Shown piece after piece: positions 1 through 64,000 of a stretch of DNA of 64,000 bases. Both the position numbers and the translations under genes were made by a program. Every line of letters begins with the position of its first letter. Position 1 is the first letter of the stretch. The stretch is taken from assembly GCA_026707145.1 (NCBI GenBank), contig JAPOXK010000006.1, forward strand, positions 1 through 64,000. Reading direction: 5' to 3'. The DNA comes from Chloroflexota bacterium (GTDB taxonomy: Bacteria; Chloroflexota; Dehalococcoidia; Bin125). Under the pieces are notes generated by a model. That model saw only the letters and a program-made list of their open reading frames with translations. It had not been told where the DNA came from and searched no databases.

Positions 1-364
<364 letters not shown>

Positions 365-555
365 AACCAAACACCTGTCGCCGAAGCGATCAGGATCTGT
401 TCGGAAACGGAACCCGCGACGATAGGCAAAGCCCACCGTCGCCGGGTATCAGAGTCCACCCAAGCACATGTGCTTCCGCTCTCCAGTTGTTAAGGTGCCA
501 CCAGCCCCAACCGCTCGGGCGCATGCCCGCACGAATGTTGCTCGCGCAAGAGTGG

Positions 556-585
556 ACCGTATCACCGCTGTCGATAGAGCGTCAA
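556..585 (-). promoter_or_regulatory. probable rRNA operon promoter
   Basis: On the minus strand there is a TTGACG -35 hexamer (580-585), an 18-nt spacer and a TACGGT -10-like hexamer (556-561), about 190 nt upstream of the 16S 5' end. The -35 is one base off consensus; the -10 is weaker. Assignment to the rRNA operon rests on position and direction. Confidence 0.5.
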
Positions 586-630
586 TCCAGCGGAGCGGGA
601 TCGAAGGTTCGTGAGCTTACTCCTGTAGTC

Positions 631-656
631 GTGAAAAAACAGGCGCGGACCGCGCC
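631..656 (-). terminator. rho-independent terminator after tilS
   Basis: Minus-strand hairpin ggcgcgg-t-ccgcgcc (GC-rich palindrome at about 642-656) followed immediately by tgttttttc. It lies about 12 nt beyond the tilS stop codon and would end the long operon that starts at the methylmalonyl-CoA mutase gene, insulating the rRNA promoter. Confidence 0.8.
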
Positions 657-668
657 ATGATGCCGATG

Positions 669-1709
669 CTACGGCGCAGCCGAGTCGCGACCCACCGCGA
701 GCCGATCACCGCGCGCCCAGGCGCTCACGCCATTACCCAATTGGACCGTAGCGCCCCCGCGCTCCGCCAACCGGTCCAACGCGACCGTCCGCTCCGCACT
801 GAGCGGGGCAGCGCCTGCTTCCAGCGCCAAAGCCCGCAGCAGCCGCCGCCGGATGGCGGCCGGCTGACCTTGCAGCTCCGCGCGGCTCACCCCAAGGGCC
901 GTATCCCTTCGCTCCACGTCCAGCGCGGTCCGGACACGCGCAGTCAGGGTTTCCAGTGCGTCCAAATCGGTTCGTGCGGTCGCCGCAAGCCGGCGAAGAG
1001 CACAGTCCACCGCCGGATTGAACTCGCGCAGAAGCGGCAGGAGTTCGCTGCGGACACGGTTGCGAAGGAAGGCCAGATCACGGTTGCCGGGATCATGCGC
1101 GGCTTCGATACCGAAAGCATGGCAGGTCGCTTCCGTTTCGGCACGCGTGATCTCCAGCAAGGGACGAATCAGAGCTGGGGGGTCCCCGCGATCGATGGGG
1201 AGTGGCGCGCGGGCGCGCATGCCTGTGAGCCCATCAATCCCGCTGCCACGAATCAGGTGCAGCAAGACCGTCTCGACCTGATCATCGGCGGTGTGGCCAG
1301 TCACGATTGCGTCCGCGCCGAACTGCTGCGCGCAGCCGGCCAAGCAGGCATACCGGGCCGAGCGGGCAGCGGCTTCCAGGCCGGGTTGCCGCGCGTCGAG
1401 ATCGACTGCAGCGACTTGCAACGGAACAGCGCACGCTGCCGCGAGGGTGTGCACCGCTTGCCGGAAGCCCGTGCGAACTTCGGGCGGGGCGATCCCATGG
1501 TCGACGTAGGCAGCTTCGATCCGCCAGCCATGCCGCTGCGCCCGTTCCGTGAGGGCGATCAACACGGCCGAGGAGTCGGCGCCGCCGGAAACGGCGACGA
1601 GCAATCGCGCAGCGCCGGCGTGCCCAAGAGCAGCGACCGTCGCCTGCTCAATGCGATGGATGATCGCGCGAATGACACGGGAAGGAGGGATATGAGAAGG
1701 AGGCGTCAC
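669..1709 (-). CDS. tilS: tRNA(Ile)-lysidine synthase TilS
   Basis: Predicted 346-aa cytoplasmic enzyme that converts the wobble cytidine of the AUA-reading tRNA-Ile (CAU anticodon) to lysidine with ATP and lysine, switching its identity from Met to Ile. The PP-loop ATP-binding motif SGGADS is at residues 41-46, and HTADDQVET and the LIRGSGIDGLTGM stretch, typical of TilS, follow. The N-terminal catalytic domain is complete; the C-terminal part is short, as in the short TilS types that lack the full C-terminal lysidine-binding region. GTG start. It is the last gene of the run from mcmA1 and sits 24 nt after the FtsB-like gene. Confidence 0.93.
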   Translation of the reverse strand: MTPPSHIPPSRVIRAIIHRIEQATVAALGHAGAARLLVAVSGGADSSAVLIALTERAQRHGWRIEAAYVDHGIAPPEVRTGFRQAVHTLAAACAVPLQVAAVDLDARQPGLEAAARSARYACLAGCAQQFGADAIVTGHTADDQVETVLLHLIRGSGIDGLTGMRARAPLPIDRGDPPALIRPLLEITRAETEATCHAFGIEAAHDPGNRDLAFLRNRVRSELLPLLREFNPAVDCALRRLAATARTDLDALETLTARVRTALDVERRDTALGVSRAELQGQPAAIRRRLLRALALEAGAAPLSAERTVALDRLAERGGATVQLGNGVSAWARGDRLAVGRDSAAP

Positions 1710-1733
1710 AAATCGAGCCCGAAGCCGGCAGAT

Positions 1734-2120
1734 TCAATCCGTGATCGGCGCGCGCGGATCGGGCAAGAGGTTGGCCCACCAAGGCGCGTGAAGAATCCGA
1801 AGCCCCGGCCGCACGGGCGCCTCCACGGCAAACGCTTCTTCACCTGGACGGACGAAACCCAGATCTTCCCGTGCGACACGTTCGACGAACTCATCGGAGT
1901 CCAAGTAGGCAGCAAGGGCAGCCAGCTGATCGGCTTGCATACGCAGTTCGGCGATCTCATGCTGCGTCTCAGCGATGCGGACGTGCAGACTATCCGTACC
2001 AATCCAGCCATCGACCGCGTCGAAGACAAGATAGCCGACAGCCCCAAGAACAGTCGTGAAAAGAGCGATCCGCAAGATCTGCGCGGCAACGCGCCACTTC
2101 GAAGCGAGAGCTTGCTCCAC
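1734..2120 (-). CDS. FtsB/DivIC-like septum formation protein
   Basis: 128-aa bitopic membrane protein. A single membrane segment lies at about residues 14-36, followed by a coiled coil (about 45-72, rich in heptad Leu/Ile/Ala) and the EFVERVAREDLGFVRPGE block that marks the FtsB/DivIC family. These small proteins link FtsL and FtsQ/DivIB in the divisome. Recognition rests on topology and the short conserved block, since sequence identity in this family is low. The gene is followed by tilS, a common arrangement of ftsB-like genes in Gram-positive and Chloroflexota genomes. The C-terminal tail is Pro-rich and has no recognised role. Confidence 0.75.
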   Translation of the reverse strand: MEQALASKWRVAAQILRIALFTTVLGAVGYLVFDAVDGWIGTDSLHVRIAETQHEIAELRMQADQLAALAAYLDSDEFVERVAREDLGFVRPGEEAFAVEAPVRPGLRILHAPWWANLLPDPRAPITD

Positions 2121-2198
2121 GACGAGGCTCCGGCGCCACCATGGTCACGCTAGCACGTTGGCTGCTTAGGAGTAGCCTTCTCTGGGATCCGGCGGGGA

Positions 2199-2825
2199 TC
2201 AAATACGCCGGTCGGTTGGGGGAAACCCGCAGCTGACGTTGAAACGGTGCAGCTGCCAGCGTCCAACACGGAGCGTCAAGATGGTGTGTGCGGCCAATCC
2301 CACCTCAAAGCGCCGGAAGTCGTGCAAACTGTGCTGGAGGGCGCCGCAGAGAATCGCGCGGATCACCCAGTTGTGCGTCACGACAACGATCGGCCCTGGT
2401 GCAGGCGCCCGAAAGAGGCCGTCGACGAGAGGCCAGGCGCGCGCGTGCACATCGCTCAACGACTCGCCACCAGGCATGCGCACGTCGGCGCCCGCGTCGC
2501 CCCACCAGCCAGCGATGACTTCGGGAAAGCGCTCCCGCGCCTCGTCGTAGGGCAGGCCTTCCATCGCACCGATGTCCAACTCGATCAAGGCCTCCTCCCT
2601 CTGCACGACGATACCTCGCGGGGCGGCAATGGCTTCGGCGGTGCGGCGCGCGCGCTGCAGAGGACTACTGACAACCCGGTAAAAGCCCTCTCCACGAAGG
2701 AGATCGGCGACGGCCATGGCTTGTCGCCAGCCGTGACCAGTGAGAGCTGAATCGCCACGCCCAAGAGCGCGCCGATCGCGATTCGCCACCGACTCCGCGT
2801 GCCGCACGAGGATCAGGCGAGTCAT
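2199..2825 (-). CDS. histidine phosphatase family protein (phosphoglycerate mutase-like)
   Basis: 208-aa enzyme with the catalytic RHAES motif at the N terminus (residues 8-12 of MTRLILVRHAES) and the second catalytic His in VVTHNW. The acidic residue of the family is in the EALIELDIGAMEG region, as in cofactor-dependent PGM-like and alpha-ribazole phosphatases. The ATG at 2825 was chosen because it overlaps the upstream stop codon as TAATG; an in-frame start 18 nt upstream is also open. The substrate cannot be told from sequence. CobC, broad phosphomonoesterase and phosphoglycerate mutase are all possible. Confidence 0.85.
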   Translation of the reverse strand: MTRLILVRHAESVANRDRRALGRGDSALTGHGWRQAMAVADLLRGEGFYRVVSSPLQRARRTAEAIAAPRGIVVQREEALIELDIGAMEGLPYDEARERFPEVIAGWWGDAGADVRMPGGESLSDVHARAWPLVDGLFRAPAPGPIVVVTHNWVIRAILCGALQHSLHDFRRFEVGLAAHTILTLRVGRWQLHRFNVSCGFPPTDRRI

Positions 2826-3526
2826 TACCCGTCCGCACCGCAACCGGCCGCCTGACGAACGGCGCCGGCGGCCTTGGGTTGATCGAGGTCGAGGCGGATG
2901 CGGTGGATGCGGAGCGGCGGCACGGTGATGCCGAGAGCAGCCGTCACTTGCTCCGGCCGGCCGGAGCCTTGCTCATCTGCACGCAGGCGCATCGTGATTC
3001 GAGCGCGGCCCGGATCGATGGCCAGAGCGGCCAAGTCGAAGATCAACGCGCGAAGGTCATAGCGACGCAACTCGTCCCCGCGCTGATGCTCCCAAAGCAA
3101 TTCATCCCGAGCCAGCAACTCCGCGATCGCAGCTTGTAGATCCTCGATCGGGCGCGACTCCTCAACTTCCACAACGTATTCGGCCGCGCGGAGCAGCGAT
3201 TGCAAGGAGGACCGCCCGAGCGGTGTCTCTTCCAATTCGATCAGCCGCAAACCAGCGGGGAGCTGGGGAGCGATGGCCTCGGCCACCTCCTTAATGGTGC
3301 GGCGCTCCTCCAGCAGAACATCCAGGAGCTCGCAATCCGAGGTGACGCCCACCGCCAGTGGGGCAGCCAATGCGATCCGCGGTCGGGGCGAGAATCCTTG
3401 CGAGCGTGCGACCGGCATCCCGGCGCGCCTGAGGATGCGCTCCCAGGCGCGCATCAAGTCCAGGTGCGTGATATATCTTTGCTCCTCGTCACGCGCGAAG
3501 GTGATAGTGATGCGCTGCATCTTCAT
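2825..3526 (-). CDS. DUF2344 / TIGR03936-type protein
   Basis: 233-aa protein matching the TIGR03936 (DUF2344) family by its opening MQRITITFARDEEQRYITHLDLMRAWERILRRAGMPVA and SQGFSPRPRIALAAPLAVGVTSDCE blocks. The family is usually encoded beside, or fused to, a B12-binding radical SAM protein, and its biochemical role is unsettled (a link to RNA or ribosome metabolism has been proposed from gene context). No radical SAM partner is encoded here. The start at 3526 avoids overlap with meaB; an extended frame up to 3598 exists but would overlap meaB. Its stop overlaps the start of the phosphatase gene, so the two are translationally coupled. Confidence 0.8.
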   Translation of the reverse strand: MKMQRITITFARDEEQRYITHLDLMRAWERILRRAGMPVARSQGFSPRPRIALAAPLAVGVTSDCELLDVLLEERRTIKEVAEAIAPQLPAGLRLIELEETPLGRSSLQSLLRAAEYVVEVEESRPIEDLQAAIAELLARDELLWEHQRGDELRRYDLRALIFDLAALAIDPGRARITMRLRADEQGSGRPEQVTAALGITVPPLRIHRIRLDLDQPKAAGAVRQAAGCGADG

Positions 3527-3570
3527 CCGCGCGCTTGCCTCCGGAGGATCGCGTGATTCAAGGAGCTCTG

Positions 3571-4521
3571 TCAGGCTAGCGCTTCCTGGTCGATCCACTC
3601 GCGCGCAGCCGTGTGCGGATCGAGTTCGCCGTCGGCCACGGCACGTGTCAGATGGTCTAAGCGTCCACCGCCCCCTTCATCGTCCATGAGACCAGCGAGC
3701 AGCTGAGAGCGGGCGAGGGTGAGGATCTGGTGCCGGGCGCGTTCCTCTCGCTGCTCGCGCAGGCGCCCGCTGCTCGCGAGAAATTCCCAGTGGTCGTCGC
3801 AGGCGGTGACGAGGTCGTCGATCCCCACCTCTTCGGTCGCGATCAGCTTGACGATAGGCGGGGTCCAAGCGCGGTCCGGCAGGAGCGACAGCAGCGCGCG
3901 CAGCTGGCTGACGAGGAGATCGGCACCGGGCAGGTCGGCCTTATTGACTGCCAAGACATCGGCGATCTCCATGATGCCAGCCTTCATCGCTTGAATGTCG
4001 TCGCCGCTTCCGGGCGTATTGACGAGGACGGTGGTCTGCGCGGCGCCTGCGATCTCGACCTCGTCCTGGCCGGCACCCACCGTCTCGATCAGGATCGTGT
4101 CCTTGCCGAACGCGTCGAGTACGGCGATCACGTCGAGCGTGGCAGCGGAAAGGCCGCCTAACGCGCCGCGGCTGGCGAGGCTGCGCATGAAGATCTCTGG
4201 ATCGGAGCTGAGCTCCTGCATACGGACGCGGTCGCCCAGGATGGCGCCTTGGGTATAGGGGCTGGAGGGATCGACGGCGATGATGCCGACGGTCTGTCCT
4301 CGGGCCCGCAGCGCCTTGGCGAACTGGTTGGTGAGCGTGCTCTTGCCGGCACCGGGAGGACCGGTGATGCCGATCGTGCGCGCTCGTCCCGCGCGCCGGT
4401 AGAGGGCGCGGAGCGCCGCACGCCCGGCCTCAGTGCCGTTTTCGACCTCGGTGATTAGGCGGGCCAGAGCGCGTCGGTCGCCTTCGAGGAAGCGCGCCTG
4501 CAAGCTGCCGCTGGGGGGCAT
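3571..4521 (-). CDS. meaB: methylmalonyl-CoA mutase-associated GTPase MeaB
   Basis: 316-aa G3E-family P-loop GTPase that chaperones adenosylcobalamin loading and protects methylmalonyl-CoA mutase. Visible motifs are Walker A GPPGAGKST at about residues 54-62, the DPSSPYTQGAILGDRVRM block typical of MeaB/ArgK, ETVGAGQDEVEI, and the guanine-specificity motif NKAD. It lies 3 nt after the B12-binding mutase subunit and two genes after the epimerase, so it belongs to the same propionyl-CoA/methylmalonyl-CoA operon. Older annotations call this family ArgK (LAO/AO transport kinase), which the context argues against. Confidence 0.95.
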   Translation of the reverse strand: MPPSGSLQARFLEGDRRALARLITEVENGTEAGRAALRALYRRAGRARTIGITGPPGAGKSTLTNQFAKALRARGQTVGIIAVDPSSPYTQGAILGDRVRMQELSSDPEIFMRSLASRGALGGLSAATLDVIAVLDAFGKDTILIETVGAGQDEVEIAGAAQTTVLVNTPGSGDDIQAMKAGIMEIADVLAVNKADLPGADLLVSQLRALLSLLPDRAWTPPIVKLIATEEVGIDDLVTACDDHWEFLASSGRLREQREERARHQILTLARSQLLAGLMDDEGGGGRLDHLTRAVADGELDPHTAAREWIDQEALA

Positions 4522-4524
4522 GAG

Positions 4525-4935
4525 CTAAGCGGGCGCCTTCACGTGCTCCCGCACGAACTCCACGATGTCGTTGGTGCTGGCACCAGGGCCAAAGACGGCG
4601 CGAAAGCCCAGATCACTCAGCGCGGGGATGTCGTCCTCGGGAATAATGCCCCCGCAGAAGAAGAGCGTGTTCTCGGGGGCGACACCACGGTCGCGGCAGG
4701 CCTCGATCACGGCAGGAAAAAGCTCCAAGTGCGCGCCGGAGAGGATGCTGAGACCCACCACGTCGACATCTTCTTGCAACGCCGCCTCGCCGATCATGTG
4801 GGGTGTTTGGCGAATGCCGGTGTAGATGACCTCCATGCCGGCGTCGCGCAATGCCCGCGCAACAACCTTGGCGCCACGGTCATGTCCATCAAGGCCCGGC
4901 TTCGCAACCAGCACGCGGATCTTTCGGTCGGCCAT
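4525..4935 (-). CDS. mcmA2: methylmalonyl-CoA mutase B12-binding subunit (small C-terminal domain protein)
   Basis: 136-aa free-standing cobalamin-binding domain. The lower-axial-ligand motif DxHxxG is visible as [10 protein letters not shown] near residues 14-23, and the later SxL...GG elements ([17 protein letters not shown]) complete the B12 Rossmann fold. With the large subunit encoded at 5947-7626 it would form a split adenosylcobalamin-dependent mutase that interconverts (R)-methylmalonyl-CoA and succinyl-CoA. Splitting into catalytic and B12 subunits is common in archaea and Chloroflexota. It could serve a related mutase (for example ethylmalonyl or 2-hydroxyisobutyryl types), but the epimerase and MeaB neighbours favour methylmalonyl-CoA. 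Confidence 0.92.
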
Positions 4936-4988
4936 CAGTTCCTTCGCGTTGCAGCTATGACATGTGTGGGCGAGTCCGGGACGCGGGA

Positions 4989-5870
4989 TCAGACTTGGAC
5001 CGGCGCTTCGGCGATCAGTTGCAGCCGGACCCCGTTCGCCTCCCTCCGGGGGACGTGCATCAGCGGCCGGTCCATCGCCATTTTGTGATCGAGGTAGAGC
5101 ACTTCCGTGAGCGTCACGCCCTGCTCGGGAATGGCCTGCATCGCAGCGGCGAAGTCGCGCACCTTCAGCGCCATCATCACCATGCCATCGCCTTGCTTCC
5201 GCAGCGCGCGCTCCACATAGACCGACTCATCCTCTGGGTTGTGCGACGTCACGATCTCCAGCCAACCAGCCCCGATCTCGACACTGACCGACTCCAGGCC
5301 CGTCTCTTTCTCCGGACCCCATTCCTTGAACACCGGCATGTCGTACTTATCGACGAAGTGGTTCGAGCAGCCGTGGATATCTCGGGCGGCAATCCCGACG
5401 TGATCGATCCCCGTGATCGAGAAGGGCTGCTCCGGACCGCCGGACTGGGGCGGGGGCGAGGCGGCGGTCTTTTGTACCAACTCAACAAGCACGCCGTAGT
5501 TGGACTTCGGGTGGAGAAACCCGACCAGGCCGGAGAGGCCCTGGCGCGGCTCGTCGTCGATCACTTCGATGCCGAGTTCCCGGGCGCGCTGGAGCTCGGC
5601 CGCGACATCGTCGGTCTCGAAGGCGACATGGTGCAGGTCTTCGCCGCGTTGCTCGAGAAACCGGGCCACGCCGGTATCGCCACGGATGGGCTGGATGATC
5701 TCGACTTCACCGTCGCCGGCGTCGAGCAAAACGCCACGGATCCCTTGATCCTCAATCACGCCCTCCTTCACCAAGCGCATCCCCAAGACGTCACGCCAGA
5801 GCGGCAACGCCTTCTCGATATCCGGTGTAATGAACGCCACGTGGTCGATCCGCTTGAGCTGCAGTGCCAT
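4989..5870 (-). CDS. methylmalonyl-CoA epimerase-like protein with two tandem VOC domains
   Basis: 293-aa protein made of two vicinal-oxygen-chelate domains. Domain 1 (about 1-135) reads like a complete methylmalonyl-CoA epimerase: [32 protein letters not shown], with the expected metal-ligand His and Glu positions. Domain 2 (about 150-293) begins [14 protein letters not shown] and is a diverged VOC half. Ordinary epimerases are about 135 aa and dimerise; this one is double length. The ATG at 5870 was chosen because GGGAG lies 8 nt upstream; an ATG at 5891 is also in frame. It sits between the two mutase subunit genes, which supports racemising (S)- to (R)-methylmalonyl-CoA. The role of the second domain is unknown. 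Confidence 0.82.
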
Positions 5871-5946
5871 GGGATTACTCCCGTCCGTCATGAAACCCGC
5901 GGTGGATTGGATTCGAACTCGGTCATGGTAGCGGGCCGAACGGCCG

Positions 5947-7626
5947 CTAGACGACAACAGCCTCGCGCTGTTCACCCCAGACAGTCCGGAGGCTGTCGGC
6001 AATCTCGCCCAGTGTAACTTGCGCCTTGACAGCTTCAATGATGAAGGGCATGAGGTTCTCCGTACCCGCCGCCGCCTGCTGGATGCGGTCCACGGCAGCC
6101 TGCGCGGCATCACCATCGCGAGCAGCGCGGAAGCGCTCCAGTCTCTCGCTCTGGCGAGCGCCGACCGCCGGATCGACGCGGACGATCTCCGCATCGCTCT
6201 CCTCATTCGTGATGAAGCGATTGACCCCAACCTTTACACGCCCAACGGCACCTGGCTGGGCCGTGCCCTTCGCCGCTTCCGCCTCCTTCTCGTACTCCAT
6301 CTGTAGCTTGTAGGCGGCATCGGTGATCTCACGCTGTTGATAGCTCGCTTCGATCGCCGTGACGGCGCCGCCCAAGGCGTCGATCTTATCGATGTACTGC
6401 GCTGCCTCGGCCTCGATCGCGTCGGTTAATTCCTCGACGTAGAAAGAGCCGCCCAGCGGATCCACCACGTCGGCGGCCCCGCTCTCAAAGGCGACGATCT
6501 GTTGCGTGCGCAGCGCCACCTCGACCGCGTGCTGACTGGGGAGTCCCAACGCTTCGTCGAGCGAATTCGTGTGGAGCGACTGTGTACCCCCAAAGACCGC
6601 CGCCAGCGCTTGCAGCGTGGTTCGGATCACGTTGTTATCGGGCTGTTGGGCGGTGAGCGTCGCGCCTCCTGTCTGCGTGTGGAAACGCAGCGTCTGGGCG
6701 CGGGGATTGTTGGAGTGGAAGCGGTCGCGCGTGATCCGCGCCCAGAGCCGCCGGGCAGCGCGGAACTTGGCCACCTCTTCAAGGAAATTCGAGTGGCAAG
6801 CGAAGAAGAACGAAACCTGCTGGCCGATGCGGTCGAACTCTTGGCCCGCTGCGAGCGCCGCTTCGATGTAGCCGATCGCGTGGGCGAGCGTGAAACCGAC
6901 CTCCTGCGCGGCGGTGCAGCCGGCCTCGCGCATGTGGTAGCCGCTGACGGAGATCGTATTCCAGCGGGGCACCTCCCGGGCGCAGAAGTCGAAAATATCG
7001 GTGATGAGCCGGATCGAGGGGCCCGGCGGGTAGATATAGGTCCCACGGGCAACGTATTCCTTGAGAATGTCGTTCTGCACGGTCCCGCCGAGCTGGGAGC
7101 GCTCAACGCCCTGCTCTTCGCCGACGGCGATGTAGAGCGCGAGCAGAATGGAGGCGGTGGAGTTGATCGTCATCGAAGTGGTGACCTTGTCGAGCGGGAT
7201 CTCGCGGAACAGCGTCCGCATGTCTTCGATCGAGTCGATCGCCACGCCCACCTTGCCGACCTCGCCCGTAGCCATGAGGTGGTCCGAGTCGTAGCCGATC
7301 TGCGTAGGTAGATCGAAGGCGACGGAAAGTCCCGTCTGTCCTTGATCCAGGAGGAAACGGTAGCGCTCGTTGCTGGTTTCCGCGTCTCCCTGCCCGGCGT
7401 ATTGACGCATCGTCCAGAGGCGACCGCGGTACATCGTGGGTTGGATGCCGCGGGTAAAGGGAAACTCACCGGGGAAGCCAAGGGTGTCCGTGCGGCCGTT
7501 GAGATCGGCGTAGAGCGGCTGTAGCGGGTCGCCACTCGAGCGGCGGAAAGCGTCGCGCCGCTCCGGGTTCCTTTCAACGGCGGCGCGGTAGGCACCGCTC
7601 AGCCATTCGTGGAGTGATTCGCTCAC
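5947..7626 (-). CDS. mcmA1: methylmalonyl-CoA mutase large (catalytic) subunit
   Basis: 559-aa TIM-barrel catalytic subunit of an adenosylcobalamin mutase. Conserved blocks include [82 protein letters not shown] and [18 protein letters not shown]. The C-terminal B12 domain is absent and is supplied by the separate gene at 4525-4935. The GTG at 7626 is preferred over the longer frame because AGGAG lies 5-6 nt upstream. A strong promoter (7688-7717) precedes it, making this the first gene of the methylmalonyl-CoA operon (propionate and odd-chain or branched-chain breakdown). Confidence 0.95.
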
Positions 7627-7687
7627 GCTTCTCCTGCTCCGGAGCAGCTGGCCCACGAACGCCTAGGTACCCAGCAGCCCCTAATCG

Positions 7688-7717
7688 AGACTAGGAGCGC
7701 GATTCCAGAGGTGTCAA
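7688..7717 (-). promoter_or_regulatory. sigma-70-type promoter of the mcmA1 operon
   Basis: On the minus strand: perfect TTGACA -35 (7712-7717), 18-nt spacer, TAGTCT -10 (7688-7693). Transcription would start about 55 nt before the GTG of mcmA1, leaving room for the AGGAG ribosome site. Confidence 0.65.
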
Positions 7718-7924
7718 TTGAACCGATAGTCCTCTCCCGGCAGCCGAAGGAGAAGTGAGCCTAGCGAGACCGTACTGCGACCCTCTCGTCGGGAGATGTC
7801 TATCTGTCTCCGTGTAAGGTAGCGAAGGCAAAAACTGTAGCCCTCTTATTTTCATCAGCGTTTATTCGCGGAGCTGCGTCCCAGTGATGGCGCGATCGAG
7901 CAGTACGAGCTTCGCGAGGAGCTT

Positions 7925-8331
7925 TCAGGAGACGGGCCGCTCAGACGCTTGGGGTGATGGTGGGGTACTCTTCCCGGTTCTGGGACTCGCCATGCGGTAG
8001 CCAATGGGTGGCTTGGTGAAGATGTACGTAGGACTGTTGGCTTGATCGCCAAACTTGCGGCGGAGGCCGCTGATGGCGGTGCGCATCGGCCGCAGGTCTC
8101 CGTTGTTCCCTAGGCCCCACACCCGCTGCAGGAGCTGCTCGTAGGTCAACAACCGCACGGCGGCTTGACGGACCCGCCGCCCGGATGAACGCGATGGGGC
8201 AGCGGATCGTTGAAGTGATCGAAGGGTGCCGAGACTAACACGGTTCGCAATCCATTCGGCGTGAGGCGCAATCCTCCGATTCGGAGCCACTGCGGCTCGG
8301 CCGTGAGAGGTTCGGCGAAACCCGGCGGCAA
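7925..8331 (-). pseudogene. decayed OmpR/PhoB-type winged-helix (response regulator output) domain
   Basis: Two minus-strand frames carry successive pieces of one winged-helix domain. The frame read from 8331 gives LRIGGLRLTPNGLRT followed by HPG near 8179-8187. A different frame, from about 8152, gives LLTYEQLLQRVWG, PMRTAISGLRRKFGD and YIFTKPPIGYRM, which are the recognition helix and C-terminal hairpin of Trans_reg_C domains, ending at 7925. A frame change with a few extra codons separates them. No receiver domain or partner kinase is visible, so this is most likely a relic of a transcriptional regulator. A short intact protein starting inside the second frame cannot be excluded. Confidence 0.5.
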
Positions 8332-9095
8332 CGCTTGCAGTTTGCTGTGCCAGGCCCAATTGCGGTCACATGCCCATTGCCGCCGACCCGCATCCGAAGC
8401 TACGACCGAGTCAACTCGCTGGACGCGTTCTCACGTTCCGGAAATTCGATTGCCCATCCGGTCCTCTGCCCAGGGAGCTCAAGGCGTTGTTCTCAATGCC
8501 GTACGTCGCGGCCGAAATGATGGGCCTCCACATCTGGTACTGCGCCCGTGCCGCCGGGCGGTCCCGCTGGAGGGAGAGCGGAGACCACGCCTGTCGCCGC
8601 GACGCCGGTTTCTCCCGCTCAGCTGTCCGCCGCGTCGGCGCCGTCCGCGGCCGCGAGGGCGGCCTCACCGGCCGCATTGAGCTGTGGAAACGCCAAGGGT
8701 GAAGGGCTTCACTCCCAAGCCAACTATCGACCATAGATAATATCGCTTATCATTATCAAAAGGTCTCGCCTATCCCGATCATGATGCGCGGCCTTAACCC
8801 TGTTCTGGAGGTGCATCACTGGCGAGGAGCGCGGGCTTCTCGCGGCCGACGCAGATACTTGCGGCCTTGACGCTCGCGAGCTTCGCGGGGCTGCCGATGG
8901 TCGTCCGGTGGCTGCGAGCACATACCACGGGCTCAGGAGCGGCAGCCGCCACGTCACCTCACCGCCGAGAGCGGCGGTAAGGCCACACTTTGACGCACTT
9001 CACCATAGAAGCCCTACCAGGAAAGGGAACCACCTCGGGATACTTGGAGAGCGTACTGCCGCGCCTGATGCGGCGGCCTAACGTTGGAGAATATC
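8332..9095. other. gene-poor region, about 760 bp
   Basis: No recognisable protein in any frame; the open frames here have biased composition with runs of Arg, Pro and Ser and no family signature. A small AT-rich patch near 8733-8762 contains gataa/ttatc inverted repeats. Together with the decayed regulator next to it, the stretch looks like an eroded former gene region between the mcm operon and the secreted protein gene. Confidence 0.5.
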
Positions 9096-11609
9096 GTGGT
9101 TAATGAGTCTGCCCTGCGCACTCTGGGGATCGCAGCCGCCGCCATTGTCCTCCTTGCCGGGATTTTGGTGCTGGCAAGCGCCCGCTCCGTCCTGGCCGAC
9201 CATCCGGACTGCGAGGTCCGTGATCTCGGCGCCCTCGACGCGGACCCAGAGAGCCAGCTAGCGGCGGCCGGACGCTGGACGACGGAGGACTGCGACTCGC
9301 GCTTCCGCCACGGCAGCGATGCCCATACGTATCGCTTCGAGCTCAGCGAAGGGGGGCGCATCCGCATCGACCTGATGTCCGAGGAGGCCGATGCCTATCT
9401 GTACCTGCTGGCCGCAGATGGCAGCCGCATCACCGACAATGACGATGGCGCCGGCGGGCTCGACGCCCGTGTGGAGCGCGACCTGGAGCCGGGCGTCTAC
9501 CTGATCGAGGCGACCACGGTGGGAGGACGGGGACGCGGCCCGGCGGACTACGCACTTACCATCGGTTACGTCGCCGGCTGTGAGGCGATCCCGCTGGGCT
9601 CCCTGGAAGCGGGCGTGGACCTGACGGCAGCGGGGACCTGGACGCTGGACACTTGCGGCTCCCGCTTCGTGGTGGATCACCCCGCCTACGCCTATGCCTT
9701 CACCTTGCCGCAGGACGGCCGCGTGCTCATCGACCTGATCTCGGAGCAGGGGGATCCCGTGCTCTCTCTGGTGTCGCCCACGGCAGGCGTGATCGGCGCC
9801 AACGACGATGGAGGCGGGGGGCGCAACGCCCGCATCGAGCAATACCTCCCCGCCGGTCCCTACCTGATCGAGGCCACAACTTATCTGGAACGGGACCTCC
9901 AACCCCTGGTGGCCGACTTCACGCTGCGAATCCACTTGGTCGACGAAGCAGCGGCGCAGCGTACCTTCCTCCTCAAGATCGAGGAAACGGCTGTCCCCGA
10001 CGAGGTGATTGCAGGCGAGCCCTTCGCAGTCAACTATCGGATCGGCAACCTAGGCGGCGGGGCGCTCCCCGAGGGGTCGAGCGTCATCCTCTACGCGGTC
10101 GCCCCGCGCGAGTTCGAACGCCTCAACACGATTTCAGCGTCCGAGGACCGCTGGCAAGCTGGAGTGGCTTACCACTCCAGTCCCGAGCTGGCCAATGCCA
10201 CCAGCACGGTGCTGGCCGAGGTGCAGCCGATCACGATGACCCTCTCCCGGCCAGGCCTCTCATGGGTGTTCGTCGCCGTCCTCGCATTCGACGAAGACGA
10301 CGAAGAGATCGCCTGGCACGGCCTCTGGCGGAACCTGCGGGTGGTGAGCGGCCCCACCTTCGGGCCGGTCACGGTCACGGCCGACGGCTCGGAATACGCG
10401 GTCGCGGCCACGGCCGACGCCGAAGGGCTCGTGACCACCACCGTCACCGCCATCATGGAGCCCGAGGGGGAGGTCGCCGAGACGGTGCAGGCGAAGGCGA
10501 TCTATGCCGCGGCCGTGCATGCGCTCCTCTTGGATGGGATCTTCGAGCGGCCCGGGCTCGCGGACCTGAAAGCGAACGGGGAGCCGCTGGCAATCAGCAT
10601 CGCGAATGCATCATCGGACACGCTGTACCAGGCGTTCGCGGAGCAGTACACAGACGCGGTCGAGCGATCCGGCCTTGCGGAGACACTGGCTGCAGGCGAG
10701 GCGATCAATCCGCTCGCGGTAGAGGACCTCGTGCTGCGAATGGCCGACAGGGGAGCCCGACAGTACGCGGCGCTGGCGGCCTCCTGGCGCGCGCTGGCGG
10801 AGCGGGCCGCAGGCGGCGGGGCGATCGCGTTCGCGGAGGCGGTCGCGCTCCACAGCGAACTGGCCTACGCGGAGCGCATCCTCGCGCCGCTGGCGGCCGC
10901 GGGCGACACCGTAAGGGCCGCGCGGGTAGCGGAAGCGGGCTGGCAGGACCCGGCCGTCCAAGCGTTGGTCGCTGATCTGGCCGTGCAGGCCTCCTGCGGC
11001 GCCGAACCCTTCCTGCTCGGCTCTAGTTTCCTGGTTGCGGCGTTTGCGGCGGCCGAGGACCTGCTGGCGCAAGACGCAGAGCTTCGCGCCGCCCTGCCCC
11101 TGTTCGGGTTCGGGAGCGACGCGGCGCTCTGTGCGGCTTCCGCCGTGGATGGCGAGAATGCGCGCTTCCTGCACCGTCTTGGGATCTTCTCCGACCCGGA
11201 GATCGGTGCGCTCCACGCGCCTGATCCCCCGCCGGAGGCAGTGCTGGCCCCGCCGGCCGAACCCCAGCAACTGCGCATCATCGCGCGCCTGACCGAGGAG
11301 GGGGCTGTCGAGTACGGCGTGGAACTCGCCGCCGACGGGCAGCAGATCCTGCCGCGTGCGCGCCTCCTGCTGGCCGCTGTCCCGGTCGGGCAGTGGCACG
11401 TGACCAGCGACATCGCGGTCGACGAGGAGACGCTCGGCAAGGTCCGTACCCGGCGCCTCGCTGATGGCCGCATCGAGTTGGGCTTCCGCAGCGCTGGAGG
11501 ATCTGCGCTTATGCCGACCCTGCGCTACCTGCCGGCCGACTTGCCGGCCGGGGTCTGGCTCCGCAGCAGCGCGATCGAAGTGACGGTCGCACAACCGGCT
11601 GGTGAGTAA
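9096..11609 (+). CDS. large secreted protein with two PPC-like repeats, function unknown
   Basis: 837-aa predicted exported protein. An N-terminal hydrophobic signal (about residues 8-28) ends in ARSVLA before DHPD, a plausible signal-peptidase site. Two repeats of about 115 residues follow, each with a pair of Cys, a YRFELSEGG/YAFTLPQDG strand, IDLxSE, a D/N-rich turn (TDNDDG, ANDDGG) and GxYLIEATT. This is the pattern of bacterial pre-peptidase C-terminal (PPC) beta-sandwich domains. A CARDB/Ig-like segment comes next, then a long Ala-rich helical half and a final beta-rich part. The GTG at 9096 was chosen over the TTG at 9084 because GGAGA lies 7 nt upstream. No catalytic motif was found, and it stands alone between gene-poor DNA and a small membrane protein. 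Confidence 0.8.
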   Translation: MVNESALRTLGIAAAAIVLLAGILVLASARSVLADHPDCEVRDLGALDADPESQLAAAGRWTTEDCDSRFRHGSDAHTYRFELSEGGRIRIDLMSEEADAYLYLLAADGSRITDNDDGAGGLDARVERDLEPGVYLIEATTVGGRGRGPADYALTIGYVAGCEAIPLGSLEAGVDLTAAGTWTLDTCGSRFVVDHPAYAYAFTLPQDGRVLIDLISEQGDPVLSLVSPTAGVIGANDDGGGGRNARIEQYLPAGPYLIEATTYLERDLQPLVADFTLRIHLVDEAAAQRTFLLKIEETAVPDEVIAGEPFAVNYRIGNLGGGALPEGSSVILYAVAPREFERLNTISASEDRWQAGVAYHSSPELANATSTVLAEVQPITMTLSRPGLSWVFVAVLAFDEDDEEIAWHGLWRNLRVVSGPTFGPVTVTADGSEYAVAATADAEGLVTTTVTAIMEPEGEVAETVQAKAIYAAAVHALLLDGIFERPGLADLKANGEPLAISIANASSDTLYQAFAEQYTDAVERSGLAETLAAGEAINPLAVEDLVLRMADRGARQYAALAASWRALAERAAGGGAIAFAEAVALHSELAYAERILAPLAAAGDTVRAARVAEAGWQDPAVQALVADLAVQASCGAEPFLLGSSFLVAAFAAAEDLLAQDAELRAALPLFGFGSDAALCAASAVDGENARFLHRLGIFSDPEIGALHAPDPPPEAVLAPPAEPQQLRIIARLTEEGAVEYGVELAADGQQILPRARLLLAAVPVGQWHVTSDIAVDEETLGKVRTRRLADGRIELGFRSAGGSALMPTLRYLPADLPAGVWLRSSAIEVTVAQPAGE

Positions 11610-11780
11610 CCGCGGCTCCGTCAGGAAGCGTCCGGTGAAAACGAGTCCGGGAATCGGCGGATGGCCGATAGGAGGCTAACGGCCGTCGCGCTCCACGCCT
11701 AAGGAGGCTGACTTTCTGCTGTTTGTAATGCGCTTAGATCGGCTAGCCCTGCATCACGTGGCCAACGTCGAGACGGGTGG

Positions 11781-11786
11781 TACGCT
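11781..11786 (+). promoter_or_regulatory. -10-like element TACGCT, 9 nt before the 68-aa gene
   Basis: TACGCT ends 9 nt upstream of the GTG at 11796 and no Shine-Dalgarno is present, which suggests leaderless transcription. It is one of several such cases in the window. Confidence 0.35.
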
Positions 11787-11795
11787 CGCACCGTT

Positions 11796-12002
11796 GTGAC
11801 GATCCAACAGCCCCCGATTCCGGTGACGGCCGTCGTGCTGCGGGTGATCGCCATCCTGGGGATGGGCCTCTCGCTGGGCGCGGTGATCCTGCTGCTGGTC
11901 GCAGCGGAGTGGCTCTGGGCGGGCGTCTCCGCCGCCGCCTCGGTCCCGTTTTTCGGGATGATGTATATCGTCGAGCGGTTGATTCCCCAGCTACCGGAAT
12001 AG
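11796..12002 (+). CDS. small membrane protein, function unknown
   Basis: 68-aa protein with a GTG start and two hydrophobic segments (about residues 11-35 and 40-60) separated by AEWLWAG, predicted as a two-helix inner-membrane protein. No family is recognised. Codon choice (GC-rich third positions) and the clean hydrophobic pattern support a real gene. It is convergent with the cyclophilin gene, and a short hairpin follows its stop. Confidence 0.6.
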   Translation: MTIQQPPIPVTAVVLRVIAILGMGLSLGAVILLLVAAEWLWAGVSAAASVPFFGMMYIVERLIPQLPE

Positions 12003-12028
12003 CCGCCCAAAAATCCCGTTCAGCAGCT

Positions 12029-12047
12029 AAGCCGGCGGCGGCTTTTC
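12029..12047 (+). terminator. possible weak terminator after the 68-aa gene
   Basis: AGCCG-GCGG-CGGCT hairpin followed by a short TTTT run, lying between two convergent genes. The stem is only five pairs and the U tract is short, so this is tentative. Confidence 0.35.
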
Positions 12048-12066
12048 CCGCCTCGAACCCGCCAGC

Positions 12067-12915
12067 TCACTCCAGGCCGCTCCCGTCGCGCTCGATCGTA
12101 ACGCCGACGATGCGGGTGCCGGCAGGAGGAGTCGGGAACGCTTCAGGGTTCCGCAGCCGGATCCCTTGCACAGCGTCGAAGCCGGCCACGATGCGGCCGA
12201 AGGCCGTAAAGCCCTGGGCGTCCAGCCTGCCCTGCGGCGTCAGAGTGATGAAAAATTGCGAGGACGAGGCGCCCCGCGGGCCGCGGGCCATTGAGATGAC
12301 CCCGGTCCCGTCGAGGCTCAACGCCGTCGCATTGCTCCCCACTACCTCGTCGGGAAGCGTGTAGCCGGCGCTCCCCGTCCCCGTCGCGGTGGGATCGCCG
12401 CCCTGCGCCACGAAGTCCGCCAGGACCCGGTGAAACGTGAGACCGTCGTAGAACCCTTGCTCGGCCAAGAAGATGAAGTTGTTCGCGTGGATCGGCGCGA
12501 CATCCGCGAACAACTCGATCTCGACCACCCCACCCCCCTCGAGTGTCATCATGGCGGTGTACTCGGTATCCGGCTCGAGCGCGAGTTCGGGCGGGCCGTC
12601 AAATTGAGGCTTCACTACAGGGTCCTCCAATGGTTCATCGGAACTTGTCGCTTCGGACTCTTCGAGGGGCGAAATCGGCGCGGGCCCCTCGCCGCGGATC
12701 GCCGCCGATTCAGACGGCTGCCCCCCGCCGACCAGCAGCAAGGGCACCAGGCTGCCGACGATGCCGACGATGCCGACGATATAGAACACCTTGGCGTACT
12801 TCGAGCGAAAGATGGAGCGGCGACCGCCGCCGCGATCGAAGCCGCGGGTTCCGGCCTGGCGCTGCCGGACACGCTGGGCGTGCTGGCGCGGGCTCAGCCG
12901 ACGCTTCCTCGCCAC
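12067..12915 (-). CDS. membrane-anchored cyclophilin-type peptidyl-prolyl isomerase
   Basis: 282-aa protein. A basic N terminus (about 1-40, Arg-rich) precedes one membrane helix (about 43-63), an acidic Ser/Glu/Pro linker, and a cyclophilin domain from about residue 115. Catalytic and fold motifs are visible: FHRVLADFVAQGGDP, ISMARGPRGASSSQFFIT and FGRIVAGFDAV. It would catalyse cis-trans isomerisation of Xaa-Pro bonds outside the membrane, acting as a folding factor for exported proteins. GTG start. The gene stands alone between a convergent small gene and an intergenic region that carries a palindromic repeat. Confidence 0.92.
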   Translation of the reverse strand: MARKRRLSPRQHAQRVRQRQAGTRGFDRGGGRRSIFRSKYAKVFYIVGIVGIVGSLVPLLLVGGGQPSESAAIRGEGPAPISPLEESEATSSDEPLEDPVVKPQFDGPPELALEPDTEYTAMMTLEGGGVVEIELFADVAPIHANNFIFLAEQGFYDGLTFHRVLADFVAQGGDPTATGTGSAGYTLPDEVVGSNATALSLDGTGVISMARGPRGASSSQFFITLTPQGRLDAQGFTAFGRIVAGFDAVQGIRLRNPEAFPTPPAGTRIVGVTIERDGSGLE

Positions 12916-12978
12916 TAGACGACCCTTTCACTCCACCCACCGGGAGATGTTCACCGGCACCGCTAACCTAACAAGGAG

Positions 12979-12997
12979 ACTGTACTACGAACGTTCG
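12979..12997. repeat. operator-like element, copy 1 (ACTGTACTA + palindrome)
   Basis: ACTGTACTA followed by the perfect 10-bp palindrome cgaacgttcg. A second copy with the same 9-bp arm and a palindrome differing at two bases lies at 14091-14109. This copy is about 64 bp upstream of the cyclophilin start. The size and symmetry resemble a TetR-type operator overlapping a promoter -10, but no regulator gene is adjacent. Confidence 0.45.
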
Positions 12998-13186
12998 GGC
13001 CGACAGTTGCGCTATCAGTTCGCCTCACTTGATACGGGGGCAGCGGCACAGCGCCAAGCGCAACCCGGGTAGCTCGCACCAGAGCAGTATCCCCAAAAGC
13101 AGGGCGCCCGACGGAGAACGCCAGGTCTCATTTTGCGCGGCGGCTTCGCGGCGTGGCGGTCATCTTTCTATTCGAGTCCTCGCGGC

Positions 13187-13912
13187 CTAGCGCACCGCAT
13201 GTGAGTACCAGCCCCGCCAAACTGCCTTCCAGCGGCGGAACACGACGATGAAGAGCGGATTGGTCCAGATTAGGATTCGCCACACCGGCCACTGGTCGAA
13301 GCGGCGGCAGGACGGCCGCACGCGCGGATTCCGGATGAGCCGGACCGAGCGACCTGTTTCCTTGGCGAACCGTTTGAGACTCCAATAGAAGTCGGCATCC
13401 TCACCGATCCACACCCTCTCGTCGTAGCCGCCGATTTGTTCAAAGACACTCCTCCGGCAGAACTGCGTGGCGCCCTGGCTCATCTCCAAGAGCCGGCCGA
13501 GGAGCCGCCAAGCGCGCAGGTAGAGCCTGATGGAGAGGCGTCGGGGCCGGTAATCCACGTCCACGCCACCACCGATACAAGCCGGATCGCTCATCGCCGT
13601 GTGAATTGCGGCAAGGAGCGTGCATGGCACGTTCACGTCCGCGTCGACGAAGACAAGCACGTCCCCTTGAGCATGGCGCGCCCCGGTATTGCGGGCTCGT
13701 GCGATGCCCTGCACCGGCTCGTGTACGACCGTCACGCCTTTGCCTCGAGCAATAGCAGCGGTCTCATCCACGCTGTTGTTGTCGACAACGATCGTGTCGA
13801 CCTCGGCAGCAGAGCAAGTGCGCAACTCCGCTGCGGCGGCCTGGATCGAATCGAGGGTCGCTGCGAGGTAGCTCGCTTCGTTGAAAGCAGGGACGATGAC
13901 CGTGAGCTTCAC
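13187..13912 (-). CDS. family 2 glycosyltransferase
   Basis: 241-aa GT-A fold enzyme beginning KLTVIVPAFNEASYLAATLDSI, with VDNNSVDETAAIA, the ARNTGARHAQGDVLVFVDADV block holding the DxD metal-binding motif, and GGYDERVWIGEDADFYWSL (the acidic catalytic-base region). It lacks a long membrane domain, although the C terminus (ILIWTNPLFIVVF) is hydrophobic and may associate with the membrane. The donor and acceptor are unknown. The GTG at 13912 puts the first beta strand at the N terminus as in relatives; an in-frame TTG at 13981 would add 23 residues. It is divergent from the MMPL transporter gene, so a role in lipid or envelope glycosylation is possible but unproven. Confidence 0.85.
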   Translation of the reverse strand: MKLTVIVPAFNEASYLAATLDSIQAAAAELRTCSAAEVDTIVVDNNSVDETAAIARGKGVTVVHEPVQGIARARNTGARHAQGDVLVFVDADVNVPCTLLAAIHTAMSDPACIGGGVDVDYRPRRLSIRLYLRAWRLLGRLLEMSQGATQFCRRSVFEQIGGYDERVWIGEDADFYWSLKRFAKETGRSVRLIRNPRVRPSCRRFDQWPVWRILIWTNPLFIVVFRRWKAVWRGWYSHAVR

Positions 13913-14327
13913 AGGTGGCAGAGGGCAGGGCGAGTCAGTGATCGAACAAACCTCGCTTCTACCTCGAGAGTATTGAGACAAGAAGGATGGGTGGAAAGCG
14001 AGGCTCTGCCGTATCCCACCCGGCTCCGCAGACTTAACCCTCCCATGCCCTTCGCTATTCTCATCGGCGAGCGTTGGTACACCGACCGAAACTGTACTAC
14101 GACCGGTCGGACTGGCCGTGAGCCACTAGGTCACGCCCCTCGAAGGGCCAGCTCCCAGACGGCTGGGCTGCTGGAGATGCGGGGCGCCTCGACAACCTCC
14201 AGGCGGCAGTCGCGGCGCACATGCCCGGCCGCTGGCCAACGGCGAGGACGGGGAAAGTCACAGTAGCAGTTCGACCACTGGCGAAGGCGCTCGCGCCGGA
14301 GGGCGCCGCCGCCCGTGGCCCCTCAGT
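13913..14327. other. intergenic region between glycosyltransferase and MMPL genes
   Basis: About 415 bp without a supported gene (less if the glycosyltransferase starts at 13981). It contains the second copy of the operator-like element (14091-14109) inside a larger ccgaccg...ccggtcgg inverted repeat. An open frame continuous with the MMPL gene from 14221 exists but reads as low-information Arg/Ala-rich sequence and is judged non-coding. Confidence 0.5.
14091..14109. repeat. operator-like element, copy 2 (ACTGTACTA + palindrome)
   Basis: ACTGTACTA followed by the perfect palindrome cgaccggtcg; preceded by accgaccga so that a longer inverted repeat spans about 14081-14110. It matches copy 1 at 17 of 19 positions. 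It lies about 230 bp before the MMPL start and about 180 bp before the glycosyltransferase start. Confidence 0.45.
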
Positions 14328-14333
14328 TAGAAT
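14328..14333 (+). promoter_or_regulatory. -10-like element TAGAAT, 7 nt before the MMPL start
   Basis: TAGAAT is one base from the TATAAT consensus and ends 7 nt before the ATG at 14341. No ribosome-binding site fits between them, so a leaderless message starting at or next to the ATG is likely. This supports the ATG at 14341 as the true start. Confidence 0.45.
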
Positions 14334-14340
14334 GCGCGCC

Positions 14341-16824
14341 ATGAGTCAGATGCTCGACAGGTTGAGCCGGTTGGTCACGGCTCGCCCGTACTTCACGATC
14401 GCCGTCCTCCTCATCATTACCGTTGTGCTGGCCGCGGGTGCGACGCGGCGCGCACCTCTAGTGGAGGGCGCATCCTTGGCGTTCCTTCCTCCAGGGAACG
14501 CCGTCGCCGATGCGATCGAGGAGATCAATGAGCGCTTTGGAGACTCCGGCGAGGTCAGTGTTGTCACGCTCGTTTTCCGCGGGGAGGCGCTCACGCCCGA
14601 CGGACTCTCCCAGATGGACACCCTGGTCGATGCGATCGTGCGCGACCCGAGCGTAAGGGAGCTGCTGGCGCCCGCCGATCCCATCGTCACACCGACATCG
14701 CTGATCAAAGACCTTCTCGAAGTGGACAGCTTCGAGTCGGTCACGCAGGCGGAGATCGACTCCGCCGGCAGCGCCCCAGAGATCGGGAGGGCGCTCGCCG
14801 GGATGACGGGAACCGACACGGACGGCACGCCGGTCGCCATCGTCACCATCCGCCTGAGCGACACGGGCGACGAGAGAATTCAGGAGGCTGAGCGGAAGAT
14901 CGGCGACCTGGCGGCCGGGGACGCGGGCCCGCTGCGCGTGAGCAGCGTGTCGCCCGTAGTGGTTGAAGATGAGTACAAGGAGGCTACGGAGCAGGGGATG
15001 CAGCAGCTGATCGGGGTGGCCCTGCTGCTGATCGCAGCGCTGATCCTGGTCTTCATGCGATCGCTCTCCGACCTCCTGCTCACCCTGGCGGGGCTTCTCA
15101 TTGCGGTGATCTGGATCATCGGGGCGGAGGGCTGGCTGGGGCCGGACGCGCTGGGTCTGATCGGCCCGCCGAGTTCGCTCACGGTGGTGGTGCCGATCAT
15201 CATGATCAGCCTCACCGTGGACTATGCGATTCAGGCCGTCTCGCACTACCGCGAGCAGCGCGCTGCCGGCGAGCTGGTGCTGGGGGCGGTCCGGAGGGGA
15301 CTGCGCAACGTCGCCGTTCCACTCACGCTGGCCGCTGTCACGACGATCGTGAGCCTGTTGGCGAATCTGTTCTCCCCTATCGGAGTGATCGGCGACTTCG
15401 GCATCGTCGCGGGGCTGGGGGTGGGGATGAGCTTGATCGTGATGCTGACGCTGCTCCCGGCCGCGCGGACGATCATCGACCGGCGGCGCGAGTCACGGGG
15501 CACGTTGGCAGCGCCCCGCCCGATCGCGAACGCTCTGCCCGGAATCAAGCGGGGGGCGGAGCTGCTGGGAGCGGGGGCCGCACGCCGGCCGGCACCCTAC
15601 TTCGTCGTCGTGATCGCGGCGACGATCGGGCTCGGGTTCGCAGCCACGGGGCTCAAATCGGAATTCAGCATCCGTGACATCCTGCCCAGCGACGGGAGAG
15701 TGGTGGAGGATATGGAAACCCTCGACGCGGCCGTCGGCGGTTCAACAGAGATGGCCAGCGTCCTCGTGAAGGCCGAGGCCACCGAGACCCGCACGCTTCT
15801 GAACCTGCGGGACCTCACGGCCGCCTTTGAGGACGAACAGCGCCGACCCCGAGCGGCAGCGGGACCGATTCTGACATCGTACGAGTTGCTCGTACGCGAC
15901 TGGACCACCGACAGCGGGGAGCCCGGCGACAAATACGACCCGGAGCTCGCCGCGCTCTTCCAGGAAGCCTCGGTGGAAGTAGAACTCGATCCAGCGCTGA
16001 TGCAGGAGCTCCTCGACAAGCTGGAGGAGAGGGATCCCGTCGTCGCGCATGTTTTGGTCAACGACCCAGCAGGCATCGACGCCATGCTGCTCCAGTTCTT
16101 GGTCTACACGGACGATCCAGCGGAAACGGAGCTGATCCAGGAGGAGATCGACGCGCTTTGGTTGGGCGACGACGATGCGATCACGGCGACTTCGTCGAGT
16201 ATCACGGCGGTTACGGTCACGGACGAGATCACGAGCCGACAGACAGAGTCGATCAGCGCGACCATCGCGCTGGCTCTCGGCATCCTCGCCATCTTCTTCT
16301 GGCTGACGCTGCGCCAACCTGTGCTGGCCTTCATCGCGGTGGGCCCGATCGTATTCGTCCTCATCTGGGTGCTGGGCACGATGGCGCTCCTGGGTATTCC
16401 CTACACCCTGGTCACCTCGATCATTACGGCGCTCTCGATCGGGATCGGGGTGGACTACACGATCCATGTGATTCATCGCTACCGGGAGGAGTTCGCGCGT
16501 CTGCGCAATCCGGAGAAAGCAGCGATCCGGACGCTTTCGACCACGGGCTCGGCGCTGCTGGGCTCCGGGCTCACGACGGCGCTCGGGTTAGGAGTGCTGG
16601 TCGCCTCGCCGCTGCTGGCGTTCCAGCAGTTCGGCATCACGGCGGCGATCACGATCGTCTACTCGCTGATCGTCGCCATCCTGGTGGTACCGCCCGCGAT
16701 GACGGTCTGGGGCGCGTACCAGAACGCGCGGCTCCGCTCGATGGCGGAGCGTATGGCTGAGGAGCTTGACGTGGTGATCGAGCAAGTCCATCAACGCTAC
16801 GAGCAGGAACAGGCCTCGTCGTAG
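14341..16824 (+). CDS. MMPL/RND-superfamily lipid transporter
   Basis: 827-aa inner-membrane protein with the duplicated RND layout: one membrane helix (about 18-36), a large periplasmic loop, a bundle of five helices (GVALLLIAALILVFM..., VVVPIIMISLTVDYAIQAVSHYREQ), a linker, then a second copy (helix near 425, loop, SATIALALGILAIFFWL..., GIGVDYTIHVIHRYREEF). The conserved VDYAI/VDYTI helix-4 motifs carry the acidic residue used for proton coupling in this superfamily. Relatives (COG1033, HpnN, MmpL) move hopanoids, sterols or other lipids. It is co-directional with the sterol methyltransferase gene 217 bp downstream, so sterol or lipid trafficking is a reasonable but untested role. Confidence 0.88.
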   Translation: MSQMLDRLSRLVTARPYFTIAVLLIITVVLAAGATRRAPLVEGASLAFLPPGNAVADAIEEINERFGDSGEVSVVTLVFRGEALTPDGLSQMDTLVDAIVRDPSVRELLAPADPIVTPTSLIKDLLEVDSFESVTQAEIDSAGSAPEIGRALAGMTGTDTDGTPVAIVTIRLSDTGDERIQEAERKIGDLAAGDAGPLRVSSVSPVVVEDEYKEATEQGMQQLIGVALLLIAALILVFMRSLSDLLLTLAGLLIAVIWIIGAEGWLGPDALGLIGPPSSLTVVVPIIMISLTVDYAIQAVSHYREQRAAGELVLGAVRRGLRNVAVPLTLAAVTTIVSLLANLFSPIGVIGDFGIVAGLGVGMSLIVMLTLLPAARTIIDRRRESRGTLAAPRPIANALPGIKRGAELLGAGAARRPAPYFVVVIAATIGLGFAATGLKSEFSIRDILPSDGRVVEDMETLDAAVGGSTEMASVLVKAEATETRTLLNLRDLTAAFEDEQRRPRAAAGPILTSYELLVRDWTTDSGEPGDKYDPELAALFQEASVEVELDPALMQELLDKLEERDPVVAHVLVNDPAGIDAMLLQFLVYTDDPAETELIQEEIDALWLGDDDAITATSSSITAVTVTDEITSRQTESISATIALALGILAIFFWLTLRQPVLAFIAVGPIVFVLIWVLGTMALLGIPYTLVTSIITALSIGIGVDYTIHVIHRYREEFARLRNPEKAAIRTLSTTGSALLGSGLTTALGLGVLVASPLLAFQQFGITAAITIVYSLIVAILVVPPAMTVWGAYQNARLRSMAERMAEELDVVIEQVHQRYEQEQASS

Positions 16825-17041
16825 AGGACGCGCGGGAAGGGACGCTACAGGCCAGCAACCTTGATGACTGACCGGCCTCGGCCACGGTATGGATGCCGCT
16901 CAGTCAGGCCTCCATGGCCTTAAGCTTATCGTCGTCGCTAGGACGAATAAGCCGCTCACCCCAGCTGTCTTGAAAGAGGTTCATGCAATTCCGCAAACTA
17001 TGTAAAGGACTTGAGGTCGCGTACCGGGGGTCGCCCGTCGC

Positions 17042-18025
17042 GTGCAACGCTTCGATGGATGGATCGATAGAGCGTCCGCAGAGCAGGCTGGTGCGCCGGG
17101 CTACGACCACGCCGAAACCGTCAAGGAATACTACGACCTTTGCGGTGAGTTCATGGTGTTCAGTTGGGGTGAATCCCTGCACTTCGCGCCGCTATCACCA
17201 CAGGAGAGCTTGGAGGAGTCCAAGATCCGGCATCAGCGACTGATGATCGCCAAGCTGGAGTTGCGCGAGGGCATGACAGTGATCGATGTCGGTTGCGGGA
17301 TCGGCGGCCCGATGCGCCGTGTCTCCCGTGAGGCCGGTGTTAGGGTCGTCGGGGTCAACAATAATAAAATCCAGCTTGACAAAGCGAAATCGTTGAACGC
17401 TGAGGCGGGGCTTGACCGCATGGTCGACTACCTCGAGTGCAGCTTCATGGACATGAGCGCCATTGCGGACGACACGTTCGACCGGGGTTACGCGATCGAA
17501 TCGACATGCCATGCGCCGGACAAGGTGGGCGCGTTCGCCGAGATCTACCGGGTGCTGAAACCCGGGGCCCTCTTCTGGGGTCAGGAAATGTGCATGACGG
17601 AAAAGTTCGATCCCGACGATAATCGGCACCGGGGCATCAAGCAGGACCTGATGCACGGCATCGCGCTCAAGGATATCGCAACGATGGATGAGGTGAATCG
17701 GGCGCTCGTAACGGCGGGATTCGAGGTTATCGAGGGGATTGACCGTGCCGTCGAGGAGAACGGTCCGACCACGCCGTGGTATCAGCCCATGGAAGCCCCA
17801 CACAGAACACTGGGTACCGCCCTGTGCAGATTCCCGCTGGGCCGCAAGGCGTTCATCGGGGCATCCAGCCTGGCTGAGGTGTTGGGGATGTTCCCCAAGG
17901 GCTCCGCGGACGTTGTCAGGTTGCTGGATCGGACCGCAAATGCCTACGTCGCGGGCGGCAAGGCAGGGATCTTCACGCCATTGTACTGTTTCTTGGCGCG
18001 CAAACCCCTTAGGCGCTCAGGCTAG
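17042..18025 (+). CDS. sterol C-24 methyltransferase (Erg6/SMT family)
   Basis: 327-aa SAM-dependent methyltransferase with every hallmark block of sterol 24-C-methyltransferases: the sterol-binding region I SWGESLHF (41-48), SAM motif I VIDVGCGIGGP (80-90), GVNNNK (104-109) with QLDKAK after it, AIESTCHAPDK (151-161), VLKPGALF (171-178), PWYQP, and a C-terminal sterol-MT domain ending TPLYCFLARKP (312-322). It should transfer a methyl group to the C-24 double bond of a sterol side chain. The GTG at 17042 is the first start after an in-frame stop at 17012, with ggggg about 11 nt upstream. Such enzymes are typical of eukaryotes and known from few bacteria. gamma-tocopherol methyltransferases share the SAM motifs but lack the SWGxSLHF and TPLYCF blocks. 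Confidence 0.9.
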   Translation: MQRFDGWIDRASAEQAGAPGYDHAETVKEYYDLCGEFMVFSWGESLHFAPLSPQESLEESKIRHQRLMIAKLELREGMTVIDVGCGIGGPMRRVSREAGVRVVGVNNNKIQLDKAKSLNAEAGLDRMVDYLECSFMDMSAIADDTFDRGYAIESTCHAPDKVGAFAEIYRVLKPGALFWGQEMCMTEKFDPDDNRHRGIKQDLMHGIALKDIATMDEVNRALVTAGFEVIEGIDRAVEENGPTTPWYQPMEAPHRTLGTALCRFPLGRKAFIGASSLAEVLGMFPKGSADVVRLLDRTANAYVAGGKAGIFTPLYCFLARKPLRRSG

Positions 18026-18062
18026 ATCCTTCCCGGTCTCTCGGGCGCAATCCATTGGTGCG

Positions 18063-20090
18063 TTAGACGTTCAGTTCGCGCCTCTGCTCAGCGATGACGC
18101 ACTTCACTTTTTTCTTTATAGACATCGACGGAAACATGTTGACCCGGAGCTTGGCGTTCGGAGGCGACAGCTCGAGCGTGAAGTAATGCGCGAGCATCAG
18201 CAGGTTGATAGCCACTTGCAACTCCACCCACCGGGCGCCGAGACATTTGTGCGTGCCCAGCCCAAACGGAGCATAGTTGGGCCCAACATGTTCATCGCGC
18301 GGAGGCAGATAGCGGTCGATATCGAATGAGAGGGGCTCCGGGAAAGCGTCGCTCATATAATGCGTGGCGGTCTGGGCGACGTAAATCTGCGCCCCCTCCG
18401 GCAGTTCGTAGTCCTCAACCACACACGTATTCATCACGTTTCGAACCGACATCGGGATGATCGGATAAAGACGCAGGCACTCCATGATGAAGCGGCGGGT
18501 GACATCGATCGCGGATGGGGTGAAGTCCTTGCCATCCGGATCGCCGCCGTCAAACAAAGCATCGGCTTCACTCCGGATTCTCTCGTAGAGCGCGGGCTGC
18601 GACACCATGGCGTAGACCACGAAGCTCAGCGTATCGCCACCGTACATGCTGGCGATCACCGGTGCCGTAAAATTGAAGCGCAGATTCGACTCCGGCAGGA
18701 ACTGTGGATCGCTCGCGTGCAGGCTGAGCAGCTCATCTGCAAGATCGCGAGGACAACCCGCCCGCTGGGCGGGCGTATGGTTACGCTGGACCCGCTCCAT
18801 CAGTACGTCGATCTTCTTCGCCCGGCGTCTCATGCTCGGGGTATGCAGCATGAATTTGGGCATGACTCCCAAGAGCATCGTTTTGAGTGCTCGTTCCTTG
18901 AATTTGACGAGATCGTCGAAGAGATCCTGCGAATCCACGCTGGCTAAGAACGGCGAGATCTGCGCGTTCATCAAACGCCGGCACAGGGTTACCATGGGGA
19001 CAGAGTCTCCAACCGCCCAATCCGCCATATGCGTCCGGGCAAGACGGTAGAGCTGATCCACCTGCCCTTCCAATCGCGCGCGCGAGTAACCCGGCTGCAG
19101 GGACTTACGAAGGCGAAAATGATCGGCGCCGTCCAGCGCCGGCAGCAGTCCCGACGCGCCATAGATCTTCTCGAAGTCGTGGAGATAGTCCCTGGATCTC
19201 AGATACATACGCCCGTGCCGGTGCGCCCAGTGATTTGTCTCGGGCCCGGCCAGAAAGATCATGGGTTTCTTAAACGGCGGGCGGATCTCGAACACCGGGC
19301 CGTGCTTCTCGGCGAGATCCGCAAAGAGTGCAGGAATGCTGCCGCCGCGAGCATGGGGATTGAGCAGAAGCCGCCGCAGCGGGACCGTCGGAATTGACTT
19401 AGCCAAGGCGGAGCGTCGAAGCCCCGGACCGGCGATGTTGACGGAGACCGCCTCGGCGATGGACCGGCCGATCAAATCCATCTTGCAGATGAGCTGGATC
19501 CGTTCCTCCGACTCGTCCTCAAGTTGGAACATGAAGCGAAAGAGATCACACGTATTGATGAGGCAGACAAGGATGATGTCTCTCGGGCTGGGAATCTCGT
19601 TGCTGAAGATCACCCTGCTGATGCGCGTTCGCACGAACTCAGCAGCGGTGCCTTCTCGGGAGCTGCTGAATAGATCCGTCTGCCAGGCAGTATTGGCTAG
19701 CGACCAGAAATCGCCCTCGTGGTGTTGCAGGATCTGCAGGTCAACCAAGCGATCGAGCGTCAGATCGATGATCGACTCCGCACGGGGAGCGAGCCGCTCG
19801 ATCCAGTACTGGGCGTTCCGTTGAACGGGTTCGCTCGCAATTTCCTTCAGGATGGGGTCCAGGACGGGGTCGCCCGTCTCCGTTTGGTCCAGAAGGATCA
19901 GGGATTCCATATCCGTGTCAATGCGAGAGTCCAGCGACAGTTCCGCGAGTACGGCGCCGACGACGGCGCAGTTCAAATTCCAGCCGGGTATTTGGCGAAA
20001 GTAGCCGCTCTCTTCGTTGAGGAGCATCAGGACGAGCTCGTCGGGCAAACTGAGCGACTGGGTGACCCCAGCTTTCGTCGCGAGAGCCAT
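18063..20090 (-). CDS. GPP34 domain-cytochrome P450 fusion protein
   Basis: 675-aa two-domain protein. Residues about 12-220 match the GPP34 (GOLPH3-like) fold: LSLPDELVLMLLNEESG, VVGAVLAELSLDSRID, DPVLDPILKEI, YWIERLAPRAESIIDLTLDRLVDLQIL. In eukaryotes this domain binds phosphatidylinositol-4-phosphate; its bacterial role is not settled. Residues about 235-675 are a full P450: I-helix GGDTLS (484-489), ExxR as ECLR (537-540), and the haem loop FGLGTHKCLG with Cys616 as ligand. Ordinary bacterial P450s are about 400-450 aa, so the extra length is the GPP34 part. It would need separate redox partners. It converges with the methyltransferase gene and diverges from the Rieske oxygenase gene, suggesting a sterol or other lipid hydroxylase; the CYP family is not assigned. 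Confidence 0.85.
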   Translation of the reverse strand: MALATKAGVTQSLSLPDELVLMLLNEESGYFRQIPGWNLNCAVVGAVLAELSLDSRIDTDMESLILLDQTETGDPVLDPILKEIASEPVQRNAQYWIERLAPRAESIIDLTLDRLVDLQILQHHEGDFWSLANTAWQTDLFSSSREGTAAEFVRTRISRVIFSNEIPSPRDIILVCLINTCDLFRFMFQLEDESEERIQLICKMDLIGRSIAEAVSVNIAGPGLRRSALAKSIPTVPLRRLLLNPHARGGSIPALFADLAEKHGPVFEIRPPFKKPMIFLAGPETNHWAHRHGRMYLRSRDYLHDFEKIYGASGLLPALDGADHFRLRKSLQPGYSRARLEGQVDQLYRLARTHMADWAVGDSVPMVTLCRRLMNAQISPFLASVDSQDLFDDLVKFKERALKTMLLGVMPKFMLHTPSMRRRAKKIDVLMERVQRNHTPAQRAGCPRDLADELLSLHASDPQFLPESNLRFNFTAPVIASMYGGDTLSFVVYAMVSQPALYERIRSEADALFDGGDPDGKDFTPSAIDVTRRFIMECLRLYPIIPMSVRNVMNTCVVEDYELPEGAQIYVAQTATHYMSDAFPEPLSFDIDRYLPPRDEHVGPNYAPFGLGTHKCLGARWVELQVAINLLMLAHYFTLELSPPNAKLRVNMFPSMSIKKKVKCVIAEQRRELNV

Positions 20091-20329
20091 GCGTTTTGCC
20101 CCCGTCCGTCATGGGAAAAGCCGAGGCGGCCTCGACTCTCCCCAACAAAGGATAGTTTACCTTACTTACCAGGCAGGGAAGAGGACGAATGACCGTCCCG
20201 AAAGGGACGCAGAACGTACGGGAAAGGGCGCGGACCTGGGTGTGATGGGCAAGCGCTTCTCGTATCCTAGGTGGGTGTCTTGGCAAGGGAGGCCGGCAAC
20301 CCGAGATTCTGGGTGAGGAGTATCGAAGG
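20091..20329. promoter_or_regulatory. divergent control region between P450 and Rieske genes
   Basis: 239 bp. TATCCT -10-like hexamers occur on the minus strand (20149-20154, towards the P450) and on the plus strand (20263-20268, towards the Rieske gene); neither has an obvious -35. A hairpin cgtccc-gaaa-gggacg lies between them at 20194-20209. GAGGAG about 10 nt before the ATG at 20330 is a good ribosome site for the Rieske gene. Joint regulation is inferred from the geometry only. Confidence 0.4.
20194..20209. repeat. perfect inverted repeat with GAAA loop
   Basis: Six-base-pair stem cgtccc/gggacg around a GAAA tetraloop, placed centrally in the divergent P450/Rieske intergenic region. It could be an operator or an RNA hairpin in a leader. 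No U tract follows on either strand, so it is not an intrinsic terminator. Confidence 0.5.
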
Positions 20330-21424
20330 ATGTCAACCCAGCGCGGGGAGCCCGCGATCACCCCGTTCCCTTCCCTGTTTCCCGAGGGCTGGTATTTCGT
20401 CGCAAGCCGCCGGGCCGTCCTGAAGGCGAAGCTCATCCAAAAGAGCTGGATGGGCGTGAACGTCGTCGTCTGGAGTGAAGAGAACGGGCGCGTCTGCGTC
20501 GCCGAGGCCGTCTGCCCGCACCTGGGCTCCGATCTGGGGCCCGCCGCGGGGGGGCGCATCTGCGATGGCCGGCTCGTCTGCCCCTTCCACGGCTTTGAGT
20601 TCGATACCACCGGTCAATGCGTCGCCACTCCCTTCGCCGCCCCACCCAGGTCCGCGAGGCTGCGAGTCTTCGAGACACGGGTCATCCACGGCCTGATCTT
20701 CGCCTGGTGGGGGATCGAGGGCCGGGAGCCGCAATGGCACCTGCCCGCGGACCCGGACCAGGTCGGCTGGAGTGACTTCGCGATCCAAACCCTCCGTTTC
20801 CCCGGCCATCCCCAGGAGACCACGGAGAACTCCGTGGATCTGGCTCACCTCCGCTACGTCCACGGATACGACAATGTGGGCGGCGTCGAGCCGGTAGCAG
20901 TGGACGGCCCCTTACTCAAGACCGGCTTCGACTTCAGGTCATCCCGGCGCATCGCTGGAATCATGACCCTCAACTTCGATATCTCCGCCAAAGCCCGCAT
21001 CTATGGGCTGGGATACTCGTTCGTGGAGATCCACGAGCGCTCGATCGGCATGGATTTGCGTCTGTGGGTCTTGGCGACGCCGGTTGACGGCACGCTCATC
21101 GATCTCTCGCTGGTCTCGCAGGTGCAGGAGATGCGCAATCCGAAGCGGCGGATCGCCGGTCTGGGATTTTTGCCGCAGAGGATGCGCGCGCCCCTCATGA
21201 ACAAGTTCATGTCGCTGCAGCAGAAGCACGATGTACTGCAGGACGTGGTGATCTGGGGTCGCAAACACTACCTATCCCAACCGCGCCTCTGCCGCTCCGA
21301 TGGGGAGATGAGGGCCTTCCGATCCTATTGCGCCCAGTTCTATCCCGATCCGAGCAATTACAGAGACTCGACTCCCCAAGGCTCGCCGTCGGCATCTGCG
21401 ATCAAGGCTACGGTGGGCACATAA
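20330..21424 (+). CDS. Rieske non-haem iron oxygenase (sterol-type candidate)
   Basis: 364-aa oxygenase component. The Rieske [2Fe-2S] ligands are Cys62/His64 (CPH) and Cys84/His87 (CPFH). The mononuclear iron site follows as N167-x2-D170-x2-H173-x4-H178, exactly the facial-triad spacing with its bridging Asp. The overall length and layout resemble the KshA/cholesterol 7-desaturase/SdmA-like group that acts on steroids and other bulky lipids. It needs an external reductase, and none is encoded beside it. The start is supported by GAGGAG about 10 nt upstream. Its position among the sterol methyltransferase, P450 and flavoenzyme genes makes a sterol substrate likely; which carbon it attacks is unknown. 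Confidence 0.85.
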   Translation: MSTQRGEPAITPFPSLFPEGWYFVASRRAVLKAKLIQKSWMGVNVVVWSEENGRVCVAEAVCPHLGSDLGPAAGGRICDGRLVCPFHGFEFDTTGQCVATPFAAPPRSARLRVFETRVIHGLIFAWWGIEGREPQWHLPADPDQVGWSDFAIQTLRFPGHPQETTENSVDLAHLRYVHGYDNVGGVEPVAVDGPLLKTGFDFRSSRRIAGIMTLNFDISAKARIYGLGYSFVEIHERSIGMDLRLWVLATPVDGTLIDLSLVSQVQEMRNPKRRIAGLGFLPQRMRAPLMNKFMSLQQKHDVLQDVVIWGRKHYLSQPRLCRSDGEMRAFRSYCAQFYPDPSNYRDSTPQGSPSASAIKATVGT

Positions 21425-21557
21425 GACCGCCTGAGTCTCGTGGTGCTGCAACCGTTCGCACGCTCAGAACACGGAGCGCGCGAACGTGGGGATCGGATCG
21501 CCCACTGCTACCCACATAGCTCACCCCGGCCCGCAAGGAGCATCGTGGCACTCAGCG

Positions 21558-22916
21558 CTACGCCTTCCGGAATCGTGAGCCGTACATGATGCTCCCGTAA
21601 TAGTTGAACGACCGCTTCGCTGCAGGATCGTCGAAGGGGTAGTCGGCGCCGATCTGTCTCGCAGTGGCGAGCCCGGTAACGAGGCAGGTTTCCTGGCTGT
21701 TGATCAGCGTATGAGCGCCACAGTGCCACGTTCGTCTCTTGCCCTGAATGAAGCGGAACAAGTTGACGAGCAATACCACATGCCGCACGTCATGGACGAT
21801 GTGCTGAAACCACCACCTCTTGAGGATCCTTCGCTCATCAATGGGACTGATCGGGTTGTAGGTCACCAGACAAGGCTTATCGGACCGATTCGCCCATGGT
21901 TGCTGGTTGTGCATGATGTACGTGATCTCATAGTTGTCCGGTCTCGCGCTGTACTGCTCGACATGCGTGCTCCGCGTTGTCAGGGGCTGCACCTCGTTGT
22001 CCGGCAGGACTGAGGCGTCGGAGTGGACGACCGCGTGGTTGTGCAGCTCGCTCTCGTAACGGATCGACGAGAGAAGATAGCGCTCAAGAAGCGTGGGCTT
22101 ATCGAGAAGCATCAGCGTCTGGTTCGCGTTGCATGCGAACACCACCTGGTCGAACGTCTCCCGGACGCCGTCCTCGTCCTCGACCACGACGCAGGACGCC
22201 CGCCGGTACACCTTTCGGACGGGCCGGTTGCAGTAGATCTTGTCCCGAAAGTCGGCCGATAAGCTTTCGTAGATGCGGCGTGTTCCCTGGTCCCAGGTCT
22301 GCATGGGCGTCGCGGTTTCGATATCGAAGAATTCGAGATACCTCGCGAAGAGCGCTGCGGGCATATCGAACACGTTCGTCGCCATCAGGAAATTGACGAA
22401 CATGGGTTTCAGAACCTTGTAGCGGAAGTCCCCGGAAAATCCTCCCAGATTCAGGACCGTCCCCATGCTGAGGTAATTGAACGGGTTGAGGGCGTTCAGC
22501 AACTTCGACTGGGAGCGGCTCAGCCAACCAAACCAATGTAACCACCTCAAGACTCGCTGGAACTTCGCAATCTCCGCTTGCAGCTGCTCCCTGATCTCGG
22601 AATCGAAGTCGTGGGCGTAGACCTGGCCTCCGTACTTCACGCTGTAGCTGAACCGGGTATCGATCAGCTCGATGCCGAATTTTTCCATCAGCAGCAGGAC
22701 GTGGTGATAGACCGACGGGATGCAAGCGGTGACGGAGATGTCGAAGGGGATCGAGCTGCCGTCATCCTGCGGCATATCGGCGGTAATCGCATTGCCGCCA
22801 ACCTGTTCCTGCGCCTCGAACAGCCGAAAACCAAAACGGTCCGGGTGGTGATGCAGCGCCCATGCAGCGCCCAGCCCTGAAATGCCGCCACCAATAATGG
22901 CAATGCGTCGTGGCAT
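21558..22916 (-). CDS. FAD-dependent amine-oxidase-like oxidoreductase (COG2907-like)
   Basis: 452-aa flavoprotein. The FAD-binding GGGISGLG lies at residues 9-16, followed by the FEAQEQVGGN second glycine motif of the amine oxidase/phytoene desaturase superfamily. The middle (FVNFLMATNVFDMPAALFARYLEFF) and the C-terminal GLATARQIGADYPF block are of the COG2907 type, predicted flavin-containing oxidoreductases often found near lipid methyltransferases. The ATG at 22916 was chosen over 22958 because it places the dinucleotide fold at the N terminus and has GAGAGG 5 nt upstream. It converges with the Rieske gene. A hydride-transfer step on the same sterol or lipid (desaturation, reduction or isomerisation) is inferred from context. 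Confidence 0.8.
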   Translation of the reverse strand: MPRRIAIIGGGISGLGAAWALHHHPDRFGFRLFEAQEQVGGNAITADMPQDDGSSIPFDISVTACIPSVYHHVLLLMEKFGIELIDTRFSYSVKYGGQVYAHDFDSEIREQLQAEIAKFQRVLRWLHWFGWLSRSQSKLLNALNPFNYLSMGTVLNLGGFSGDFRYKVLKPMFVNFLMATNVFDMPAALFARYLEFFDIETATPMQTWDQGTRRIYESLSADFRDKIYCNRPVRKVYRRASCVVVEDEDGVRETFDQVVFACNANQTLMLLDKPTLLERYLLSSIRYESELHNHAVVHSDASVLPDNEVQPLTTRSTHVEQYSARPDNYEITYIMHNQQPWANRSDKPCLVTYNPISPIDERRILKRWWFQHIVHDVRHVVLLVNLFRFIQGKRRTWHCGAHTLINSQETCLVTGLATARQIGADYPFDDPAAKRSFNYYGSIMYGSRFRKA

Positions 22917-23061
22917 GGACCCTCTCTCGCCGGCCGCCATGGCCTCCTGTCCTACCACCGTCGTTGGCTGCTGGCTAGTCGGCGTAGCATCCTCTGACAG
23001 GTGGGCCTCCCGACCCTGCTGGGTGTGTGCGGATTGTAAGCGTCGCCCTCGTACGCCCTGC

Positions 23062-23067
23062 TACCCT
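23062..23067 (+). promoter_or_regulatory. -10-like element TACCCT, 8 nt before tag
   Basis: TACCCT ends 8 nt before the GTG of tag at 23076, with no Shine-Dalgarno between. It fits leaderless transcription. Confidence 0.35.
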
Positions 23068-23075
23068 CTTCCGCC

Positions 23076-23645
23076 GTGACCGATCCCTTCACCCGCTGCG
23101 CGTGGGCCGACGATGACCCCCTCATGCAGCGCTACCACGACAAGGAGTGGGGCGTCCCCACTCACGATGACCGCGCCCTCTTCGAACTCCTCGTCCTTGA
23201 AGGGGCGCAGGCGGGGCTCTCCTGGCGCACCGTCCTCCACAGGCGCGAGGGCTACCGCGCCGCCTTCGGCGGCTTCGACATCGCGACCGTCGCTGCTTAC
23301 GGCGACCCCGACCGCGAACGGCTCCGCGCCGACTCCCGCATCATCCGCAACCGCGCCAAGATCGCCGCCGCCATCGCCAACGCTCGCGCGACGCTCGTCG
23401 TGCAGACCGAGCAGGGATCCCTCGACGCTTTCCTCTGGAGCTTCGTCGGAGGAGAGCCCCGCCGCAATGCCTTCCTCAACCTCGCCGACCTGCCGGCGCA
23501 GACAGACGAGTCACGCACCATGAGCAAGGCGCTGCGCCGCTACGGCTTCTCCTTCGTCGGCCCGACGATCTGCTACGCCTTCATGCAGTCCGCCGGCCTC
23601 GTGAATGACCACATCACAAGCTGCTTCCGTTACGGGCAGGTCTAG
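23076..23645 (+). CDS. tag: DNA-3-methyladenine glycosylase I
   Basis: 189-aa base-excision repair enzyme of the helix-hairpin-helix superfamily that removes 3-methyladenine from alkylated DNA. Diagnostic blocks are CAWADDDPLMQRYHDKEWGVPTHDD at the N terminus, LVLEGAQAGLSWRTVL, RIIRNRAKIAAAIANA, and the C-terminal FSFVGPTICYAFMQSAGLVNDH. The Cys and His residues that bind zinc in Tag proteins (Cys8, His21 and the C-terminal His/Cys pair in VNDHITSCF) are all present. Length is normal. GTG start with a TACCCT element just upstream. Confidence 0.95.
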   Translation: MTDPFTRCAWADDDPLMQRYHDKEWGVPTHDDRALFELLVLEGAQAGLSWRTVLHRREGYRAAFGGFDIATVAAYGDPDRERLRADSRIIRNRAKIAAAIANARATLVVQTEQGSLDAFLWSFVGGEPRRNAFLNLADLPAQTDESRTMSKALRRYGFSFVGPTICYAFMQSAGLVNDHITSCFRYGQV

Positions 23646-23710
23646 CGTCGTTCAGGCGTCCGCAATCCGCTTCAGCCACCAGAGTCAATGATTCCCACAG
23701 TCCACATTGG

Positions 23711-23783
23711 TACCCCCGGCAGGACTCGAACCTGCGCTTCCGGCTCCGGAGGCCGACGCTCTATCCGGCTGAGCTACGGGGGC
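23711..23783 (-). tRNA. tRNA-Arg (anticodon CCG)
   Basis: A full cloverleaf folds on the minus strand: acceptor gcccccg/cgggggt (first pair G-U), D arm gctc...gagc, anticodon arm tcggc-ctccgga-gccgg with CCG at positions 34-36, a 4-nt variable loop, and T arm gcagg-ttcgagt-cctgc. The discriminator is A, and CCA is encoded immediately after it (23708-23710). It reads CGG codons. It stands alone between tag and a VOC gene. Confidence 0.95.
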
Positions 23784-23833
23784 ACGCTTCCCCCGATCTT
23801 ATCCCACTGCACCGATCCGTCGAGACGGGGCCG

Positions 23834-24253
23834 CTACAGGGCCGCTGCTGGGTCTTGCGGTGGCGGCTCCCCCGCGCCCACCATCCACTCCCCACCGGGC
23901 TTGACCTGGTAGAGCTCCAAGAGCAAACCATCGGGCGCTTCGCACATCGTGTAACGGAAAGCGGGAGCCTCACGGATTCCTCTCGGGAAGGCAGCCCCCT
24001 GCGCCCGCATGTGCGCGACCAGCGCGTCTAGGTCGTCCGTGCGGATCCCGAGGTGGTGAATCAAGGGCCGCCCCGCGCCGCGCGGAGGCTGCTCGTAGAC
24101 ATGCACGGCACCGCCACCGATATCCACCCGCACGTTGCGCTGGCCCACGAGCTCGGTGTCGTAGACGATGGTGCCCCCGAACATGGTCGTGAAGAATTCG
24201 ACCGTCTTCTCGATATCGGATGAGAAGAGATGTGCGTGATCCAAGCGGTTCAT
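23834..24253 (-). CDS. VOC family protein (glyoxalase-like)
   Basis: 139-aa single vicinal-oxygen-chelate protein with two beta-alpha-beta-beta-beta halves: RLDHAHLFSSDIEKTVEFFTTMFGG, then HHLGIRTDDLDALVAHMRAQGA and EAPDGLLLELYQV, with His and Glu in the usual metal-ligand places. The substrate is not predictable; glyoxalase, epimerase and dioxygenase members look alike at this level. The ATG at 24253 has GGAGG about 11 nt upstream; the longer frame upstream is the antisense-like extension into comM. It lies 23 nt after comM and may be co-transcribed. Confidence 0.82.
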   Translation of the reverse strand: MNRLDHAHLFSSDIEKTVEFFTTMFGGTIVYDTELVGQRNVRVDIGGGAVHVYEQPPRGAGRPLIHHLGIRTDDLDALVAHMRAQGAAFPRGIREAPAFRYTMCEAPDGLLLELYQVKPGGEWMVGAGEPPPQDPAAAL

Positions 24254-24276
24254 CGGGCGCTTCGCCTCCAGACGTC

Positions 24277-25812
24277 CTATCGATCCGTGCCCCGCTGACG
24301 ATAGACCAACGCCTCGGCCATCTGCTCCGAGCCGATCTCCTCGGCACCGCTGAGGTCGGCAATGCTGCGAGCGACTTTCAGCACCCGGTGGAAGGCCCGG
24401 GCCGACAAGGAAAGCTGCGCCATCGCCATGCGCAGGATCGACGCCGCCTCGGGCGCAAGCCGCTCCTGACAATGCACCCGCACCTGCCGCGGCGACATTC
24501 CGGCGTTCAGGCCCGAACCGTCCGCCGCAAGGCGCGATCGCTGGCGCGCCTGTGCGGCGGTGATCCGCTCGCGAACGGTGGCCGATGATTCGCCCACGGT
24601 GGTTCCCGCCAGCTTCTCATAATCCAAGCGCGGGACCTCGACGAAAATATCGATGCGGTCAAGGAGCGGGCCGGAGATGCGGCGCTGGTACCGTTGCACG
24701 CTGCCCTCCGAGCAGGTACAGGCGCGGACCGCGTCGCCGTAGTAGCCGCAAGGACAGGGATTCATCGCCGCTACCAGCATGAAGCGGGCCGGATAGGTCA
24801 CCGCGCCGTGAGCCCGCGCGATCGTCACCTGGTGATCCTCCAGCGGTTGGCGCAGCGCCTCGAGCGCCGCGACCCCAAACTCGGGCAACTCGTCGAGAAA
24901 CAGCATCCCGTGATGACTCAGGCTGATCTCGCCCGGCCGAGGCTGACGCCCTCCGCCCACGAGTCCTGCGTTGGAGATCGTGTGATGCGGCGCTCGGAAG
25001 GGGCGTTGACGCAGCAGGGCGCCCCCTTCTGGGAGCGAGCCATTGACGCTGTAGATCTTGGCCACCTCCAGCGCTTCCTCCAGCGTGAGGCGCGGAAGGA
25101 CATCGCGCATCGCCTTGGCGAGGAGGGTTTTGCCGGCCCCGGGAGGACCGGCCATGAGAACGTTATGCCCGCCAGCTGCGGCGACCTCCAGCGCACGTTT
25201 CACATGCTCTTGGCCTCGCACATCGCCGAAGTCGACGGCGGGCTCGGGCTCAGGCTCGTCCGCCACCGCAGCGTCTCGATCGAACAGCTCCACGGCCGCG
25301 GACCCACGCGCCACGTCAATGAGCTGTCGCAATGATGGGAGGGGCTGCACCTCAATCTCCCGGATCAGCGCGGCCTCGGGCGCGTCAACGGCGCCGACAA
25401 CGAGGCGCCGCAGCCCACCGTCGCGGGTCATGGCGGCGACCGAGAGCGCACCCGGCACGTGCCGCACCTCTCCATCGAGAGCCAGTTCTCCGAGAAAAAC
25501 GGTCTGGTCGCAAACGGCCGCTGGAATCTGCTCGGAGGCGACGAGGATGCCCGCCGCGATGGGCAGGTCGTAGCCCGACCCTTCCTTGCGCAGATCGGCC
25601 GGTGCGAGGTTGACGGTGATTCGCTTCTGCGGAAAGGTCGCGCCCGCGTTGCGGATCGCCGCCCGCACGCGCTCTTTCGCCTCCGACACCGCGGCGTCGG
25701 GCAGGCCAACGATGTTAAAGGCGGGCAGACCCGTGGGTGCGATATCCACTTCCACGCTGACGGGCTCACCGACCAGCCCGACCACTGCGCAGCCCATGAC
25801 CCTCGCGAGCAT
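24277..25812 (-). CDS. comM: ComM / YifB family Mg-chelatase-like AAA+ ATPase
   Basis: 511-aa protein. The N-terminal S5/Lon-like domain (VEVDIAPTGLPAFNIVGLPDAAV... and NLAPADLRKEGSGYDLPIA) is followed by an AAA+ module with Walker A GPPGAGKTLLAKA, Walker B LFLDELPEF, and the Mg-chelatase-type C-terminal domain (RQRSRLAADGSGLNAGM..., LSARAFHRVLKVARSIADL). In naturally competent bacteria ComM is a hexameric helicase that promotes branch migration during integration of incoming DNA; in others its role is general recombination. The Cys-rich insert CPCGYYGDAVRACTCSE is typical. The ATG at 25812 matches the family start and has TACCCT 9 nt upstream. Confidence 0.93.
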   Translation of the reverse strand: MLARVMGCAVVGLVGEPVSVEVDIAPTGLPAFNIVGLPDAAVSEAKERVRAAIRNAGATFPQKRITVNLAPADLRKEGSGYDLPIAAGILVASEQIPAAVCDQTVFLGELALDGEVRHVPGALSVAAMTRDGGLRRLVVGAVDAPEAALIREIEVQPLPSLRQLIDVARGSAAVELFDRDAAVADEPEPEPAVDFGDVRGQEHVKRALEVAAAGGHNVLMAGPPGAGKTLLAKAMRDVLPRLTLEEALEVAKIYSVNGSLPEGGALLRQRPFRAPHHTISNAGLVGGGRQPRPGEISLSHHGMLFLDELPEFGVAALEALRQPLEDHQVTIARAHGAVTYPARFMLVAAMNPCPCGYYGDAVRACTCSEGSVQRYQRRISGPLLDRIDIFVEVPRLDYEKLAGTTVGESSATVRERITAAQARQRSRLAADGSGLNAGMSPRQVRVHCQERLAPEAASILRMAMAQLSLSARAFHRVLKVARSIADLSGAEEIGSEQMAEALVYRQRGTDR

Positions 25813-25821
25813 CACCCGCAT

Positions 25822-25827
25822 AGGGTA
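25822..25827 (-). promoter_or_regulatory. -10-like element TACCCT upstream of comM
   Basis: Minus-strand TACCCT ends 9 nt before the ATG at 25812 (directly abutting an in-frame ATG at 25821). With no Shine-Dalgarno, leaderless initiation at 25812 or 25815 is likely. Confidence 0.35.
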
Positions 25828-25861
25828 CCGCGCGCCTGTGAAATGAATGGCAAGGAAAAGG

Positions 25862-28072
25862 CTAGCGTGCGCGCTCCACGCTCAAGACACCGCGGACCGC
25901 GTCGACCTTGGTCATGACGCGCTGCAACTGCGCGACCCCGCTGGCCTCCACCGCCATCCGCAGCGTGACCAACCCGTCGCCCGATTCGTCGGTGCGGAGC
26001 CCGACCATGTTGATATCTTCATCCGCCAGGATCGTGGAAACATCCCGGACCAGCCCCACGCGATCCCAGCCCACGATTCGAATCTGGGAAGCGTAGTGCG
26101 TCCCCGGCGCACTCCCCCACTGGACCTCGACGATACGTTCCGGCTCGGCGGTGTTCACGATGCTACGGCAGTCGCTGCGATGCACCGTCACTCCCCGTCC
26201 GCGCGTTATGTAGCCTGTAATGGGGTCCTCGGAGACCGGACCACAGCAATTGGCGAGACGGGTAAGGACGTTGCGAGCGCCGAGGACGTGCACGCCCGTG
26301 ACGGCACGGTCCCGGGCCCGGGCCGGCTGCCCCAGCGGCTCCGACCCAGAAGGGATCTCGTCGGCCAAGGCGTGGGTAGCCAGCTTGAGCGCCACTTGGT
26401 GCGCCGAGAGATCGCCACGCCCGATCGCCTGGCAGAGGTCATCCAACGTGTCGTGCGCCGCGATCCGCAAGAGATCTGCTTCGATCTCGCCCAGCTTGAG
26501 ATTGAGGCGCCGCAGCTCACGCTCCATCTGCTCGCGGCCACGCGCGATGTTCTCTTCGCGCTCTTGTCGCCGGAACGCCTGCCGGACCCGGACGCGCGCG
26601 TGCTGCGTCTTGAGGTACCCCAGAGCCGGATTGAGCCAGTCGCGGGAAGGCCCGCGCGATGTGCGACTGGTGAGGATCTCAACGACATCCCCGTTCTGCA
26701 GCGGCGTGGAGAGCTGTACGAGGCGCCCATTCACCTTCGCGCCCACACATGAATATCCGACCTCGGTATGGATGAGGAAGGCAAAATCCAGCGGCGTCGC
26801 GCCCGCGGGCAGATCTTTCACTTCGCCCTTAGGCGTGAAGACGTAGACCTGGTCCTGAAAGATATCCGCCTTGAGCGTTTCGACGAATTCAGCGGCGCCC
26901 GACAGGTCGCGCTGCCAATCGACCAACCGGCGCAGCCAGGCGATGCGCTCTTCGTCGGGCCGGCGCCCCGCATCCCCTTCCTTGTAGCTCCAGTGCGCCG
27001 CGACGCCGTACTCGGCCTCACGATCCATCTCCCGGGTCCGGATTTGGACTTCCAGCGGACGGATTCCCTGCCAGTACACCGTCGTGTGTAACGACTGGTA
27101 CCCGTTGGGCTTGGGGTTACCGATGTAGTCGTCGAATTCGCCAGCGATCGGGCGCCAGAGCACGTGCACGATGCCGAGCGCGTTGTAGCAATCTTCCTTG
27201 CGCTGCACGAGGACCCGCAGCGCGAGCAGGTCGTAGATCTCGCTGAAGGAACGTCCTTGCTTCGCGTATTTCCGGATCTTCTGGTGGATCGAGTAGATGT
27301 TCTTGACACGCCCCTTCACGTCCGCCGCCAGGCCTTCCGCTGCAAGTGCATCTTCCAGCTTGCGACGGAGTTGCTCTACGTAGCGCTCTCGCGTCGCCCG
27401 GCGGTTCGCCACCAGTCTGGCGATGCGCCGGTACTGCTCGGGGTCGAGATAGCGAAAGGCGAGATCTTCCAGCTCCCATTTGAGCTGCCAGATCCCAAGC
27501 CGCGACGCCAACGGCGCGTAGATCTCCATCGTCTCTTGGGCGACTGCTACGCGCTTCTCGGCCGGCAGCGGCTCCAACGTGCGCATGTTATGGAGACGGT
27601 CAGCCAGCTTCACGATGACGACGCGAACATCCTCCGCCATCGCGATGAACATCTTGCGCAGGTTCTCGGCCTGCACGGCTTCGGCACCGGGCGCCTCGCT
27701 CCGATCACCCCAGGGGATCGTGCCCAACTTGGTCACCCCGTCAACAAGACGGGCGGTCTCCTCCCCGAACGCCGCGGCGAGTTCGCCGTGACTGATGCCA
27801 CAGTCCTCTTCAACATCGTGCAGCAGCGCCGCCTTGAGCGTCGCCACGTCGAGTTTGAGCTCCGCGCAGGACACCGCCGCCGCCAGCGGATGGATGATGT
27901 ACGGATCGCCGGTCAGCCGCGACTGGCCTCGGTGCGCCGTCTCGGCGAACGTGTACGCTCGCCGGACCTCTGCAACCTGCGCCTCATCCAGGTAGCGCTC
28001 TACATGCTGGTGCAGATCTTCAAAGGTTGGCCGTATCGGCTCCGCCCGCTGCCGTTCCGCCTCCGCGACCAT
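25862..28072 (-). CDS. rel: bifunctional (p)ppGpp synthetase/hydrolase (Rel/SpoT)
   Basis: 736-aa long RSH protein that makes and degrades the alarmone (p)ppGpp. The HD hydrolase domain (about 45-200) keeps HDVEED and KLADRLHNMRTL; the synthetase domain (about 225-360) keeps RVKNIYSIHQKI, YDLLALRVLV, PNGYQSLHTTV and EVQIRTREMDREAEYGVAAHW; a TGS domain (YVFTPKGEVKDLPAGATPLDFAFLIHTEVG) and a C-terminal ACT domain follow. Both active sites look intact, so it is probably the main bifunctional enzyme. It is divergent from hisS, and its -10-like TAGACT lies only 5 nt before the ATG. Confidence 0.95.
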   Translation of the reverse strand: MVAEAERQRAEPIRPTFEDLHQHVERYLDEAQVAEVRRAYTFAETAHRGQSRLTGDPYIIHPLAAAVSCAELKLDVATLKAALLHDVEEDCGISHGELAAAFGEETARLVDGVTKLGTIPWGDRSEAPGAEAVQAENLRKMFIAMAEDVRVVIVKLADRLHNMRTLEPLPAEKRVAVAQETMEIYAPLASRLGIWQLKWELEDLAFRYLDPEQYRRIARLVANRRATRERYVEQLRRKLEDALAAEGLAADVKGRVKNIYSIHQKIRKYAKQGRSFSEIYDLLALRVLVQRKEDCYNALGIVHVLWRPIAGEFDDYIGNPKPNGYQSLHTTVYWQGIRPLEVQIRTREMDREAEYGVAAHWSYKEGDAGRRPDEERIAWLRRLVDWQRDLSGAAEFVETLKADIFQDQVYVFTPKGEVKDLPAGATPLDFAFLIHTEVGYSCVGAKVNGRLVQLSTPLQNGDVVEILTSRTSRGPSRDWLNPALGYLKTQHARVRVRQAFRRQEREENIARGREQMERELRRLNLKLGEIEADLLRIAAHDTLDDLCQAIGRGDLSAHQVALKLATHALADEIPSGSEPLGQPARARDRAVTGVHVLGARNVLTRLANCCGPVSEDPITGYITRGRGVTVHRSDCRSIVNTAEPERIVEVQWGSAPGTHYASQIRIVGWDRVGLVRDVSTILADEDINMVGLRTDESGDGLVTLRMAVEASGVAQLQRVMTKVDAVRGVLSVERAR

Positions 28073-28077
28073 GCTTC

Positions 28078-28083
28078 AGTCTA
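28078..28083 (-). promoter_or_regulatory. -10-like element TAGACT upstream of rel
   Basis: Minus-strand TAGACT ends 5 nt before the rel ATG, leaving no room for a ribosome-binding site; a leaderless transcript is likely. Confidence 0.35.
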
Positions 28084-28180
28084 GCGCGTGCTTTCACGGG
28101 GCAGACACCGCCCGTACGATGTTCGGTGCACAGCGGTCAACCACGCAGCATCCCCGTGGATGATCATGAGGAGTGGCACC

Positions 28181-29452
28181 GTGTTGCGCGCCCCCCGTGG
28201 CACCCACGACATTCTCCCCAGCGACCAGCCCACTCGCCGACACATCGTCGCCACGGCGCAACAGCTGGCGGAACTGGCCGGCTACCGCGGCTTCGAGCCC
28301 CCGACCTTCGAGCAAGCCGATCTCTTCATCCGCGGCGTGGGCGCGGGGACGGACATCGTCGAGAAAGAGATGTACCTCTTCGAAGACCGCAGCGGCGATC
28401 GCCTCGCATTGCGTCCCGAGGGTACGGCCTCAGCCTGTCGCGCTTATCTCGAGCACGGGATGGCCAATCAGCTCCAACCGGTCAAGCTCCACTACCACCT
28501 GCCCATCTTTCGCTACGAGCGCCCGCAAGCTGGCCGTTTCCGTCAGCATACGCAGTTCGGGATCGAGGCGATCGGCATCCGGGACGCCGCCCTTGATGCG
28601 GAGGTCATCGAACTGGGCTGGCGAATCCCCGAGGCGCTCGGCATCAAGCATCTGACGCTCTCCATCAACAGCATCGGAGACGCGCAGGACCGCCAGCGCT
28701 ACGTGCCCCTGCTGCGCGATCATTTCCGGCCCCACCGGGACAACCTCTGCGATGACTGTCGCGACCGCTTCGAGCGAGCTCCCCTGCGGCTACTCGATTG
28801 CAAGGAGGATCGTTGCCAGCCCTTCCGCACCGGCGCACCTCGGATGAGCGAGCACTTGCGTCCCGAGTCGAAAGCCTATTACGACGAACTCCAGCTCTCG
28901 CTGGATGCGATCGGCATCCCTTTCAAGGAACGTCCAACGCTCGTGCGGGGTCTGGACTATTACACGCACACCGTCTTCGAGATCGAACCGCCCACCAGCG
29001 GCTCGCAGGTGACGCTGATCGCCGGCGGGCGCTACGACGGCTTGATCGAGGAACTCGGCGGGCCGCACACCCCAGGGATCGGCTTTGGAATGGGGATCGA
29101 GCGTTTGGCATTGACGTTAGATGCACAAGGGCTCGGGGCGGTATTGCCGCCCGCGCCCCCGGTCGTCCTGGTCCACCTCGGGGCAGCGGCGCGCAGGGCG
29201 GCGGCGCGGATCGCGTCCGACTTGCGCCGCGAAGGGATCGGCGCGCATCTCGTCTTCGGCGATCGCTCGTTGAAAGCGCAACTGCGGCACGCGGGGCGGA
29301 CAGGCGCGCGCATGGCGGTGATCATCGGGGAGCGTGAGCTCCAGCAGGGGCAAGCCACCATCCGTGATCTGGCTGACAGCCAGCAACGTGAAGTTGCGAT
29401 CGATCGGGTCGTCGCCGAGCTTGCCGCCGCCGATCTTTATACTGAAGAGTGA
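28181..29452 (+). CDS. hisS: histidyl-tRNA synthetase
   Basis: 423-aa class II aminoacyl-tRNA synthetase that charges tRNA-His. It opens with [11 protein letters not shown], and keeps motif 2 ([30 protein letters not shown]), the histidine-specific [15 protein letters not shown] and motif 3 ([11 protein letters not shown]). The C-terminal anticodon-binding domain (from about residue 325) is present. The GTG at 28181 was chosen over upstream ATGs (28160, 28166) because AGGAG sits 7 nt before it and relatives begin there. prfA follows closely on the same strand. Confidence 0.95.
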
Positions 29453-29486
29453 GCAGACGGCTGACGCAGCTGCGGAAAACACCAGT

Positions 29487-30557
29487 ATGTGGGATCAAGT
29501 GCACGCGACACGCCGTCGCTTCGACGAACTCGAAGCGGAGATGGCCGTGCCTGCAGTCGCGACGGATGCCGCGCGCCTACAAGCGCTCGCGAAGAAGCGT
29601 GCGGAGCTGGAGGAGTTGGTCGCCATCGCTGGCGAGCACACGCAACTCGAAGATAACCTGCGTCAGGCGCGTGAGCTCCTCGAAAGCGATCAAGACGCCG
29701 CGCTTCAAGAGCTGGCCCATCAAGAGATCGCCGCGTTGACCGAGCGCCTCGAAGATCTGACTGCACGCGCCAAGAAGGCGCTCCTCCCCAAGGACGCCAA
29801 CGACGAGCGAGACGTCATCATCGAGATTCGCGCCGGGACGGGCGGCGATGAAGCAGGATTGTGGGCCGCCGATCTCTTCCGCGCCTATACGCGCCACGCC
29901 GAAAGCAACGGCTGGCGCACCGACGTGCTGGCTGCCAGCGAGAACGCCGCAGGCGGCTTCAAAGAGATCATCTTCGAAGTGCAAGGAACGGGGGCGTTTT
30001 CGCGGTTCAAGTACGAGAGCGGAGTCCACCGCGTGCAGCGCGTCCCGCAGACGGAAGCGCAGGGACGCATCCACACGTCCACGGCAACGGTAGCGGTGCT
30101 GCCGAAAGCGCAGGATATCGATGTCGAACTCAACGAAGCGGATATCCGGATGGACCGCTTCCACTCCGGCGGGGCCGGCGGGCAAAACGTCAACAAGGTG
30201 GAAACCGGCGTGCGTCTCACCCACGAGCCGACCGGCATCGTCGTGACCTGCACCGGCGAGCGCTCGCAGCTCAAGAATCGCATGCAAGCGATGAGCATTC
30301 TCCGGGCTCGCCTCTACGAGCGCGAGCGGCAGCGCGTGCAGGATGAGCGCTCGGAGAGCCGGCGCGCCCAGGTTGGAACGGGAGAGCGCTCGGAAAAGAT
30401 CCGAACCTACAACTTCCCGGAGAACCGTATCTCCGACCATCGCGCCGGCATCACCATGCACAACCTCACAACCGCGCTGGACGGCGAGCTGGGCGAGCTC
30501 CTTGCCGCCGTCGCCGCTGCGGCGGAAGCCAAGCAACTCCAGCAACAGGTCGCATGA
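29487..30557 (+). CDS. prfA: peptide chain release factor 1
   Basis: 356-aa RF1 that recognises UAA and UAG and triggers peptidyl-tRNA hydrolysis. The GGQ catalytic loop is present as [15 protein letters not shown], and the codon-recognition PxT tripeptide is PQT in [14 protein letters not shown], which marks RF1 rather than RF2. The ATG at 29487 (MWDQV) is the expected start; the open frame extends upstream into hisS but is not coding. Its stop overlaps the start of prmC (ATGA), which encodes the methyltransferase that modifies this factor's GGQ glutamine. Confidence 0.96.
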
Positions 30558-31423
30558 GCCCTCTTCCAGCGACGCTGCGAGACGCCTGGATGGACGGCGC
30601 CGACCGCTTGAACCGGGCAGGCGTGGACGACGCCCGCTTCGAGGCGGAAGTCCTCCTGCGTCACGCCAGCGGCCGCACGCGCGCCGACCTCTACGCCAAT
30701 CTCACCGAAACCGTCGATCCCGCGGCCCAGCTGGAATTCGAGGCAACCCTGGCGCGGCGGGCACGACGTGAGCCGTTGGCCTACATCATTGGTCACCGCG
30801 AGTTCTACGGTCTCGACATACAGGTCACACCCGACGTCCTCATCCCCCGCCCGGAGTCGGAGTTGCTGGTCGAGACGGCCTTGGATGCCCTCAAAGGGCA
30901 ACGGGTGCGTCAAGCGCTCGTCGTGGACGTAGGAACCGGTTCCGGCGCTCTCGGCATCGCCATCGCGAAGAACCGCCGCGGTGTCCGGCTGGTCGGTATA
31001 GATCAGTCGCGCTCGGCGTTGAGCGTCGCGGCTGCGAACGGCGCCCGTCTCATCCCCAAAACCCCTCGACTTTGGCTACAAGCGGACCTGCTCACGGCCC
31101 TGGCCGGCCCGGTCGACTGTATCGTCGCCAATCTCCCGTATATCTCCGAGGAAGCACTGGAGCAGCTTCCGCCAGAGATCGCCGACTTCGAGCCGCGCCA
31201 AGCACTCGTCTCGCCCGGTGGCGGCGGCGCCGATCTCATCCTACGGCTACTCACGCAGCTCGCACGCCGGCTGGCTCCCCGAGGGACAGCCGTGCTAGAG
31301 ATCGACCCGCACTGCGCCGATCAGGTCAGCGACGCAGCACGCCAACTCCTGCCCGACGCCAAGCTTGATCTCTTGCAGGACCTGGGCGGGGATGCGCGCG
31401 CGCTCCGCGTCGCCGCTGGCTAA
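30554..31423 (+). CDS. prmC: release factor glutamine N5-methyltransferase PrmC
   Basis: 289-aa SAM-dependent methyltransferase that methylates the glutamine of the GGQ motif in release factors. An N-terminal helical substrate-binding domain precedes [14 protein letters not shown] motif [17 protein letters not shown], and the catalytic NLPYISEE (NPPY-type) motif. The four-base overlap with prfA indicates translational coupling of enzyme and substrate. Length and motif order are normal for the family. Confidence 0.95.
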
Positions 31424-31454
31424 CAGCCCCCAAACCGCTGCTGTCCGACGCAAG

Positions 31455-32591
31455 CTATTGCGAAAGCTGGTAGAGCTTGCCTTCGGTTTTGATCGCGGGG
31501 GCGATCACCATCTCGGCTTGGTGCATCTCACGGATGTTGCGTGCGCCCACCATCGCCATGCAGGTGCGGAGGGCGCCGGCGAGATTCTCGCTACCGTTCG
31601 TCCGGCTCGTCGGACCGAACAGCAGCCGTTGCAACGTCGTGCGCTGGCCAACCTCCACCCGCACGCCGCGCGGCAGGTCCGCGTGGGCTGTCGCCATGCC
31701 CCAATGGAAGCCACCACCCGGCGCCTCGGCCGTACCCGCGAAAGGTGATCCCAGCATGACCGCGTCCGCTCCGGCCACGAAAGCCTTGCACATATCGCCG
31801 CCCGTACGGATGCCTCCATCAGTAATGATCGGCACGTAGCGGCCGCTATCGGCGTAGTACTTGTCGCGGGCAGCAGCGCAATCGATGGTTGCCGTGACTT
31901 GCGGCACTCCCACGCCCAACACTTCACGGCTGGTGCAGGCGGCGCCGGGCCCCACTCCGACGAGCAATCCCGCGATACCCTCACGAAACAACTCCAGGGC
32001 GCCCTGATAACTGACGGTATTGCCAACGATCACCGGCATCGACACCTGATCCACGAACTCGCTCAGGATCAGCCCACGGAGCGAGTGTGAAATGTGCCGC
32101 GCCGTTGTCACCGTGGACTGTACGACGAAGAGGTCCGCGCCCGCTTCCTCGGCAACTAGCGCCAACTGCTTGGTTTTCGCCGGCGTGGCAGCAACCGCAG
32201 CAGGCACACCGCCTGCCCGGATCTCTTGGATCCGTTGGGCGACTAAGTCGTCGCGTACGGGCGCACGGTACGCTTCCTGCAAGATCGCGGTCGCCCCGGT
32301 CTTATCGGCCGCCGCGACCCTTTGCAAAATCTCACGCGGCTCATCGAACCGGCACTGCAATCCCTCCAAGTTGAGCACGGCCAGCCCGCCCATCCGGCCA
32401 TAGGCGATCGCCATCTGTGGATCGACGACGGCGTCCATCGCGGCCGCGAGAATCGGCAATTCAAACCTGAGCTCGCCCACGTCCAGCTGAACATCGGTCA
32501 TATCCGGATTAAGCGTGGTCGTGCCGGGGACGATCGCCACATCATCGAAACCGTACGCTTGACGCAGGTCTTTCAAGTACGGAATCGACAT
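31455..32591 (-). CDS. guaB3: GuaB3 family IMP dehydrogenase-related protein
   Basis: 378-aa TIM-barrel protein of the IMPDH/GMP reductase superfamily lacking CBS domains. The phosphate loop and catalytic Cys region reads GVGPGAACTSREVLGVGVPQ, and ITDGGIRTGGDMCKAFVAGADAVMLGSPFAG follows. The opening YGFDDVAIVPG and its length match GuaB3, known mainly from Actinobacteria, Cyanobacteria and Chloroflexota. IMP to XMP oxidation or GMP reduction is likely. The ATG at 32591 was picked from alignment of SIPYLKDL with relatives and a GGGAAG upstream; the longer frame adds 47 unlikely residues. Confidence 0.9.
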   Translation of the reverse strand: MSIPYLKDLRQAYGFDDVAIVPGTTTLNPDMTDVQLDVGELRFELPILAAAMDAVVDPQMAIAYGRMGGLAVLNLEGLQCRFDEPREILQRVAAADKTGATAILQEAYRAPVRDDLVAQRIQEIRAGGVPAAVAATPAKTKQLALVAEEAGADLFVVQSTVTTARHISHSLRGLILSEFVDQVSMPVIVGNTVSYQGALELFREGIAGLLVGVGPGAACTSREVLGVGVPQVTATIDCAAARDKYYADSGRYVPIITDGGIRTGGDMCKAFVAGADAVMLGSPFAGTAEAPGGGFHWGMATAHADLPRGVRVEVGQRTTLQRLLFGPTSRTNGSENLAGALRTCMAMVGARNIREMHQAEMVIAPAIKTEGKLYQLSQ

Positions 32592-32868
32592 GGCTTCCCT
32601 TTCTTCGCAGGGAGCACTGCTGCTCAGCGCCCCATACGCAAACCGCGCGGCATTCGGCCGCGCGGCATTTCCGGTCTCTTGGGTCGGGGCAGCAGGCCCA
32701 GGCAAGCGATCCACCCTCCGCTGCTGTATCACTCAGTCCTCTGCAAGCGCACTGAGTAAGTGCGCGAAGTATACGCGCCGTCGCCGGAGCCGAGCAAAGC
32801 CCAGCTTATCGCGCTTATCACAGCGCGCACGTGGCCGAACGCCGAGCCATGCTTGCGGCGGACGGCTC

Positions 32869-32874
32869 TATACT
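32869..32874 (+). promoter_or_regulatory. -10-like element TATACT, 7 nt before rsmI
   Basis: TATACT, a near-consensus -10, ends 7 nt before the GTG at 32882. It is the clearest of the leaderless-type starts in the window and the reason for choosing this GTG. Confidence 0.45.
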
Positions 32875-32881
32875 TTCCCGC

Positions 32882-33703
32882 GTGCCGGGCACGCTTTACG
32901 TCGTCGCGACGCCAATCGGCAACCTTGAGGACCTGTCGGCCCGAGCGGCGCGCGTCCTCGCCGAGGTTGAGATCGTTGCGGCAGAGCGTGTTCAGACAGC
33001 CAAGAAGCTCTTACGTCATCTCGCCATTGAGGCTCGCTGCCTCTCCTACAACGATCGCAATAAGCGCCGTACCACCGAGCGCCTCCAGAACGCGCTCCGA
33101 GCGGGTGACAGCGTCGCGCTAATTTGCGACGCAGGGACGCCCGGCCTCTCGGACCCCGGCCAGGATCTCGTCGCCGCCGCAGTCGAGGCGGGAGCAACCG
33201 TCACTCCCATCCCAGGGCCGTCCGCCGCAACGGCGTTGCTCTCGGTGGCGGGGACGCGCACCCGGACTGTCACTATTATCGGCTTCCTGCCCAAACGCAT
33301 GGCTGAACGGCGAGGCTTGCTCGCTACGCTATCGAAGGGAACCGACCCCGTGATCGCCTTCGAGTCACCGCATCGTCTCCGACAGACCCTCACGGACATC
33401 ACGGATCTCCTACCCACGGCTCAATTAGTCGTCGGGCGGGAGATAACCAAGCTCCACGAAGAGATCTGGCGGGGCACGCCAGGGGAGGCGCTCGTGCACT
33501 TCAGCAGCCCCCGAGGGGAATTCACGCTCTTGCTCGTCCCCGGCGACCAGCCCCGCGTCTGGTCTGATGACGAAGTCCGCGCCGCCCTCCTCGTCCAGCG
33601 TGATAACGGCGTCCGCCGTTCCAAGGCAGCGGCAGCCGTCGCCGCCGCCGCGGGGAGACCGCGTCAAGCGGTCTACGCTCTGTGGGCTACAGAGCAGCAC
33701 TAG
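32882..33703 (+). CDS. rsmI: 16S rRNA (cytidine1402-2'-O)-methyltransferase
   Basis: 273-aa tetrapyrrole-methylase-fold enzyme that methylates the ribose of C1402 in the decoding centre. Diagnostic segments are GTLYVVATPIGNLEDLSARA at the N terminus, AERVQTAKKLLRHL, CDAGTPGLSDPGQDLV, PIPGPSAATALLSVAG, GFLPKR and FESPHRLRQTL. The GTG at 32882 places VPGTLYVV at the start as in relatives, and a TATACT element lies 7 nt upstream; in-frame GTG 32831 and ATG 32849 are alternatives. The C-terminal domain is slightly Ala-rich but complete. Confidence 0.93.
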   Translation: MPGTLYVVATPIGNLEDLSARAARVLAEVEIVAAERVQTAKKLLRHLAIEARCLSYNDRNKRRTTERLQNALRAGDSVALICDAGTPGLSDPGQDLVAAAVEAGATVTPIPGPSAATALLSVAGTRTRTVTIIGFLPKRMAERRGLLATLSKGTDPVIAFESPHRLRQTLTDITDLLPTAQLVVGREITKLHEEIWRGTPGEALVHFSSPRGEFTLLLVPGDQPRVWSDDEVRAALLVQRDNGVRRSKAAAAVAAAAGRPRQAVYALWATEQH

Positions 33704-33857
33704 CCGGGCGCACCAACTCAGACACGACGCGGTGTGCTTGGTACCATCAATGACAAGCGATCGTCACGCTCAGCGCGCCTTCCGTGCGCTCGGCAGCCAG
33801 CGTTGCGCAGGATCTCTCGTTCGTGAGCGACCCACCCGTCACCGAAATGAGCCCGGT

Positions 33858-35525
33858 GTGAGCGAGACGATCTTGGTCGCGGTCGCCTGGCCCTATGCAA
33901 ACGGGCCGATTCATCACGGGCAGCTCGGCGGTGCCTACCTCCCCGCCGACATCTTTGCCCGCTACCACCGCACCAAGGGAAATCGCGTTCTCATGGTTTC
34001 CGGCTCAGATGCGCACGGTACGCCCGTAACCGTCCGCGCCGAGAACGAGAACCGTACGCCGGGCGAGGTCGTAGAGGAATACCACACCGGCTTCCTGGAG
34101 ACCTGGCAACGGATTGGGATCTCATTCGATCTCTTCACATCCACCGCCACCGCCAACCATGCCACCGTCTCGCAGGGCATTTTCCGCAGCCTGCTCAACG
34201 CGGGCTACCTCTACACGGCGGCGCAGACGCTCCACTTCGACGCCGAAGCCCAGCGCTTCCTTCCGGATCGCTACGTTGAGGGCGCCTGCCCGCACTGCGG
34301 CTACGACAAGGCACGGGGGGATCAATGCGACGATTGTGGCCGCCAACTCAACGCGGCGGACTTGATCGCTCCGCGGAGCAAGATCAGCGGCACTACCCCA
34401 GTGTTGCGCGAAAGTGAGCATTACTTCCTCAAGCTCTCGGCGCTGAGCGACCAACTTGAAGAGTGGCTCGGCCACGATAAGGAGCACTGGCGAAAGCATG
34501 TGCTGAATTTCAGCCTCGGCATGATCCGCGAAGGGCTCCACGACCGTCCCATCACCCGCGACATTGATTGGGGCGTGCCCGTCCCAGTCGATGGTTTCAC
34601 CCAGAAACGGATCTACGTCTGGTTCGAGGCGGTAATCGGCTACCTCTCCGCCGCCAAAGAGTGGGCGCAGCGCTCGGGCGATCCGGATGGCTGGCGCGAC
34701 TTCTGGCAGAACCCTGATGCCAAGTCGTACTACTTCATCGGCAAGGACAACGTCCCTTTCCACACGATCGTCTGGCCGGCCATGTTGATGGGCGTCGGCG
34801 GACTGGCCCTTCCCTACGACGTACCCGCCAACCAATACATCACCATGTCGGGGAGCAAGGCCAGCACAAGCCAAAACTGGGCCGTCTGGGTTCTCGATTA
34901 CCTATCACGCTATGACCCCGATCCGCTCCGCTACGCGCTCGCCTCACAGATGCCGGAGACCAGCGATAGCGACTTCAGTTGGTCGGAATTCTTACGGCGC
35001 AATAACGACGAACTGGTCGGCACCTGGGGCAACCTCGTCAACCGCGTCTTGACCTTCACCGCCCGGCATTTCGACGGTAAGGTGCCCGACCCGGGGCCCC
35101 TTGATGAAGAGGCACGAAGGCTACTGGACGCCACGCAGTCGGCACTGGACAGCGTCGATGCGTCACTCCACGCGGTGCATCTCCGGCAGGGCCTGCAAAC
35201 CGCCTTCGGACTGGCGCAAGAGGCGAACCGCTACCTCGACGCTACGGCGCCCTGGCGCACGATCGCTTCGGACCGGCAGGCGGCCGCCCGATCGCTGTAT
35301 ACGGCGCTCAACGTCATCGCAGGGTTGCGCACCGTGCTGTACCCCTACCTGCCGTTCACCTGCACGGTGCTGCACGGATACCTCGGGGCACAAGGCACCG
35401 TAGAGGAGGCTGGCTGGCGCCTCGCTGCGCTCACGCCAGGAGCCAAGCTGGGCGACCCGCAGCCACTGTTTCGCAAGCTCGATCCGAGCATCATCGAGGA
35501 AGAGGAAGCGCGGCTAGGCGCATGA
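33858..35525 (+). CDS. metG: methionyl-tRNA synthetase
   Basis: 555-aa class I synthetase. The HIGH motif is PIHHGQL in VAWPYANGPIHHGQLGGAYLPAD, the KMSKS motif is MSGSKAS, and the zinc knuckle is present as CPHCGYDK...CDDCGRQL. The DNVPFHTIVWPAML block and the helical anticodon-binding domain follow. There is no C-terminal tRNA-binding (EMAP-like) appendage. The GTG at 33858 begins SETILVAVAWPY; an open frame reaches back into rsmI but is not conserved. Its stop overlaps the tatD start, and metG-tatD-prenyl synthase form a coupled trio. Confidence 0.94.
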   Translation: MSETILVAVAWPYANGPIHHGQLGGAYLPADIFARYHRTKGNRVLMVSGSDAHGTPVTVRAENENRTPGEVVEEYHTGFLETWQRIGISFDLFTSTATANHATVSQGIFRSLLNAGYLYTAAQTLHFDAEAQRFLPDRYVEGACPHCGYDKARGDQCDDCGRQLNAADLIAPRSKISGTTPVLRESEHYFLKLSALSDQLEEWLGHDKEHWRKHVLNFSLGMIREGLHDRPITRDIDWGVPVPVDGFTQKRIYVWFEAVIGYLSAAKEWAQRSGDPDGWRDFWQNPDAKSYYFIGKDNVPFHTIVWPAMLMGVGGLALPYDVPANQYITMSGSKASTSQNWAVWVLDYLSRYDPDPLRYALASQMPETSDSDFSWSEFLRRNNDELVGTWGNLVNRVLTFTARHFDGKVPDPGPLDEEARRLLDATQSALDSVDASLHAVHLRQGLQTAFGLAQEANRYLDATAPWRTIASDRQAAARSLYTALNVIAGLRTVLYPYLPFTCTVLHGYLGAQGTVEEAGWRLAALTPGAKLGDPQPLFRKLDPSIIEEEEARLGA

Positions 35526-36337
35526 GCGGCCTCATCGACACACACGCCCATCTCCACGATCGCGCTTTCGATTCGGACCGGGCCTCCGTGCTCGCCCGCG
35601 CCCGCGCGGCCGGCCTTGCAGCGATCGTCACCGTCGGCACGGACCGAGTCGAGAGCGAAGCCGCCGTTGCGCTGGCCGAAGCCGAATCCGATGTCTTCGC
35701 CACGGTCGGCCTGCACCCCCACGATGCCAAGGATTGGGACACGCACTTGCGCGAGCGACTCGTCGCCCTGGCCCGGCGCGATGTCGTCGTGGCGATCGGT
35801 GAGATAGGGCTGGACTACTTTCGTCTCCTCTCGCCCCAGGACGCCCAGCAGCGCGCCTTCCACGAGCAGCTGGCAACCGCGAATGCACTGCACTTGCCCG
35901 TGGTGGTGCACGTACGCGCAGCGGACGAACCTGCCGCGTCCATCCTGGCAGAATGGGCGCCCAGCGCCACTTGCGGCCACCCGTTGGGCGTGTTGCATTG
36001 CTTCGCCGGCGATACAGCCCTCGCGATGCGCTACATCCAACTGGGGTTCCTCATCTCGATCGCCGGGCCCGTCACCTACCCCAAAAGCGATCGGACCCGC
36101 TCGGTAGCGACAGCCATCCCGCTGGAGTCTTTGGTTGTCGAGACCGACGCACCCCATCTCCCACCCCAACGCTGGCGAGGACAACGCAATGAGCCCGAGT
36201 GCATCTTTGAGACGGCTCGCTACATCGCGAAGTTGCGCGGAATCGACGGCGACGAATTGCTCACTATCTGCGGCGAAAATGCACGACGGCTCTTCCGTTT
36301 GCCCGCTGCATCCTCCACCGGCGGAATACCCGCATGA
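35522..36337 (+). CDS. tatD: TatD family metal-dependent DNase
   Basis: 271-aa TIM-barrel hydrolase with the metal-binding DTHAHLHD (HxH), the Glu of AIGEIGLDYF, VVVHVRAADE, GVLHCFAGD and VVETDAPHLPP motifs, all expected metal or catalytic residues. Family members are 3'-5' exonucleases or deoxyribonucleases that act in DNA repair and turnover. It overlaps metG and the next gene by ATGA at both ends, so the three are translated together; the metG-tatD pairing is common in bacteria. Confidence 0.93.
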   Translation: MSGLIDTHAHLHDRAFDSDRASVLARARAAGLAAIVTVGTDRVESEAAVALAEAESDVFATVGLHPHDAKDWDTHLRERLVALARRDVVVAIGEIGLDYFRLLSPQDAQQRAFHEQLATANALHLPVVVHVRAADEPAASILAEWAPSATCGHPLGVLHCFAGDTALAMRYIQLGFLISIAGPVTYPKSDRTRSVATAIPLESLVVETDAPHLPPQRWRGQRNEPECIFETARYIAKLRGIDGDELLTICGENARRLFRLPAASSTGGIPA

Positions 36338-37314
36338 CAAGCGTTCCGGCGCTTTATGGACCAGTCGCCGAAGATCTCGCCCGCGTCGAAGAGACGCTCA
36401 CTTCGGTAGCGACCGCTGATTACGCGCCCCTGACGGAGATGCTTCAACACGTCCTCCAACGGGGCGGTAAGCGCTTGCGCCCGGCGATCGCGCTCTTGGC
36501 CGGGGGGTTTGGAACGTACGACAGCGACCGGCAGGTGCCGCTGGCCGCTTCGATCGAGCTGTTGCACACAGCGACGCTCGTCCACGACGACGTAATCGAC
36601 ACCGCCGATACGCGGCGCGGTCGTCCGACCGCTAACTCCAACTATGACAACGCCGCCAGCGTCATGCTGGGCGACTACATGTTCGCGCACGCTGCGGAGC
36701 TCGTGGCGCGCACCGACGATATCCGGGTCGTCCGTCTCTTCGCCGAGACCCTCATGGTCATGGCCAAAGGCGAGCTGAGCCAAGATATCAGCGCTTACGA
36801 CATGGCAGCCGGGAACCTGCGCGACTACTACGAGCGCATCGACGGCAAAACTGCTTCCCTCTTCGCCACAGCCGGCACCGGAGGCGCGATGCTGGCTCAA
36901 GCCGACGAAAGGGTCGTCTGCGCGCTGCGCTCGTACGGTCACTCCGTGGGCATGGCCTTCCAAATCGTGGACGACATCCTCGACTTCACCAGCGACGCCG
37001 AGACGCTGGGCAAACCTGTCGGGGGGGACTTACTAGCCGGCACGCTCACGCTGCCCGCGATCTTACTGATGGAAGCGAACCCGAAAGACAACCCGGTGCG
37101 ACGGCTGTTCGTCACGGAAGATCCTGATTCTCGCGCCCAACAGCTCCAAGCAGTGCTGCAGGCGATCGCGGACGCCGACATCCTCGGCCGCTCAAACGCC
37201 ATTGCGCTGGAGTGGCGCGACGCGGCCCTGCGCGCACTGGAGCCCTTGCCAAACGGATCTCACCGGCGAGCGCTGGAGGACATCGCCGCATTCATTACCG
37301 GCCGGAGCTTCTAA
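36334..37314 (+). CDS. polyprenyl diphosphate synthase (trans-isoprenyl transferase)
   Basis: 326-aa all-helical prenyltransferase. The first Asp-rich motif is HDDVIDTADTRRGRPT and the second is QIVDDILDFTSD; GGKRLRP, with the isopentenyl-PP-binding residues, is also intact. It condenses IPP with an allylic diphosphate to a chain whose length cannot be read with certainty. The small residues before the first Asp-rich motif suggest a medium or long product (C30-C50), as for a quinone side chain. It is coupled to tatD. It supplies isoprenoid, but there is no evidence that it belongs to the sterol genes 14 kb away. Confidence 0.9.
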   Translation: MTSVPALYGPVAEDLARVEETLTSVATADYAPLTEMLQHVLQRGGKRLRPAIALLAGGFGTYDSDRQVPLAASIELLHTATLVHDDVIDTADTRRGRPTANSNYDNAASVMLGDYMFAHAAELVARTDDIRVVRLFAETLMVMAKGELSQDISAYDMAAGNLRDYYERIDGKTASLFATAGTGGAMLAQADERVVCALRSYGHSVGMAFQIVDDILDFTSDAETLGKPVGGDLLAGTLTLPAILLMEANPKDNPVRRLFVTEDPDSRAQQLQAVLQAIADADILGRSNAIALEWRDAALRALEPLPNGSHRRALEDIAAFITGRSF

Positions 37315-37339
37315 AGAGAGAGGGGCAGCCGCTTGAGCG

Positions 37340-37780
37340 CTAGCTCTTGCGAAAGCCTTTCCTCTTCACCAACTCGCCGCGCTTATCCTTCCAGTGCCAT
37401 TTATTCTCAAGTTCAGCGCGACGTCTTTCGCGCTTCGCGCGGCGTTCCTCTCGACGCTTATCCACCGTATCGACAAAATCCTGCTTGGACACCGGCGGCG
37501 TCTGGTTCCCCTTTTTCGCCTCGATCTCGGGGTGGGTATAGGGATCACCGCCGCGCGATAGCTGTGACACCTCTTTACCCATATGCCAGTAAGTGCCTTT
37601 ATCAGGGATCTTGCGGGGGAAACCGCCGCGCATGATGAAGGCATTGAAGGTTGACGGCATGACACGCTGGGCATCCTCGTCGCAGAGCGGACACGAACCC
37701 GGCTCATCGGCTTCGCGCATCGTTCGAACCAACTCGAAGATGCCGTCGCAGGGCTCGCAGTAATACTCATACACCGGCAT
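37340..37780 (-). CDS. FmdB family zinc-ribbon protein
   Basis: 146-aa protein with an N-terminal CxxC zinc ribbon: PVYEYYCEPCDGIFE followed by CPLCDEDAQRVMPS, the FmdB_CxxC_CxxC signature. The C-terminal half is a highly charged helix (KRREERRAKRERRRAE), longer than in minimal FmdB proteins of 70-110 aa. The family was first linked to formamidase gene regulation, but its molecular role is unclear. It lies 2 nt before recO on the same strand and is convergent with the prenyl synthase gene. Confidence 0.85.
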   Translation of the reverse strand: MPVYEYYCEPCDGIFELVRTMREADEPGSCPLCDEDAQRVMPSTFNAFIMRGGFPRKIPDKGTYWHMGKEVSQLSRGGDPYTHPEIEAKKGNQTPPVSKQDFVDTVDKRREERRAKRERRRAELENKWHWKDKRGELVKRKGFRKS

Positions 37781-37782
37781 CG

Positions 37783-38568
37783 CTAACGCCCTCCGCTCCG
37801 TTGGGCTGCAACCGGGCTGGTCGCACGCACAGCATCGACGAACTCTCGGGCCTTCACCTCTTGGTCCAGCGCCGTCTGAACGGCCTGCCGGAGGTGCGTC
37901 TCCAACTCTCGACCCAACACCGCATCGACGCGAACGCGAGCCACTTCAGCGAAGGGTCTGCGTTGCATGTAGCGTAACAGCTTGAACGCGGCCCCGGACA
38001 AGGGCCGGCTCCCGGGCGCTTCGCAGCAGCCCGGACAGACCACGCCGCCCGCGAGTGCGGCGAAGCCGTTGCCCTCGGGCGCCAGTTCAGCATCGCAGCG
38101 GACGCATCGCTCCAGATTGGGCTGGTAGCCCTGCTCCATCAGCAGCCGCATCTCAAACCAACGTACCGCGAGGTCCAGTGCCTCGGTCGCGCCGAGACGC
38201 TCGATGGTGTCGACCAGCAAGCGGTAAAGCCCGCCGACATCGGGAGCCGCATCCGTCATGCGATCGACGAGTTCCGCCACGTACAACGCCTGGCTGAGAC
38301 GCTCGATCTCTTCACGCAGCGGCGCGAAGCTGTCCAACGCTTGCGCTTGCGTGATGGTATCCAGCGATCGCCCCTTCGCCAGCAGCAGGGATACTCGCGT
38401 CAATGGCTCCAGATGCCCCGCCAGCTTGCTCCGGGGACGGCGTACGCCCTTCGCGACCGCCTCAATGCGCCCGAGGTTGGGCGTAAACAACACGCAGATC
38501 TTATCGGCATCGCCCAGGCGCCGCTGACGGAGGACGACGGCTTCGGTTCGGTAGATGCGAAACGCCAC
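37783..38568 (-). CDS. recO: DNA repair protein RecO
   Basis: 261-aa RecFOR mediator that helps load RecA on SSB-coated DNA. The N-terminal OB fold (YRTEAVVLRQRRLGDADKICVLFTPNLGRIEAVAKGVRRPRSKLAGHLEPLT) is canonical, the helical middle follows, and the C-terminal zinc finger has CVRC...CPGC. It lies 2 nt after recR on the same strand, and both partners of the RecOR complex are therefore in one operon with ybaB and dnaX upstream. Confidence 0.93.
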   Translation of the reverse strand: MAFRIYRTEAVVLRQRRLGDADKICVLFTPNLGRIEAVAKGVRRPRSKLAGHLEPLTRVSLLLAKGRSLDTITQAQALDSFAPLREEIERLSQALYVAELVDRMTDAAPDVGGLYRLLVDTIERLGATEALDLAVRWFEMRLLMEQGYQPNLERCVRCDAELAPEGNGFAALAGGVVCPGCCEAPGSRPLSGAAFKLLRYMQRRPFAEVARVRVDAVLGRELETHLRQAVQTALDQEVKAREFVDAVRATSPVAAQRSGGR

Positions 38569-38570
38569 CG

Positions 38571-39221
38571 CTACCGCTCCCCGCCTTCGACTGCGGCCCT
38601 CTCCTCCGTCTCAACCGGCACCCGCTGCCGCAGCGCTCGACCTAGCGTGACCTCGTCCGCATACTCTACGTCCGCGCCGACGGGCAGTCCGCGCGCGATA
38701 CGCGTGATCGCCACCCCGGACGGCTGGAGCAAGCGCACGAGATAGCTTGCCGTCGCGTCGCCCTCCATCGTAGCGTTTGTCGCCAAGATCACTTCCCGCA
38801 CGCCCCCGTGGCTCACCCGCTCGACGAGCTCCCGGATCTTGATCTTGTCGGGGCCCACTCCGTCCATCGGACTAAGAGCGCCGTGCAACACGTGGTAGAG
38901 GCCCGTGTAGACGCCCGCTCGCTCCACCGCCAGGGTGTCCAGCGGCTCTTCGACCACACAGATCAGTCCCTGGTCCCGCGCCCCATCGGAGCAGAGATCG
39001 CAGGGGTCCTGCTCCGTCACGTTCTGGCAGCGGCCGCAGAGGCGGACCCGATCCTTGACATCGACCAGCGCAATCGCCAGGGCCTCCGCCTCTGCTCGCG
39101 GGGCGCGCAGGACGTGATAAGCCAAGCGCTGCGCGCTCTTCGGCCCAATGCCAGGCAACCGGTGGAATGCTTCGATCAGGCGCGCCACCGGCGGCGCCGT
39201 GACCAGCGGCCTGCCGTTCAC
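38571..39221 (-). CDS. recR: recombination mediator RecR
   Basis: 216-aa protein with the helix-hairpin-helix region FHRLPGIGPKSAQRLAYHVL, a zinc finger of four Cys (CGRCQNVTEQDPCDLC) and the Toprim fold (ICVVEEPLDTLAVERAGVYTGLYHVLHG...). It forms a ring with RecO to load RecA. Length is about 15 residues beyond the usual 200, from a charged C-terminal tail. It follows ybaB by 3 nt; the dnaX-ybaB-recR order is a widely conserved bacterial cluster. Confidence 0.95.
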   Translation of the reverse strand: MNGRPLVTAPPVARLIEAFHRLPGIGPKSAQRLAYHVLRAPRAEAEALAIALVDVKDRVRLCGRCQNVTEQDPCDLCSDGARDQGLICVVEEPLDTLAVERAGVYTGLYHVLHGALSPMDGVGPDKIKIRELVERVSHGGVREVILATNATMEGDATASYLVRLLQPSGVAITRIARGLPVGADVEYADEVTLGRALRQRVPVETEERAAVEGGER

Positions 39222-39224
39222 TGC

Positions 39225-39596
39225 CTACGTCAGCCCTGGCAGCGAGAGGCCGTCCGTGAAGCCCGCCATGCGGTCGGCTTGCTTCGCCGCAAGCTTATCG
39301 ACCGCATCATTCACCGCCGCGATGATCAGATCCTGCACCATCTCGGGATCATCAGGGTCTAGGATCTCCGGATCGACGCGCACGGCCTTGAGTTTGTGCG
39401 CGCCGGTCATTTCGACGGTGAGCGCCCCCCCGCCCGCGCTCGCCTCGACTGTCGCCTCCTTCAGCTCTCCCTGCGCCTGGGCAATCTGTGCTTGCAGCTC
39501 TTGCGCGCGACGCAGCACGTCTGGAGACATGCCGCCCCCCGCCCCCTTCGGTCCGCGCTTAGGCTGCCGGAACATTCCACCGCGAGACTTCGCCAA
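39225..39596 (-). CDS. ybaB: YbaB/EbfC family nucleoid-associated protein
   Basis: 123-aa DNA-binding protein of the YbaB/EbfC family. The core (QELQAQIAQAQGELKEATVEASAGGGALTVEMTGAHKLKAVRVDPEIL...DLIIAAVNDA) has the expected helix-strand-helix layout that forms tweezer-like dimers. The N terminus (about 1-28) is Gly/Pro/Lys-rich and flexible. It sits between dnaX and recR as in most bacteria. Confidence 0.93.
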   Translation of the reverse strand: MAKSRGGMFRQPKRGPKGAGGGMSPDVLRRAQELQAQIAQAQGELKEATVEASAGGGALTVEMTGAHKLKAVRVDPEILDPDDPEMVQDLIIAAVNDAVDKLAAKQADRMAGFTDGLSLPGLT

Positions 39597-39611
39597 ATCG
39601 CGCTCCGCTCT

Positions 39612-41249
39612 TTAGCCTTCCGTCTTGCTTATCACACGTGCACCCAGCCGCTCCGCCTCTTCTACCAGTGCACTATGCTTCGTCGGCTCAGCGTCGTCGG
39701 CCACAGTGCAGCGGATTGTCATCGGCCGACCAACGATTTCGCTCGCCACCGCAGCCACCACGTCACGGCCCGCTTCGACCTTACCCTTGTGGATCTTCAC
39801 GTAGTTAGGGAAGAAACCAAGCGTGAGTGTGTCATCGCTCACCTCGGTGATCCGACAAGAAGAATTGAGCCAGGCGGCCAGCGCGCCGTCTCCGCGCGCT
39901 TTGACCCCCTGCCGAATCGCGCGCAGCATCTCCTCCTGCGGCGACAGTTCTCGACGACGAGGCGGCGACGGGGGAGCAGGGGACTCCGTCGCCGGCGCCG
40001 TCCCAGCGGCTGGCCTGGCCGGAGGCGCCACGGCTCGCTGGGCAGGCGTACGCGCGGGGGAAAGCTTCGGCTTTCCTTCGCCACGCCGTTGGTCTCGCCC
40101 GCGACCGGCGCTGCCAGACGGCCGGGTACGGCGTTCGGGTGGAGCGGCAGGCCCGGCGACGGCCGGCGGCGCTTGCCTCTCAAGCGCCACGTCCGCCATC
40201 GCCAGCTCAAGTGGGAGCGACGTATACGGGTCACTCTGCATATCAGCACTGCCAAACGCTTGCAACGCAGCCACGGTGGTCGAAGGCTCCACTCCATCCA
40301 CCAGCCCTCGCAACGCGGCGAGTTCGGGTTCGCTGAGAGCGAGTCCCGCCGCGGCACCGCTTTGCAGAAGCAAGGCCTGCCGGAGATGCGTCACGACCTG
40401 CTTGGTGAAGCGCGCCATGTCAACGGCGTCGTCCTGCACTGCCGCGAGCACACCGATTCCCTCGTTGAGATCTTTCTGCAAGGCGGCCCGCGCCACCTCC
40501 ATCGCACGGGAATCGGCGCTCAGGCCCAGCGTCGCCACCGTGTTCTCCACGCTGATCTGGTTCCCGTAGGAGGAGGCAGCTTGGTCGAGCAGGTTCACGG
40601 CGTCGCGCAGTGACCCGGTCGCCTCACGTGCGATCAAGTCCAGCGCCTCATCAGGAATCGTGTAGCCCTCCGCCTCAGCGATCGCGCGGAGGCGCCCGCG
40701 GATCTCCATCACCCCGACGCGCCGAAAGTCGAAGCGCTGACAGCGACTCACGATCGTGGCTTTGAGGCTCTGCGGATCGGTCGTCGCCAGCACGAACAGC
40801 ACGTGCGGCGGCGGCTCTTCCAACGTCTTGAGCAACGCGTCCGCAGCGGCGTCCGTAAGCTGGTGCACCTCATCGATCAAGTACACCTTCACTGCGACGG
40901 CGCCGGGCGCATAGTTCGCGCGCTCGCGCAAATCGCGGATATTGTCGATGCCACGGTTACTGGCAGCGTCGATCTCGACGAGATCCAGCGCGCGCCCCTC
41001 ATCAATGAGGCGACAGTTTTCGCAACGATCGCAAGGATCGCCGTCTTCCGGACGAGTGCAGTTGACGGCCTTCGCGAAGATCCTTCCTGTACTGGTCTTA
41101 CCGGTGCCACGCGGGCCCGAGAAGAGGTAGGCGTGAGCCGGTTTGCCCTGCGCCACCGCGTTGCGCAGCGTGCGAACGATGGGGTCTTGGCCCACCAGAT
41201 CGGCGAACCGCCGAGGGCGCCATTTGCGGTAGAGCACCGCTTCCGTCAC
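39612..41249 (-). CDS. dnaX: DNA polymerase III subunit gamma/tau
   Basis: 545-aa clamp-loader ATPase. Visible are Walker A GPRGTGKTSTGRIF, the zinc module CTRPEDGDPCDRCENC, Walker B/DE VYLIDEVHQL and the sensor SRC (IVSRCQRFDF). A Pro/Ala-rich linker (about 375-440) leads to a short C-terminal domain. No classical A-rich frameshift site that would make a separate gamma form is visible. The GTG start is preceded by AAGGGG and by a TATAAT promoter at 41288-41293. It heads the dnaX-ybaB-recR-recO-fmdB run. Confidence 0.94.
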   Translation of the reverse strand: MTEAVLYRKWRPRRFADLVGQDPIVRTLRNAVAQGKPAHAYLFSGPRGTGKTSTGRIFAKAVNCTRPEDGDPCDRCENCRLIDEGRALDLVEIDAASNRGIDNIRDLRERANYAPGAVAVKVYLIDEVHQLTDAAADALLKTLEEPPPHVLFVLATTDPQSLKATIVSRCQRFDFRRVGVMEIRGRLRAIAEAEGYTIPDEALDLIAREATGSLRDAVNLLDQAASSYGNQISVENTVATLGLSADSRAMEVARAALQKDLNEGIGVLAAVQDDAVDMARFTKQVVTHLRQALLLQSGAAAGLALSEPELAALRGLVDGVEPSTTVAALQAFGSADMQSDPYTSLPLELAMADVALERQAPPAVAGPAAPPERRTRPSGSAGRGRDQRRGEGKPKLSPARTPAQRAVAPPARPAAGTAPATESPAPPSPPRRRELSPQEEMLRAIRQGVKARGDGALAAWLNSSCRITEVSDDTLTLGFFPNYVKIHKGKVEAGRDVVAAVASEIVGRPMTIRCTVADDAEPTKHSALVEEAERLGARVISKTEG

Positions 41250-41287
41250 GACAACCCCTTCGTCCGACCGACCTGGAAGCGCGACTC

Positions 41288-41293
41288 ATTATA
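41288..41293 (-). promoter_or_regulatory. dnaX: promoter -10 (TATAAT) of dnaX
   Basis: Perfect TATAAT on the minus strand, 38 nt upstream of the dnaX GTG. No clear -35 is seen, so the start may rely on the strong -10. The predicted 5' leader of about 30 nt contains the ribosome site. Confidence 0.55.
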
Positions 41294-41355
41294 TCGAGAT
41301 ATCGCAGCTCGCCATCACTGGCCTGCCACAGCGCCGCTTGGTTATCGCACCTTGC

Positions 41356-41865
41356 TCACCGCGCCGCCCCCGAACGACCAATGCGCTCCAGCGCGACGCG
41401 CTCCATCTCGCGCATGGCCGCATCGTCGCGCCGCGTAGCGTGATCCACTCCAAGCAAGTGGAGGATCCCGTGCACGACCAGCAGCGCCAACTCGTCCTCT
41501 AGAAGGACGCCCCGCGCTCGCGCGCCGCGCGCCGCTACCGGCAGTGCGATCACAACCGCGCCCAGCTCCTCCACGCCATCCGGCCCCCGCACCCCCTCGA
41601 AACGGGTCTCGAACGCGAGTACGTCAGTGGGCTCGTCCAGTCCAAGGTAGTCGCGGTTCAGACGCCGGACGCTTTCCGTGTCTGTGACGGTGATCGCCAC
41701 CGCTCGAGCCAGGCGCAGCCGCCGTGAGCAGAGGGTGCCCACGGCAGCATCTCGCAACAGGCTCGCATCAACGCGGCGGCGGTATCTTTGGTCTACCGCA
41801 ACGCTGATCCGGTGCGGGACGAGGCGCCTTTCACCATTAGTCAACGAAGATGGTGACCGCCTCAT
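41356..41865 (-). CDS. ybeY: endoribonuclease YbeY (rRNA maturation)
   Basis: 169-aa UPF0054 metalloprotein with the zinc motif HGILHLLGVDH (HxxxHxxxxxH) and the preceding RLNRDYLGLDEPTDVLAFE block. It acts in 16S 3'-end maturation and ribosome quality control. Its 5' end overlaps the end of nuoN: the ATG at 41865 overlaps by 29 nt, while an alternative TTG at 41844 overlaps almost exactly at the stop codon. It is the last gene before dnaX on this strand and may be co-transcribed with the nuo operon. Confidence 0.92.
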   Translation of the reverse strand: MRRSPSSLTNGERRLVPHRISVAVDQRYRRRVDASLLRDAAVGTLCSRRLRLARAVAITVTDTESVRRLNRDYLGLDEPTDVLAFETRFEGVRGPDGVEELGAVVIALPVAARGARARGVLLEDELALLVVHGILHLLGVDHATRRDDAAMREMERVALERIGRSGAAR

Positions 41866-43306
41866 TGGCAACATCGATGAGCAGCGAAGGCGCCAGCCCG
41901 ATCACCAGCACGCCCGCACTCGTCAGACCCAGCGTCAGGGCAAGCGGTGCGTTGGGGCGCCAGCGCGCGGGCATCTCGACGGTGGGCGCAGCCTCGTCGA
42001 CGAACATCGCCTTCACCGGGCGGAGATAGTAGACGGCACTGATCACGGAGTTCACGACCCCGACCACGGCCAGCCAAGCCAAATCGCTCTGGACTGCAGC
42101 GTCAAACAGGTAGACTTTACCGAAGAAGCCTGCGGTCGGCGGAAAGCCCGTGAGGGAGATCAGGCTGAAGGCAAGCAAGGCCCCGAGCAACGGCGCACGC
42201 TTCCCCAGCCCGCGATAGGCATCGATCTCGCACGACCCGATCCGATTGAAGACCGCGATCACAACCAGGAACGCGGTCAGGTTGGTGACGGCGTATCCCG
42301 CCAAGTAGAACAGAATTCCCCCTGATCCCAGAGAAATCGAGCGGTCCGCCGTGATCGCCGCGAGACCGATCAAGATCGTGCCCGCCTGTGCGATGGACGA
42401 GTAGCCCAACATTCGTTTGAGGTCCGCCTGCTGAATCGCCAGGATGTTGCCCACGAACATCGAGAGCACCGCCAGCACGGCGAAGATCGTCGACCAGTGA
42501 GCGCTGAGCAGCTCGGCGCCGAGCGCTTCCAGAAATACGCGTATCAGAATGGCGAAAGCGGCCGCCTTGGAGGCCACGGAGAGATAGGCCGCAATAGGCG
42601 TGGGGCCGCCTTGGTATACATCGGGCACCCACATCTGGAACGGCACGATGGCTGCTTTGAATCCGAAGCCCACGATCAGGAACACCATCGCGAGCAGCAG
42701 CGCCTCGATAACCCCGCTGTCGCCATCGGCGACGTATTCGGCGATGGCGCTCAGATTGGTCGATCCACTCAGCCCCAACAGGATCGCCATCCCGTAGAGC
42801 AAGATCGCAGAGGCGATCGCCCCAAGCAGCAGATATTTCAGCCCCGCCTCACTGGAGAGACGATCCTTATGAAAGCCGACCAGGATGTACTGCGAGATGC
42901 TGGTCAGCTCCAGGGCCACGAAGATCCCGATCAGGTCCCGCGTCCCCGCCAAGAGCATCAAGCCGGCCGTACTGAACAACAGCAGGGCAAGGTACTCGCC
43001 CTGGCGCGACGGGAAGCGAGCCAGCGCGTCCCACGACGCCGCGATCACCGCCAAGGCCACGCCACCCAGCAAGAACTGGAAGAAGAGCGCGAACTGATCA
43101 AAGACCAACACCTCGTCGAACGCGGTGCGCCCGACTTTGCCATCGGCGAGAAGAATGGCGCTGTAAGCCACAGCGCCGAGCACAGCTGTCATGGCAGTGG
43201 CGACGAGCACCCGGCGATCGCGCACAACCAATTCCGCCACCAGCAACATGCCGCCGACGCACATCAAAACGAGTTGCGGCCCGAAGAGGTTGACTTCACC
43301 GAGCAT
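41837..43306 (-). CDS. nuoN: NADH-quinone oxidoreductase subunit N
   Basis: 489-aa antiporter-like membrane subunit of complex I with about 14 helices. The Mrp-type core is seen in LGYSSIAQAGTILIG, GFKAAIVPFQMWVPDVYQGGPTPIAAYLSVASKAAAFA (with the conserved Lys of the proton channel) and SLTGFPPTAGFFGKVYLF. It pumps protons with NuoL and NuoM. Its ATG overlaps the nuoM stop (TGATG). It is the last nuo gene. Confidence 0.95.
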   Translation of the reverse strand: MLGEVNLFGPQLVLMCVGGMLLVAELVVRDRRVLVATAMTAVLGAVAYSAILLADGKVGRTAFDEVLVFDQFALFFQFLLGGVALAVIAASWDALARFPSRQGEYLALLLFSTAGLMLLAGTRDLIGIFVALELTSISQYILVGFHKDRLSSEAGLKYLLLGAIASAILLYGMAILLGLSGSTNLSAIAEYVADGDSGVIEALLLAMVFLIVGFGFKAAIVPFQMWVPDVYQGGPTPIAAYLSVASKAAAFAILIRVFLEALGAELLSAHWSTIFAVLAVLSMFVGNILAIQQADLKRMLGYSSIAQAGTILIGLAAITADRSISLGSGGILFYLAGYAVTNLTAFLVVIAVFNRIGSCEIDAYRGLGKRAPLLGALLAFSLISLTGFPPTAGFFGKVYLFDAAVQSDLAWLAVVGVVNSVISAVYYLRPVKAMFVDEAAPTVEMPARWRPNAPLALTLGLTSAGVLVIGLAPSLLIDVANEAVTIFVD

Positions 43307-44895
43307 CAGCCGCCCCTCCCCAGTCGAGCGACCTCCAAGGCCTCGCTCTCGACGACGTCAGGCTGGACAACCGCGATCCCCTCGGCGATCGGCCGCACGC
43401 CCAACTCGAAGACATCCAGAACCACCGATGGGTACACACCCAGCAAGACGATCAGGCTCACCAGCGCCCCGAGCGGCAGGAACTCCCACCAGGCCCGCAC
43501 GTCTTGCAGTTCTCGCCAACGCTCGTCACGCGGCCCGAAGACCGACCGTTGCAGAGCCCATAACACATAGCCCGCCGCCAGCAACACCCCGATCAGCGCC
43601 ACCGCCGTCTGCGGCTCATGCCGTCCGAACGCGCCCAAGAACACTGTCACCTCAGAGACGAACCCAGCCAGGGCCGGAAGTCCCAACCCCGCTAGCCCTG
43701 CGAAGACCAGCATCGCGCTAAGCAGCGGCAGGTAATGGGCTAACCCCCGCATCGCTGAGATCTGACGGGTATGGGTTCGGTCGTAGATCATCCCCACCAC
43801 CACAAACAGCATCCCGGTGATCAGCCCGTGCGTGACCAGCTGCATCGCCGCCCCGCTCATCCCCACCACGCCCAGCCCGGCAACGCCCAGCAACACGAAT
43901 CCCATATGCGACACGGACGAGTAGGCCACCAGCCGCTTTAGATCGGTCTGGCGCACCGTGATCACCGCCCCGTAGATGATCGAAACGGCCGCGAGGATCG
44001 CCAGCGCCACATCGGCTGCAGCAGCGGTCTCCGGCATCAGCGTGAACAGCAAGCGCAGGATGCCGTATCCCCCCATCTTGAGCAGGACGCCCGCCAGCAT
44101 CACCGACGCCGCGGTGGGAGCGTCGGTGTGCGCGTCGGGCAACCACGTGTGGACGGGAACCACCGGCAGCTTGATCCCGAATGCGAGGAAGATGAAGGCG
44201 AAGATCGCGGGTACCGGCAGCACCGCGCCCGCCAGCGCCGACTCTTGGATCTCCCGCATATCGAAGGTGCCGGCCGCCACACCCATGACCAAGAAGCCGA
44301 CGAGCATGAAGGCGGAACCGAAGAAAGTGAACAGGACGAATTTCATGGCCGAGTAGCTACGCCGCCCGCTTCCCCAGACGTTGATCAGGAAGAACATCGG
44401 CAAGAGTTCGAGTTCCCAGAAGATGAAGAAGAAGATCAGGTCCAACGATGTGAACACGCCCAGAACCGATGTCTCCAACACCAACAGCCAGGCGAAGTAC
44501 TCCTTGGGCCGCACGTTGATCCGCCAGGAGATCAGGACGGCAATAGTGGTGAGCAGCCCCGTCAGCAGCACCAGCGGCATCGACAGCCCGTCGACGCCGA
44601 AGGCGTACGAAACATCGAACCCCACATCTTGCGCGCTGACCCACAGGAACGTATCGGTGAACTGAAAGCCACTACCGGCGCGGTCGAAGAGCACGAACAG
44701 CACCAGCGCAATCACCAGCGTGGCGAATGCGAACGCGAGCGCGATCCACTTGGCAGACGCCTGCTGATCACCCGGTAGGACGCGCACCGCGACTGCCGGC
44801 CAGTGCACCCGCTGGCCCGGCAATAGCGCGATCAGCAGCGCCCCAGCCAGGGGTAAGAACACCAGGACCGAGAGGATGGGAAAGCCTTCGCCCAT
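43306..44895 (-). CDS. nuoM: NADH-quinone oxidoreductase subunit M
   Basis: 529-aa antiporter-like subunit. Conserved blocks include LFFIFWELELLPMFFLINVWG, GIKLPVVPVHTWLPDAHTDAPTAASVMLAGVLLKMGGYGILR and RLVAYSSVSHMGFVLLG. The ATG at 44895 (MGEGFP) was chosen because it follows the nuoL stop by 16 nt and gives the normal N terminus; the longer frame would overlap nuoL. Confidence 0.95.
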   Translation of the reverse strand: MGEGFPILSVLVFLPLAGALLIALLPGQRVHWPAVAVRVLPGDQQASAKWIALAFAFATLVIALVLFVLFDRAGSGFQFTDTFLWVSAQDVGFDVSYAFGVDGLSMPLVLLTGLLTTIAVLISWRINVRPKEYFAWLLVLETSVLGVFTSLDLIFFFIFWELELLPMFFLINVWGSGRRSYSAMKFVLFTFFGSAFMLVGFLVMGVAAGTFDMREIQESALAGAVLPVPAIFAFIFLAFGIKLPVVPVHTWLPDAHTDAPTAASVMLAGVLLKMGGYGILRLLFTLMPETAAAADVALAILAAVSIIYGAVITVRQTDLKRLVAYSSVSHMGFVLLGVAGLGVVGMSGAAMQLVTHGLITGMLFVVVGMIYDRTHTRQISAMRGLAHYLPLLSAMLVFAGLAGLGLPALAGFVSEVTVFLGAFGRHEPQTAVALIGVLLAAGYVLWALQRSVFGPRDERWRELQDVRAWWEFLPLGALVSLIVLLGVYPSVVLDVFELGVRPIAEGIAVVQPDVVESEALEVARLGRGG

Positions 44896-44911
44896 TATGC
44901 GCGCACGCTCC

Positions 44912-46849
44912 TCATGCCCAGAAGAGCACGACGGCACCCCAAACCACGACACCGCCGGCAACCAACGCCACCGCCATCATCTGGACCTGTCCGTTCTGCA
45001 CCAAGCGCCCCCAGCGCCCCGCCTCGAAGCTCGCGTGCCAGACTCCGTCCAAGGCCCGATCGACCCCTTGCTCATCAACGCGCGCCATAGCCCTCGCCAA
45101 CCCACCGTGGAAGAAGCGCCGCACCAGCCCATCCTCAACCAACAGGTCCATGTAGAGCTTGCTCTCGAGCGCGTGATACACCGGGCGTAGCCTTCCGGCC
45201 CGCAGGGCCGCGACGTTGATGAGTCGCAACTGGTAGACCGCTACCGCGCCGCCGATGCCAGCCGCCGCGACGATGGTCGATGCCAAGAACACGCCGAGAT
45301 CAAAAACGAAGTGCCCTTCCTTCGGGTGCGGTAGCGCCCCCAGCACCCAGGTCTGAAACTCACCGCCGAAGGTGAGGAACCCGGCCGCAACAGCGGGGAC
45401 TGCCAACAGCACCAGCACACCGCGCATGCTCCAAGACGACTCATGCGGGTGAGCGGCGTCACCACCATGCCCGCCCGGTTCTAGCTGTCCGCCGCCCCGG
45501 TAAGAGCCGTGAAAGGTCAGAACGATCGCGCGGAACATGTAGAAAGCCGTCAACCCCGACGCGACGAGGGCGAGGGCGAAGATCGCTCGCTGGTGATCCC
45601 AGGCCTCGATCAAGATCTCATCTTTCGACCAAAAGCCGGCCAGGGGAATCACTCCAGAGAGAGAGAGCGCGCCGATCACAAAGGTCAGGTATGTCACCGG
45701 CATCGCGGTGCGCAACCCGCCCATGCGCCGCATATCGAACGTATTGGTCGCGTGGTTGACCGAGCCCGCACCCAGGAAGAGCAGCGCTTTGAAGAAGGCA
45801 TGGGTCATCAAGTGGAAGAAGGCAGCAGCGTAGGCTCCCGTGCCCAGGGCGAACATCATGTAGCCGATCTGGCTAATCGTGGAGTAGGCCAGCACGCGCT
45901 TGATATCGGTCTGTACAACCGCGACCAAGCCCGCACCGAGCGCTGTCCCGACGCCGATCCACGCGATCAAGTCGCTCGCAGTCGCGGATGCCTCCAGCAC
46001 CGGGAAGAAGCGGCCTAGCAGGTAGACCCCCGCCACGACCATCGTCGCCGCGTGGATAAGCGCCGAAACCGGCGTCGGTCCCTCCATCGCATCCGGCAAC
46101 CAGATATGCAGCGGGAACTGCGCGCTCTTGCCAACCGCGCCCGCCACCAACCCGACTGCAAACAATGTCAGGGTCGTCTGCCCCAGCAATCCCAGCTCCA
46201 CCGCACCCACGATCTCAGTGTTGATCGTGGCGATATCCAAGGTCCCAGCGCGCACCCAGATAAAGATCAGCGCAGCCAAGAGCCCTAAATCGCCGGCGCG
46301 AGTGACGAGGAATGCCTTCTTGGCGGCCGCCGCCGCCGCTGGTTTGTGGAACCAAAAGCCAATCAGTAAGTACGAAGCCAGACCGACAAGTTCCCAGAAG
46401 GCAAACAGCACCACCAAGTTGTCGACGAGCACCAGACCCAACATCGCCGCCGTGAAGAGCGACATATAGGCGAAATAGCGCGCGTAGCCGCGGTCGCCGT
46501 GCATGTAGCCGGTCGAATAGACCTGGACTAAGAACGACACCGCCGTTACCACCACCATCATCACGGCGGTCAATCCGTCCAACCGGATGCCAATAGTGAT
46601 CAAGAGCGATCCCACATCGACCAACTCGTGGGTTTCGAAACCCAGTGGCTGGCCGGCGGCGTTGATCGTTTCCATCAGCAGCCAGACCGATATCCCCAGC
46701 GATCCACCAACCGTGATCATCGCGATCCATCCGGCGGGGGCCGAATATCTGCGCAGCACCGGGTAGAGCGCCGCGATCAGAACGAAGGACGCGACTGGAA
46801 GCCCGAGAATCAGCCAAACAACGACTTCGGAAACCGGCGTGCTCATCAA
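44912..46849 (-). CDS. nuoL: NADH-quinone oxidoreductase subunit L
   Basis: 645-aa largest antiporter-like subunit, with about 16 helices and the long lateral amphipathic helix at its C terminus. Motifs include NLVVLFAFWELVGLASYLLIGFW, KSAQFPLHIWLPDAMEGPTPVSALIHAATMVVAGVYLL and RVLAYSTISQIGYMMFALG. Its ATG overlaps the stop of the preceding small gene (ATGA). Confidence 0.95.
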   Translation of the reverse strand: MMSTPVSEVVVWLILGLPVASFVLIAALYPVLRRYSAPAGWIAMITVGGSLGISVWLLMETINAAGQPLGFETHELVDVGSLLITIGIRLDGLTAVMMVVVTAVSFLVQVYSTGYMHGDRGYARYFAYMSLFTAAMLGLVLVDNLVVLFAFWELVGLASYLLIGFWFHKPAAAAAAKKAFLVTRAGDLGLLAALIFIWVRAGTLDIATINTEIVGAVELGLLGQTTLTLFAVGLVAGAVGKSAQFPLHIWLPDAMEGPTPVSALIHAATMVVAGVYLLGRFFPVLEASATASDLIAWIGVGTALGAGLVAVVQTDIKRVLAYSTISQIGYMMFALGTGAYAAAFFHLMTHAFFKALLFLGAGSVNHATNTFDMRRMGGLRTAMPVTYLTFVIGALSLSGVIPLAGFWSKDEILIEAWDHQRAIFALALVASGLTAFYMFRAIVLTFHGSYRGGGQLEPGGHGGDAAHPHESSWSMRGVLVLLAVPAVAAGFLTFGGEFQTWVLGALPHPKEGHFVFDLGVFLASTIVAAAGIGGAVAVYQLRLINVAALRAGRLRPVYHALESKLYMDLLVEDGLVRRFFHGGLARAMARVDEQGVDRALDGVWHASFEAGRWGRLVQNGQVQMMAVALVAGGVVVWGAVVLFWA

Positions 46850-47046
46850 ACCTTGCGCATCACTTCGCGCGCGACGTGCGTCTTCGAATCGGGGACGAAA
46901 ATTTTTCGCGGCGTGAAGTCACTCGCGACAGCGTCCTCCGGCGGAGCGGCAACGACGAGGCGCGTCGCGATCCCCTCGGCGTGGAAAAGCTCACGCCACG
47001 TCTCCGCCACGTAGCGGTTCGGAACCTCCATCAGTTCAGCCCACAT
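46846..47046 (-). CDS. small DUF2007-like protein inside the nuo operon
   Basis: 66-aa soluble protein reading MEVPNRYVAETWRELFHAEGIATRLV...PRKIFVPDSKTHVAREVMRKV. The pattern of an alternating alpha-beta fold, a substrate-free charged tail and 'vas-e-a-lr.. gi' spacing resembles the DUF2007 (putative signal-transducing) family, which is only a tentative match. It lies 6 nt after nuoK and overlaps nuoL by four bases, so it is certainly co-translated. A complex I assembly or regulatory role is inferred only from position. It is not any of the 14 canonical subunits. Confidence 0.7.
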   Translation of the reverse strand: MWAELMEVPNRYVAETWRELFHAEGIATRLVVAAPPEDAVASDFTPRKIFVPDSKTHVAREVMRKV

Positions 47047-47052
47047 GCCGAC

Positions 47053-47367
47053 CTACCACTTCAGCAAGTTCACGCGATCGACGTTGATCGTGTCGCGATT
47101 GCGATAGACGACCATCGCGAGCGCTAGACCTACCGCGATCTCCGCCGCGGCCACCGCGATGATGAACACGACGAACACGCTCGTGGACAGCGCCACCTCG
47201 CTCTCCACGAAACGCCCGAAGGCCACCAGCGTTAAGTTGACCGCGTTAAGCATCAACTCGACGCCCATCAGCACGCCGATTGCGTTGCGCTTGGCCAGCG
47301 CCACGTACAACCCCACCCCGAAAAGCAGCGCCCCCAGCACCAAAAAGTGTTCGAGCCCAATGGTCAC
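47053..47367 (-). CDS. nuoK: NADH-quinone oxidoreductase subunit K
   Basis: 104-aa three-helix subunit with the two conserved Glu of the central half-channels: GVELMLNAVNLTLVAFGRF and AVAAAEIAVGLALAM. Length is typical. Its ATG overlaps the end of nuoJ (ATGA). Confidence 0.95.
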   Translation of the reverse strand: MTIGLEHFLVLGALLFGVGLYVALAKRNAIGVLMGVELMLNAVNLTLVAFGRFVESEVALSTSVFVVFIIAVAAAEIAVGLALAMVVYRNRDTINVDRVNLLKW

Positions 47368-47924
47368 GAGCTTCCGCCCGAATCCTCCCGACCTTCCAGG
47401 GTCAGGCTCTGTTCATGCGCGTCGATATCCTCGTCGTCGCGGCGTGCCAGCGCTACCGCGCCGACCAGCGCCGCCGTCAGCAGCACGGCAGCGATCTCGA
47501 ACGGCAGGACGAATTCGTTGATCAACGACTGGCCGATGATCCGTGCCGATTCCGCCACCGGCTCCTCGCGGACGGCGCCCCAGTCGGTCTCGAGTGCAAC
47601 GAACACGGTCGCGGCAATGACGAGGCCCATCAAAATCAATCCCGGGTAGCGCATCGCCGTCTCGGCATTATCCCGCGCCGCCCGCGGAGTGAGCAGGATC
47701 GCGAACAGCATGAGCACCGAGATGGCGCCGACGTAGACCAAGATCTGGACGACGGCGATGAACTCTGCTGAGAGCAACAGATAGAGGCCCGCGACGCCGA
47801 TGAAGCTCAAGATCAGCATGACCATCGCGTGAATTAAGTTGCGGCTGACAAGGATGCCGAGCGCGGCGCCAACGGTGATCACCGCCAACGACCAAAACGC
47901 TAAATGGTGTCCAACGCCGTCCAC
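47364..47924 (-). CDS. nuoJ: NADH-quinone oxidoreductase subunit J
   Basis: 186-aa five-helix subunit with LYLLLSAEFIAVVQILVYVGAISVLMLFAILL, the pi-bulge helix region typical of NuoJ. It follows nuoH after 62 nt, the place where nuoI is normally found. The C-terminal tail is acidic and hydrophilic. Confidence 0.94.
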   Translation of the reverse strand: MDGVGHHLAFWSLAVITVGAALGILVSRNLIHAMVMLILSFIGVAGLYLLLSAEFIAVVQILVYVGAISVLMLFAILLTPRAARDNAETAMRYPGLILMGLVIAATVFVALETDWGAVREEPVAESARIIGQSLINEFVLPFEIAAVLLTAALVGAVALARRDDEDIDAHEQSLTLEGREDSGGSS

Positions 47925-47986
47925 GTACCCTCGCCTGCATTGACCAGCCGAAGCCAGCCCTGTTTGCGCCGCTCCAGAAGCGGCTG

Positions 47987-49258
47987 CTAGTCGCTCCCGC
48001 TCGGTGCTTGAGCCAGCTGCCGAGCGGCCCGCAGCCCGCCCAACCGCCCGCGCGCCATCCGCGGGCCCGCGGGCGCTCTATGCGCGCCTGCCCCGGTCAC
48101 CCGAGCGTATGCGCCGATCACGGCAACCGTCACGGCCGCATTGATCACTGCCATCACCGGCAGCGCGATCGTGCGGTCCCAGGCGTACTCCAAAAGCAAC
48201 GTGCGCTCCACCGCCGCTATCGCCACGAATAGGAGCCCAGCAGGTACCAACAACTTCCAGCAGAACGTCATCAGTTGATCGATCCGAAGCCGCGGCAGCG
48301 TCCCGCGCAGCCAGATGAAAACGAAGTACACCAGCGATGTCTTGACGAGCAGAATGATCCAGCTCGGCACCCAGGCATCCAGACCCCAGAGCCACCAGCC
48401 ACCCAGAAAGAACGTTGCCATGAAAGCGGACATCACAAGCGTGTTCGCCAGCTCGACGGCGTAGAACAAGCCGAAGCGCATGCCCGAGTATTCGGTGTGG
48501 TACCCGGCCACGATCTCCGATTCGGCTTCCGCGATATCCATCGGCGTGCGATTGAGTTCCGCGGTGGCGCCGAGCAAGAAAGTCAGTGCGGTCATCGGCA
48601 GGAGCACGATCAAGATCAGGTCCTCTTGCTGCTGCCACAGCACGATGCCGTTAATGCTCATCGTCCCGGTGAGGAATACGACCGTCAGCAGCGCCAACAC
48701 CATCGCGATCTCGTAGCTGATCGTCATCGCGATCACGCGCATCGCGCCGAACAGCGCGTACTTATTGTTCGACGCCCAGCCGGCGATGAAGACGGCAAGC
48801 ACGTTCGTGCCGGAGACGGCAAGCAAGAACAGCACGCCCACATTCAAGTCGGCGACTTGCATATGCGGTCCGAAGGGCAGCACGCCCCACACCAGCAGCG
48901 CCGGGATGAACACCAGAACCGGCGGCAGGAAAAACAGCCATTTGTCCGCCGCGCGCGGCACCAACTCCTCCTTGAGGATGAGTTTGACGGCGTCCGCAAC
49001 GGGCTGCAGCAGCCCGCGCGGTCCCACGCGGTTGGGGCCGTAGCGCACCTGCAGTCGCGCGATGACCTTCCGCTCCGTCCAGATCAGGATCATGAGCGTC
49101 GGGCCAATGACGGCGAGAATGCCGATCGCTCCGATCGCGCCCGATACCGCGGAAGCAAGCCACTCCGGTCCCCAGCTGGCAACCCACTCCGTAATCTCCC
49201 GGCTGATGCCGCTGAGGTCGCGCAGATCGTACCAGGCCGCCAAGAGCCACGCGCTCAC
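47987..49258 (-). CDS. nuoH: NADH-quinone oxidoreductase subunit H
   Basis: 423-aa eight-helix subunit that forms the entry of the quinone tunnel. Conserved pieces: WTERKVIARLQVRYGPNRVGPRGLLQPVADAVKLILKE, AELNRTPMDIAEAESEIVAGYHTEYSGMRFGLFYAVELAN and RLRIDQLMTFCWKLLVP. Its ATG overlaps the nuoD stop. About 50 extra residues at the C terminus are Arg/Ala-rich and lie outside the conserved domain. Confidence 0.95.
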   Translation of the reverse strand: MSAWLLAAWYDLRDLSGISREITEWVASWGPEWLASAVSGAIGAIGILAVIGPTLMILIWTERKVIARLQVRYGPNRVGPRGLLQPVADAVKLILKEELVPRAADKWLFFLPPVLVFIPALLVWGVLPFGPHMQVADLNVGVLFLLAVSGTNVLAVFIAGWASNNKYALFGAMRVIAMTISYEIAMVLALLTVVFLTGTMSINGIVLWQQQEDLILIVLLPMTALTFLLGATAELNRTPMDIAEAESEIVAGYHTEYSGMRFGLFYAVELANTLVMSAFMATFFLGGWWLWGLDAWVPSWIILLVKTSLVYFVFIWLRGTLPRLRIDQLMTFCWKLLVPAGLLFVAIAAVERTLLLEYAWDRTIALPVMAVINAAVTVAVIGAYARVTGAGAHRAPAGPRMARGRLGGLRAARQLAQAPSGSD

Positions 49259-50376
49259 CGGTCGATCTCCCCCACCACGATGTCGATCGAGCCGAGGGTC
49301 ACGATCGCATCCGCGAGCGAGCGCCCCACCGTCATCTCCTTAAGCGCGGACAGGTTGATCAAGCTGGGAGCACGGCAGTGGAAGCGCCAGGGGGTAGGGC
49401 CGCCGTCGCTGACCACGTAAAAGCCCAGCTCGCCCCGGGGCGATTCGATGCGTGCGTAGGCCTCGCCCGCGGCGGGCCGCAGGTGCAGTGGCACCTCCGC
49501 TTGCCAGGGACCGCCGGGGATGCGCTCCACGACCTGGTTGAGGATCCGCACGCTCTGGCGCACCTCTTCCAGGCGCACACGGAAGCGATCGTAGCAATCC
49601 CCATCGCGACCCACAGGTATATCAAAATCCAGTTGGTCGTAAACACAGTACGGATCGGCCTTGCGCAGATCCCAAGGCACGCCGCTGCCGCGCAAAAGCG
49701 GTCCGCTCAAGGACGCGTTGAGCGCCGCCTCGGCACTGACTACGCCCACCCCTTTGGATCGTGCCAGCACGATCTCGTTATCGACCGTCAACGCGGCGTA
49801 CTCTTCGAGCCGATCGGGCATCTCGTCAAGCAGACTGCAAAGCGCCGGCCACAGCTCCAGCGGCGGGTCGAAGGCGACGCCGCCAATGCGCATGTAGTTC
49901 GTCGTCAGGCGAGCGCCGCAGGTCATCTCGAAGAGGTCGAGGATCTTCTCGCGCTCGCGGAACATGTACATCAGCGGCGTCTGCCAAGCGCCGCAGTCGT
50001 TCACGAAGGTCCCGTTGGCCATCGCGTGGCTGGCGATCCGCTGCAGCTCGGCGAACAGGACGCGAAGCCACTGGCCGCGCAGCGGGACTTCTATCCCAGC
50101 GAGCTTCTCAACCGCCAGACAGTAGGACAGGTTGTTCGACATCGCCGCCAGGTAGTCGATCCGGTCCGTGAAGGGAATGTTCTGCGTGAAGGTGCGCTCC
50201 TCGGCCAATTTCTCCATGGAGCGATGCAGATAGCCGATCAACATGTCGACGTCCTGAACGATCTCACCGTCCAGCGTGGCCTTGAGCCGGAACACACCGT
50301 GGGTCGATGGGTGCTGTGGACCAATGTTGACCACGACCGGCTCGGAGTGCACGCGTTTCGGAGTCTCGATGGCCAT
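49255..50376 (-). CDS. nuoD: NADH-quinone oxidoreductase subunit D
   Basis: 373-aa peripheral-arm subunit related to NiFe hydrogenase large subunits. It shows NIGPQHPSTHGVFRLKATLDGE with the quinone-site His, RIDYLAAMSNNLSYCLAVEKL, and the invariant C terminus GSIDIVVGEIDR. It contacts the N2 cluster carried by NuoB in other species, but nuoB is not in this operon. The gene follows nuoC by 14 nt. Confidence 0.95.
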   Translation of the reverse strand: MAIETPKRVHSEPVVVNIGPQHPSTHGVFRLKATLDGEIVQDVDMLIGYLHRSMEKLAEERTFTQNIPFTDRIDYLAAMSNNLSYCLAVEKLAGIEVPLRGQWLRVLFAELQRIASHAMANGTFVNDCGAWQTPLMYMFREREKILDLFEMTCGARLTTNYMRIGGVAFDPPLELWPALCSLLDEMPDRLEEYAALTVDNEIVLARSKGVGVVSAEAALNASLSGPLLRGSGVPWDLRKADPYCVYDQLDFDIPVGRDGDCYDRFRVRLEEVRQSVRILNQVVERIPGGPWQAEVPLHLRPAAGEAYARIESPRGELGFYVVSDGGPTPWRFHCRAPSLINLSALKEMTVGRSLADAIVTLGSIDIVVGEIDR

Positions 50377-50390
50377 CAGCGATCGTGGTC

Positions 50391-50930
50391 TCAGCTCTGC
50401 GGGATCACCGGGGTGCTCCCCGGCACCGGCCAGCGGTTTTCGCCGCTCTCATGCGGGAAGCCGGGCAGACCGGCGCTCAGCGTTCCGGGCATGCCCAAAA
50501 AGTCCTTCCGGAGCGGATAGCCCGGGAATCCGTCCCAGAGAAACATCCGGCGCAGGTCCGGGTGACCCTCGAAGCGAATCCCCATCAGGTCAAAGACCTC
50601 GCGCTCCTGGAGATGCGCCCCCCGGTACTCCCCCGTCAAAGAGGGAACGCACGGCGTCTCATGATCTTCAGCGATCGTCTTCAGTGTGAGCAGGTGATTC
50701 CGGTCGAGCGACTGCAGATGGTAGACCAGCTCGAAATGCGACTCGCGATCGACGGCCGTTAAACTGGCCAAGAACGAAAGGTCCAGCGCACTTCCCGCCA
50801 AGAAGCGCACCGCCTCGACCAAATGGCCTGCATCGACGATCACCGCCCACGTATCGACGCGTGGGACCGACTCCGGCACGGCGCCGCGCAGCTGATCGGC
50901 CACTACTTGGAGGTCGAGCAGTACGGTCAC
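50391..50930 (-). CDS. nuoC: NADH-quinone oxidoreductase subunit C
   Basis: 179-aa 30-kDa-type subunit. The conserved SLTGEYRGAHLQEREVFDLMGIRFEGHPDLRRMFLWDGFPGYPLRKD block is intact. GTG start, 1 nt after the nuoA stop. In most genomes nuoB lies between nuoA and nuoC; here there is no space for it. Confidence 0.94.
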   Translation of the reverse strand: MTVLLDLQVVADQLRGAVPESVPRVDTWAVIVDAGHLVEAVRFLAGSALDLSFLASLTAVDRESHFELVYHLQSLDRNHLLTLKTIAEDHETPCVPSLTGEYRGAHLQEREVFDLMGIRFEGHPDLRRMFLWDGFPGYPLRKDFLGMPGTLSAGLPGFPHESGENRWPVPGSTPVIPQS

Positions 50931-50931
50931 G

Positions 50932-51303
50932 CTAGCGCCACTCCAACGCGCGTTTCTTCCACTCGTACACCAACCCCAAGGCCAGCACCCCGATGAAGAT
51001 CAGGCCCGCGACCAAGCCGAAGGTCAAGACGTCGTCAAGTGCCACGGCGAGCGGGAAGAGGAAGACCACCTCCACGTCGAACAGCACGAACACCAGGGCG
51101 ATTAAGTAATAGCGAAAGTTGAACTGGACCCAAGTCGGGCCCTCCGTCTCGACCCCGCATTCGTACGTGTCCTCTTTCACGACGTTGGGGATCCGCGGCC
51201 GCACGCGCAGCTGGTGCATGGCCCAGGACGCGACCAGGGGAATGGAGGGAAAGATCACCGCGAACACGAGGAGAATCGCAAGGTGGCTATACTGCTCCAG
51301 CAC
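50932..51303 (-). CDS. nuoA: NADH-quinone oxidoreductase subunit A
   Basis: 123-aa three-helix subunit with YECGVETEGPTWVQFNFRYYLIALVFVLFDVEVVFLFPLA, the NuoA signature including the Cys-Gly quinone-site loop. The GTG at 51303 was chosen because GGGAGG lies 6 nt upstream and the resulting length is typical; the frame extends to 51372 but would start inside the promoter. First gene of the operon. Confidence 0.94.
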   Translation of the reverse strand: MLEQYSHLAILLVFAVIFPSIPLVASWAMHQLRVRPRIPNVVKEDTYECGVETEGPTWVQFNFRYYLIALVFVLFDVEVVFLFPLAVALDDVLTFGLVAGLIFIGVLALGLVYEWKKRALEWR

Positions 51304-51343
51304 CTCGCGGCCTCCCAATCTTGTGAAAAGCGGCGCAAACAGC

Positions 51344-51372
51344 AGGATAGCAGTGGCCTGTGACCTCCTCAA
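51344..51372 (-). promoter_or_regulatory. sigma-70-type promoter of the nuo operon
   Basis: Minus-strand TTGAGG -35 (51367-51372), 17-nt spacer and TATCCT -10 (51344-51349), about 40 nt before the nuoA GTG. Spacing is ideal and it lies in the divergent gap with the acetyltransferase-like gene. Confidence 0.65.
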
Positions 51373-51421
51373 ACACTCGCGCGTTGGCTAAGCGAGACGA
51401 ACGCGCCACCGGATTCGCCGC

Positions 51422-52555
51422 ATGACCCTGCGAGTCCGTCCGATCGGCTTCAACCATGACCGTAAGGCCTTCACTGCACTGCTGTGGCGCATTTACGACG
51501 ACGATCCCATGTGGATCCCGCCGCTGCACCGCATGCTGCGCGATCAGCTGGACCCGGAGAAGAATCCGTTCCTCCAGTACGGCACGGCGCAGCTCTTTCT
51601 CGCCGAGCGCGATGGCGAGGTCGTCGGCCGCATCTCCGCGCATATCAACCCCGTCCACGACGAGACGCACAACGAGCGCGGCGGCTTTTTCGGATTCTTC
51701 GAGTCGATCGATGATCCGGCCGTCTCCCAGGCGCTCTTCGAGAGCGCGGAAAACTGGCTCGCCCAGCACAACGTCGATTGGATACGCGGTCCGATCTCCT
51801 TCACGATGAACCAAGAGATCGGCGTCTTGGTCGAGGGTTGGGATACGCCGCCCGTGCTGGGCATGGCGCATACGCGCGACTACTACCCCCCTCTGATCGA
51901 GCAGGCCGGATACCGGAAGGCCAAGGACCTCTACGCCTGGTCCTACGCGGTCGGGAGGCTCAACAAGCGCCTCGCGGCGCTCTACGCGCGCGCCGCCGCC
52001 CAGCCCGGCGTGCACATCAGGACGTTCGATCGCAAGCACCTGCGGGAGGACATCCGCATCGCCGCGCAGATCTTCAACGAAGCCTGGGCGGACAATTGGG
52101 GCTTCGTCCCCATCAGCGAGGCTGAAGCGGACCACACCGCCCATGACTTCGCGCAGTTCGCCAACACCTGCGCCACCTCACTGATCGAGATCGACGGCGA
52201 GCCCGCCGGCATGGTCGTCGGCTTGCCCGACCTCAACTACGTGATCCGCGATCTCGACGGACGCCTCTTCCCGCTGGGGGCTATTAAACTAAAGTGGCGG
52301 CTCTGGCGCGGGTCGCCGCGCGGTCGCTTAGTCCTGCTCGGCGTGCGGCCCAAATTCAGGCGCAGCGCAACCGCCTCCATGGCGGCGCTGCTCTGGGGCG
52401 AGATCCACTACGCGGGGCAGCGTTGCGGCTACCGCTGGGCTGAGCTGAGCTGGGTTCTCGAAGACAACGACCTCATCAATAAGAGCCTGAGCCGCGCCGG
52501 CGGGCGCATCTACAAGCGCTACCGTCTCTACCAGAAAGATGTCGCGGCCTCGTGA
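51422..52555 (+). CDS. GNAT-like N-acetyltransferase family protein
   Basis: 377-aa soluble protein with an N-terminal GNAT-like segment (LFLAERDGEVVGRISAHINP, then FFGFFESIDDPAVSQALFESAENWL) and a C-terminal second half (LIEIDGEPAGMVVGLPDLN, LLGVRPKFRRSATASMAALLWGEIHYAGQRCGYRWAELSWVLEDNDLI). The layout suggests a double GNAT fold like large uncharacterised acetyltransferases found in many bacteria. Acetyl-CoA-binding signatures are weak, so a different acyl donor is possible. Substrate unknown. It is divergent from the nuo operon and followed by a PHP gene. Confidence 0.7.
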   Translation: MTLRVRPIGFNHDRKAFTALLWRIYDDDPMWIPPLHRMLRDQLDPEKNPFLQYGTAQLFLAERDGEVVGRISAHINPVHDETHNERGGFFGFFESIDDPAVSQALFESAENWLAQHNVDWIRGPISFTMNQEIGVLVEGWDTPPVLGMAHTRDYYPPLIEQAGYRKAKDLYAWSYAVGRLNKRLAALYARAAAQPGVHIRTFDRKHLREDIRIAAQIFNEAWADNWGFVPISEAEADHTAHDFAQFANTCATSLIEIDGEPAGMVVGLPDLNYVIRDLDGRLFPLGAIKLKWRLWRGSPRGRLVLLGVRPKFRRSATASMAALLWGEIHYAGQRCGYRWAELSWVLEDNDLINKSLSRAGGRIYKRYRLYQKDVAAS

Positions 52556-52633
52556 GCGTCACCATTGATTGAGGGCGCTCGGAGCCGCCCCTAGACTGAT
52601 CGATACGGCGACGACCAGCGCGCCGCTTCTCTC

Positions 52634-53296
52634 ATGCTGATCGACCTCCACAATCACACCTGGCCACGCTCGCACGATTCCGTCCTTGATCCGCTCGATC
52701 TCATCGCGCGGGCGCGGGAAGCGGGACTGGACGCGATCTGCCTCACGGAGCACGACGCCGTCTGGCCCACCGCGGAGATCGAGCAGCTCTGTGAGGAGAC
52801 CGGTTTCCTCGTGATTCCCGGCGTCGAGATCAGCACCGATGACGGACACATCCTCGCTTTCGGCGTCGAGAAGTACGTCTTCGGGATGCACCGCGCCCAG
52901 AAGCTCGCCGACCACGTCCAAGAGCGCGGGGGCGCCATGGTCGGCGCCCATCCCTATCGCCGCCTGATGCCCTGGCGCGACGATGCCGACGAGTGGCGCC
53001 GCGCCCTCGAGCGGGCCGCCCGCAATCCCGGCTACGCCCAGTGCGTTGCCCTTGAGGCGCTCAACGGGCGCGGCAACGACAAGCAAAATCGCTTCAGCGC
53101 CGAGCTCTGCCAGCTCATGGAGCTCCCCGGCACGGGCGGCACGGACTCACACGCCGTCCATGACGTGGGCATCGTCGCAACACACTTCGAGTCCGATAAC
53201 ATCCATGATTGGCGGGACCTCGTGCGCGAGCTCCGAGCGGGCCGCTACTACCCCGTCGATCTGCGCACCCAGCAGGAGATCAGCGACAACCCGTAA
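52634..53296 (+). CDS. PHP domain metal-dependent phosphoesterase
   Basis: 220-aa protein with the PHP metal-binding motifs in order: DLHNHT near the N terminus, LTEHD, the Glu of VIPGVEIST, GAHPYR and GTDSHAVHDVG. These bind two or three metals for phosphoester hydrolysis. It is a free-standing PHP protein of the YciV/TrpH-like size class but lacks enough specific marks to name the substrate (nucleotide, 3'-5' RNA or histidinol phosphate). The first 80 bases upstream have no clear promoter. Confidence 0.85.
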   Translation: MLIDLHNHTWPRSHDSVLDPLDLIARAREAGLDAICLTEHDAVWPTAEIEQLCEETGFLVIPGVEISTDDGHILAFGVEKYVFGMHRAQKLADHVQERGGAMVGAHPYRRLMPWRDDADEWRRALERAARNPGYAQCVALEALNGRGNDKQNRFSAELCQLMELPGTGGTDSHAVHDVGIVATHFESDNIHDWRDLVRELRAGRYYPVDLRTQQEISDNP

Positions 53297-53338
53297 GAGC
53301 CAGCGATACCACCCCACCGCCCGCCCCGGAGAGCATTC

Positions 53339-53854
53339 ATGGCCAACGACCCGCAATTCGAATCCGTCCTCACCGATGCCATGCGCGCCCAGGTGGGCAT
53401 TGAGGGCGCGCCCGCCACGCACGAGGTGACGACCACGGGCGTCCGCATGTTCGCCCGCGCGGTCGGCTACAGCGATCCGGTCTTCTACGACCGCGACGAG
53501 GCCCGGCGGCGCGGCTACCGCGATCTGCCGGCACCTCCCGCCTATCTGGGCACGCTGGTCTTCAATCCTGCGACGCCCGATCGCACCTGGGGACGCCCAC
53601 CCGGCTTCTCCCCCCGTCTCGACCTGCCCTACAAGAACACCCTCAACGGCGGCACCGACATCGAATACTTCGACGAGGACATCTGCGCCGGCGACGTGCT
53701 CACCGTCCGCATGAAGATCGAGCAGCTCAGCGAGCGCTACTCCCAAGCGCTGGGGGGGGCGATGGTGATCAGCGTCACGGCCACCACCTATCGCAACCAG
53801 CACGACCGGGTTGTCGCCATCATGCGCGGCACCTCCATCGCCTACGGCAGTTAA
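53339..53854 (+). CDS. MaoC-like dehydratase N-terminal half (FAS1-like), copy A1
   Basis: 171-aa hot-dog-fold protein of the type that supplies the non-catalytic half of a split (R)-enoyl-CoA hydratase: THEVTTTGVRMFARAVGYSDPVFYDRDEARRRGYRDLPAPPAYLG and GGTDIEYFDEDICAGDVLTVRMKIEQLSERYSQALG. A close paralogue (A2) lies at 54811-55359. Relatives pair with a MaoC half to hydrate trans-2-enoyl-CoA thioesters, including bulky side-chain substrates. A purine-rich ggagagc lies 6 nt before the ATG. Its expected partner follows only after a 505-bp gap. Confidence 0.85.
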   Translation: MANDPQFESVLTDAMRAQVGIEGAPATHEVTTTGVRMFARAVGYSDPVFYDRDEARRRGYRDLPAPPAYLGTLVFNPATPDRTWGRPPGFSPRLDLPYKNTLNGGTDIEYFDEDICAGDVLTVRMKIEQLSERYSQALGGAMVISVTATTYRNQHDRVVAIMRGTSIAYGS

Positions 53855-54360
53855 GGAACGAGATAACGGACCAGATCCACCTTGGTCCCCATGGCTACGC
53901 CCCTGCCAGAATTTCCCTAGCAATCCAGGGGAACCTCGCTATCCCGCATCGGCGATTCCGGCTCGCGGCCCACTGAGCGAGCCATTACGGAGCGGCAGCG
54001 CGTATGGGTACACCATGAGGCGCGCGTAAAGAGTCCGTCGCGAGGGCTGGCTGTCCCGAGTAGGCGGAGGGGCAACCTCTGTAGCAGCCAGGGGCTCTCG
54101 GCGTAGTCGCCGAGGTACAGCCGGTTTCCCGTCACTTGGACGCGTGCTTCTCCAACGGTCCCTCGCGGATGCTGGCGACGAGTGCGTCGAGGCGCGGCCT
54201 CGCCGAGCTTCCAGAGCGCAAGGCACCGCCGTCCTGTTGGGGAGCGCGACGGGGAGCCTCGCGCCCGTATTGGATCGCTCGGCCGGGTCCCTGCCCCTAA
54301 TTAAGCAGTCGGACGGGATGCCGACCGCCGGGTCTGGTAGCCTGACGGCGGGAGGGATCT
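53855..54360. other. non-coding gap between hydratase half genes
   Basis: 505 bp without a supported gene, although the other A/B hydratase pair in this cluster is separated by 2 nt. A minus-strand frame at 53917-54135 begins TGNRLYLGDYAESPWLLQRL, which is not recognised and may be a remnant. GC content is similar to the neighbours. The last bases include gggaggg, the ribosome site of the next gene. Confidence 0.45.
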
Positions 54361-54792
54361 ATGGCGGACCAGGTCTACTTCGAGGATGTCGAGGTCGGGG
54401 CGGAGATCCCGAGCCTGGTGAAGGAGCCGGACAGCCTCCAGCTTGTGCAATGGGCCGCGGGCTCCGGCGACTTCTACCAGATCCACTACGACCCCGCATT
54501 CGCCAAGCGCAATGGCTTGGAGGGTCCGATCGTGCACGGCGCGCTCAAGCACGCCTTCCTGGGCGAGCTGTTGCACCAGTGGGTCGCGCCCGGCGGCCGC
54601 ATCAAGCGGGTCGCCTGCTCCTATCGGGGCATGGACCTCCCAAACCGGCGGCTGACCCACAAAGGTAAGATCACCAAGAAGTACCAAGAGGGCGCCCGCA
54701 ACATCGTCGAGCTGGAGATCTGGGCCGAAGACGCGAACGGCAAGACGACCACCCCCGGCTCCGCCGTCGTCACCCTGCCATCGCGGGCCTAG
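54361..54792 (+). CDS. MaoC-like hydratase catalytic half, copy B1
   Basis: 143-aa hot-dog protein with the hydratase-2-like motif GDFYQIHYD (44% shared with copy B2 overall by eye), then GLEGPIVHGALKHAFLGELL. In classical MaoC/hydratase 2 the motif is GDxNPxHxD with catalytic Asp and His; here Asp and His are kept but the NP pair is replaced by YQ. It should pair with an A-type half as a heterodimer. GGGAGGGATCT precedes the ATG. The next gene, A2, starts 18 nt after its stop. Confidence 0.85.
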   Translation: MADQVYFEDVEVGAEIPSLVKEPDSLQLVQWAAGSGDFYQIHYDPAFAKRNGLEGPIVHGALKHAFLGELLHQWVAPGGRIKRVACSYRGMDLPNRRLTHKGKITKKYQEGARNIVELEIWAEDANGKTTTPGSAVVTLPSRA

Positions 54793-54810
54793 CCACCCTG
54801 GAGCGACGCC

Positions 54811-55359
54811 ATGGCCACCGACACGCCTGCGTTCGAACCTTCGCTCACGGACGAGATCCTGACGCTCGTGGGCGTGGAGAGCGCGCCCTGCACCCATGAG
54901 GTGACCCGTCCGGGCATCCGCGCCTTTGCGCGGGCCGCCGGCTACCGCGACCGCGTCTACTACCACGCGGACGAGGCCAAGCGCCGCGGCTACAGGGACC
55001 TTCCGGCTCCACCCGGTCACTTGGGATTTCCCGCCTACGATCCGGAGCAGAGCGACTACCTACTGAGCTGGCCGCTCGACCCCAATGCTCCGGTCAACCA
55101 CCCCTTTTCGCCGGTGCAATCCATCCACACCGAGCTCCTCGCGGGTTCCCTCGATCTCGAATACATCGACCCCGACATCTGCGCAGGCGACGTACTCATC
55201 TCCCGGACCAAGCTTGAGGACATCCGTGAGCGCTACTCCAAGGCGCTGAACGGCCCCATGGTCATCCAAACGACCGCGACGACCTTCAAGCGCGACGACG
55301 CGCCGGTCGCCGTCTACCGCTTCACGCTCATTGGCTACACCCCAGTGGAAGGGACGTAG
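54811..55359 (+). CDS. MaoC-like dehydratase N-terminal half (FAS1-like), copy A2
   Basis: 182-aa paralogue of A1: THEVTRPGIRAFARAAGYRDRVYYHADEAKRRGYRDLPAPPGHLG and GSLDLEYIDPDICAGDVLISRTKLEDIRERYSKALNGPMVI. It is slightly longer in the middle. It is followed by B2 after 2 nt, the normal arrangement of a split hydratase pair. Confidence 0.85.
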   Translation: MATDTPAFEPSLTDEILTLVGVESAPCTHEVTRPGIRAFARAAGYRDRVYYHADEAKRRGYRDLPAPPGHLGFPAYDPEQSDYLLSWPLDPNAPVNHPFSPVQSIHTELLAGSLDLEYIDPDICAGDVLISRTKLEDIRERYSKALNGPMVIQTTATTFKRDDAPVAVYRFTLIGYTPVEGT

Positions 55360-55361
55360 AG

Positions 55362-55793
55362 ATGCCCGACCAGATCTACTTCGAAGACGTTGGCGAGGGC
55401 GACCTGCTCCCCGAGATCACGGAGCGCCCCACGACCACGCAGCTCGTCCATTGGGCCGCCGCCGTGGGCGACTTCTATCCCGTCCACTACGACAAGGACT
55501 TTGCGGTCGGGACCGGGGTCCCCGCCGTTCTGGTGCACGGCCCGTTCAAGCACGCGCTGCTAAGCCGTCTAGTTTCCAGCTGGGCCGGTCCCCAGGCAAC
55601 CGTGAAGCGGATCGCTTGCTCGTTCCGCGGCCAGGACTACCCCAACCAGGATCTCACGGTGAAGGGGCGCGTGACCGGCACGCGCAGCGAGAACGGCGAA
55701 AACCTCGTGGAGCTGGAGATCTGGAGCGAGAACGAATCCGGCGAGAAGACGACCCCCGGAAGCGCCCTCGTCGCGCTGCCTTCACGCCCGTAG
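55362..55793 (+). CDS. MaoC-like hydratase catalytic half, copy B2
   Basis: 143-aa paralogue of B1 with GDFYPVHYD as the catalytic motif, VPAVLVHGPFKHALLSRLV, and the same ENESGEKTTPGSALVALPSRP ending as B1. Asp and His of the hydratase motif are kept. It is probably co-translated with A2 and may act on a different enoyl-CoA than the A1/B1 pair. Confidence 0.85.
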   Translation: MPDQIYFEDVGEGDLLPEITERPTTTQLVHWAAAVGDFYPVHYDKDFAVGTGVPAVLVHGPFKHALLSRLVSSWAGPQATVKRIACSFRGQDYPNQDLTVKGRVTGTRSENGENLVELEIWSENESGEKTTPGSALVALPSRP

Positions 55794-55826
55794 CTCAACC
55801 CCCACCTCGCCCGGCTGCTTGGTCCG

Positions 55827-56390
55827 CTAGCCCTCTCGCCGCCACTCCCGGCGCGCTTCCATCACGTGAAAGATGTGGCCGCTGCGGTAGGCACGGCCGC
55901 AATCGCGGAACCCGGCGCGCGCGAAGCTGCGCTGCGCCCGCAGGTTCCAGTCGAGCGTATGCAGATAGAGCCGCGTCAGGGACGTCGTCGCGAAAATGTA
56001 GTCGACCAGCAGCCGCACGGCTTCGCTGCCATAGCCGCGGCCCCAGTAGGCCGGTTCCCCGATGGTGATACCGACCTCCGCCTCGTGACGAGCGAGATCA
56101 ATGTTGTAGTACATCACGTTGCCGATGTGCCGCTTCTGCAGATCGTCGACGGCGATCACGCGCCGACGGGCGGGGGGATGGAGCAGCTCCTCGGTGTAGC
56201 TGGCGACGTACTCCGCCTGCGTTCCGCGGAGAGGCGGGCTGGCATCGTAGCGCGCCAGGTTCGGATCGCTGCGCCAAGCGTAGTCCCGCGGGGCGTCCGA
56301 CAGCCGTTTCGGCCGCAGCACCACCCGCGTCCCGCGGACCAGCTCCCCATCATGGCGAGCCGTGCCTCTCTCCTCTTCATAGGCGGACAT
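55827..56390 (-). CDS. GNAT family N-acetyltransferase (RimJ/RimL type)
   Basis: 187-aa protein with VRGTRVVLRPKRLSDAPRDYAWRSDP at the N terminus and the acetyl-CoA-binding block VGITIGEPAYWGRGYGSEAVRLLVDYIF, followed by RLYLHTLDWNLRAQRSFARAGF, typical of the RimJ/RimL branch that acetylates protein N termini or small molecules. Substrate unknown. It overlaps the Nudix gene end by one base and is probably its operon partner. Confidence 0.88.
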   Translation of the reverse strand: MSAYEEERGTARHDGELVRGTRVVLRPKRLSDAPRDYAWRSDPNLARYDASPPLRGTQAEYVASYTEELLHPPARRRVIAVDDLQKRHIGNVMYYNIDLARHEAEVGITIGEPAYWGRGYGSEAVRLLVDYIFATTSLTRLYLHTLDWNLRAQRSFARAGFRDCGRAYRSGHIFHVMEARREWRREG

Positions 56391-56872
56391 CAGCCAGTAT
56401 CCGAGGGGCCGGTCGCCTCGAAAGCCGCCTCGCCCGCGTCGAGCAGCGCGGCCGCTTTCCGCAGAATCGTCTTCGTGTTCTCATGCGTCGCCCGCTCGAT
56501 CCCCCGCTCTAACGAAAACCAGCGAACGGAGATGTGCTCGGCATCGTGATCGGCGATACTGCCGCCCGTCGGCCGCATCAACCAGAAGTGCACGTACTTG
56601 TGCACCCGCTGCCCTTCCTCCGCCCGCACGAACCAGTATTCGATGGTCCCGATCTTGCCCTCACGATCCACCTGCAGGCCGGTCTCCTCCACCACCTCGC
56701 GCACCGCTGCCTCTTCTAGTTTTTCGTCACCGCCCGGCGTCCCTTTGGGCAGGCCCCACTGCCCTCCCGGCGTCTCGACGAGCAGCACCGCCACCTCGCC
56801 GGCAATCCGGCGATACACGACGCCACCGGCCGAGACCGCTCGTCGTGTCTGGAGTCGATTTTCGCGTTTCAC
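56390..56872 (-). CDS. Nudix hydrolase
   Basis: 160-aa hydrolase with the full Nudix box GTPGGDEKLEEAAVREVVEETGL (Gx5Ex7REUxEExGU). It opens RRAVSAGGVVYRRIAGEVAVLLVETPGGQWGLPKG, as in diadenosine tetraphosphatase and MutT-like members. The substrate class (Ap4A or other nucleoside diphosphate derivative) is not fixed. GTG start. Confidence 0.92.
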   Translation of the reverse strand: MKRENRLQTRRAVSAGGVVYRRIAGEVAVLLVETPGGQWGLPKGTPGGDEKLEEAAVREVVEETGLQVDREGKIGTIEYWFVRAEEGQRVHKYVHFWLMRPTGGSIADHDAEHISVRWFSLERGIERATHENTKTILRKAAALLDAGEAAFEATGPSDTG

Positions 56873-56882
56873 GGCGGCCAGC

Positions 56883-57848
56883 TCAGTACTGCATCCCCGT
56901 CACGCCGAGCGGATCAGCGAGGATCGCCGTTCTCTCACTCACGGCCCTTGCCGCGTCCCGTACCTCCGCCTCAGGATGCGTGGAGGCGGCCGCCAACGCC
57001 TCCAACGCCAGCGGGCTGACGATCTCCCCCAGCGCCGCAACGGCCGCTAAGACGACATCCACGCTCTCGTCCTCAAGGAGATCACGCAGCGACGGGACCG
57101 CATCTTCATCTTCGATCTCCCCTGCCGCGAACGCCGCCGCCGCCCGCTCTTCATCGTCCAGCGCCGCGGTCGCGTCGAGGACGGTCGGCAACCAGTAGGG
57201 ATCGGCGCTCCAGCCCATCGCGCGCAGCGCCCCAAGGCGCAGCCTTTGGTCCTCCGCCGCGAACGACTCATGGATCAACTCGCGGACCCACTCCTCACTC
57301 AGCGCGCCAAGGCTCTCGACCGCGCTCCCCCGCAGCGCCGCCTCCACGCCGCCGTCCTCAGCCAATTCCCGCAAGACCGCGATCAATGCCGACCGATCGT
57401 CGGGCCGCAGCTGCCCGAATTCGGCGCGCAGGACCCAAGGACGAAGCGCTCCGATCGCCTCCGCCCGCACCAGCTCGTCCGGATCGTCGGCAGCGAGCTG
57501 CTGCAAGCGGATCAATGCCTCACGCCCTTCGACCTCTCGCAGCCCGTTCGCCGCCAGAGCGCGCACACTGGCATCCGGGTCCTGCAGGCAATCGAGGCAG
57601 ACCGAACCGGCATCGAACCGGACCTGCGCCTCCGCCAGATCGATCAGCCGAGCCAGCACCCCGAATCGCGCACCGGCATCAAGCCCGCTGAGTGCCGTCC
57701 GCAGTTGCCGACGCCCATCGGACTTCAGCACAATGAGCGCTTCCACGTCCTCGTCATTGAGCAGCGCGCCCGGTTCCATGAGCGCCGCGAACAAGCGCTC
57801 GAAGTCGATCGATGCGCTCGTGGGCCGGCTCGACGCGGTCTCCATCAC
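56883..57848 (-). CDS. HEAT-repeat protein
   Basis: 321-aa soluble protein built of helical HEAT-like repeats (for example DPDASVRALAANGLREVEGREALIRLQQL, DPDELVRAEAIGALRPWVL, DEDAVPSLRDLLEDESVDVVLAAVAALGEI, HPEAEVRDAARAVSERTAIL). Such proteins are scaffolds that bind partner proteins; no catalytic motif is present. It lies 10 nt before the Nudix gene on the same strand, so they may share a message. Partner unknown. Confidence 0.85.
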   Translation of the reverse strand: MMETASSRPTSASIDFERLFAALMEPGALLNDEDVEALIVLKSDGRRQLRTALSGLDAGARFGVLARLIDLAEAQVRFDAGSVCLDCLQDPDASVRALAANGLREVEGREALIRLQQLAADDPDELVRAEAIGALRPWVLRAEFGQLRPDDRSALIAVLRELAEDGGVEAALRGSAVESLGALSEEWVRELIHESFAAEDQRLRLGALRAMGWSADPYWLPTVLDATAALDDEERAAAAFAAGEIEDEDAVPSLRDLLEDESVDVVLAAVAALGEIVSPLALEALAAASTHPEAEVRDAARAVSERTAILADPLGVTGMQY

Positions 57849-57927
57849 GCGACCCGCCGTTTTCGCTCTCTGTCATCCTCACTCCCGCATAGTGTACGAA
57901 GAGACCTCAAGCACGAGCCAGGGAACG

Positions 57928-58956
57928 CTAGGGCGACGATCGTCCCACCAGTTCCTGCTGTGCCGCACGCGTCATCAAGGATCGCACGGCGTCCATCGGC
58001 TGTTGCCCTTCGGATAAAACCCGATAGATCGCGTCCACGATCGGCATTTCGACACCGACCCGGCGCGCTAGAGTGCGCGCGACGCGCGTCGTATCCACAC
58101 CCTCCGCCACATGCACCATCTCCCCCAGGACCGTATCCAGGAAGCGACCTTTGCCGATCTGCTCGCCCACGTAACGGTTGCGCGATCGCTGGCTCGTACA
58201 CGTCAGGATCAGATCGCCTAATCCCGCTAACCCCGTCAACGTGAGCGGCTCCGCCCCCAACGCCATCCCCAACCGGGTAATTTCGGCCAACCCGCGTGCA
58301 GTCAGGGCAGCCCGCGCATTCTCGCCCAGGTTGAGTCCGTCCCCGATTCCCACGCCGATCGCGATCACGTTCTTCAGCGCCCCGCCCAGTTCCACCCCGA
58401 CGATGTCGGAGCTGGTGTATACCCGCAAGGCCGGAGTCATCAGCATGTCGCGCAGCGTCTCCGCCACCGCCACGTCCCGGCAGGCGACGACCGTCGTCGC
58501 CGGCAGCCCGAGTGCCACCTCTCGCGCGATGTTGGGGCCGGACAACGCCACAAGCGGCGGCGCTTCCCCCAAGGTTCGCGCCTTTTCCGCCATGACCTCC
58601 GACATCCGCAGCTCCGTGCCGATCTCCAGTCCCTTGCTGGCGCTCACCAGCGGCGGCAGGGGGCGCGCCAACGCCGGCAACACCTCCTCAACGTTGTCGC
58701 GCAAGCGCTGCGAAGGCACGACGAAGAAAATTGCGTCCGGCGATGGAGGAACCGCCTCCGTCGTCGTGAACTCCAGCGAGTCCGGCAAGGCGATACCGGG
58801 GAGCAGTCGCCGCTCTTCTCGCTCCGCGCTGAGCTGCTCCGCCGCCGCCGCGCTACGGCAGTGGAGCGATACACGGCTGCCGGCGCGGGCGAGTTGCATC
58901 GCCAGGGTGCAACCCCAGGAGGTACTGCCGACGACAAGGACGTGCGCCCCGCTCAC
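57928..58956 (-). CDS. gpsA: NAD(P)-dependent glycerol-3-phosphate dehydrogenase
   Basis: 342-aa enzyme reducing dihydroxyacetone phosphate to sn-glycerol 3-phosphate for phospholipid synthesis. Catalytic features are GGALKNVIAIGVGIGDGLNLGENARAALTARGL with the active-site Lys, SGPNIAREVALGLPATTV and GDLILTCTSQRSRN. The dinucleotide-binding loop reads VVGSTSWGCTLA, where the second Gly of GxGxxG is Thr; similar loops occur in Chloroflexota GpsA. The GTG at 58956 overlaps the plsY stop (GTGA), pairing it with the next enzyme of the pathway. Confidence 0.92.
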   Translation of the reverse strand: MSGAHVLVVGSTSWGCTLAMQLARAGSRVSLHCRSAAAAEQLSAEREERRLLPGIALPDSLEFTTTEAVPPSPDAIFFVVPSQRLRDNVEEVLPALARPLPPLVSASKGLEIGTELRMSEVMAEKARTLGEAPPLVALSGPNIAREVALGLPATTVVACRDVAVAETLRDMLMTPALRVYTSSDIVGVELGGALKNVIAIGVGIGDGLNLGENARAALTARGLAEITRLGMALGAEPLTLTGLAGLGDLILTCTSQRSRNRYVGEQIGKGRFLDTVLGEMVHVAEGVDTTRVARTLARRVGVEMPIVDAIYRVLSEGQQPMDAVRSLMTRAAQQELVGRSSP

Positions 58957-59600
58957 GGCCGCTCCCCGGCTTCGGTAGTCAACTTGTGCGTCCGGCCCAT
59001 CTGCCCAATGCGGGGCTCCGTACCCGCCAGCAACCGCCGAATATTGTCGCGATGCGCGATCAGGATGATCACGCACGAGCACCAAGCGTAGGCATAGTAC
59101 GCCGTCGGCTCTTCCCCAAGCGCCACAAAGACCGACAGCAAAATGGCGAGCAGGACCCCTGTCGCGAGAGTCGCGATCGACACGATCCGCGTAGTGACAA
59201 CGAAGAAGATCCCGGACGCGAAGCCGATCGCCCCCAGGGGCGGAGCGAGGACGAGCAACGCAACCAGCGCCGTCGTGGCGCCACGGCCTCCATGGAAGCG
59301 CGCGAAGATCGGGAAAATGTGCCCGATGATCGCGGCCAGCCCTCCAAGCACCTCCGCGGTGGGATTGTCCCAGATCAGATAGGGAATGAGCACCGCCAGG
59401 GCACCCTTCGACCCATCGAGGACGAACACCAGAAGCGACCACTTCTTCCCCAAGCGGCGCAAGGTGTTGGTCGCGCCGATCTTCCCGCTCCCCACCTGTC
59501 GCAAGTCGACGCCGCCTACCGCACGGCCGACCCACAGCCCCACCGGAATCGAGCCCAGCAGATATCCGGCCACGCAGCCAACGAGCCAGGCCTCAATCAT
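58953..59600 (-). CDS. plsY: acyl-phosphate glycerol-3-phosphate acyltransferase PlsY
   Basis: 215-aa five-helix membrane enzyme that acylates glycerol 3-phosphate from acyl phosphate, the first committed step of phosphatidic acid synthesis. Signature loops are all present: GSIPVGLWVGR, GSGKIGATNTLRRLGKK, GGLAAIIGHIFPIFARFHGGRGATTALVAL and LIAHRDNIRRLLAGTEP. It overlaps gpsA, which makes its substrate, and follows der by 19 nt. Confidence 0.95.
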   Translation of the reverse strand: MIEAWLVGCVAGYLLGSIPVGLWVGRAVGGVDLRQVGSGKIGATNTLRRLGKKWSLLVFVLDGSKGALAVLIPYLIWDNPTAEVLGGLAAIIGHIFPIFARFHGGRGATTALVALLVLAPPLGAIGFASGIFFVVTTRIVSIATLATGVLLAILLSVFVALGEEPTAYYAYAWCSCVIILIAHRDNIRRLLAGTEPRIGQMGRTHKLTTEAGERP

Positions 59601-59619
59601 GATCTACGGGAAACCTCAT

Positions 59620-60972
59620 TCAACGATCCGCTTCGTGCCCGCCGCGTCTGCGCAGCACCATGCGTATCGCAGCGCCTTCGAATCCGAAAGCGTCGCGAAT
59701 CTGTCGCTCGAGAAAGCGCTGGTACGAAAAATGCACGCCGTCAGGGTAATTGACAAAGAGCTGGACGGTCGGCGGCTCGACGCCCGTCTGCGCCACATAG
59801 AAGAGCTTTACGGCCCGGCCGTGCACGGTGCCAGGCGGATGCTCGCGCATCGCCTGCCTGATCACTGCGTTCAGCTCCCCAGTGGGAACGCGCCGGCGGC
59901 GCTCCTCTGCCACCGTCGTCGCCGTACGCAGTAGGAGATCCAGGTTGCTCCCTTGCTCGGCCGATATCCAAATCGTCGGGGCCCATGGCACGAAGCGGGC
60001 GCGCCAGCGCAGTTGGCGTTCCCGGCGCGCGATCGCCTCCACGTCACCCGCGATCAGGTCGCTCTTGTTCAACGCGAGAACGACGCCGCTGTGCGCCTCG
60101 AGCGCCATGCCCACGATGTGTTGGTCCTGCGCGGCGATATCTTCGGCCGCGTCCATGACGACCACCGCCACGTCGGCGCGATCGATCGCCCGGCGCGCCC
60201 GAACGACGGACGCACGCTCCACGCCCGGCTCGACCTTCCCACGCCTGCGCACGCCCGCCGTATCCACCAACAGGTACCGCTTACCCTCGAACGCCACCTC
60301 CGTATCGACCGCGTCTCGCGTGGTGCCGGGCGTCGAACTGACGATCATCCGATCCGCATCAAGGATCGCATTCACAATCGACGATTTCCCCACGTTCGGT
60401 CGGCCCACGATCGCCAGCCTGCAGGTCGGCGGCGGCGGCGGCGAGCCCGCGGGAAGACCAGCAACCACCCGATCCAACAGCTCGCCCACACCGCGGCCGT
60501 GGAGAGCGCTCACGGTCAACGGCTCGCCCAGCCCGAGCGCGTAGAACTCGGCCGCAGCGGGCTCCATCCCGACACTGTCACTCTTGTTGCCGACCAAGAA
60601 CACCGGCTGCGACGCCCCCCGCAGCAAAGCCGCCACGTCCATGTCGAGCGGCAACAGCCCATCGCGTACATCGACCACGAAGCAAATCGCGTCCGCCTCA
60701 GAGAGCGCGTAGCCCACCTGCTCACTGATCGGGGTAGCGTACGGCCCCGACACCGCCTCACCCAGCAATCCCCCAGTATCGACCACGCGGAACGCGCGTC
60801 CGCGCCAATCGGCGTCATCGTAGTTACGGTCCCGCGTCGTTCCCGGTTCGTTTTCCACGATCGCCTTGCGTCTCCCGACGATCCTGTTAAACAGCGCCGA
60901 TTTCCCAACGTTGGGCCGCCCAACGATCGCGACGAGCGGGAGTTGGGTTCGAATTCCGATCTTGGTGGTCAC
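59620..60972 (-). CDS. der: ribosome biogenesis GTPase Der
   Basis: 450-aa protein with two tandem G domains: VGRPNVGKSALFNRI ... DTGG ... NKSD, then VGRPNVGKSSIVNAI ... DTAG ... NKSD, followed by the KH-like domain (HGRAVKLFYVAQTGVEPPTVQLFVNYPDGVHFSYQRFLERQIRDAFGF). It assists 50S assembly. The GTG start overlaps the cdaR stop (GTGA). Confidence 0.95.
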   Translation of the reverse strand: MTTKIGIRTQLPLVAIVGRPNVGKSALFNRIVGRRKAIVENEPGTTRDRNYDDADWRGRAFRVVDTGGLLGEAVSGPYATPISEQVGYALSEADAICFVVDVRDGLLPLDMDVAALLRGASQPVFLVGNKSDSVGMEPAAAEFYALGLGEPLTVSALHGRGVGELLDRVVAGLPAGSPPPPPTCRLAIVGRPNVGKSSIVNAILDADRMIVSSTPGTTRDAVDTEVAFEGKRYLLVDTAGVRRRGKVEPGVERASVVRARRAIDRADVAVVVMDAAEDIAAQDQHIVGMALEAHSGVVLALNKSDLIAGDVEAIARRERQLRWRARFVPWAPTIWISAEQGSNLDLLLRTATTVAEERRRRVPTGELNAVIRQAMREHPPGTVHGRAVKLFYVAQTGVEPPTVQLFVNYPDGVHFSYQRFLERQIRDAFGFEGAAIRMVLRRRGGHEADR

Positions 60973-62324
60973 TCCGACGCTTCCTCGTCCGTTTCCGTAT
61001 CTTCTCCCGCATCTTCCTCCTCCTCCTCTTCCTCTTCCTCTTCGATCACCACCACCACCTCTCCAGGGCGCAGCGTCACGGCCACGCCGGGCATCGCATC
61101 GAACTCCACGGGTAGCGGATAAAGGCCCGGCGTCAAGTCAGTTAAATCGACGATCGCAGTGCCTCTCCCTTCCACAATTTCGGCGATCGCCACAGACGGT
61201 CCTGCGAGCGTCAGGGTAACCAGGAGTGGACGTACATCCGCAATCAAGCCGTCGCCAAGTCCCACCGCCTCCACCGGCAGCAGGAAAGCTGTCTCGGTAT
61301 GGATCGGTTCGATCGCTACCCGAACAGAGACGGTCGTCTCGGTTTCAAGCGCCAGCCCGGCAGGGAGCACCAACCCCACATCCGTTCTGAAATCCGCCTC
61401 GTGCGCAGCTACGGAGATCGGCACCGTCGTCACCGTTTCGATACCCCCCAGTGCATCGAGCGTCCCAACGACGACTACATTGAGCGGCTCCACTCCCACG
61501 CCAGCCACCCGAAAACCGGTACGAGGACGCCCGGTCAGCTGGGGCTCCACCGCCACCGAACTGCGGAACGTCACCTGCTCCACAGGCACCCGCACATCGA
61601 CCGTGGCGGGGGCAATTCGCACACCACTGACTGCGGCGCCGGTGGCCGTGCGAGCTTGGAGGATCGCCGTCACCTCGATCGCAACGGTCGCCCCTCCTAG
61701 ATCAACCGCGGCCACCACCACATCCACAAGGTCCACAAGCTGCCGGATACCACTCACCATCACTGTCGTCGCCGACAGCTCCGGCTCTCCGACCTCGAAT
61801 CCCAATGGTGGAGGGTTCGCGTGCACCACGGTCACCGGCAGCGAGCGCTGCTCTACCGGTTCCAGGATCACCTCCACGGATTCCGGCGTGACCGAGCGGA
61901 CTCGCACCTCGTCCGCCAAGGACCGTACACGCACCGGTACGTTGTGCGATCCCGCTTCGAGTCCCGCCAGGTCCACGGTCGCGACGAAGTCATCCGCGAT
62001 CACCGCCTGCACACTCGACTCGCTGCCCGCGATATTGATGGAGGCCGTGGGCAGCCGGTTGGCCGGTGCGAGGCCGTTCGGCGTGTTGACCGCCTCGACT
62101 GCCAACCCGAATCCCAGCCGTTCCTCTACTGTTTCCAGCTCGGAGTCAGTCACCAAAAACCAGATCACGAGCGCAAGAATCACGGAGACCGTGGCGAGGA
62201 TGAGGTTGCTCGCCAGGCTCCGCCCGCGCCGGCGCGATCGTCGCCAGCCCCGCAGTATCTCAGGCCTCCGTCCGCGACGTACGTAGCCGGAACTCGCGCC
62301 AGGCGCCGTTCGTGAGGGTACCAA
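60969..62324 (-). CDS. cdaR: YbbR domain protein (CdaR)
   Basis: 451-aa membrane-anchored regulator of diadenylate cyclase. A basic N terminus precedes one helix (about 38-61), then three to four YbbR-like beta domains (recurring V.LxGL..G.. VPVRV and VEVxLEPVxxRxLPV patterns). The C terminus is a strongly acidic tail with a run of about ten Glu. Position right after cdaA, overlapping it by 65 nt, matches the cdaA-cdaR (ybbR) operons of Firmicutes. The start is uncertain because of that overlap, but no downstream start codon gives the membrane helix. Confidence 0.88.
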   Translation of the reverse strand: MVPSRTAPGASSGYVRRGRRPEILRGWRRSRRRGRSLASNLILATVSVILALVIWFLVTDSELETVEERLGFGLAVEAVNTPNGLAPANRLPTASINIAGSESSVQAVIADDFVATVDLAGLEAGSHNVPVRVRSLADEVRVRSVTPESVEVILEPVEQRSLPVTVVHANPPPLGFEVGEPELSATTVMVSGIRQLVDLVDVVVAAVDLGGATVAIEVTAILQARTATGAAVSGVRIAPATVDVRVPVEQVTFRSSVAVEPQLTGRPRTGFRVAGVGVEPLNVVVVGTLDALGGIETVTTVPISVAAHEADFRTDVGLVLPAGLALETETTVSVRVAIEPIHTETAFLLPVEAVGLGDGLIADVRPLLVTLTLAGPSVAIAEIVEGRGTAIVDLTDLTPGLYPLPVEFDAMPGVAVTLRPGEVVVVIEEEEEEEEEEDAGEDTETDEEASE

Positions 62325-63090
62325 GCAGCGTGCGCAACCGCTGCTCGTTGAGCCGCTGCACGAGCCGCCCGCCCATTGCCACCGAGATCAGGCCCGTCTC
62401 CTCGGACACCACGACCGCGATGGCGTCGGTCTGTTCGCTGATCCCCAGCGCCGCCCGATGGCGAAGCCCCACATGCGCGCCACGGACCGCCCGCTGCGGC
62501 GACACGGGCAGCGTGCAGGCGGCTGCAACCACTCGCTCCGGCCGCAGCAATACAGCCCCGTCGTGCAGCGGAGAATTCGGGTAGAAGATCCCCTCCAACA
62601 GCGCGGGCGTCGGTAGCGCATCGACAGGCGTCCCCGTATCGGCGATCTCTTGCAATCCCGTCTCCCGCTCGATCACCATCAACGCCCCCGCGCGCTGCGT
62701 CGACAGCTCACCAGCCGCCACGCTCACCGCATCGATCAACGAGTCGTAGCCGTCCCGTCTCACGCCGACGAGCGAGCGCACCCCCGTCCGCCCCACGCGC
62801 TCCAGGGCACGGCGGAACTCCGGTTGGAACACGATCAGCACGAACAAGGCCAACACGGCGAGGGCGTTGTTGACCAGCCAGCTCAGCACGGCGAGGTCGA
62901 ACACACGGCTCACCAGCACGATCGCCACCACCACGATGCCGATGCCGCGCACCACCGGCATCGCGCTTGTGCCACGCACCAAGCGCAGCAACGCAAAGAT
63001 CACGAAGGCCAAGATCGCGACCTCAAATACCGCTGGCCAGCCGAAGCCGGAAAACACGTCCGTAATAGCGTCGAAGAGGTCGTCGTTCAT
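62260..63090 (-). CDS. cdaA: diadenylate cyclase CdaA
   Basis: 276-aa membrane protein: three N-terminal helices (about residues 15-110) followed by the DisA_N cyclase domain. The active-site pieces LHDGAVLL (DGA), AHVGLRHRAALGISEQTDAIAVVVSEETG (RHR), and GxLSTQRAGAL are present, so it should make cyclic di-AMP from ATP, a second messenger that controls osmolyte uptake and wall homeostasis. No c-di-AMP phosphodiesterase is seen in the window. It is followed by cdaR. Confidence 0.94.
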   Translation of the reverse strand: MNDDLFDAITDVFSGFGWPAVFEVAILAFVIFALLRLVRGTSAMPVVRGIGIVVVAIVLVSRVFDLAVLSWLVNNALAVLALFVLIVFQPEFRRALERVGRTGVRSLVGVRRDGYDSLIDAVSVAAGELSTQRAGALMVIERETGLQEIADTGTPVDALPTPALLEGIFYPNSPLHDGAVLLRPERVVAAACTLPVSPQRAVRGAHVGLRHRAALGISEQTDAIAVVVSEETGLISVAMGGRLVQRLNEQRLRTLLGTLTNGAWREFRLRTSRTEA

Positions 63091-63226
63091 GAGCGCCCCG
63101 CGAATCCGGCCGACGCGTCACCTATCGCGCGCGCCTGACGCCGCACTAGGGACATCCCGGCCCCTGGCAACGACATTCTCGCTCGTACGGCCCACTCATC
63201 GGGCCTGCATCGCCCACGTGTGACCG

Positions 63227-64000
63227 TCAATCCTGGCCCACTAGGCGCCACAACACCGCTTGCTGGGCATGCAACCGGTTCTCAGCCTGCGCGAACACCA
63301 CCGATTGCTCGCTTTCGATCGCCGCGTCCGTGATCTCCTCACCGCGATGGGCGGGAAGGTCGTGCATCACGATCGCTCCCGGACGAGCAAGCGCCAGCAA
63401 CTCCCGTGAAACCTGATAGCCGAGGAACGCGCGCCGCCGCGCGGCGGCTTCATCCTCTTGCCCCATGCTGGTCCAGACATCCGTGTAGACGACGTCGGCC
63501 CCGGCAACCGCTTCCCGGGGGTCTTCCAGGAGCCGGATGCTGCCGCCCGACGCCTCCCCCCGACTCGCCGCCACTGTCGTGCTGGCCTCGTCCAGCGTGA
63601 ACGCCGGCGGCGATGCCAGGCGCACATGCATTCCCACGGAGGCCGCCCCAAGCGCCAGGGAGCGCGCCACGTTGTTGCCATCTCCGACGTAGGCCAGCGT
63701 ATGTCCCTGTGTTCCTCCCAGCTGCTCCCGAACGGTGAGCAGATCCGCGAGCGCCTGGCAGGGATGCTCCCAATCGGATAGGGCGTTGATCACCGGCACG
63801 CCGGACCAATCCGCAAGCTCGACCAGCACCTCCTGGCTGAAGGTGCGGCAGGCGATGGCGTCGCAGTAGCCGCCGAGCACGCGCGCCACGTCTTTGACGG
63901 GCTCGCGCTTACCCAGCCCCACCTCCGCCGGGGACAGATAGAGCGCTGTACCACCCAACCGCTGCATGGCCAATTCGAAGGAGACCCGCGTCCGCAGCGA
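63227..64000 (-). CDS. argF: ornithine carbamoyltransferase, C-terminal part (cut by window edge)
   Basis: 257 codons of an approximately 305-aa enzyme; the N-terminal carbamoyl-phosphate domain begins outside the window. SLRTRVSFELAMQ lies at the right edge, followed by SDWEHPCQALADLLTVREQLG, YVGDGNNVARSLALGAASVG, DVVYTDVWTSMGQ (TDxWxSMG ornithine loop) and MHDLPAHRGEEI (HxLPxxR). It joins carbamoyl phosphate to ornithine in arginine synthesis. It is separated from cdaA by about 135 bp with no gene. Confidence 0.95.
   Translation of the reverse strand, partial: SLRTRVSFELAMQRLGGTALYLSPAEVGLGKREPVKDVARVLGGYCDAIACRTFSQEVLVELADWSGVPVINALSDWEHPCQALADLLTVREQLGGTQGHTLAYVGDGNNVARSLALGAASVGMHVRLASPPAFTLDEASTTVAASRGEASGGSIRLLEDPREAVAGADVVYTDVWTSMGQEDEAAARRRAFLGYQVSRELLALARPGAIVMHDLPAHRGEEITDAAIESEQSVVFAQAENRLHAQQAVLWRLVGQD

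Follow-up and report, generated by a model that had tools for sequence, protein, structure and literature searches.

A five-gene cassette around a sterol methyltransferase homologue in a Chloroflexota bacterium, with a probable role in tailoring sterols made elsewhere

The window, a stretch of 64,000 nucleotides from a Chloroflexota bacterium, contains five neighbouring genes, which are arranged as follows.

14341–16824, plus strand: RND/MMPL-superfamily transporter with similarity to sterol-sensing domains (SSD), assigned by Pfam
17042–18025, plus strand: sterol C-24 methyltransferase (SMT) homologue of 'clade A', assigned by PF08498, motifs and clade-specific residues
18063–20090, minus strand: GPP34 (GOLPH3-like)-cytochrome P450 fusion of 675 aa (PF05719 and PF00067)
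20330–21424, plus strand: KshA-type Rieske oxygenase (PF00355 and PF19298)
21558–22958, minus strand: FAD-dependent amine-oxidase-family enzyme (PF01593, 54 bits)

A first-pass annotation had placed an island of four genes at 17042–22916, and all four were found there with their catalytic motifs intact. Its borders were too narrow: the longest frame of the flavoenzyme opens at a GTG at 22958, position 22916 being an internal ATG, and the transporter at 14341–16824 had been omitted. The longest ORF of the transporter begins at 14221, while homology starts at about residue 41. The genes are convergent and divergent rather than one operon, as had been described, and this mixed orientation was also seen across related loci. 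The flanks of the cassette are ordinary housekeeping genes.

The product of the second gene is an SMT-family protein, for which methylation of a sterol side chain is the putative reaction. Its match to Sterol_MT_C (PF08498) scored 56.1 bits against a curated cut-off of 21.7, and it carries the SAM motif GCGxGGP (DVGCGIGGP at 82) and Region III, [YF]xIE[AS]TCHAP (YAIESTCHAP at 150). Region I is the sterol-binding block of the family, with the pattern YE[YF]GWG. Here it reads MVFSWG (full stretch FMVFSWG), whereas FYEFGWG is the consensus of two sister clades. In the alignment, Met38 is invariant in the 90 clade-A rows (90/90), while both sister clades have Tyr at this position. Given that clade A has FMVF where its sisters have FYEF, its substrate or regiochemistry may differ. 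Because of this departure, the earlier statement that the SMT has all family blocks holds for PF08498, the SAM motif and Region III but is slightly too strong for Region I, and the premise that an SMT acts only on sterols is unsafe for clade A. The altered Region I also suits an alternative that we consider unlikely, in which an SMT-fold enzyme was recruited for a different substrate and the molecule that is methylated and oxidised is one of the cell's own non-sterol terpenoids, be it a hopanoid, a linear triterpene, a carotenoid or a quinone.

In the fusion protein, the GPP34 domain spans residues 15–215 (PF05719, 111 bits against a cut-off of 29.1) and the P450 spans residues 249–654 (PF00067, 122 bits), so that both domains bear out the reported fusion. 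A single-sequence comparison of the GPP34 domain with GOLPH3 gave a match at E 0.12 only. The P450 part retains the heme loop FxxGxHxCxG (FGLGTHKCLG at 609) and the ExxR motif (ECLR at 537), and the predicted structure of the fusion (mean pLDDT 82) has a P450 fold with CYP184A1 and a CYP51 as best matches. We rejected the identification as CYP51: its I-helix motif, GQH[TS], is absent, the region reading YGGDTLS by eye in the translation, and the protein is moreover fused to GPP34. A steroid-specific signature was not found in the P450. The GPP34 domain may act as a membrane tether of the P450. In the literature searched, GPP34 and P450 were named together in three papers only, all on insects as far as titles and the openings of the abstracts tell.

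In the Rieske protein, both PF00355 (Rieske) and PF19298 (KshA_C) exceeded their cut-offs, and the [2Fe-2S] site (CPH...CPFH) and the mononuclear iron site (DLAHLRYVH) are intact, as had been claimed. Its closest solved relative is the oxygenase of 3-ketosteroid 9alpha-hydroxylase (KshA, E 1e-22), and such relatives argue against a non-sterol substrate. The two proteins share their domain architecture and metal-binding motifs, but the window protein is distant in sequence (84 bits) and is linked to an SMT. It was not identified as the sterol C-4 demethylase SdmA, since NF052579 scored 30 bits against a cut-off of 600. The KshA_C domain and the solved KshA relative would also fit steroid catabolism, in which the Rieske oxygenase and the P450 start the breakdown of host steroids for carbon; the parts of PMC5790920 consulted here describe degradation signatures, including a KshA cluster confined to sponge MAGs. 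This scenario appears quite improbable, as a carbon-adding methyltransferase is unexpected in a catabolic set, known degradation genes are absent among the annotated recurrent neighbour families, and in the same parts of PMC5790920 the Chloroflexi have neither the full set nor hsaC.

The best solved relative of the flavoenzyme is LkcE (E 3e-29), and a further one is 2b9w, a 'putative aminooxidase' (E 2e-8) that we take to be a polyenoic fatty acid isomerase. The first-pass annotation had labelled it a putative COG2907-like protein. Desaturation or isomerisation of a C=C bond is predicted, and a steroid-specific signature was not found in this protein. The family holds polyene desaturases and isomerases, which is a point in favour of a non-sterol terpenoid as the substrate. 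The transporter matches the Pfam families MMPL (168 bits), Sterol-sensing (50 bits) and Patched (43 bits), and its solved relatives include MmpL3, HpnN, NPC1 and Patched. Proteins of this RND type are also used for hopanoids, mycolates and drugs; the presence of HpnN among the relatives favours the non-sterol alternative, whereas the SSD match weighs against it. Overall, steroid-type signatures occur in three of the five proteins, namely Sterol_MT_C, KshA_C and the sterol-sensing domain.

The association of these genes was examined in 80 named loci that contain the closest SMT relatives (69–82% identity to the window SMT), from nine phyla and with flanks of up to 10 kb. Of the 80 loci, 59 retain one or more of the four partner genes, and 16 retain all of them. 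The GPP34-P450 and the Rieske gene are each present in 50 loci, the flavoenzyme in 29 (76–88% identity) and the window-type transporter in 21 (67–76% identity). The SMT stands alone in 21/80 loci, ten of which are among the 42 loci with full flanks. As a control, we followed six other window genes: TAG was present in 1/80 loci and the remaining five in none (0/80). The five families of the cassette are the top five recurrent neighbours, and the transporter, which recurs with the set, belongs to it as its fifth member. Three non-orthologous RND types can fill the transporter slot; 51/80 loci have one and only one of them, and two were never found together; the recurrent neighbour families 5 and 6, considered as extra members, proved to be alternative transporters. 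Two further candidate members were set aside, family 7 being a mixed set without clear function and family 9 overlapping the SMT on the opposite strand.

At the genome level, the SMT and the GPP34-P450 are both present in 16 of 61 genomes (our own and its relatives), with one discordant genome. Among 400 genomes of the phylum, the two occur together in 22, the SMT alone in one and the GPP34-P450 alone in four (Fisher p 4e-31), counts that are non-independent in that the 22 genomes represent four families. The two genes are adjacent in 19 of these 22, and co-occurrence also extends to separate contigs (genomes G025, G002 and G007). Three P450-positive genomes from a single family (G178, G216 and G400) gave no SMT match at E 1e-50. 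Among 32 loci, 21 gene orders were counted, with mixed orientation, which rules out an operon or fixed block and does not bear out the suggestion that the genes may have gathered under shared control. These 21 orders, the mixed orientation and the housekeeping flanks would fit a chance gathering, in a transfer-prone spot, of genes acting on unrelated compounds. Such a loose neighbourhood is nevertheless strongly disfavoured, as the same five families lead the recurrent neighbours, the controls yielded one match in 80 loci, and co-occurrence persists even across contigs.

Several observations bear on the spread of the cassette. Across 19 genomes from named phyla other than Chloroflexota, the SMT is 70–81% identical to that of the window, as compared to 33–46% for RelA, and the tree of the SMTs requires 20 changes of phylum, the minimum being 8. 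In the plasmid collection, an SMT of at least 60% identity was not found (89 records matched at lower identity), nor was a full-length GPP34-P450, a single record matching the P450 part only (28.7%). The mean GC3 of the five cassette genes is 0.79, versus 0.76 in 29 other window ORFs (p 0.48); since GC3 does not differ, the lower GC of the cassette stretch is no sign of recent arrival. Many carriers, from several phyla, apparently come from sponges, and the bacterium studied here is probably a sponge symbiont. For the isolates SB06xx, jk18x and p16x, the bin-numbered MP contigs, OX and CATO, a sponge origin is presumed from the names. The labels RHO, COS, IRC and APA are ones that we assume to denote sponge species; the species themselves appear in a paper.

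The first-pass annotation had left open whether the sterols are made by the organism or taken from others, and proposed a search for the genes of de novo synthesis. In our genome, which is a MAG of 92.6% completeness, neither a squalene epoxidase (PF08491 type) nor an oxidosqualene cyclase (OSC) was found; the only cyclase is a squalene-hopene cyclase (SHC) with the motif DIDDSA. The SHC adjoins genes read as squalene-synthase-type. Among 46 SMT carriers, 40 lack an OSC-type match and six have one, five have a strong squalene epoxidase match (>75 bits; PF08491 type), and 21 show no match to any triterpene cyclase, absences that rest on MAGs, which are incomplete by nature. A sister genus of the same family encodes fusions of squalene epoxidase with oxidosqualene cyclase that carry V[ST]DCTAE; such a fusion is not new, as MsbE has already been published, according to the portion of that literature consulted. 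In the sister genus, the annotated genes around the SMTs (loci L036 and L058) comprise complex-I-type, glutamine synthetase, amidohydrolase, permease and Rieske genes.

The sister-genus fusions and the six carriers with an OSC-type match lend something to the idea that the organism makes sterols through cyclase genes that were missed, the cassette being part of another CSG- or msb-like cluster (compared below). This is very improbable in view of the missing matches in our genome and in 40/46 carriers, and the cassette lacks the core genes of the published clusters. As to the non-sterol alternative, an endogenous hopanoid is a possible substrate in our genome because an SHC is present, and its position beside squalene-synthase-type genes adds to this. 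Hopanoids are unlikely as a common substrate, however, because 21/46 SMT carriers show no triterpene cyclase match. An ERG4/ERG24-type reductase (PF01222, 115 bits, GVARHFNYLGE) is encoded elsewhere in our genome; this family is present in 33/46 SMT carriers and in 0/14 controls, which again argues for sterols, and is missing from 13/46 carriers, including G004, which belongs to the same bacterial family as our genome.

Taken together, we consider that the five-gene cassette tailors sterols which the bacterium does not itself make, with a probability of about two in three. In the best reading, the cassette has spread horizontally and alkylates and oxidises sterols of the host or of co-symbionts. 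Sterol tailoring, as proposed earlier, is thus the best-supported reading for sterols from elsewhere and is backed by strong co-inheritance, whereas its variant with own synthesis is not, no squalene epoxidase or OSC being matched. We infer the sterol substrate, the sponge setting of our genome, the order and positions of the reactions, the direction of transport, the role of GPP34 and the benefit of the cassette. The bacterial membrane would take up sterols of the sponge, of its food or of symbionts nearby. There, the SMT-family enzyme could transfer the methyl group of SAM to a side-chain alkene, and the methylated product could have a double bond shifted or introduced by the flavoenzyme. 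The KshA-type Rieske oxygenase and the P450, kept at the membrane by the GPP34 domain, might then hydroxylate the ring system or the side chain. The ERG4/ERG24-family reductase may take out a ring or side-chain double bond, and the RND transporter would carry the product, or the substrate, across the envelope. More tentatively, the cassette may be shared among phyla inside sponges, turning sterols of the host or of neighbours into alkylated and oxygenated ones by means of a divergent clade of SMTs and a GPP34-P450 tethered to the membrane, with the carriers swapping in a transporter that fits their own envelope.

Sponge sterols have an unusual chemistry and are used as biomarkers in the fossil record, and their makers are disputed. 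If this more tentative reading is true, some unusual sponge sterols, including some biomarkers, would be finished by symbionts that do not cyclise. Many of the bacterial candidates in print represent genomes or clusters with the potential for de novo synthesis; here, a conserved set over nine phyla, mostly without a cyclisation-gene match, stays together despite reshuffling. A division-of-labour model thereby becomes directly testable with four enzymes, and the set suggests in what functional context the GPP34-P450 fusion might work and hints at a dedicated transport step.

Earlier publications cover sterol methyltransferases of bacteria and sterol clusters of sponge symbionts, while the five-gene cassette was not found in the literature searched. 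The transporter shares the RND superfamily and SSD similarity with lipid transporters of the HpnN, BstA and NPC1 type, but scores well under the curated cut-offs of BstA (51 bits versus 1400) and HpnN (64 versus 1100 and 110 versus 752 bits), and both identities were rejected. The CSGs of Ircinia symbionts are ERG24-CYP51-LSS operons (PMC9531527). According to the sections consulted, they resemble the cassette in occurring in sponge symbionts, over ten phyla, with proposed horizontal transfer and with SMT genes enriched and often flanking, but they serve de novo synthesis and are centred on a lanosterol synthase, CYP51 and a delta-14 reductase, whereas the cassette has no cyclase; GPP34-P450, flavoenzyme and RND transporter go unmentioned in those sections. 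The msb locus of a gammaproteobacterial Melophlus symbiont, as far as PMC7074536 was consulted, combines the SMT msbF and the Rieske oxygenase msbB, as here, but also includes a C30-demethylase and msbE, a bifunctional squalene epoxidase/cyclase; neither a GPP34-P450 nor an amine-oxidase-type flavoenzyme nor an RND transporter appears in the same extracts. A synthesis cluster of the CSG or msb type was rejected, as our genome has no OSC or squalene epoxidase match. The earlier statement that few bacteria make C-24-alkylated sterols is outdated: in the portions consulted of PMC10070321, bacterial SMTs, several of them sponge-metagenomic, were active in vitro on desmosterol and 24-methylenecholesterol, and eight of the ten tested SMTs from sponge metagenomes were active. 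The window protein belongs to the same SMT family, but the main text of that study, as consulted, does not contain the words P450 or Rieske; it does include a Chlamydiae SMT from a MAG otherwise without sterol biosynthesis homologues. Finally, sponge-associated Chlamydiae (PMC9666466) represent another phylum, and the cassette was not found in the parts consulted, but these describe ERG-type reductases that are enriched in sponge bacteria and for which horizontal acquisition was proposed, as is the case for the cassette.

The first-pass annotation had claimed four linked genes, and all four are present and intact by Pfam profiles and motifs. The RND/MMPL transporter immediately upstream of them, which matches a sterol-sensing domain, is counted as the fifth member of the cassette.

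14341-16824: RND/MMPL transporter (Pfam)
17042-18025, plus strand: sterol C-24 methyltransferase (SMT) homologue (Pfam, motifs)
18063-20090, minus strand: GPP34-cytochrome P450 fusion (Pfam, motifs)
20330-21424, plus strand: KshA-type Rieske oxygenase (Pfam, motifs)
21558-22958, minus strand: amine-oxidase-family flavoenzyme (Pfam)

The genes around the island are ordinary. One flank holds genes for a methyladenine glycosylase, a glyoxalase-family protein, HisRS, MetRS, TatD and what we take to be ComM and RelA; the other holds a glycosyltransferase and a cyclophilin gene. A tRNA-Arg (ccg) at 23708-23783, about 750 bases past the island, is a possible integration site; no integrase was found among the 18 window ORFs run against Pfam. 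Further along, 42001-48000 shows a strong AT skew (0.22-0.30) across 6 kb with its ORFs on the minus strand, and a tRNA-Ala call there falls inside an ORF and is probably spurious. The genome (2.42 Mb, 28 contigs, 92.6% complete) probably comes from a sponge, judging from its relatives. It belongs to the Chloroflexota, since 5 of 12 stretches taken from genomes of its phylum match named Chloroflexota MAGs at 100% identity; its class is probably Dehalococcoidia.

A scan of named genomes with an SMT alignment gave 566 confirmed relatives, of which the best 80 were kept; partner genes at these loci were scored by tblastn (at least 45% identity plus a bit threshold). Among these best 80 loci, the GPP34-P450 and the Rieske oxygenase each occurred at 50, the flavoenzyme at 29 and the window-type transporter at 21. 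At least one of the four partners was present at 59 loci and all four at 16, while 21 held the SMT without partners. Six other window genes served as a control: one was found at a single locus of the 80 and five at none. Short contigs were common; full 10-kb flanks were available at 42 of the 80, and 10 of these 42 had the SMT without partners. When all neighbour ORFs of 111 loci were clustered with no partners chosen beforehand, the top five families were those of the cassette. The five genes thus belong together.

Other SMT settings occur in a sister genus of the window genome. At L035, L036, L037, L039, L040 and L041, an SMT of the window's clade (clade A) has no cassette genes adjoining; it lies with three genes for complex-I antiporter-like subunits on one side and a pair of glutamine synthetase genes on the other, identified by Pfam for L036 and by similarity for the remaining loci. 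At L050, L055, L056, L057, L058 and L062, the SMT belongs to a third clade (34-37% identity) and is accompanied by a Rieske oxygenase of its own; at L058, the one locus run against Pfam, this pair lies between two amidohydrolases and a xanthine/uracil-type permease.

The SMT and the GPP34-P450 also co-occur across genomes. Among 61 genomes, the window's own and its relatives, the SMT (E 1e-30) was found in 16, and the GPP34-P450 (E 1e-60) in those 16 and one more. In 400 genomes drawn evenly from the phylum, with at most 5 or 2 candidates scored per genome, a close SMT (at least 64% identity) occurred in 23, the GPP34-P450 (at least 54%) in 26, both in 22 and neither in 373 (Fisher p 4e-31, uncorrected for kinship, the 22 double carriers falling in four families). 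The two genes are adjacent, with a gap below 60 bases, in 19 of these 22. Two phylum genomes whose only SMT is 42-43% identical lack the GPP34-P450, but five relatives with only distant SMTs (36-44%) do carry it, and the fusion is therefore not strictly tied to clade A. The fusion is also represented by a second lineage with 42-46% identity (L083:12068-14086, L095:590-2749, L119:3227-5248 and two copies in L127, 14633-16654 and 18253-20277), which marks it as a family with paralogues; relatives further off, at 33% identity, occur in three phylum genomes.

Gene order is far less constant than gene content. Among the best 80 of 566, the 32 named loci holding four or five cassette genes show 21 distinct orders or orientations, the commonest being the window's own (5 loci). 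Frequent rearrangement has thus not dispersed the set, a pattern that favours selection on linkage over one recent block transfer. The transporter varies in kind: of the best 80 of 566 loci, 21 carry the window type (19 Chloroflexota, 2 Actinomycetota), 14 a different HAE3/MMPL transporter (5 Dadabacteria, 5 Pseudomonadota and one each from Nitrospirota, Nitrospinota, Myxococcota and an unclassified genome), 16 an AcrB-type transporter (9 Gemmatimonadota, 4 Acidobacteriota, 3 Pseudomonadota) and 29 none; no locus of the 80 has two types. Mutual similarity of the three types is weak and local, showing non-orthologous replacement in this slot. Each lineage may have solved the transport step with a pump fitting its envelope.

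The island is real, and more widespread than the first-pass annotation could see. The window RelA shares 44-57% identity (median 51) with that of 21 named Chloroflexota, in agreement with the placement of the genome, and 33-46% with that of 19 genomes from other named phyla. In the same 19 genomes, SMT identity to the window is 70-81%, as in a Dadabacteria MAG with 81% for SMT and 38% for RelA. Over 43 genomes, three of them without a named phylum, the SMT does not follow RelA (Spearman 0.21, p 0.17). The count includes three RelA values from clearly partial matches (L076, L095 and L124), one of which is the 33%. A quick SMT tree required 20 phylum changes against a minimum of 8 and a shuffled mean of 40, with starred branches forcing three or four changes apiece for the four largest phyla. 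Some of the changes in all such counts may be false, arising from errors of binning or from the taxonomy given by submitters. The P450, Rieske and flavoenzyme trees gave 10 (minimum 6), 9 (8) and 10 (6) changes, and that of the transporter gave no more than its two phyla demand. The evidence for repeated transfer is therefore weaker for these genes than for the SMT.

The sterols to be modified had been proposed to be made elsewhere by the organism or taken from other organisms. Synthesis in the cell found no support: the single cyclase is of squalene-hopene type (SHC; DIDDSA), beside genes that we take to be of squalene-synthase type, and a search for epoxidases of the PF08491 type found none. 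Across 46 genomes with a close SMT (43 named ones, the window's own, G004 of the same family and the related G025), 21 gave no cyclase hit, 2 fragments only, 20 a full SHC-type hit and 6 an oxidosqualene cyclase (OSC)-type hit, three giving both. All six OSC-type loci carry V[ST]DCTAE and SHC-type loci DxDD[TS]A; some loci in a wider list including relatives have neither motif. PF08491 exceeded the cut-off in 9 of the 46: five strong matches (77-104 bits) each share a reading frame with an OSC, whereas four weak ones (20-25 bits) lie in separate frames, and the E. coli and Caulobacter controls match as well. Such an epoxidase-cyclase fusion is already known as MsbE (PMC7074536). In eight sister-genus genomes, both matches likewise fall within a single ORF of 1064-1277 aa (for example G011:C10:17852-20722 and L046:10251-13745), several adjoining a second SMT clade.

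A gene of the ERG4/ERG24 sterol reductase family (115 bits, motif GVARHFNYLGE) is present in the window's genome. The family was found in 33 of the 46 close-SMT genomes and none of 14 controls; it was not found in the other 13, G004 included, and 12 loci showed no conserved neighbours. The genome's own copy (G000:C6:9650-10789, L227) adjoins an ORF in which a short stretch matches an ISXO2-like transposase.

Judging from the protein families, the SMT would transfer a methyl group onto a side-chain alkene, the flavoenzyme would desaturate or shift a double bond, the Rieske oxygenase and P450 would hydroxylate ring or side chain, and the RND protein would carry out transport. The best solved relative is LkcE for the flavoenzyme and KshA for the Rieske oxygenase, and relatives of the transporter include MmpL3, HpnN, NPC1 and Patched. 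The GPP34-P450 model (mean pLDDT 82) has CYP184A1 and a CYP51 as its top folds, with P450 BM3 near behind. Its GPP34 domain, related to human GOLPH3 clearly by profile and weakly by single sequence, may tether the P450 to the membrane. Region I of the SMT reads FMVF by consensus, with Met38 invariant, in 90 clade-A sequences and FYEF in 14 sister sequences. Since the Tyr and Glu replaced in clade A contribute to sterol binding in Erg6, the clade may act on another acceptor or another carbon. We consider it about two-thirds probable that the cassette tailors sterols from outside the cell.

Modification of a core sterol by other members of the holobiont was suggested as a possibility in the paper on the msb locus of a Melophlus symbiont (PMC7074536). 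Of the SMTs assayed in PMC10070321, 8 of 10 from sponge metagenomes and 12 of 14 from other environments were active, and a Chlamydiae MAG is described there with an SMT and without other sterol genes. Of 537 MAGs of Ircinia symbionts, 115, spread over ten phyla, are reported to carry ERG24-CYP51-LSS clusters, with horizontal transfer proposed and SMT enriched (PMC9531527). Also reported are sterol reductases in sponge chlamydiae (PMC9666466), an 8,14-sterol reductase of bacterial origin (PMC13277303), and one KshA cluster from sponge MAGs only, alongside Chloroflexi described as lacking hsaC (PMC5790920). The words sterol, steroid, P450 and methyltransferase are absent from the main texts of PMC9426513 and PMC8163846. 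Among the matches listed from the open literature, judged by title and abstract opening, we recognised no description of the cassette; bioRxiv preprints and the bulk of subscription articles lie outside that scope. The closest known kind is the bacterial sterol gene clusters of sponge symbionts, from which the cassette differs in having no cyclisation genes, and beside which its remarkable features are the GPP34-P450 and the interchangeable transporters.
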